Source: a virus. Taken from it: DNA of 25,948 bases. Below are positions 1 through 25,948 of this stretch, piece after piece (position 1 is the stretch's first letter; each line of letters opens with the position of its first letter). The notes beneath the pieces were generated by a model that was not told the origin of the DNA, ran no database searches, and saw nothing but the letters and a program-made list of their open reading frames with translations. The stretch covers positions 1-25,948 of the IMG/VR virus record IMGVR_UViG_3300037189_009502; one strand, given 5' to 3'. A program made the position numbers and the translations under genes.

Positions 1-744
1 GACACGAGTAAAGCTATTAGTGATAGCGGCAGTATAATACGCAAAAGGGTTCTGCGATTTTGATTCGTCAAATTGCAGTCCGATTTGGCTGAGTTGTAAC
101 AGGGCTTGGCTTCGCATTTCGTCATTGTAGGTGTATCCTCTCCAGTTTGATCTTGTTGCATAACGCTCACATAATTTCATAAACATCAGTGCTAGTTTTT
201 TAGTCATAGTGCCGTGGTCTCTGCTCCACTCTCCGGTGACCAAGTCTCCCTTCCAGTGGCTCTTGCCCACACAAAAAGGAGTACCGTCGTCGGTTACCTT
301 ATAATGTTGAAAAGGAGGAAAGTTACATTTAACGTATCTAGTGGTTGAAGCTGGTTCCTCTTCGTCGTACTCGCTACGTGTGGCTTCTTCCTCTTCGGCA
401 GCCAGCACAGCCTTGGCAGTTTTTACATCATCAATGGGCACATGATCCCAGGTCATTAAGCGAAAAACAACGTCGGTGTCGGGTACATCTTTGAGTTTGA
501 CTTCAAACTCCTCCAACTTTCGTTTTTCGCCTGTGGCAGCCAAGGCTGCTTCATGTGCCAGCTTGGCCAATCGATCAGCGCGGTTTTGCCTGGCTTCTTT
601 GATGTTCTTTTTGTTGATTTGCTTGACATCATGCAAGATCATGTCATAGTCTGCAAATTCAGGTTCTAGATAAGTGCAGTAAGTTGTCTTGCTTCGATGT
701 ATTTCCTTCAAAATATCTTTGTTGTTGAGGTAATTGTGTTTCAT
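1..744 (-). CDS. 55: Late-transcription sigma factor, T4 gp55-like (partial, C-terminus beyond left edge)
   Basis: Reading the minus strand from the ATG at 744-742 gives 248 codons without a stop, so the gene leaves the window at base 1. The late part (about residues 205-248) contains WRGYTYNDEMRSQALLQL, then GLQFDESKSQNPFAYY and AAITNSFTRV. This is the sigma region 2-like core I recognise from T4 gp55, the phage sigma subunit that directs host RNA polymerase to late promoters (TATAAATA in T4). The N-terminal 200 residues are longer than in T4 gp55 (185 aa in total). They hold a basic/Ala-rich helical stretch (about 45-80) and an acidic run near 133-146 (EEEEA, then YDEEEP). The start is supported by AAAGGA at 755-750, five bases upstream. 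The gene is divergent from the baseplate module. The identity is confident; the role of the N-terminal extension is unknown. Confidence 0.88.
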   Translation of the reverse strand, partial: MKHNYLNNKDILKEIHRSKTTYCTYLEPEFADYDMILHDVKQINKKNIKEARQNRADRLAKLAHEAALAATGEKRKLEEFEVKLKDVPDTDVVFRLMTWDHVPIDDVKTAKAVLAAEEEEATRSEYDEEEPASTTRYVKCNFPPFQHYKVTDDGTPFCVGKSHWKGDLVTGEWSRDHGTMTKKLALMFMKLCERYATRSNWRGYTYNDEMRSQALLQLSQIGLQFDESKSQNPFAYYTAAITNSFTRV

Positions 745-766
745 GGGGATCCTTTAAACTAAGCAT

Positions 767-795
767 ATATTACTACGAATAAATATTAAAAGCAA
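767..795 (-). promoter_or_regulatory. Sigma70-like promoter for the late sigma factor gene
   Basis: On the minus strand TTGCTT (795-790) is followed after exactly 17 bases by TAATAT (772-767). The gene's Shine-Dalgarno (755-750) and ATG (744) lie just downstream. This fits a host sigma70-type early or middle promoter. The match is to a loose consensus in AT-rich DNA, so it is a candidate only. It overlaps the oppositely oriented late-type element at 778-785. Confidence 0.4.
778..785 (+). promoter_or_regulatory. Late-type promoter element (GATAAATA-like, core TAAATA)
   Basis: The sequence GAATAAATA ends at 785, with the TAAATA core at 780-785, close to the T4 late consensus TATAAATA. The predicted start about 6 bases after the last A leaves a leader of roughly 16 bases. 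That leader contains a good Shine-Dalgarno, AAGAGG (794-799), 7 bases before the ATG at 807. This would be the first promoter of the plus-strand structural module. Confidence 0.6.
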
Positions 796-806
796 GAGGT
801 TTATCT

Positions 807-1640
807 ATGTCTTTTAATTTTAGTTCATTAACATCTGGAATCGCCAATGCCGCTGGTGGCATACTTGGCGGCATTTCGGGCAATCCTGGCGCCGGCATCA
901 TCGGCCAAATTGGCAGCATACTAGACCCCAGCAATGCTAGATTATCCATGACCAATTTGCTCAAAGGTGGCGGCAACCGCCCGGCTAAAATTGGAGAAAC
1001 CCGTGTTGGTTTTGTGAATGCGGCAGCAGGACCGGTTGCGCTCGACGATGATTGGAGAGTTCGTGTAAGTTTAGGCAATGACGCTGGCATTTTTTATCAA
1101 ACCAATCCTGGCATCATGGAACCTTTGGTTAAAACAAACGGAGTAGTTTTCCCTTACACACCGGCTGTGACCACCAGCTACACTGCCACCTACAGTAGTC
1201 AGAAACCCACGCACAGCAACTACCCTGCATATTTCTATGAATCTAGCGAAGTGCAGGCCATACAAATCACTGGCGATTTTACAGTACAAAATCAAGATGA
1301 AGGTGCCTATCTAATTGCTTGTATTTACTTTTTTAGGGCTTGCACAAAAATGTTCTACGGCAGCGGAGAAAACGCAGGCAATCCACCACCGGTGGTTTTC
1401 TTGAACGGTTATGGTCCAGACATACTGCCAAATGTTCCTTGTATAGTAACCAGTTTTCAACAGGTAATGGGCAACGACGTAGACTATATAGATGTTAAAA
1501 CTTATGGTGCGACCAATAGAGTGCCCACAGCCTGTCAATTACAACTCAGTCTACAGCCTGTTTACAGCAGAAAGAAGATTGCTGAGTTTGATTTGAATAA
1601 GTTTGCTGCCGGACAACTAGTTGGAGGAGGATTCCTATAA
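807..1640 (+). CDS. Putative tail-tube/baseplate junction protein (gp48/gp54-type position)
   Basis: This is a 277-residue protein. Residues 8-36 are Gly/Ala-rich and hydrophobic (repeated GGI/AGI), a flexible or membrane/tube-contacting N-terminus rather than a classical signal peptide. The core (about 80-265) is a soluble alpha/beta domain with the patterns TSYTATYSSQKPTHSNYPAYF, QITGDFTVQNQDEGAY and VTSFQQVMGNDVDYIDV, ending CQLQLSLQPVYSRKKI. I associate such proteins with tail-tube initiator or cap subunits (T4 gp48/gp54) in T4-like phages from environmental contigs, but I cannot verify that by alignment. It is the first gene of the module and its stop overlaps the start of the gp53-like gene (TAATG), indicating translational coupling. 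AAGAGG lies 7 bases before the ATG. It is a virion component with good confidence; the exact subunit is uncertain. Confidence 0.55.
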   Translation: MSFNFSSLTSGIANAAGGILGGISGNPGAGIIGQIGSILDPSNARLSMTNLLKGGGNRPAKIGETRVGFVNAAAGPVALDDDWRVRVSLGNDAGIFYQTNPGIMEPLVKTNGVVFPYTPAVTTSYTATYSSQKPTHSNYPAYFYESSEVQAIQITGDFTVQNQDEGAYLIACIYFFRACTKMFYGSGENAGNPPPVVFLNGYGPDILPNVPCIVTSFQQVMGNDVDYIDVKTYGATNRVPTACQLQLSLQPVYSRKKIAEFDLNKFAAGQLVGGGFL

Positions 1641-1939
1641 TGGCTGCTTACAGCAAATCCAGTCCTTACTTTAGCACACAAAGCTTTGGGGCCTTTCTAG
1701 ACGTGTTAAATTATAGAAGTATACCCAGCGACCCCAGCGACGCCGAGTTTAACATTACTTCAGTTTACAAACACCGCCCAGACCTATTGGCATTTGACTT
1801 GTATGGTGATGCTGCCTTGTGGTGGGTGTTTACCAGTCGTAACCCCAATGTTCTCAAAGATCCAGTGTTTGACTTTTATCCTGGACAAACAATTTTTATA
1901 CCTAAAAAAGAAGCACTAGTGGCTGCACTAGGAATTTAA
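1640..1939 (+). CDS. 53: Baseplate wedge protein, T4 gp53-like
   Basis: This is a 99-residue protein. The N-terminus SSPYFSTQ is followed by NYRSIPSDPSD, then YKHRPDLLAFDLYGDAALWW (about 46-65), RNPNVLKDP (70-78) and FDFYPGQTIFIPK (80-92). The block 'hRPDLLAfDLYGD..WWvF..RNP..ikDPifDF.PG..IfiP' is the signature of phage gp53 wedge proteins, whose C-terminal part resembles a LysM-type fold. In T4, gp53 helps join wedges around the hub. The start is well placed: a strong GGAGGAGGA (1623-1631) inside the end of the previous gene lies 8 bases before the ATG, and the two genes overlap by one base. It is half the length of T4 gp53 (196 aa), so it is a minimal version. Confidence 0.82.
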   Translation: MAAYSKSSPYFSTQSFGAFLDVLNYRSIPSDPSDAEFNITSVYKHRPDLLAFDLYGDAALWWVFTSRNPNVLKDPVFDFYPGQTIFIPKKEALVAALGI

Positions 1940-1942
1940 TCA

Positions 1943-4294
1943 ATGGCCATGGATAATCTAAAAGTCAAGTCAGAGAATTCATATTTTACCAATGTAGACC
2001 CAATGGGTAACATTGTTGGTGAGTACCCAACGTTGAGTGCCGACGAAGACACCAAATTACGTGCAGCCAATCAGCAGGCTGCCCGTGAAGCAGAAAATCA
2101 AAGCGCCGCAGAAACTGCTCGCCTAGCTGAAAAAAATCGGGCAGCTTCTCAGGACGACAAGGACAAAGACAAAGAAAATAAAACTAAACCAGGTGGCACC
2201 ACAACAGTTGCACCAAAAATAGAACTAGGTCCTCCTCGCGGCAACCCTTTGTTTGACTATGCAAACTATACCTATGGGTTGAGCTTTCATGTTATTCCTA
2301 TAGAAAAGTACAACAATTTGGTTAAGAATGAGGTTGCTTATACCAACGAAGACAACACAGTGTTGATAGCCAGTGCCGGACGTCGCGGCACAGACTTTGG
2401 TCGCAATGCTAGATTCAATGAAGATTTCTATTTTGAAAACCTTAAAATGACCACTGTGGTGGGTTCAAATTCAAGAAACAAAAATACCAATGCCATAGAC
2501 ATTAATTTTAGTCTAATAGAACCATATGGCTTTACCTTTATTAATCGACTGCTACAGGTAGCAGAAGATCTTAAAGCAAAAAACTGGTTTCAAATACCAT
2601 TTATGTTGCAAATAGATTTCTTTGGCAACGATGACCTAGGCGGGTTGGCACATCCTATCAAAGATCAAACAAAATATATTCCTATCAAATTGACAGGCTG
2701 TAAATCTAAAGTTACTTCCAAGGGTGCAGAATATCAAATACAAGCAGTTCCTTATACACACACTGCCTACTCTGAAACTGTGGTAAGTACTCCGGCATTT
2801 TTTGAAGTCACCGCCAAGAAAGTAGAAGACTTTTTTAGTAGCAAAGGATCTGCTGGTCAAGCTGAATTGATCATGAAAACACAAAACGCTGGCAAAGAGC
2901 GGGTTGAACAGATCAACAAAGAAATTGAAGAAGAACGTAAAAAAGATCCCAAGAGTACTCGCATAGCTGAAAAAGAAAAAGATCTAGGCAAGATAAGTCA
3001 GGATGTAAAGAATACCACTTATCTGGTAAACAGTTATACGGCAGCCATAAACAGTTGGCAAAAACAATTAAAAGAAAACAAACATCAAGAACAAGCAGAA
3101 TACTACGAGTTTGTATTTGACCCAGAAATTGGCGCCAGCGAAATTGTCACTCCTAAAAAAACACAGGCCAGCCGCACTCCTATGTTGACTCTTAACACAC
3201 CTGGGGGCATTGCAGCCATACGTGCGCAGGCAGGATTGCCGGCTGCCGGCACAGATGTCAACACAGAATTGTTCAGTGTCAATGCAGGAACCAGCATAAT
3301 TGAAGTCATCAATCAAGTCATGCGTAATACCAAATACATACGCGATCAATTTGATGATCCTCCTAATGCCAATGCAATTGAAAAACCCATCAACTGGTAT
3401 AAGATTGTACCTGTGGTTGAATTACTGGAGTTTGACAACAAACTAGACAAATACAGCAGAAAAATTACCTACCATATCAACAAGTACGTACAGCACAATA
3501 CTAAATTCAGAGACGGTCCTAAATCTCATCCCACAGCTTACAGCAAGAAATATTCCTACATGTACACTGGACAAAACAAGGATGTTCTAGACTTTAGCAT
3601 AGACTTTGACACCATGTTTTATACTGCCATCACGGCAGATAAATCAAAGGTAGAAAAAATACAGGTTCAAAAACAAAACGAACAAAAACAGGAAGAGCCA
3701 ACTACTCCACCCACACCCGGAGTCAAGGTACAAAACTCTGTGACACAACCTGTTAGTGGACAAGCCGACATGGTCAATCCGGCCAGCACAGATGCCAAAG
3801 CAGTGTTGGTCAATGATTTTTCCAAAAGTGCAATGAGTAGCAGTCGAGGAGACATGATCAATGTTAGGCTGAAAATCATTGGCGACCCTGAACTAATCAA
3901 ACAAGACGACATATTCTTTAATCCATCAAACAATCCTACTCGAAACATAGGTATGGTAGATCCCAAGAGCATGAGCCTTGTATTTGATGCTGGAGAAGTA
4001 TTTGCCTTATTGGAATTCAGAACTCCTGTGGATTTTGATCAAGACACAGGATTGGCAAAGTTTGATCAAACTGGCATAACCAGCGTGTTTAGCGGACTTT
4101 ACAAAGTCATCACAGTTGAAAATGAATTCACACGCGGACAGTTTACACAAACACTAGACATGGTTAGATTATTCGATCAACCCAAATATGACACATTACA
4201 GGGCAGTGAAATTAACACCAACAAAGAAAGACAGCCCGACAATAAAACAATTGCCGACGTGAACAAAAATGAAGCCGCCGGCGGCGGTGTATAA
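1943..4294 (+). CDS. Probable baseplate hub protein (gp27 position)
   Basis: This is a 783-residue protein. Residues 30-95 are Ala/Glu/Lys/Asp-rich and low complexity. Residues 96-300 form a globular part beginning NPLFDYANYTYGLSFHVIP, a pattern seen in hub and structural proteins encoded next to phage spikes. Residues 313-386 are predicted long charged helix or coiled coil (ERVEQINKEIEEERKKD). Residues 400-565 are globular, including INQVMRNTKYIRDQ. Residues 570-600 are a Gln/Glu/Pro linker. The last 180 residues are globular again (SRGDMINVRLKIIGDPELI). Lying directly before the gp5-like spike, it is most likely the hub subunit that forms a trimeric base for the spike and tail tube, as T4 gp27 does, but it is twice the length of T4 gp27 (391 aa). 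AGGA (1930-1933) is 9 bases before the first of two in-frame ATGs (1943, 1949). The hub assignment is inference from context and fold-like patterns. Confidence 0.6.
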   Translation: MAMDNLKVKSENSYFTNVDPMGNIVGEYPTLSADEDTKLRAANQQAAREAENQSAAETARLAEKNRAASQDDKDKDKENKTKPGGTTTVAPKIELGPPRGNPLFDYANYTYGLSFHVIPIEKYNNLVKNEVAYTNEDNTVLIASAGRRGTDFGRNARFNEDFYFENLKMTTVVGSNSRNKNTNAIDINFSLIEPYGFTFINRLLQVAEDLKAKNWFQIPFMLQIDFFGNDDLGGLAHPIKDQTKYIPIKLTGCKSKVTSKGAEYQIQAVPYTHTAYSETVVSTPAFFEVTAKKVEDFFSSKGSAGQAELIMKTQNAGKERVEQINKEIEEERKKDPKSTRIAEKEKDLGKISQDVKNTTYLVNSYTAAINSWQKQLKENKHQEQAEYYEFVFDPEIGASEIVTPKKTQASRTPMLTLNTPGGIAAIRAQAGLPAAGTDVNTELFSVNAGTSIIEVINQVMRNTKYIRDQFDDPPNANAIEKPINWYKIVPVVELLEFDNKLDKYSRKITYHINKYVQHNTKFRDGPKSHPTAYSKKYSYMYTGQNKDVLDFSIDFDTMFYTAITADKSKVEKIQVQKQNEQKQEEPTTPPTPGVKVQNSVTQPVSGQADMVNPASTDAKAVLVNDFSKSAMSSSRGDMINVRLKIIGDPELIKQDDIFFNPSNNPTRNIGMVDPKSMSLVFDAGEVFALLEFRTPVDFDQDTGLAKFDQTGITSVFSGLYKVITVENEFTRGQFTQTLDMVRLFDQPKYDTLQGSEINTNKERQPDNKTIADVNKNEAAGGGV

Positions 4295-4304
4295 GGATTA
4301 AACA

Positions 4305-6464
4305 ATGGCCATGGATAGACGCTCGGGCAAGAAGCCGCCAGAACATTTTGTTAGAGAAGACTCCTCTACTAGACTGGACACAGGCCCGTATATTGGAAAA
4401 ATTAAAAACAACTTGGATCCAAGTCGTTCAGGACGACTGCAGGTTTATATTCCTGACCTAAGCGGTGGCAACGAAGATGCCGCAGAAAATTGGCGCACAG
4501 TCAGTTATGCAAGCCCTTTCTTTGGCAGTACCACACAGCCAGACACCAACAAACAAAATGCTTTCAGCAAGGTACGACATTCCTATGGCATGTGGGCAGT
4601 GCCTCCTGACATAGGTAATCTAGTGTTGTGTACTTTTGTAGCAGGAGACCCAAATCGCGGTTACTGGTTTGCCTGCGTACCAGGACAGCTTGGGCATCAT
4701 ATGATTCCTGGCATTGGTGGCAGCCACAATGTTGATGCCGGAACCATAGAAGATCCCAAAGTCAGCAAAAATTACACCAAAGGCAAGCCCACAGTAGTGG
4801 CAGAGTTCAATGAAAATGATGAAGGCACAGACTGGACAAACTTTGTAAATTTAAAGAAACCTGTGCATGAAGAACAGTTCAAAGTTTACCTAGAGCAAGG
4901 ACTAGAAGAAGATTACACTAGAGGTATTGTTTCTAGTACAAGTCAACGTGAAAGTCCAAGCTATGTGTTTGGCATCAGCACACCAGGTCGCCCTTTCAAA
5001 GATACTGCATCAGATCCGCAGTATGCCAACAAGATACAAAGTGGTGACCTAAAAGAAAGTGACTATGCAGTGGCTGCCAGAAAAGGCGGGCATTCATTTA
5101 TAATGGACGATGGTAACTTTCAAGGCAAAGACAATCTTGTTAGACTGCGCACAGCCGGCGGACATCAAATCTTAATGAATGACAGCGAGCACATACTTTA
5201 CATTGGCAACGACACTGGCAGTGTGTGGGTTGAATTAACAGGTGCCGGGCACTTGAACATCTTTACAGCCAACAGTCTCAATGTCAGAGCCGGTGCTGAT
5301 CTAAACTTTCACGCCGACAGAGACATCAAACTCAATGCTGGCAGCAACATACAAATGAGTGCCGGAAAAGCCATACAGCAACAGAGTAAAACAAATGCAC
5401 TCAACACCACAGAAGCCATTACCTTGTTTGGCGGCTCAAAAGTCAATGTTGGTAGTTCAGGCACCGTTAACTTGAATTCTGGATCATCAACCAATGTAAC
5501 AGCATCTGGTGCTGTGTATCTAACCGGCAGTACTGTAAATCTCAACAATGGATTCAGTCCTTCGGCAGTGTTTGACAAGCCAAGTCCATTGAAGTTCAAC
5601 AAATTGCCCGACACAGGCAAGCAAGGTGACAAGTGGTTGAGTGTAGATGGAGCATTGCCCACCATTGTGCCCATTGCGCCCACACATGAGCCATGGAAAC
5701 TGCACCAACAGTCTACAATGCCTGGCATATTTACACCAGCGGCTGTTGGAGAAAACACCAAAGATCCAGGCGCAGGAGTAACATCGGGAAAACCTCCCAG
5801 CAAAGAACTTCCAGTAGTTGAGTGCAAAGGCACAGAGCCACCAACTCCACCAACAGATGCAGGGCCCAAGGCAGCACAAGGTGTTGGTGTTAAAAATCCA
5901 GCAAGTAAATCAATATTGAGCAAGAGCAATGCTCCTGTGGTAACAGAAGGTGTGGGCCCCTTGACAGCACAACAAACTGCCGCAGTCATGGCACAACTGG
6001 GACACAACGAAAGCGGATCCAATTATCAAGCTGAAAACCAATACTTTTACATAGGCAAATATCAAACTGGAGCCGCAGTACTAGTAGACCAAGGATACAT
6101 CAAACGTGATGCTTACGCACTCTATGGCAACAAAGCTGTGAACAATGCCAGTTCTTGGACCGGCAAAGACGGAATAACCAGCAAAGAAGAATACAAAAAC
6201 AATGGCCCGTTGCAGGAAAAGGTCATGCAACAGTTGTTGAAGAGCAATTACAAAACATTGACTCGAATTGGTGCTATCAAGGACGGAGACGACCAGTGTA
6301 CAGTGGCCGGCATGCTGGCAGCCAGTCACCTAATAGGTGCAGGTGGTGCCAACAACTGGCGCAACACCGGTGGCGGGCAAGATGCCAACGGCACCACAGG
6401 CACATCCTATTTCAACATGGGTCGATATGCAGTAGACGTATTGGCGGCCCCAACAACGGCTTAA
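4305..6464 (+). CDS. 5: Cell-puncturing spike, gp5-like, with C-terminal lysozyme/transglycosylase-like domain
   Basis: This is a 719-residue protein. Residues 28-125 form a gp5/VgrG-type OB-fold (YIGKIKNNLDPSRSGRLQVY, GMWAVPPDIGNLVLCTFV, GDPNRGYWFACVPGQ). Residues 265-412 lead into a repetitive beta-helix (LRTAGGHQILMND, then LNVRAGADLNFHADRDIKL and similar strands), the needle. After a Pro/Thr/Gly-rich linker (about 415-550, with EPPTPPTDAGP) comes a domain at about 555-715. It has LGHNESGSNY, with probable catalytic Glu569, followed by YIGKYQTGAAVL (582-593), WTGKDGITS and AASHLIGAGGANNW. This pattern belongs to phage tail-associated lysozyme-like or lytic transglycosylase domains. The protein should trimerise on the hub, pierce the outer membrane and cut peptidoglycan. 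T4 gp5 places lysozyme between OB-fold and beta-helix; here it follows the beta-helix. AAGGA (4293-4297) overlaps the upstream stop and sits 7 bases before the ATG. Confidence 0.85.
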   Translation: MAMDRRSGKKPPEHFVREDSSTRLDTGPYIGKIKNNLDPSRSGRLQVYIPDLSGGNEDAAENWRTVSYASPFFGSTTQPDTNKQNAFSKVRHSYGMWAVPPDIGNLVLCTFVAGDPNRGYWFACVPGQLGHHMIPGIGGSHNVDAGTIEDPKVSKNYTKGKPTVVAEFNENDEGTDWTNFVNLKKPVHEEQFKVYLEQGLEEDYTRGIVSSTSQRESPSYVFGISTPGRPFKDTASDPQYANKIQSGDLKESDYAVAARKGGHSFIMDDGNFQGKDNLVRLRTAGGHQILMNDSEHILYIGNDTGSVWVELTGAGHLNIFTANSLNVRAGADLNFHADRDIKLNAGSNIQMSAGKAIQQQSKTNALNTTEAITLFGGSKVNVGSSGTVNLNSGSSTNVTASGAVYLTGSTVNLNNGFSPSAVFDKPSPLKFNKLPDTGKQGDKWLSVDGALPTIVPIAPTHEPWKLHQQSTMPGIFTPAAVGENTKDPGAGVTSGKPPSKELPVVECKGTEPPTPPTDAGPKAAQGVGVKNPASKSILSKSNAPVVTEGVGPLTAQQTAAVMAQLGHNESGSNYQAENQYFYIGKYQTGAAVLVDQGYIKRDAYALYGNKAVNNASSWTGKDGITSKEEYKNNGPLQEKVMQQLLKSNYKTLTRIGAIKDGDDQCTVAGMLAASHLIGAGGANNWRNTGGGQDANGTTGTSYFNMGRYAVDVLAAPTTA

Positions 6465-6467
6465 ATA
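6462..6467 (+). promoter_or_regulatory. Late-type promoter element TAAATA overlapping the spike stop codon
   Basis: The TAA stop of the spike gene (6462-6464) forms the first half of TAAATA. If it acts like a T4 late -10 element (last base at -6), transcription would start at about 6473, one base before the gp25-like ATG at 6474. No Shine-Dalgarno sequence precedes that ATG. Confidence 0.45.
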
Positions 6468-6473
6468 CATATT

Positions 6474-6851
6474 ATGATTACATACAAAGGGTTCAGCACC
6501 TACAACCGTTACAAAAAATTCCGCCTTACGGACTTTGAATTGGCCAAACAAGACTTGTTCAATCATTTTCATATCCGCAAAGGCGAAAAATTGATGAACC
6601 CAAATTTTGGTACCATCATATGGAACGTGCTGTTTGAACCATTCACCGAAGAAATTAAATCGGCTATCAAAGACGATATCAAAGCTGTGGTATCTTATGA
6701 CCCTCGTATGCGGGTAGGAGATGTCACAGTAACCGAGTACGAATACGGCATTCAAATTGACTGCGACTTGACTTACATCCCTGACAATCAAACAGAATTA
6801 CTCAAATTCAGATTTGATCAAAAAAGTCAAACTGTGCGCATGGTTCAATAA
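6474..6851 (+). CDS. 25: Baseplate wedge protein, T4 gp25-like
   Basis: This is a 125-residue protein, close to T4 gp25 (132 aa). The diagnostic block HIRKGEKLMNPNFGTIIWNV (about 32-51) is followed by LFEPFTEEIKSAIKDDI and SYDPRMRVGDVTV. It matches the gp25/lysozyme-like baseplate fold (RKGer...P.FG....Lf....e........I...i..yePRi.v..v.v). gp25 homologues are conserved sheath-initiating wedge components of contractile injection systems and, despite the family name, are not thought to be active lysozymes. The spike gene ends 9 bases upstream. There is no recognisable Shine-Dalgarno sequence, and a TAAATA element lies 6 bases before the ATG, so translation may be leaderless or coupled to the spike gene. 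Confidence 0.88.
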   Translation: MITYKGFSTYNRYKKFRLTDFELAKQDLFNHFHIRKGEKLMNPNFGTIIWNVLFEPFTEEIKSAIKDDIKAVVSYDPRMRVGDVTVTEYEYGIQIDCDLTYIPDNQTELLKFRFDQKSQTVRMVQ

Positions 6852-6870
6852 CGACGTACTTTATTTTACC

Positions 6871-6878
6871 CATAAATA
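6871..6878 (+). promoter_or_regulatory. Late-type promoter element CATAAATA
   Basis: CATAAATA (core 6873-6878) is the closest match in the window to the T4 late consensus TATAAATA, differing only at the first base. It lies in the 45-base gap between the gp25-like and gp6-like genes. The predicted start near 6884 gives a leader of about 13 bases carrying only a weak Shine-Dalgarno (ATAGGT, 6885-6890) before the ATG at 6897. Confidence 0.65.
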
Positions 6879-6896
6879 TTAGAAATAGGTATAATA

Positions 6897-9800
6897 ATGG
6901 CAATCAATACAAGACAAACAAGTTTGCTGGTAGCAGAAAACTGGAAAAAGATCTATCAGACATTCCAAGAAGCTGATTTCACCAGCTACGACTTTGAAAC
7001 ATTGCGTAAAACAATGATTGATTACCTCAAGTTGTACTATCCTGAGGACTACAATGATTTCATTGAAAGCAGTGAATTTATTGCATTAATAGATCTAATT
7101 GCATTCATGGGTCAAAGCCTGGCATTCCGTGCAGACTTGAATGCTCGCGAGAATTACATTGACACAGCTGAACGTAGAGACAGTATTTTAAAGCTGGCCA
7201 GACTGATCAGCTATAATCCCAAGCGCAATATTCCAGCTTCTGGACTACTAAAAATTGACAGCATAAACACCACAGAAGTTGTTTATGACAGCAACGGATT
7301 GAATTTAAGCAACCTAGTGGTTAACTGGAATGATCAAACCAACGACAACTGGTTAGAGCAGTTTACCACAGTATTAAATGCTTCTTTGACCACTAGCCAA
7401 GTCATTGGTAAGCCGGGCAATAGTCAGACACTCAATGGTGTGACCACAGATGAATACAGTCTTAACCTTATACAAAATGTACTAGGGGTTTACCCATTCA
7501 AAGCCACAGTAGAAGGCAATAACTATGACTTTGAAGCAGTCAGCGCCACCAGCATGGGCAAAGATTATCTCTACGAAGTTCCACCTACCAGCACAGGCAG
7601 TTTCAATTTTGTCTATCGCAACGACAATTACGGCAACTCCAGCAACGACACAGGATTCTTTGTTTACTTCAAACAAGGCTCATTGGCCAAGCAAGATTTC
7701 AGCATAACAGAAACTATCCCAAATCGCGTGGTTCCAGTCAACTATTCAAACATCAACAACTCAGATGTTTGGTTATATGCTGTCAACAGCAATGGTACCC
7801 TGGGCAGCCAGTGGCAGCCAGTGCCAGCAGTGACCGGTATTAATGTAATTTACAATAACAGCACCGAGCGCAACCTGTACCAAGTTAATACAAAATCTGG
7901 AGATCAAATTGATTTGGTCTTTGGCGACGGCAGTTTTGCCAACATGCCAATTGGCAACTATAGAGTTTACTATCGTGCCAGCAACGGACTCAGCTATAAA
8001 GTCACACCCGATGAAATGAAAGGTGTTTCTTTGTCGTTTCCCTATGTCAGCAGAGAAGGCCGCGTAGAAACATTGAACATACGTGCCAGTCTGCAATACA
8101 CTGTGGCCAATGCCAATGCAAGAGAGTCTACCACAGACATCAAGCAAAAAGCACCACAGCAGTATTACACACAAAATCGAATGATCACCGGTGAGGATTA
8201 CAATATCCTACCTTACACCAGTTTTGGCAATGTGATCAAAGCCAAGAGTATCAATCGTACCAGTTCTGGACTAAGCCGATATCTTGATGTAATTGACAGC
8301 ACTGGCAAGTATTCCAGCACAAACATTTTTGGCCAAGACGGTGTGTTGTATCGTGACAATTTCATTCGTTCATCAAGATTTACGTTTGCAACATCATCGG
8401 ATGTGCTAAATGTAATCAATCAATTGATTGTGGGAAAAATTGCCAGCAAAGAAATGTTGCATTTTTATCATGCCAATTACCCCACATTTACCATAAACAA
8501 TTTTGCCTGGACATTGAGCACTGTTGGGTCAAACGAATCAACAGGATACTTTGAAACAAATAGCAAACCTGCATCAATTGCTGGCGCATCAAATACCAAC
8601 TCATTGTATCTGCGCAAAGGCAGCATTGTAAAATACAAAGCCAGACCTGGCTATTATTTTGATGCGGTTAATAACATGGTGTTTGGTACACCAAAGACTG
8701 CAAATGATCATGCTTACGTTTATGCCACCATCATGGAGGTGTCTGGTGACGGAACCAACAACGGTGCTGGAAATTTTGATGATGGTACAGGTCCTGTGGT
8801 TTTAAACATCAAAGTCCCCAATGGTGCCCTGGTAGATACCATATTCCCAGTGTTCAAGAACAGCTTCACAGACTATTTTACCAACATTGTAAGCTCTAAT
8901 ATACAAAATTTTAAAAACTTTGGATTAACTTACAATCTAGATCGTCTGCGTTGGCAAATCATTGCCAATGAAAATTTAAACACAGCCGTGGGTTTTAGTC
9001 TTGACAACCAAGACAGCACCAGTGGCACTGCTGCCGACGCTAGCTGGTTGGTTCGCTTTGAGTACACACCCGATGGATATGTGGTACACTATAGAGGCAT
9101 TGAGTATGTGTTCCACAGTGTCAAAGAAACTACATTCTATTTCGACGAATCATTGAAAATATTTGACAGCAAGTCTGGCACTACTTTAAATGATCAAATT
9201 AAATTACTTAAAACCAATGCTCAACCCAACAGCGCCATGCCACTGGGACAAGATAATACTTGGTTCGTATACAAGAGCTACATTGAATCTGATGGGTATG
9301 TCAACAAAGACAAAGTCTTTGTAACCTATGCTGACAGCAACAATGACGGAATTCCTGACAACCCAGAATTGTTCAACATTGTGGTTGACCCGTCTGTTGA
9401 CACCAATGCCAAATTGGTCTACTTTGAATCAGTCACTGGATATGATAGTTTTGTCAATCTAGTACAAGTTGATAACAACACAATAGTCAGCTTGTATGCC
9501 ACGGAATCTGCAATAAGCAATGCAATAAACTCATATCTCCAAGGACAGTTGTTCTATGCCACAGCCACTGGCAAGTTCTATTTGTTGGCATCCAGTGGTA
9601 ACCTAGTGGAACAAACACAATACATTGCCAAGATTGGCCGTCAAGACCTGGCATTCCAATATAGACATAATAGTCCAAGTAGCAGACGTATTGATCCTAG
9701 TAGCACCAACGTCACAGACATTTATTTGTTGACCTCAGCCTACGAAAGAGACTTCCGTAATTGGATACAAGACACCAGCAACTCTGTTGTCAAACCTGCT

Positions 9801-10292
9801 GAGCCCACAGTCTACGAATTAACCAGCGAGTTTGCCAGCTTGAATGATGTCAAGAGTGTGAGTGATACCATTGTGTTCAACAGCGCCAAGTATAAATTGT
9901 TGTTTGGAGCCAAAGCTCCAACCAGCCTACAAGCCACATTTAAAGTGGTCAAGAACACCAGCATAAGTGTCAGTGACAACGACATCAAGACCAGTGTTGT
10001 TGCAGCCATTAATTCTTACTTTGACATAGCCAATTGGGATTTTGGTGAGACATTCTACTTTTCAGAACTGAGTGCATATCTACACAAAGTATTGAGTCCC
10101 AACGTGGCCAGCATAATGATTGTGCCCAGCGACGCCAATGTCAGCTTTGGCAACCTATATCAAATCAACACTGAGCCATATGAAATTATTGCCAGTGCTG
10201 CCACTGTGGAAAATGTAGAAATCATTTCTGCAGTGACAGCAAATCAACTCAATTTGACAGCTTCGGCTCTCAACCAAGAAATTTTAATTTAA
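6897..10292 (+). CDS. 6: Baseplate wedge protein, T4 gp6-like, enlarged
   Basis: This is a 1,131-residue protein (T4 gp6 is 660). The N-terminus (1-120) carries FTSYDFETLRKTMIDYLKLY, then YPEDYNDFIESSEFIALIDL and ARLISYNPKRNIPASG, the hallmark of gp6/Baseplate_J-type wedge proteins. FGDGSFANMPIGNYRVYYR lies near 340 and MITGEDYNILPYTSFGNV near 428. The C-terminus has WDFGETFYFSELSAYLHKVL and SIMIVPSDANVSFGNLYQI (about 1040-1085), again typical of gp6. gp6 forms the ring that links wedges and drives the baseplate's star-shaped opening. The extra length is mostly between about 530 and 1000. It includes a thrombospondin-3/dockerin-like calcium loop at 813-821 with the spacing DxNxDGxxD. Translation start: only one plausible ATG, with a weak Shine-Dalgarno. 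Confidence 0.87.
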   Translation: MAINTRQTSLLVAENWKKIYQTFQEADFTSYDFETLRKTMIDYLKLYYPEDYNDFIESSEFIALIDLIAFMGQSLAFRADLNARENYIDTAERRDSILKLARLISYNPKRNIPASGLLKIDSINTTEVVYDSNGLNLSNLVVNWNDQTNDNWLEQFTTVLNASLTTSQVIGKPGNSQTLNGVTTDEYSLNLIQNVLGVYPFKATVEGNNYDFEAVSATSMGKDYLYEVPPTSTGSFNFVYRNDNYGNSSNDTGFFVYFKQGSLAKQDFSITETIPNRVVPVNYSNINNSDVWLYAVNSNGTLGSQWQPVPAVTGINVIYNNSTERNLYQVNTKSGDQIDLVFGDGSFANMPIGNYRVYYRASNGLSYKVTPDEMKGVSLSFPYVSREGRVETLNIRASLQYTVANANARESTTDIKQKAPQQYYTQNRMITGEDYNILPYTSFGNVIKAKSINRTSSGLSRYLDVIDSTGKYSSTNIFGQDGVLYRDNFIRSSRFTFATSSDVLNVINQLIVGKIASKEMLHFYHANYPTFTINNFAWTLSTVGSNESTGYFETNSKPASIAGASNTNSLYLRKGSIVKYKARPGYYFDAVNNMVFGTPKTANDHAYVYATIMEVSGDGTNNGAGNFDDGTGPVVLNIKVPNGALVDTIFPVFKNSFTDYFTNIVSSNIQNFKNFGLTYNLDRLRWQIIANENLNTAVGFSLDNQDSTSGTAADASWLVRFEYTPDGYVVHYRGIEYVFHSVKETTFYFDESLKIFDSKSGTTLNDQIKLLKTNAQPNSAMPLGQDNTWFVYKSYIESDGYVNKDKVFVTYADSNNDGIPDNPELFNIVVDPSVDTNAKLVYFESVTGYDSFVNLVQVDNNTIVSLYATESAISNAINSYLQGQLFYATATGKFYLLASSGNLVEQTQYIAKIGRQDLAFQYRHNSPSSRRIDPSSTNVTDIYLLTSAYERDFRNWIQDTSNSVVKPAEPTVYELTSEFASLNDVKSVSDTIVFNSAKYKLLFGAKAPTSLQATFKVVKNTSISVSDNDIKTSVVAAINSYFDIANWDFGETFYFSELSAYLHKVLSPNVASIMIVPSDANVSFGNLYQINTEPYEIIASAATVENVEIISAVTANQLNLTASALNQEILI

Positions 10293-10301
10293 TAAACTAC
10301 T

Positions 10302-13300
10302 ATGGCAACAAGACGCACTCTTGACTTTTTACCAGGAATATTCCAGACTGATACCAATCGTAAATTCTTAGCGGCCACACTAGACCAGCTGGTCAGTGAA
10401 CCTGATTTTGTTAGATTAAACGGTTATATTGGAAGAAAGTTTGCTCCTACCTACAAAAGCAAGGATAGTTATGTAGCAGAGCCCAGTGCCGATAGGCAGA
10501 ATTATCAACTTGAGCCCAGTATGGTCGTTAAAAACACCAGCAACGAAATAGATCTTTATAGTAGTTACACAGATCTTATCAACAAGCTTGGTTATTATGG
10601 CGCCTCAACTGCCAATCATGACAGATTGTTTGCCAGCGAATACTACGCCTACTCGGGCTTGTTTGATCAAGACAAATTTGTAAACTTCCAGCAGTACTTC
10701 TGGTTACCAAACGGGCCTGAACCAATTGCAATCAGCAGTCGATTTGTTCCTAGTCTAGGAACTTTTAATATCAACAGGAATGAGCAAGACAACTGCTATC
10801 AAATTGATGGCAAAAATGACAACAATCCAGAGATCGTACTAAGCCGAGGCGGCCTGTATAAGTTTGTGATTGGCCAACCCGGCAAGAAATTTTATATTCA
10901 AACAGAACCTGGCATTGCAGGCACTCGTCGCGCAATGCCCAACGTCAGCAGTAGAAACGTCTACGGCATTACCAACAACGGCACCGACAACGGTGTAATT
11001 GAATTTAGAGTTCCGCTGGAAGACACACAAGACGTTTATTTAAAAATGCCAATGTTGGCACCCATCGACTATGTGCTAGACATACCATTGACAGAGCTAG
11101 ATGGTGCTGTGTGGGATGACATAGTGGCTGAATATGGCGGCCTTGATGGAATAGCTGATAAACCCAATGACAAAAAAGTTGTTTTTTCTACGTCTCCTTC
11201 TGTTGACGGCAATTGGCTGCGTGCCAATGGCGACACTGTGGCAGAACAACATCGTTTGGGCATATGGCGTATCCAATTGGTTAAAAATGAACAGGACCAA
11301 GACACATTGTCGATTGGTTATGTATCCGACGTGGCAGTCAATTCAAGAGTGTATGTGAGACTTGGCAGAATAAATGCCAACAAAGAATTTTATTCCAATG
11401 CATCTGGATACCTTCCAGTTCCTCCGTTGACTGCACAGTTGGATACACTGTACTATCAAGACAGCGAAAACCCAGACCTCTACGGAATTCTCAAATTGGT
11501 GTCATCGGCCACAGATGCTATCAACGTTGACATCAGCATACTAGGCAAGAAAAAATATACTACTCCTCAAGGAGTGGAGTTTACCAACGGAATGCTGGTT
11601 AAATTTGACAACTCAATTGAACCCGCTGCCTGGGCCAACAAATCTTACATTGTTGAAGGTGTTGGCAAAAGCATACGCTTGGTTGACTTTGATAATTTAG
11701 TATTTCCAGAACCTGGGCACAGGGTCAACTCTGTGCCCTGGGACAAAGAAGCATTCAACGAAGGCTCATATGATGAGCCTTATAAGGGACCATCCGATCC
11801 AGAATACCTTACAATGAATAGAAGCAGTCTGGACCTTAATGCATGGGCAAGACACAACCGTTGGTTCCACATAGATGTTATTATCAAGAGTGCAGAGCAC
11901 AACAGCAAGGTGCCAAAATTTGATCAAGCAATTCGAGCACAACGTCCCATCATTGAATTTGAAGCAGATGTTCAATTGTTCAATAATGGTCGCATTGGTA
12001 AACGTCCTGTGGATCATATTGACACCACACATACCAGTGCATTTAATCAAGTTCAACACCAATCTACATTGTTGATCAATGGAGTTAGACTTGAAGAAGG
12101 TCAACGTATTTTATTTGCCAATGACACAGATCCTCTTGTGCGCCAACAAGTTTATCGCATTGAATTTAAAATTCAAAGTGAGTCATCATATCAAAGCATC
12201 TACGACGGGCAAGGCGCAGGCACAATTTCTATCATCAGCGGATTATCCGTTGTTGGCAGTGGCACTGATTTTTTAAATGAACTTGAACCAGGCGCAGAGA
12301 TCTATGCTCCCAGCCAAAGCGGTGATGTTTTTGTTGGCACAGTTTCTGCAGTTATGTACAGTGATAGATCTGAACTTAAATTGCCGGCTGCAATCAACTT
12401 GGTAGATTCTGAATTCTATTATAAAAATCCAAGAGTACAATTAATTATTTCCGAAGACCCAGCAGATGCCCTGGAAGCTCAAGACAGTCTGGTTGCCAAG
12501 TTGGGAGAGAACAAGGGCAACACATTTTGGTTTGACGGCGACAAATGGAACAAAGGTCAGCTCAAGAACAAACCCAACCAGGCTGTGTTGTTTGATGTCT
12601 ACGACAACAATGATGGCAGTCTTGCTTCTTACAAGGGTTCCAGCTTTGCAGGAACCAAGATTTTTAGTTACAAACCGGGCACAGGCACCAAAGACTCTGT
12701 GCTAGGGTTTCCAATCGCCTATACTACAAATTACAGCATTGCAGATATTACATTTGACAACAACTTTGGTACAGACACATTCCGTTACCTGGCAGGCACT
12801 GTGTTTTCCACTAAAAAGATAGAACTAGGTTATATTCGTCAGAATCTTGGCCGCACAGAGTTTTTAAAACGTAATACATGGACGCCGGTAAATGAAGCAA
12901 GTCGACAATATCAAGTCATCAGCGAAATTTTCACTGGTGCCACCAATTATTTTGAAATAGACATTGATGCACTGGCGCCAGTGCATAGCCCCACAACCAA
13001 AGTATTTTTGAACAATGTGTTATTGGATCCTGGTCAATATGCCACAGTTTCTGTGGGCAAGCGCCGAGCCATACGAATTCAAGAAACAGTATTAACAGTC
13101 AATGATAAAATTGATATCTTAATTTACAGCAACGCTGTAAGCCAACTTGGGCACTATCAAATTCCAACCAACCTAGATTTTAATAGCAAGAACAAACCTT
13201 TTGCCACACTAACACTGGGACAGTTACGTAATAACCTGACTGCCATTGGAAAAAATGTAGTCGGTATCAGTGGTAATGTTCCTGGAGACAGTAATATCAG

Positions 13301-16300
13301 AGATCTTGATTTGTCTGGCTACGGCGGCAACATATTACAAAACTCAGCTCCTGTGATTTATTCTAGTGTGTTCTTGATCAGTGAGCAGGCCAACTTTGTC
13401 AACGGTCTAGACTATGCACGTAGAGAATACACCAAGTTCAAGAACAAGTTTTTAGAAATGTCTGCCACTCTAAAAGGATTAGATCATAATAATCCCAAAG
13501 ATGGTGTTGATAAAATCTTGGCTGCCATCAACGGAATTAAAAATAAAAACTTTCCTTGGTACTACAGCGACATGGTTCCATACGGAGATGCCCGAGTACT
13601 CAGTTATCGTGTCTTAGATACCACACAAAAACAATATAAAATAGCATCTATATTTGACGACACACAATTGCAAAGTAGAGCAGTATTGGTTTACATCAAT
13701 CGTAGACAGTTGGTAAAAGACGTAGACTTTTATTTTGATAAAAATAGACCAGCCATTCAACTCAATGATTCTATTGTGCTTACCTACAGTGACATCATTG
13801 AAATCAAAGATTACGAGACCACGGATGCCAACTTTGTTCCAGAAACTCCGACCAAGCTGGGATTATACCCTAAGTTTGTTCCTGAATTTTATCTCGATGA
13901 CACCTATAGAGAACCAGTCAACGTTGTTCGCGGTCACGATGGCAGCATTACTCCCAGCTTTGGAGACTATCGCGATCAATATCTATTAGAACTTGAGCAT
14001 AGAATTTATAATAATATCAAGGCAGATTTTTCTAAAGTCATTGATGTAAGAACACTGGTACCGGGTCGTTTTAGAAAAACCGATTACTCCATTGCTGAGT
14101 TTAACAAAATTTTAAACAGCAATTTTTTAAAGTGGGCTGGTTCTAACAAAGTTGATTATGTAACCAACAGCTATTTCAACAACAGCGATCCATTCTCTTA
14201 TAACTACAGAGGCTCCAAAGATTCTTTGTTTAAAGAAACCCTGCCTGGCTACTGGAGAGGCATTTATCAGTATTACTATGACACAGACAAGCCGCATACA
14301 CATCCATGGGAAATGTTGGGTTTCACTGACATGCCCAATTGGTGGATTGATGTCTATGGTCCAATGCCCTATACCAGCAACAATGACCTGTTGTGGAATG
14401 ACATTGAGTTGGGTATAATTCGACAAGGCAGTCGCGCTGGCATTGACACAAACTATGCTCGTCCTGGCCTTTCTAAAATACTTCCAGTTGATCAAGGCGG
14501 AGATTTAGTAGCACCTCTGTTGCGTATTGCCACACCATTGAACACACAAGCAGTTGAGGATGCATTCCAAATTGGAGACGTGGCCCCAGTAGAAGCAGCC
14601 TGGCGCAGAACCAGCGAGTATCCATTTGCCCTACAATCGGCCACAGCAATGATGAAACCGGCCATGTATTTTGGTACACTGTTTGATACCAGCAGATATT
14701 TTAAAAATACAGATTTTGGTCAATTTATGTACAAGGACACATATCAGCGTGTTAGCCCTGATATTGTAACAATCAATGGCGAAACTGTAGATTCCACTGT
14801 GACCAGAGCCAGCGGTTACACCAATTGGGTAGTTGATTACATGACCAGCACTGGCATTGTGGGAGCCACTAAACTACGATCCATGTTAAACAGCATAGAA
14901 GTACAATTGAGTTACAAGTCTGCTGGATACACCGACAAGAAATATTTAACAATCCTGGCTGAACAATATAGCCCAACCAGCATCAACGAGTCAGTTATTG
15001 TTCCAGACGATAGCTATACAATTTATTTGAACAAGAGCGTACCAACACAACGCATTGCCTACAGCGCAGTCATTGTAACCAAAACTGACACTGGATATGC
15101 TGTAAGCGGTTACAACTTGGGCAATCCTTACTTTGTCATTGTTCCCAGCGAAACCAGTGGTGACAAGTACTCTATCAAAGTTGATGATTTTTCAGCTGTG
15201 ATTTATAAATCATTTAAAAATCAAAAGGTACCTGTTCCATATGGAACAGAGTTTACCACACGCCAACAGGTGGTTGATTTCTTGATAAGCTATCAACGTT
15301 ATTTGTTGGCACAAGGATTTGTATTTGATGAATACGATGACAACCTGTCTCAGAACAAAGATTTTGTTCTAAGTATCAGAGAGTTTGTTACTTGGGCCAA
15401 CCAAGGATGGAAAGCTGGAAACGTTTTAATACTAAGTCCTGTTAATACTGCTTTGAAAGTTTATACAACTAATGCAGTCATTGATAAGATTACCAATCAA
15501 ACCAACGGTAGCAGACTGCTGGATCCAAACTTCACTGCTATTCAAACTTCAGACATCACAGTATTACGAGACCAAGGTGAATTTAAGTTAACCAGTATCA
15601 CCGGCAAGACCATTGCATTTGCCGAACTAAATTTAGTTCAATATGAACATGCTTTGATTTTCAACAATGCCACCATTTTCAATGACATTATATATCAACC
15701 AGAATCTGGTAGCAGACAATACAGACTAAAACTAGTGGGCAATAAGACAGCACGTTGGGACGGTTCGTTGAATCCTGCAGGCTTTATCTACAACAGCACA
15801 CAAATTTCCACGTGGAAGTCTGGCAAAGACTATCTCAAAGGAGACATTGTCAGTTACAAAAATCAGTATTACACAGCAACTCAATCAATTGCTGCCGCAA
15901 CAACATTTAATTTAAATCAATGGAAACAGATCAACAAGTCGGACATCAAGACTGGACTGTTACCAAACTTTGCTCACACTGCCAGCCGCTTCATTGATAC
16001 CTATGATGTTGACAGCAGTCTATTAGACAATCAGATGGCCATGATGAGCAGTGGATTAATTGGATTTAGATCGAGAAATTACCTCAATGACCTAAATGTC
16101 AACCACACTAGTCAAACCAAGTTTTACCAAGGCTACATCAAAGAAAAAGGCACAGGCAAATCAATTACCAATTTGCTAAATGCCACCTTCAATGACTTGA
16201 CCAATGACATCAAGTACTACGAAGAATGGGCTGTGCGTGTTGGCGAGTACGGTGCTTTAAACAGCAGTTCTGTTGTGGAAATTGTACTAAACGAAACAAC

Positions 16301-19300
16301 CAGCAAAAACAATCCCACAGGATTGGCCATTGTGGGCAACACTGAAACAGCCGAAGATGGCATTGTCACAGTGCGAGATAGAGACTTATGGGACAAGCCT
16401 TTTGGCACAGACCCAGTGAAGTTCATTAATAGACCATTGAATTATATTTCGGAACGAGACGTTCAAAGTGCTGGTTATGTCAACCTCGACGACATTGATG
16501 CAACGTTGTTTGATACCAACGACTATCAGAACTTAAACACTAAAATAGCTGAATTATCCAGTGGTTACTTGGTTTGGTTTGCCAAAGATCACAACCGAGA
16601 CTGGAACATTTACAGAGCCACTGAAACAGATACAACTGTGAACAAACTTGAGTACAGTCTTGATCGTGTGGCAAAAATTACCACCACTAACCCGCATGGA
16701 CTAGAAGCCAAACAGGTCATAGCATTTAAAAATCTTGACTCAAACTTTGATGGTTTTTATGTGGTCAACGATGTTCAAAATTTGAGAGAGTTTACTGTCA
16801 CAGTCAACAACGATCAAACCAAGTTGCTGAGACAAAAAACCATATCTTGTCCGCCAATTGGCGCGGCTGCCGACAACGGCATTGGTATATTGTTTGTGCT
16901 ACACTCAGTGAGATTTAATTCGCCCAACGACATTGATAGCTTTACACCTCGCCATGGTTGGCGCAATGGAGATTTGGTATGGGTTGACCATGACATGGAT
17001 GACCGTTGGAGTGTTTACAAAAAACAAAGCGTATGGAACTACGACTCGTCGCTGGATATACAACTTGGCGTGACTAGACCCAATATCAACTACGGCACCT
17101 CAGTTAAATTAAACAACAAATTCTTGGTAGTTGGTGCTCCTGGCGATCATGACGGGTATGGTAGAATACATGTTTTTGACAAAAATAAATCAAAAGAGCG
17201 AGGTGTATTGCCTACTGGCATTGGAGAAATATCTCAACTTGGATTCAGTGTTGATGCCGCGCAAGATTACATAGTTGCTGGTGCACCAGACAGTTATGCA
17301 CAAACAGGCGCTGTGGTAGTCTACAGATATCAACAAAATGCACTGTTCATTCCAGTACAGGTTATAACTCCCCCAATGCTAAGATCAGGTTCTCAATTTG
17401 GCTACTCTGTGAGTCAGAGTGCAGATGCAAAATGGTTATATGTTGGCAGTCCTGGCGACAACAAAACACACGTTTATCTATTAGAAGATTATGGAAATGC
17501 GTATAAATCTTTTACCATTGCTGATGTTGGTCCAGGCCTGTCGGTGCCGTATGATATCAGCGACATAAATTCTATTGCAGTCTATGTCAATGACGACATT
17601 TTAACTCCAGAGGTTGATTATTATGTTGACCACAATAATCTAATTAGATTTGTTCTCAACGTGGAAGAACTTTTGTCTGAAGATAATTCCTATATTGTCA
17701 CCGAAGATGGTTCAGCTGAAATAATTTCAGAAGTTACTCGACAGGTACAGACTGTGGGTAGTATTGTAGTAGCACGACGTAGTTATTATGTTTACAAAGG
17801 AACAATGAGCCAAGGCTCAGATCTCGACCAGTTTGGATTTAGTGTTAAATCAAGTCCAACTGGAGATTGTGTGGTAATTGGTGCACCGGGGCAAACAGTT
17901 GACAGTTTGGTGCAAGCCGGACATGCTTATGTTTATGCAAACTCATTGTCTGACTCTCCGGTGTTGACACTAGAACAAACATTAACATCCAATACTCCAG
18001 CATACCGAGCAAGATTTGGATCTAGCATAGACTATGCTGCCAATACCGGCAGCATCTACGTTGGTGCTCCTGGCCACTCTACATTTGCACAATCCGGTGG
18101 GCTGGTACAAAGATATGAGAAAACAGAAAATGGCTATGCACTTGCACAAGAACTGTATAAGCCTGTGCACCTAGCTGGTGAAAACTTTGGTAGCTATGTC
18201 AAGGTCAGTGACGATGATAGAACATTAATGGTTTCTAGCAGTCATGGCACTGCACAAACTCAAACCATCATTGACACCAAGAAAACCACATTTGATGGCG
18301 GAGCAACCATTTGTCTAGACATTACTAGAGGCACTGGTGCAGTTTATCTGCACGATTACATGCCAGCTGGCACAAGAGCAGACACCCAATATGGAAATTT
18401 TGTATTTGCTGACGAGTTTAATGCACCGCATTTAATGCTAGGTGACCAATTTGGTTGTAGCTTGGACTTTGATAAGAATACCTTATACGTTGGTGCCAGC
18501 TACAGTGATTTAAAATTCAACAATGCCGGTGCAGTCTACAAACAGACAAACAGCACCGGATCAGCAACATGGACAATTTCTAGACAACAGAAACAGTCTG
18601 TGGACGTTGGAACAATCAACGGCATCAGCTTGTATAACAAAATTACCAAATCTAAACTGGCCAGCCTAGATTATATTGATCCTGCCAAAGGCAAATCTTT
18701 GGGCATTGTTGAACAAAGTCTGAACCACAAGAGTAGCCAGGACCCTGCTATGTACAACGTCGGACGTGCCATAGCCGACAGCAAACTGGTAGACTTCCAT
18801 TGGGGCACACAACAGGTTGGACAAACTTGGTGGGATTTAAACACTGTTCGTTTTGTTGACTATGAACAAGACACCCTGGTCTATAGATTAAACAACTGGG
18901 GCAAGTTGTTCCCAGGAAGCACAGTATCTGTGTATGAATGGGTAGAAAGCACATCAAAGCCCAGCGAGTACACAGCAGCCGGCAATCCTGGCATGCCACG
19001 CAATGCAGATGACAGCGCATATGTACAAGTAAGTTATGCAGACTCTAGTTCCGGTGTAATCAAAACAAAATACTATTATTGGGTGAGTGGTATATCAACT
19101 GTGCCTGTTGGGTCTAATAGACACCTCAGCGTTCTAGGCATTGAGGATGCTATCAAAAATCCAAAAAATCAACACATCCCTTACGCAGCCATCCTGGCTG
19201 ACAACAGCATTGGTATTTTTAATTGTGATCAGTACATCACCGGAACAGATGTTATTTTAAAAGTGGACTATGACAATGTTCTAAATGATAACTTAATACA

Positions 19301-22010
19301 CAGTGAATTTGAACTAGTACAAGAAGGCACTACCAGTTCTATCATGCCTGCTAGAATTGTCAATAAACTTGTTGACAGTTTGGCCGGCGCCGACAACATG
19401 TTGCGCAGAGTTCCGGATGCAAAACTAAGACCTAGTCAGAGTCTAGGTTTAGAGATTCGCCCAAGACAAACATTGATAAAAAATAAATCAACTGCTTGGA
19501 AAAATGTTGCACAATTTGTCAACAACGTATTTGCACAAACAACTTCAGCCTACAAGCTTCAAAACAGTGAAAAGTTTGATCGTGCCATGTTCTTTGCAGT
19601 CCAACCCGAGCCTACAGACTATGATCATTTGGCAGCCAACAGAACAGAACTTGGTTATGTCAATTTGGTGCCCGGTGAAACTATACTAATATCCAATGAC
19701 GATCAGTTCTTTGACTTGTGGACATTGTTTGAAGTTCAAGAAGATCTGAGTCTCAAGTTGATACAGAATCAAACTTACAAAACAACTGATCTGTGGTCAT
19801 ATGAAACATGGTACAAAGCTGGTTTTGATAAAGAAACTGTGCCAGACTACATCGTTGATGCATACAAAGACATTGAAAAGTTAAACCCAGTGGCTGGCAA
19901 TGTTGTTCGCATAGAAAGCTCAAACGGCAACGGATTTGAAATTTATCAGTTCGCTAGCCCAACCGAATTGGAATTGCTGGCAGTAGAGAATGGTAGTTTG
20001 AAATTGTCCGACAAAGTTTGGGACTCTGCGCAAAACGACATTGGATTCGACAATCAAAGCTTTGAAGGAGCTCCGTTTGATAGAGACCGTGCGCACGAGC
20101 TAAGAAACATTTTAGTTGGACTCAAAGAAGATATCTTCATCGATGACTTGATCGAACACTATAATGGACTATTGTTCACGGCAGTACACTATATTTTAAG
20201 CGAACAACAAAACGTAGACTGGATCTTTAAAACCAGTTTTGTTAATGTGTTACACAAAATCAAAGAGCTGGCACAATATCCTAATTACATCAAGGATAAC
20301 CACAACTACTACGAAGAATACATCAACGAGGTCAAACCGTATAGAACTAAGTTGCGTGAATATCGCATAGGCTATACCGGATTAGATCTAGCGCCAACAG
20401 CCATCAGCGACTTTGATTTGCCTGGATACTATGACTTTGACCTACAGAGATTCCGTAGTCCCAGCGGAGAGTACCCAACCAAAGACGGTGCTCTATTCAC
20501 AATGCCCGAGTACGTAGACTGGGCCAAGAATTTCACTTGTGGTGTAAACTCAATCAACATCGCCGATGGCGGACAGGGATATTCAGATGCACCACAGGTT
20601 AAAATTGTTGCCAACGGTGATGGAGGCACAGGTGCCACAGCTGAAGCAATTATAAGCAATGGAAAAGTTACCAGCATAAATGTAACCAATCCTGGTGTAG
20701 GGTATAGAAATACTCCTTACGTAGTTATCAATGGCAATGGTACTGGTGCACGTGGCTACGCAATATTATCAAACAGTAAAATAAGAGCTGTTAAGACTGT
20801 GCTTAAATTTGATAGAGTATCATTCAATACCATTGTGCGTGAATGGATACCTGGCGGTGCCTACAATACCGGGGACTTGGTTAGTTATAAAGGCAAAGGG
20901 TATCGTGCAAAAACTGCCTATGCTGGAGATGTATTTAACATTGGTAAGTTTACGTTATTGTCTGGAGAAGAATATACCAGTGCCAATGACCGCCTGGCAG
21001 CTACCTATGCTCCAGGACAAAATCAAATACAAAAAGAAGTTGATGCACTGGGCAAGATCGACCTACGTAGATTAATACCTGACATTAGCAGAGAAGAGCA
21101 CAAATTAGTTGGTAAGCCAGACGCAGAAGGATTCATTGTGTCTCCGCCAGCCGGAGACAATGTTACTGCAACCGAGCCAGCAAGTATCAGTATCAAAGGT
21201 GGCACGTTCTTGGATCAGAACAAGGCTTATGCACCCGAAGAACTGGTAGCAGGAACAACAACCGACAGTTTAAACATCATGGTTGCTACAAAAATTCCCT
21301 ACGATAATCCACAATACTTGGTCAAGTACAGGATTCTTAAAAACCAAGCCGGGGAAACTACATACCTGGCCATGTCGGCTGATGCAGTTACAACATTGGC
21401 CCAGGATTTACACTATGGAGATACAGAAATACATCTAACCAATCTTTCTGCTATCACCATGCCAAACGTGTCAAAGAAAACACCGGGCATAGTCTACATC
21501 AACGGAGAAAGAATTAAATTTTGGCAAGTTGATAGACCAGGTAACATTATTAGAAATCCCAGCAGAGGCGTGGACTATACTGCAACGCCACAGGTGCATC
21601 CAGCTGGAACTCTGGTTGAAGATCAAGCACCAAAATTTGAAATTCCAGAAACCAGTAGAATAGATCAAGACACATTTAGGTTCAGCCAAAAAAATCCAGT
21701 GTTTACTACTAGATTTGTAGTAAGCCGAGACATTGAAGTGGTTAGAAACAAACTAGAAGTTTATAACGGTGTAACTAGGTTAAATTTAGACATTGATTAT
21801 AGCATACAAATCAATGACAATTCAACAGCATCAATTGAATTCACCAATGCCAGCGCCATTAAGAATGGTGTTAGATTCACTGCAAAATACCCTGAGGATT
21901 TAATTTGGTTAAATCATGGGGAAAACACCATCACAGACGGCCACGGGTTAGAAGGCAGCACCACATTGCCAGCTAACTTTGTTAAGCGTTATATACACGA
22001 TTTACCATGA
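10302..22010 (+). CDS. Giant modular baseplate-associated structural protein / adhesin (gp7 position)
   Basis: One open frame of 3,902 residues fills 45% of the window. It follows gp6, where T4 has gp7 (1,032 aa), so a wedge role is inferred from position; homology to gp7 is not visible to me. The N-terminus (RRTLDFLPGIFQTDTNRKF, then LVSEPDF and IGRKFAPTYKS) is probably the virion-docking part. Seen in order: LINGVRLEEGQRILFAND near 590; VYvNg..L...DY hairpin modules at about 897-943 and 1125-1172; PTKLGLYPKFVPEFYLDDTY near 1180; GYWRGIYQYYYDTDKPHTH near 1316; a chitin-binding-like W...Y..GD.V.Y...Y..W segment at 1838-1874; a PHGLEAKQVIAFKNL segment near 2131; a seven-bladed FG-GAP propeller at about 2265-2750; Gly-rich GGQGY/GGTGATAEA repeats at 3423-3495; a second CBM-like segment at 3514-3551; YINGERIKFWQVD near 3730; and a last hairpin module at 3816-3866. 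It overlaps the next gene by ATGA. No Shine-Dalgarno sequence is evident before its ATG. Confidence 0.75.
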   Translation: MATRRTLDFLPGIFQTDTNRKFLAATLDQLVSEPDFVRLNGYIGRKFAPTYKSKDSYVAEPSADRQNYQLEPSMVVKNTSNEIDLYSSYTDLINKLGYYGASTANHDRLFASEYYAYSGLFDQDKFVNFQQYFWLPNGPEPIAISSRFVPSLGTFNINRNEQDNCYQIDGKNDNNPEIVLSRGGLYKFVIGQPGKKFYIQTEPGIAGTRRAMPNVSSRNVYGITNNGTDNGVIEFRVPLEDTQDVYLKMPMLAPIDYVLDIPLTELDGAVWDDIVAEYGGLDGIADKPNDKKVVFSTSPSVDGNWLRANGDTVAEQHRLGIWRIQLVKNEQDQDTLSIGYVSDVAVNSRVYVRLGRINANKEFYSNASGYLPVPPLTAQLDTLYYQDSENPDLYGILKLVSSATDAINVDISILGKKKYTTPQGVEFTNGMLVKFDNSIEPAAWANKSYIVEGVGKSIRLVDFDNLVFPEPGHRVNSVPWDKEAFNEGSYDEPYKGPSDPEYLTMNRSSLDLNAWARHNRWFHIDVIIKSAEHNSKVPKFDQAIRAQRPIIEFEADVQLFNNGRIGKRPVDHIDTTHTSAFNQVQHQSTLLINGVRLEEGQRILFANDTDPLVRQQVYRIEFKIQSESSYQSIYDGQGAGTISIISGLSVVGSGTDFLNELEPGAEIYAPSQSGDVFVGTVSAVMYSDRSELKLPAAINLVDSEFYYKNPRVQLIISEDPADALEAQDSLVAKLGENKGNTFWFDGDKWNKGQLKNKPNQAVLFDVYDNNDGSLASYKGSSFAGTKIFSYKPGTGTKDSVLGFPIAYTTNYSIADITFDNNFGTDTFRYLAGTVFSTKKIELGYIRQNLGRTEFLKRNTWTPVNEASRQYQVISEIFTGATNYFEIDIDALAPVHSPTTKVFLNNVLLDPGQYATVSVGKRRAIRIQETVLTVNDKIDILIYSNAVSQLGHYQIPTNLDFNSKNKPFATLTLGQLRNNLTAIGKNVVGISGNVPGDSNIRDLDLSGYGGNILQNSAPVIYSSVFLISEQANFVNGLDYARREYTKFKNKFLEMSATLKGLDHNNPKDGVDKILAAINGIKNKNFPWYYSDMVPYGDARVLSYRVLDTTQKQYKIASIFDDTQLQSRAVLVYINRRQLVKDVDFYFDKNRPAIQLNDSIVLTYSDIIEIKDYETTDANFVPETPTKLGLYPKFVPEFYLDDTYREPVNVVRGHDGSITPSFGDYRDQYLLELEHRIYNNIKADFSKVIDVRTLVPGRFRKTDYSIAEFNKILNSNFLKWAGSNKVDYVTNSYFNNSDPFSYNYRGSKDSLFKETLPGYWRGIYQYYYDTDKPHTHPWEMLGFTDMPNWWIDVYGPMPYTSNNDLLWNDIELGIIRQGSRAGIDTNYARPGLSKILPVDQGGDLVAPLLRIATPLNTQAVEDAFQIGDVAPVEAAWRRTSEYPFALQSATAMMKPAMYFGTLFDTSRYFKNTDFGQFMYKDTYQRVSPDIVTINGETVDSTVTRASGYTNWVVDYMTSTGIVGATKLRSMLNSIEVQLSYKSAGYTDKKYLTILAEQYSPTSINESVIVPDDSYTIYLNKSVPTQRIAYSAVIVTKTDTGYAVSGYNLGNPYFVIVPSETSGDKYSIKVDDFSAVIYKSFKNQKVPVPYGTEFTTRQQVVDFLISYQRYLLAQGFVFDEYDDNLSQNKDFVLSIREFVTWANQGWKAGNVLILSPVNTALKVYTTNAVIDKITNQTNGSRLLDPNFTAIQTSDITVLRDQGEFKLTSITGKTIAFAELNLVQYEHALIFNNATIFNDIIYQPESGSRQYRLKLVGNKTARWDGSLNPAGFIYNSTQISTWKSGKDYLKGDIVSYKNQYYTATQSIAAATTFNLNQWKQINKSDIKTGLLPNFAHTASRFIDTYDVDSSLLDNQMAMMSSGLIGFRSRNYLNDLNVNHTSQTKFYQGYIKEKGTGKSITNLLNATFNDLTNDIKYYEEWAVRVGEYGALNSSSVVEIVLNETTSKNNPTGLAIVGNTETAEDGIVTVRDRDLWDKPFGTDPVKFINRPLNYISERDVQSAGYVNLDDIDATLFDTNDYQNLNTKIAELSSGYLVWFAKDHNRDWNIYRATETDTTVNKLEYSLDRVAKITTTNPHGLEAKQVIAFKNLDSNFDGFYVVNDVQNLREFTVTVNNDQTKLLRQKTISCPPIGAAADNGIGILFVLHSVRFNSPNDIDSFTPRHGWRNGDLVWVDHDMDDRWSVYKKQSVWNYDSSLDIQLGVTRPNINYGTSVKLNNKFLVVGAPGDHDGYGRIHVFDKNKSKERGVLPTGIGEISQLGFSVDAAQDYIVAGAPDSYAQTGAVVVYRYQQNALFIPVQVITPPMLRSGSQFGYSVSQSADAKWLYVGSPGDNKTHVYLLEDYGNAYKSFTIADVGPGLSVPYDISDINSIAVYVNDDILTPEVDYYVDHNNLIRFVLNVEELLSEDNSYIVTEDGSAEIISEVTRQVQTVGSIVVARRSYYVYKGTMSQGSDLDQFGFSVKSSPTGDCVVIGAPGQTVDSLVQAGHAYVYANSLSDSPVLTLEQTLTSNTPAYRARFGSSIDYAANTGSIYVGAPGHSTFAQSGGLVQRYEKTENGYALAQELYKPVHLAGENFGSYVKVSDDDRTLMVSSSHGTAQTQTIIDTKKTTFDGGATICLDITRGTGAVYLHDYMPAGTRADTQYGNFVFADEFNAPHLMLGDQFGCSLDFDKNTLYVGASYSDLKFNNAGAVYKQTNSTGSATWTISRQQKQSVDVGTINGISLYNKITKSKLASLDYIDPAKGKSLGIVEQSLNHKSSQDPAMYNVGRAIADSKLVDFHWGTQQVGQTWWDLNTVRFVDYEQDTLVYRLNNWGKLFPGSTVSVYEWVESTSKPSEYTAAGNPGMPRNADDSAYVQVSYADSSSGVIKTKYYYWVSGISTVPVGSNRHLSVLGIEDAIKNPKNQHIPYAAILADNSIGIFNCDQYITGTDVILKVDYDNVLNDNLIHSEFELVQEGTTSSIMPARIVNKLVDSLAGADNMLRRVPDAKLRPSQSLGLEIRPRQTLIKNKSTAWKNVAQFVNNVFAQTTSAYKLQNSEKFDRAMFFAVQPEPTDYDHLAANRTELGYVNLVPGETILISNDDQFFDLWTLFEVQEDLSLKLIQNQTYKTTDLWSYETWYKAGFDKETVPDYIVDAYKDIEKLNPVAGNVVRIESSNGNGFEIYQFASPTELELLAVENGSLKLSDKVWDSAQNDIGFDNQSFEGAPFDRDRAHELRNILVGLKEDIFIDDLIEHYNGLLFTAVHYILSEQQNVDWIFKTSFVNVLHKIKELAQYPNYIKDNHNYYEEYINEVKPYRTKLREYRIGYTGLDLAPTAISDFDLPGYYDFDLQRFRSPSGEYPTKDGALFTMPEYVDWAKNFTCGVNSINIADGGQGYSDAPQVKIVANGDGGTGATAEAIISNGKVTSINVTNPGVGYRNTPYVVINGNGTGARGYAILSNSKIRAVKTVLKFDRVSFNTIVREWIPGGAYNTGDLVSYKGKGYRAKTAYAGDVFNIGKFTLLSGEEYTSANDRLAATYAPGQNQIQKEVDALGKIDLRRLIPDISREEHKLVGKPDAEGFIVSPPAGDNVTATEPASISIKGGTFLDQNKAYAPEELVAGTTTDSLNIMVATKIPYDNPQYLVKYRILKNQAGETTYLAMSADAVTTLAQDLHYGDTEIHLTNLSAITMPNVSKKTPGIVYINGERIKFWQVDRPGNIIRNPSRGVDYTATPQVHPAGTLVEDQAPKFEIPETSRIDQDTFRFSQKNPVFTTRFVVSRDIEVVRNKLEVYNGVTRLNLDIDYSIQINDNSTASIEFTNASAIKNGVRFTAKYPEDLIWLNHGENTITDGHGLEGSTTLPANFVKRYIHDLP
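17094..18552 (+). repeat. Seven FG-GAP-like repeats encoding a beta-propeller domain inside the giant protein
   Basis: Seven units of the type xFGxSV...D....hhVGAPG......G.hhhh can be read within the giant protein. Unit 1 (GTSVKLNNKFLVVGAPGDHD) starts near residue 2265. Later units begin at QLGFSV (2312), QFGYSV (2365), DQFGFSV (2509), RFGSSI (2571), NFGSYV (2628) and DQFGCSL (2715). Most keep the VGAPG/IGAPG/VGSPG signature; the sixth has VSSSHG and the seventh VGAS. FG-GAP repeats form integrin-alpha-like propellers used for ligand binding, often with calcium. Between units 3 and 4 is an insertion of about 110 residues. Confidence 0.75.
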
Positions 22011-22714
22011 TAAATAATACTATGAACCAAGATCTTGACAACAAAGTAGTAGATCAAAAACCCGAACCCAAGCCTGACGAACAAGCAGGCATGTATATCC
22101 GTGGTCATATTAAAATCAGTGACCCAGAGACCGGTGAAGTTTTTGTTGATAAACCCAATGCTATTCACTATGAAAATATGAGTGAAGCTATTGCCTATAG
22201 TTTATCCAATAAAGGACGTAATTTTATCTACGAAATGCACTTTGGCAACGGTGGCACCACAGTAGATCCTACTGGCGTTATTAACTATTTGCCGCCCAAC
22301 GTAAAAACACAAAACAGCGATTTGTACAATCCCAGCTTTTATAAAAACGTTGACAATACCAGTAGCAGAAACGCTGATCCTAGTAGAAACAAGTTAGAAA
22401 TCAGACATGTTTCTGGCACCGTTTACAGTGATATTTTAATAACTTGTCTATTAGACTACGGTGAGCCAAATTTGGCCAGTCCTGGAAACCTAATAGGCGA
22501 AACACAGTCTCCTTTTGACAACAGTCAAAGTTTGGATGGTGGATTTGTTTTTGATGAACTAGGATTAAAAGGCTATACAGACGCCGGCGACGGATTAGGA
22601 AAACTCTTGACTCACGTGATATTTCATCCAGTGCAAAAGAGTAGCAACCGTTTGATTCAAATTGAGTACACAGTTCGTATTCAAACAATTACTAACTTAA
22701 CCACTGCAGGATAA
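22007..22714 (+). CDS. Conserved T4-like phage structural protein of unknown role
   Basis: The protein has 235 residues from the ATG at 22007, or 230 from the in-frame ATG at 22022. Residues 10-25 are charged and Pro-rich. The rest is a compact beta-rich protein with the blocks YIRGHIKISDPETGEVFVDK, PNAIHYENMSEAIAYSLSN, FIYEMHFGNGGTTVDPTGV, HVSGTVYSDILITCLLDYGE, FVFDELGLKG and LLTHVIFHPVQKSSNRLIQI. I recall this pattern from uncharacterised proteins next to tail-fibre genes in other environmental phages; I do not recognise a named T4 equivalent. Position between the giant protein and the fibres suggests a small virion adaptor or fibre-base component (inference). The first ATG overlaps the giant gene's stop (ATGA), supporting coupling. 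The second ATG is exactly where a late transcript from the TAAATA at 22011 would begin. Neither has a Shine-Dalgarno sequence. Confidence 0.7.
   Translation: MINNTMNQDLDNKVVDQKPEPKPDEQAGMYIRGHIKISDPETGEVFVDKPNAIHYENMSEAIAYSLSNKGRNFIYEMHFGNGGTTVDPTGVINYLPPNVKTQNSDLYNPSFYKNVDNTSSRNADPSRNKLEIRHVSGTVYSDILITCLLDYGEPNLASPGNLIGETQSPFDNSQSLDGGFVFDELGLKGYTDAGDGLGKLLTHVIFHPVQKSSNRLIQIEYTVRIQTITNLTTAG
22009..22016 (+). promoter_or_regulatory. Late-type promoter element GATAAATA at the giant-gene/structural-gene junction
   Basis: GATAAATA (core 22011-22016) overlaps the stop of the giant gene and the first codons of the next reading frame. With T4-like geometry (last A at -6) the start is 22022, the A of an in-frame ATG, predicting a leaderless transcript that starts translation at residue 6 of the longer frame. 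Confidence 0.5.
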
Positions 22715-22719
22715 CAACA

Positions 22720-23733
22720 ATGCCTTATGTAGTCCGACGAACTGATGGAAATGTTCAGCTTATATTACAAGACGGTCGCACAGACTCGTCACTGGGAATC
22801 ACCTTGGTTGGACGCACCTATACCAATTACGGTGAAGCTTTTGCAGACAACTTTGTTAGACTACTAGAAAACTTTGCCAACGATGCACCACCTTTGAATC
22901 CCTTAGATGGACAAATTTGGTTTGATAAAACAAATAACAAGTTTAAATTTTGGTCCAACAACACCTGGACCACTTTTGCAGATCGCGGACCAGTTGGTTA
23001 CACTGGTAGCTGGGGCGGCCCGGGCCCAACTGGTCCAGAAGGCGTAAGAGGGCCTGTGGGCTACAGTGGTAGCATTGGCCCAGCTGGTGCAACAGGTGAA
23101 ACTGGGTACACCGGCAGCAAAGGCGATATTGGCTATGTAGGCAGCGTTGGCCCAGCTGGTGCAACCGGACCGGTTGGTGCAGCCAGCACAGTGCCAGGCC
23201 CTGAAGGATACACAGGTAGCAGAGGTAACCCAGGCATACAAGGATTTGGCGGCTATGTGGGCAGTAGAGGCACAGTGGGTCCAATTGGACCAGATGGTCC
23301 TAGAGGATACTCAGGTTACACCGGCAGCGTTGGCGCCACTGGCCCGGGCCTCAGCGGACTGTTAAGCCTAACAGGACAATCCATCACCGGAACACAGTCA
23401 AACACAGACATCAACATTAATCCCCTGGGCACAGGACGCCTAAAAGTCAGCAAGGATATAGTACCTGATACGGATGCAACACATTCTATAGGAGAGTCAG
23501 GGCTTGCATGGCTCAAAGTCTATACAGGATCTATAAACTTTGCCGATGGGTCAAAATTTCAGACTAGTAAAGAGCTTGGCAGCAATGCAGTTCCTTTATC
23601 TAGCAAAGGAACATCAGGAGATCGACAAGGGCTAGTAGCACTTGATTCGAGTTATTTCTATTATTGTACTGGATCCTATGACGGAACAGCTGATATTTGG
23701 AAACGTGTCGCGTGGGACCAGTCAACCTGGTAA
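22720..23733 (+). CDS. Fibre-like protein with collagen-type shaft
   Basis: This is a 337-residue protein. Residues 1-88 are an N-terminal domain (GRTYTNYGEAFADNFVRLLE, then PLNPLDGQIWFDKTNN and TWTTF) shared with the next gene and common at the start of fibre or structural proteins in aquatic phages, so a virion-anchoring role is likely. Residues 90-155 are 22 uninterrupted Gly-X-Y triplets, then a four-residue break (STVP), then 17 triplets (160-210). The C-terminal domain (211-337) is beta-rich with NININPLGTGRLKVSKDI-type strands (as seen: DININPLGTGRLKVSKDI), DTDATHSIGESGLAWLKVY and an aromatic end YFYYCTGSYDGTADIWKRV. It is probably a trimeric short fibre with a collagen-like stalk and a distal tip. 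AGGA (22708-22711) lies 8 bases before the ATG. The class is confident; the ligand is unknown. Confidence 0.8.
   Translation: MPYVVRRTDGNVQLILQDGRTDSSLGITLVGRTYTNYGEAFADNFVRLLENFANDAPPLNPLDGQIWFDKTNNKFKFWSNNTWTTFADRGPVGYTGSWGGPGPTGPEGVRGPVGYSGSIGPAGATGETGYTGSKGDIGYVGSVGPAGATGPVGAASTVPGPEGYTGSRGNPGIQGFGGYVGSRGTVGPIGPDGPRGYSGYTGSVGATGPGLSGLLSLTGQSITGTQSNTDININPLGTGRLKVSKDIVPDTDATHSIGESGLAWLKVYTGSINFADGSKFQTSKELGSNAVPLSSKGTSGDRQGLVALDSSYFYYCTGSYDGTADIWKRVAWDQSTW
22987..23349 (+). repeat. Collagen-like Gly-X-Y repeat region with recurrent GYxGS motif
   Basis: The region codes for 39 Gly-X-Y triplets in two blocks (22 and 17) separated by STVP. The pentapeptide GY(T/S/V)GS recurs about seven times with Tyr in the X position, mixed with ordinary GPA, GAT and GPV triplets. 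At DNA level a 19-base sequence, TTGGCCCAGCTGGTGCAAC, occurs exactly at 23075-23093 and 23147-23165, 72 bases (24 codons) apart, so slippage or recombination would keep frame. Confidence 0.85.
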
Positions 23734-23736
23734 ATA
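23731..23736 (+). promoter_or_regulatory. Late-type promoter element TAAATA overlapping the fibre stop codon
   Basis: The TAA stop of the collagen-type fibre gene (23731-23733) is the first half of TAAATA. The next ATG is at 23772, so a late transcript starting near 23742 would have a leader of about 30 bases containing GGAG (23760-23763) 8 bases before the ATG, a well-formed translation signal. Confidence 0.55.
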
Positions 23737-23771
23737 TAGGTATTAATTAAAGAAATTGCGGAGCAATAAGA

Positions 23772-25061
23772 ATGGCATATAACATATCACTATCTAACGG
23801 AGACCCATTGGTAACAATCGCCGATGGCACGGTAGATATCAACTACACCAGTTTAAATCTAGTAGGTAAAAACTTTGCTGGATACGGACAACTAATGAAT
23901 GAAAACTTTGTTCATTTACTAGAAAATTTCAGCAATGCTACAGAACCATTGAATCCCTTAACCGGACAACTATGGTATGACTCAACCAGCAAAGTAATGA
24001 AAGTTCGTACCCAATTCAATACTTGGAAAAACATTGGATCGGCCACTGCCAGCGACACTGCTCCGTCAAATGCCATTGTTGGAGATCAGTGGTGGGACAC
24101 AAGAAACAACCAATTAAAAAGCTATGATGGCTTGACTTGGTTGTTGGTTGGGCCTTTGTTCAGCAAAGATCAAGGACTAACAGGTGCCATCCCTGACACA
24201 ATCCGCGACATTGCCGGCACCGACCACGTGGTTATTAAATTTTATATCAACAATGTAGTGGTGGCTATTTGGTGCAAAGATGCAGTTCCGTTCACAGTTG
24301 ATCCAACTGCCAAAGTGGCTGGTTTTTATCTTCCGAGCTCAAATCAAATTGTCAAACCTGGATTAACCTATGCTGACCTTGGCAACTACGATGTAGAAGA
24401 ATACACAGACATTCCTAGAAACACACTTTGGGGCACAGTAGAAAACGCATTAAAGTTGGGTGGCATCATAGCCTCAGATTATCTACGTAGAGACCTAACT
24501 GGCACAACACAAACAGTAGAAGACACAGTACAATTTAACAATGCTACAGCTATTGCCATTGGCGGCGCCATTGATGTATTAGACGACAGTGTATATGATA
24601 TTGGTGGACCAAACAACAAGTTAAAAGACGTTTATGCCACAACTTTCCATGGTGTGGCCACTAGCGCACAATACGCTGACTTGGCAGAAAGATTTGAAGC
24701 AGATCAAACCTACGAACCTGGCACAGTAGTCGCAATTGGCGGCGATAAAGAAATCACAGCAGTTGCAGACGAACTAAGCGATGATGTGTTTGGAGTTATC
24801 AGCACCAAGGCAGCATATTTAATGAATGCCGGTGCTGGTACAGATGCAACACACCCACCAATTGCTGTGAGTGGTCGTGTTCCGGTCAAAGTCAAAGGTC
24901 GTGTCAAGAAAGGCGATCGTCTAGTCAGTGCCGGCAACGGCATGGCCAGATCAGCCACCAAAGATGAAATTACTCCTTGGAACGTTATTGGCCGCGCTTT
25001 GGGCAACAAAGATACAGCCACAGTTGGCACAGTAGAAGCAATAGTAAAATTAAGTTCTTAA
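23772..25061 (+). CDS. Fibre-like virion structural protein, paralogous N-terminus to the preceding gene
   Basis: This is a 429-residue protein. Residues 1-92 repeat the anchor domain of the preceding fibre (YGQLMNENFVHLLENFSN, PLNPLTGQLWYDSTSK, NTWKNI). A second shorter copy of the GxxWxD...K.....TW element follows (VGDQWWDTRNNQLKSYDGL, about 112-130). The middle (130-240) is unrecognised. Residues 265-305 have fibre-type strands (AIDVLDDSVYDIGGPNNKLK, then DVYATTFHG). The C-terminal 130 residues (YADLAERFEADQTYEPGTVV, DDVFGVISTKAAYLMN, SGRVPVKVKGRVKKGDRLVS) form a domain I recall at the ends of phage structural proteins. It could be the tip or a trimerising cap. GGAG (23760-23763) fixes the start. 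There is no collagen region. Likely an adhesin or fibre component of the baseplate periphery; function inferred. Confidence 0.75.
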   Translation: MAYNISLSNGDPLVTIADGTVDINYTSLNLVGKNFAGYGQLMNENFVHLLENFSNATEPLNPLTGQLWYDSTSKVMKVRTQFNTWKNIGSATASDTAPSNAIVGDQWWDTRNNQLKSYDGLTWLLVGPLFSKDQGLTGAIPDTIRDIAGTDHVVIKFYINNVVVAIWCKDAVPFTVDPTAKVAGFYLPSSNQIVKPGLTYADLGNYDVEEYTDIPRNTLWGTVENALKLGGIIASDYLRRDLTGTTQTVEDTVQFNNATAIAIGGAIDVLDDSVYDIGGPNNKLKDVYATTFHGVATSAQYADLAERFEADQTYEPGTVVAIGGDKEITAVADELSDDVFGVISTKAAYLMNAGAGTDATHPPIAVSGRVPVKVKGRVKKGDRLVSAGNGMARSATKDEITPWNVIGRALGNKDTATVGTVEAIVKLSS

Positions 25062-25064
25062 GAC

Positions 25065-25948
25065 ATGACATACGCAACTGGTAGCATTATAACCAAAGGG
25101 ACTTATAATCTCTTTGTAACAGGATCTGCAGACGGAACATATGACTCTACCGTTCCTAACATTGGTATTATATGGGGTACCGGTTATGGACGTTTTGGTT
25201 ACGGCCAAGACCTACAGTTTGTTGCACCAGTAGAAACAGGACAAGTAATACGTTCACAGGAATGGGATAACTTGGATGCAGTTTTATCAAACATATTAGA
25301 TCATGAATTGGGTGCTGGTACCTACGAAGGTTTACCGGGCAACACAATCAGAGCTGGACAATTGATAGTTCCTATCAACAGTTTCACACCAACTATTCAA
25401 CGAGCCTATGACAATGTTGGCAAATCTTATGCCAATGTAGATGATGCGGCCCGAGTGGTTTCTTACACTGGCTACTGGGGTAACACTGGCGCATCAACGT
25501 TGAAGTTTATTCAAACGGTTACGTTTCCTTCTGCAGATGCAGCCAGATATTTCTTTAATGCTGGCGGAAAGTTAAAATTGGCCTTTGCTAATACACCAGC
25601 AATGGCCACTGTACGCAACCAGCGTTGGGCACGTATCTGTGCTGCCGTTGGAACAATTACAATTGGATATCGAAACACCACAAAGACCGGCGGTAGCGGG
25701 TCAAGTTCTCGTTATAGCATATTACCATCTAATCTAGGCGGCTTCTGGGCACACGCACCCGGGGATCCAATCAAGGAACATTTTAGACAGTACGACCCTG
25801 GAACGCACGGATACGACAACGATTATGACGGCGACAGCTATCTTTATGGTTACGATTATCCAGCCGGCTACTATATCAGCAACACCGACTACCTCAAAGT
25901 TGAAGCAACAATTACCAACTCAGATGGTTTAAACGGCAACCCTGGCGC
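25065..25948 (+). CDS. Virion structural/fibre-like protein (partial, C-terminus beyond right edge)
   Basis: The ATG at 25065 opens a frame of 294 complete codons still open at the window end. The first part reads MTYATGSIITKGTYNLFVTG. RSQEWDNLDAVLSNILDHEL lies near 63-82, TIRAGQLIVPINSF near 94 and SADAARYFFNAGGKLKLAF near 155. These last motifs recur in tail-fibre-like structural proteins of T4-like phages from water. Residues near 245-275 are Tyr/Asp/Gly-rich (HGYDNDYDGDSYLYGYDYP). The gene starts three bases after the stop of the previous one and has no Shine-Dalgarno sequence, so translational coupling is likely. No signal peptide is seen. The structural assignment is fairly safe; the exact part is unknown. 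Confidence 0.7.
   Translation, partial: MTYATGSIITKGTYNLFVTGSADGTYDSTVPNIGIIWGTGYGRFGYGQDLQFVAPVETGQVIRSQEWDNLDAVLSNILDHELGAGTYEGLPGNTIRAGQLIVPINSFTPTIQRAYDNVGKSYANVDDAARVVSYTGYWGNTGASTLKFIQTVTFPSADAARYFFNAGGKLKLAFANTPAMATVRNQRWARICAAVGTITIGYRNTTKTGGSGSSSRYSILPSNLGGFWAHAPGDPIKEHFRQYDPGTHGYDNDYDGDSYLYGYDYPAGYYISNTDYLKVEATITNSDGLNGNPG

Follow-up and report, generated by a model that had tools for sequence, protein, structure and literature searches.

The window analysed here is a stretch of 25,948 nt of viral DNA (positions 1 to 25,948 of the IMG/VR record IMGVR_UViG_3300037189_009502), in which a single gene directly behind the gp6-like gene of a T4-like baseplate operon encodes a protein of 3,902 residues, hereafter the giant protein. 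It is a further member of a widespread and already catalogued family in RaK2-, PA5oct- and Atu_ph07-type jumbo phages. We consider that it probably serves as the gp7-position baseplate wedge scaffold of a T4-related jumbo-phage supergroup and carries clade-specific surface-binding insertions; the supergroup takes in RaK2, 121Q, GAP32, PA5oct and Atu_ph07 together with many environmental relatives. This reading is favoured by the position in the operon, by the presence of relatives in virions, by the lack of a named gp7 in phage CBB, by the occurrence of gp7-type proteins in the contractile systems described in the literature consulted (T4, XM1 and the TssF/TssG system) and by a near-universal core combined with clade-specific modules.

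The frame runs from ATG to TGA with no internal stop and corresponds to a product of 436.4 kDa. The first-pass annotation had described one uninterrupted frame of 11.7 kb after gp6, nearly four times the size of T4 gp7, and both statements hold, as the protein is 3.8 times as long as T4 gp7 (1,032 aa). The ATG starts 9 nt past the stop of the gp6-like gene, and the TGA shares nucleotides with the start codon of the following gene at 22007 (ATGA). Conservation over the whole length of the frame establishes that it is real and not a chance open frame. An assembly fusion, raised earlier as a possible artefact, is ruled out, since independent records have homologues of 3.1-6.3 kaa behind gp6, with full-length ones both in independent contigs and in isolates. 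Tandem-repeat expansion is likewise ruled out, as no repeat array was seen under the frame or elsewhere in the window. No tRNA genes were seen in the window.

From upstream to downstream the operon reads gp53-like, hub region, gp5-like, gp25-like, gp6-like and giant (Table 1), which parallels the T4 cluster 53-5-6-7. Since the gene that comes after gp6 in the T4 record is gp7, the original assignment of the giant protein to the gp7 slot is correct by gene order. In IMG/VR relatives, gp6 lies directly 5' of the giant gene in all 60 loci with enough upstream sequence, and the 235-aa partner gene lies downstream in 40 of 44 loci. A single giant gene was found directly 3' of gp6 in all isolates examined except Salicola phage SCTP-2, where the giant (3,807 aa) does not adjoin gp6 (gene 239). 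In SCTP-2 it stands beside a second giant of 3,096 aa (L004:2284-11574, L004:11652-23075), which matches phrog_8401, 'beta-propeller repeat protein'. A divergent gene for a late-transcription sigma factor heads the baseplate operon in PA5oct, 121Q and XaC1 too. The two successive fibre genes of the window share a similar N-terminal motif, LLENF...PLNPL.GQ.W, which is probably a common docking domain; they differ in that one has collagen repeats and the other a Peptidase_G2 autoprocessing domain.

Table 1. Genes of the window and segments of the giant protein, with nucleotide positions in the window
Feature	Position	Strand	Basis or context
Late sigma factor (phrog_12791), divergent, heading the baseplate operon	1-744	minus	PHROG match
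Virion structural protein	start 807		upstream of gp53-like gene
gp53-like wedge protein	1640..1939	+	PHROG and Pfam profile matches
Structural protein, hub region	start 1943		between gp53-like and gp5-like genes
gp5-like hub/spike protein	4305..6464	+	PHROG and Pfam profile matches
gp25-like baseplate wedge/sheath initiator	6474..6851	+	PHROG and Pfam profile matches
gp6-like baseplate wedge protein, 1,131 aa	6897..10292	+	phrog_10646, E=5e-296; also phrog_219
Giant gene, gp7-position virion protein (phrog_10938 family), 3,902 aa	10302..22010	+	ORF, profile match, homologues
Residues 1-160, N-terminal segment LP...GYIG...E..R..YQL...	10302..10781	+	alignment, kept in 15/15 members
Residues ~151-500, N-terminal stretch found in the clade of the window (L007, L008), mostly missing in 121Q/RaK2-type members	10752..11801	+	occupancy
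Residues 700-1830, main conserved core	12399..15791	+	best phrog_10938 match; alignment; PDB fold and sequence searches negative
Residues ~1828-1876, first CBM5/12 (chitin-binding-type), inserted in core, window's clade	15783..15929	+	Pfam, profile, Foldseek
Residues 1890-2010, helical segment, motif FYxGxIxxKGT...EEWAFKxGEYG	15969..16331	+	alignments; low-confidence model
Residues ~2265-2760, seven FG-GAP blades (integrin-alpha-type beta-propeller)	17094..18581	+	Pfam and sequence reading
Residues 2755-3400, second core block, helical EQxxVDWVFKTS...EVKPYRTKIR motif at end	18564..20501	+	alignment; PDB search negative
Residues ~3410-3498, GYxxxP glycine-rich beta-repeats	20529..20795	+	PHROG and tblastn matches to cyanophage structural proteins
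Residues 3514-3542, second CBM5/12	20841..20927	+	Pfam
Conserved partner gene, 235 aa (phrog_11259)	22007..22714	+	start overlaps giant stop
Collagen-like fibre gene	22720-23730		after 235-aa gene
Peptidase_G2-type fibre gene	23772-25058		after collagen-like fibre gene

In the PHROGs profile search the giant protein matched phrog_10938, 'virion structural protein' (3,324 positions), in five stretches with E=0 and 1,093 bits. Members of this family include RaK2 ORF070, 121Q gp582, GAP32 gp230, PA5oct gp355 and Atu_ph07 gp180. No match was obtained at the DNA level among the phage collection records, and protein-level homologues covering most of its length were found in about 60 phage records. 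Their lengths are 3,857 aa in PA5oct, 4,555 in Phosso, 4,449 in Atu_ph07, 3,771 in Vibrio phage 2.275.O, 3,323 in 121Q, 3,326 in RaK2, 3,332 in XaC1, 3,341 in GAP32 and 3,342 in Munch, with more distant homologues in XacN1 (3,313 aa) and RAS14 (3,138 aa). The protein is thus not the exception it was first taken for, as homologues of 3.1-6.3 kaa in the same slot are general in the supergroup and already stand in PHROGs. Well-described homologues of the same length with an assigned function had also been considered at first pass; the lengths are now documented, and a function beyond 'structural' is not.

A family-alignment scan confirmed at least 591 related stretches in IMG/VR. Among 80 of these and three from another scan, 59 distinct frames exceed 3,400 aa. 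Four of them (L058:3830-22402, L054, L068 and L073) are single frames of about 6,190-6,290 aa, unusually large for a phage, with ~870 extra residues before the KGT motif and a longer region after it. The nearest relative (L049; 3,991 aa) is collinear with residues 1-3897 and has an identical operon order; identity is mostly 50-75% in the core and falls to 33-41% over residues 2401-2775 and 23-44% over 3526-3825, such that the propeller and the C-terminus are the least conserved parts. In another stretch (L009:6668-12997) the layout is that of L008 up to this point, and close to the end of the contig the giant frame is broken off after 2,109 aa, by either a natural break or an assembly error.

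Mass spectrometry places relatives of the giant protein in virions; these are published data for the relatives and not for the phage of the window. PA5oct gp355 is annotated with ESI-MS/MS virion evidence. In phAPEC6 virions, gp245 (381.88 kDa) was identified by 17 unique peptides at 7.6% coverage (PMC7247149 Table 1) and is listed beside gp244, the gp6 'baseplate wedge' (PMC7247149). Similarly, CBB_236 was identified in virions by 21 peptides at 7.72% coverage (PMC5259590 Table 4) and is listed beside CBB_237, 'baseplate wedge' (gp6) (PMC5259590). From the adjacency to gp6, and in the case of gp245 also from its size, we infer that both belong to the giant family. Counterparts were named in CBB for gp6, gp25 and gp53, and none for gp7 (PMC5259590). 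The virion-detected relatives in PA5oct, phAPEC6 and CBB are named only 'structural' or 'hypothetical', and our literature searches found no paper that assigns a role to the giant family.

The anatomy of the protein was mapped by alignment occupancy over 15 full-length family members. A near-universal core of ~2,600 residues takes in about 1-150, 500-650, 700-1090, 1160-1830, 1890-2110 and 2750-3400, while residues 150-500, the first CBM and 2110-2745 occur mainly in relatives of the window; the N-terminal stretch, first CBM and propeller are clade-specific. Adhesin-like modules had been noticed in the letters alone, and Pfam substantiates them: FG-GAP_2 (PF14312) was matched with E=9e-19 and 67.8 bits against a gathering cut-off of 23, and CBM_5_12 (PF02839) in two stretches with E=1.5e-10 and 41.4 bits against a cut-off of 26.2. 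Seven blade-like repeats were read by eye in the propeller, with one insertion of ~95 residues. The first CBM5/12 is absent in most of the 15 aligned members; its family-alignment profile gave a weak match to chitin-binding chains (E=0.006), and Foldseek also led to chitin-binding domains. CBM5/12 domains occur in different proteins of the baseplate operon, here in the giant and, by annotation, in the gp6-type protein of Vibrio phage 2.275.O (L011:6964-10827). Centred on residue 1127 is a beta-module with weak further copies around residues 920 and 2425 (E about 2e-4 in a single-sequence comparison). PHROG matches to 'head closure Hc2' and 'baseplate hub and tail lysozyme' were rejected as spurious, being confined to the GYxxxP repeat (3409-3498); these repeats, which also yield tblastn matches in cyanophages, are a likely source of mis-annotation.

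At the sensitivity used, nothing in the PDB is recognisable as a counterpart of the core, since neither sequence nor fold searches yielded a wedge match. The queries of the sequence searches were the complete protein, its propeller region and seven alignments of the family; they brought up no wedge protein, just weak matches to chitin-binding chains and hits due to chance. Structure prediction had been proposed earlier as a check. Residues 1000-2115 are the sole part modelled by AlphaFold2 at useful confidence (pLDDT 77), and the only recurring matches of this model to solved folds in Foldseek are chitin-binding domains; against a viral structure library, clear matches include the giant family itself and unnamed proteins. 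A baseplate wedge fold was found neither with this model nor with the low-confidence model of 1880-2112.

The main rival to a wedge scaffold is an adhesin or tail fibre docked on the baseplate, attached to gp6 or the hub and binding only the host, with an unrecognised small protein acting as the gp7 element. All recognised domains are indeed of the binding type (FG-GAP, CBM5/12), many segments of the AlphaFold2 model are beta-rich, no homology to gp7 was detected in the giant protein, and the conserved small protein phrog_11259 sits 3' of it. Nevertheless, adhesins are usually the fastest-diverging proteins, whereas here ~2,600 residues, with long parts free of recognised adhesin domains, are conserved across phages of very different hosts, and the binding modules are precisely the parts that are gained or lost. 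Moreover, fibre genes are encoded separately, and the small protein is likewise without similarity to gp7. We therefore regard such an adhesin as unlikely, if a serious contender.

Known proteins of the gp7 type, namely T4 gp7, XM1 gp17 and TssG of the T6SS, each associate with a pair of gp6-type chains by way of a helical core bundle together with a trifurcation domain, giving (gp6)2-gp7 in T4, (gp16)2-gp17 in XM1 and TssF2-TssG (PMC10457771, PMC6300606). In the giant family, the motif FYxGxIxxKGT...EEWAFKxGEYG (residues ~1938-1985 of the window protein) is nearly invariant, being kept in every one of the 15 members aligned and in the majority of the IMG/VR relatives. By eye, its KGT...EEW resembles the KGT...TEWW of P2 gpI, and the best hhalign alignment has the same register at a non-significant score. 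As a lead only, segment 1890-2010 could correspond to the core element of gp7, gpI and TssG. AlphaFold2 modelled the surrounding region (1880-2112) with a pLDDT of 62, too uncertain for use, and the model gave no PDB fold match. All segments compared with T4 gp7 by hhalign gave a probability of at most 0.3%, as against 0.2% in the control comparison of T4 gp7 with P2 gpI, and Tail_P2_I (PF09684) did not match at E<=1. As the control is equally negative, these results are weak and cannot decide the question. A profile of P2 gpI homologues was discarded because the scan gave near-identical copies. The wedge-scaffold reading is weakened by these negatives for gp7, Tail_P2_I and wedge-fold similarity, and by the distance of the SCTP-2 giant from gp6.

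If the giant protein is the wedge scaffold, then in every one of the six wedges the ~2,600-residue core would hold two gp6-like subunits together and stretch out to the rim of the baseplate, the part played by gp7 in T4 and by gpI/TssG elsewhere. The FG-GAP propeller, the CBM5/12 domains and the glycine-rich beta-repeats would be insertions on the outside of the core, where they may bind sugars, the cell surface or separately encoded fibres.

A fusion of several proteins of the T4 wedge periphery (gp7 with gp8, gp10, gp11 or gp12) had been put forward at first pass, with enzymatic functions as a further component. The size relative to T4 gp7, the modular build and the weakly repeated beta-module (~920, 1127, 2425) would suit such an origin. 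Profiles of T4 gp7-gp12, however, matched no segment of the 3,902 aa in hhalign (best 3.1%, for gp10; others at most 1.1%), which is evidence against a fusion and not proof, because the positive control of T4 gp6 against the operon gp6 reached just 62% and the gp11 and gp12 profiles hold two sequences each. The collagen-like and Peptidase_G2 fibre genes and the 235-aa gene also stand separately downstream. A fusion thus appears quite improbable, and the enzymatic part finds no support, as Pfam gave no enzyme domain and NCBIfam no match at all. Cleavage of the giant protein into separate functional products in the virion, which would fit either role, is compatible with the low coverage of the relatives (7.6-7.7%), but low copy number would also fit this coverage and neither Pfam nor NCBIfam gave a protease domain, so that we give it very little weight.

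What is of interest is the role of the family and not the gene of the window as an exception. The family is abundant and its members are unusually large for phage proteins, yet the only name it bears is generic. As the gp7-position wedge scaffold, it would supply the gp7 that is missing from the baseplates of jumbo phages of the RaK2 and PA5oct types, phages considered for therapy among them, and would mark where receptor-binding modules are exchanged. More tentatively, and with rather less confidence than in the scaffold itself, one polypeptide of ~4,000 residues, or as many as 6,290 in relatives, might combine wedge core and host-surface binder, receptor-binding modules being swapped by insertion into the scaffold instead of by exchange of fibre genes, and the wedge folds of the ~2,600-residue core might be new to the PDB.

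Compared with known systems, T4 gp7 likewise lies directly 3' of gp6 but is far shorter and is without detectable profile or fold similarity to the giant protein. P2 gpI (176 aa) and XM1 gp17 (242 aa) are shorter still as gp7-type wedge proteins; in P2 gpI, KGT is followed by E-W ~25 residues on, in the register of the giant protein though not significantly. The named phrog_10938 isolates have the same position after gp6 and the same core, with lengths of 3.1-4.6 kaa; over matching segments the giant protein is ~21-43% identical to them. It differs in having an inserted FG-GAP propeller and a pair of CBM5/12 domains, features that most isolates lack or carry singly. FG-GAP propellers and CBM5/12 domains are known from curated Pfam families, and here they appear as insertions inside a protein of a phage baseplate operon.
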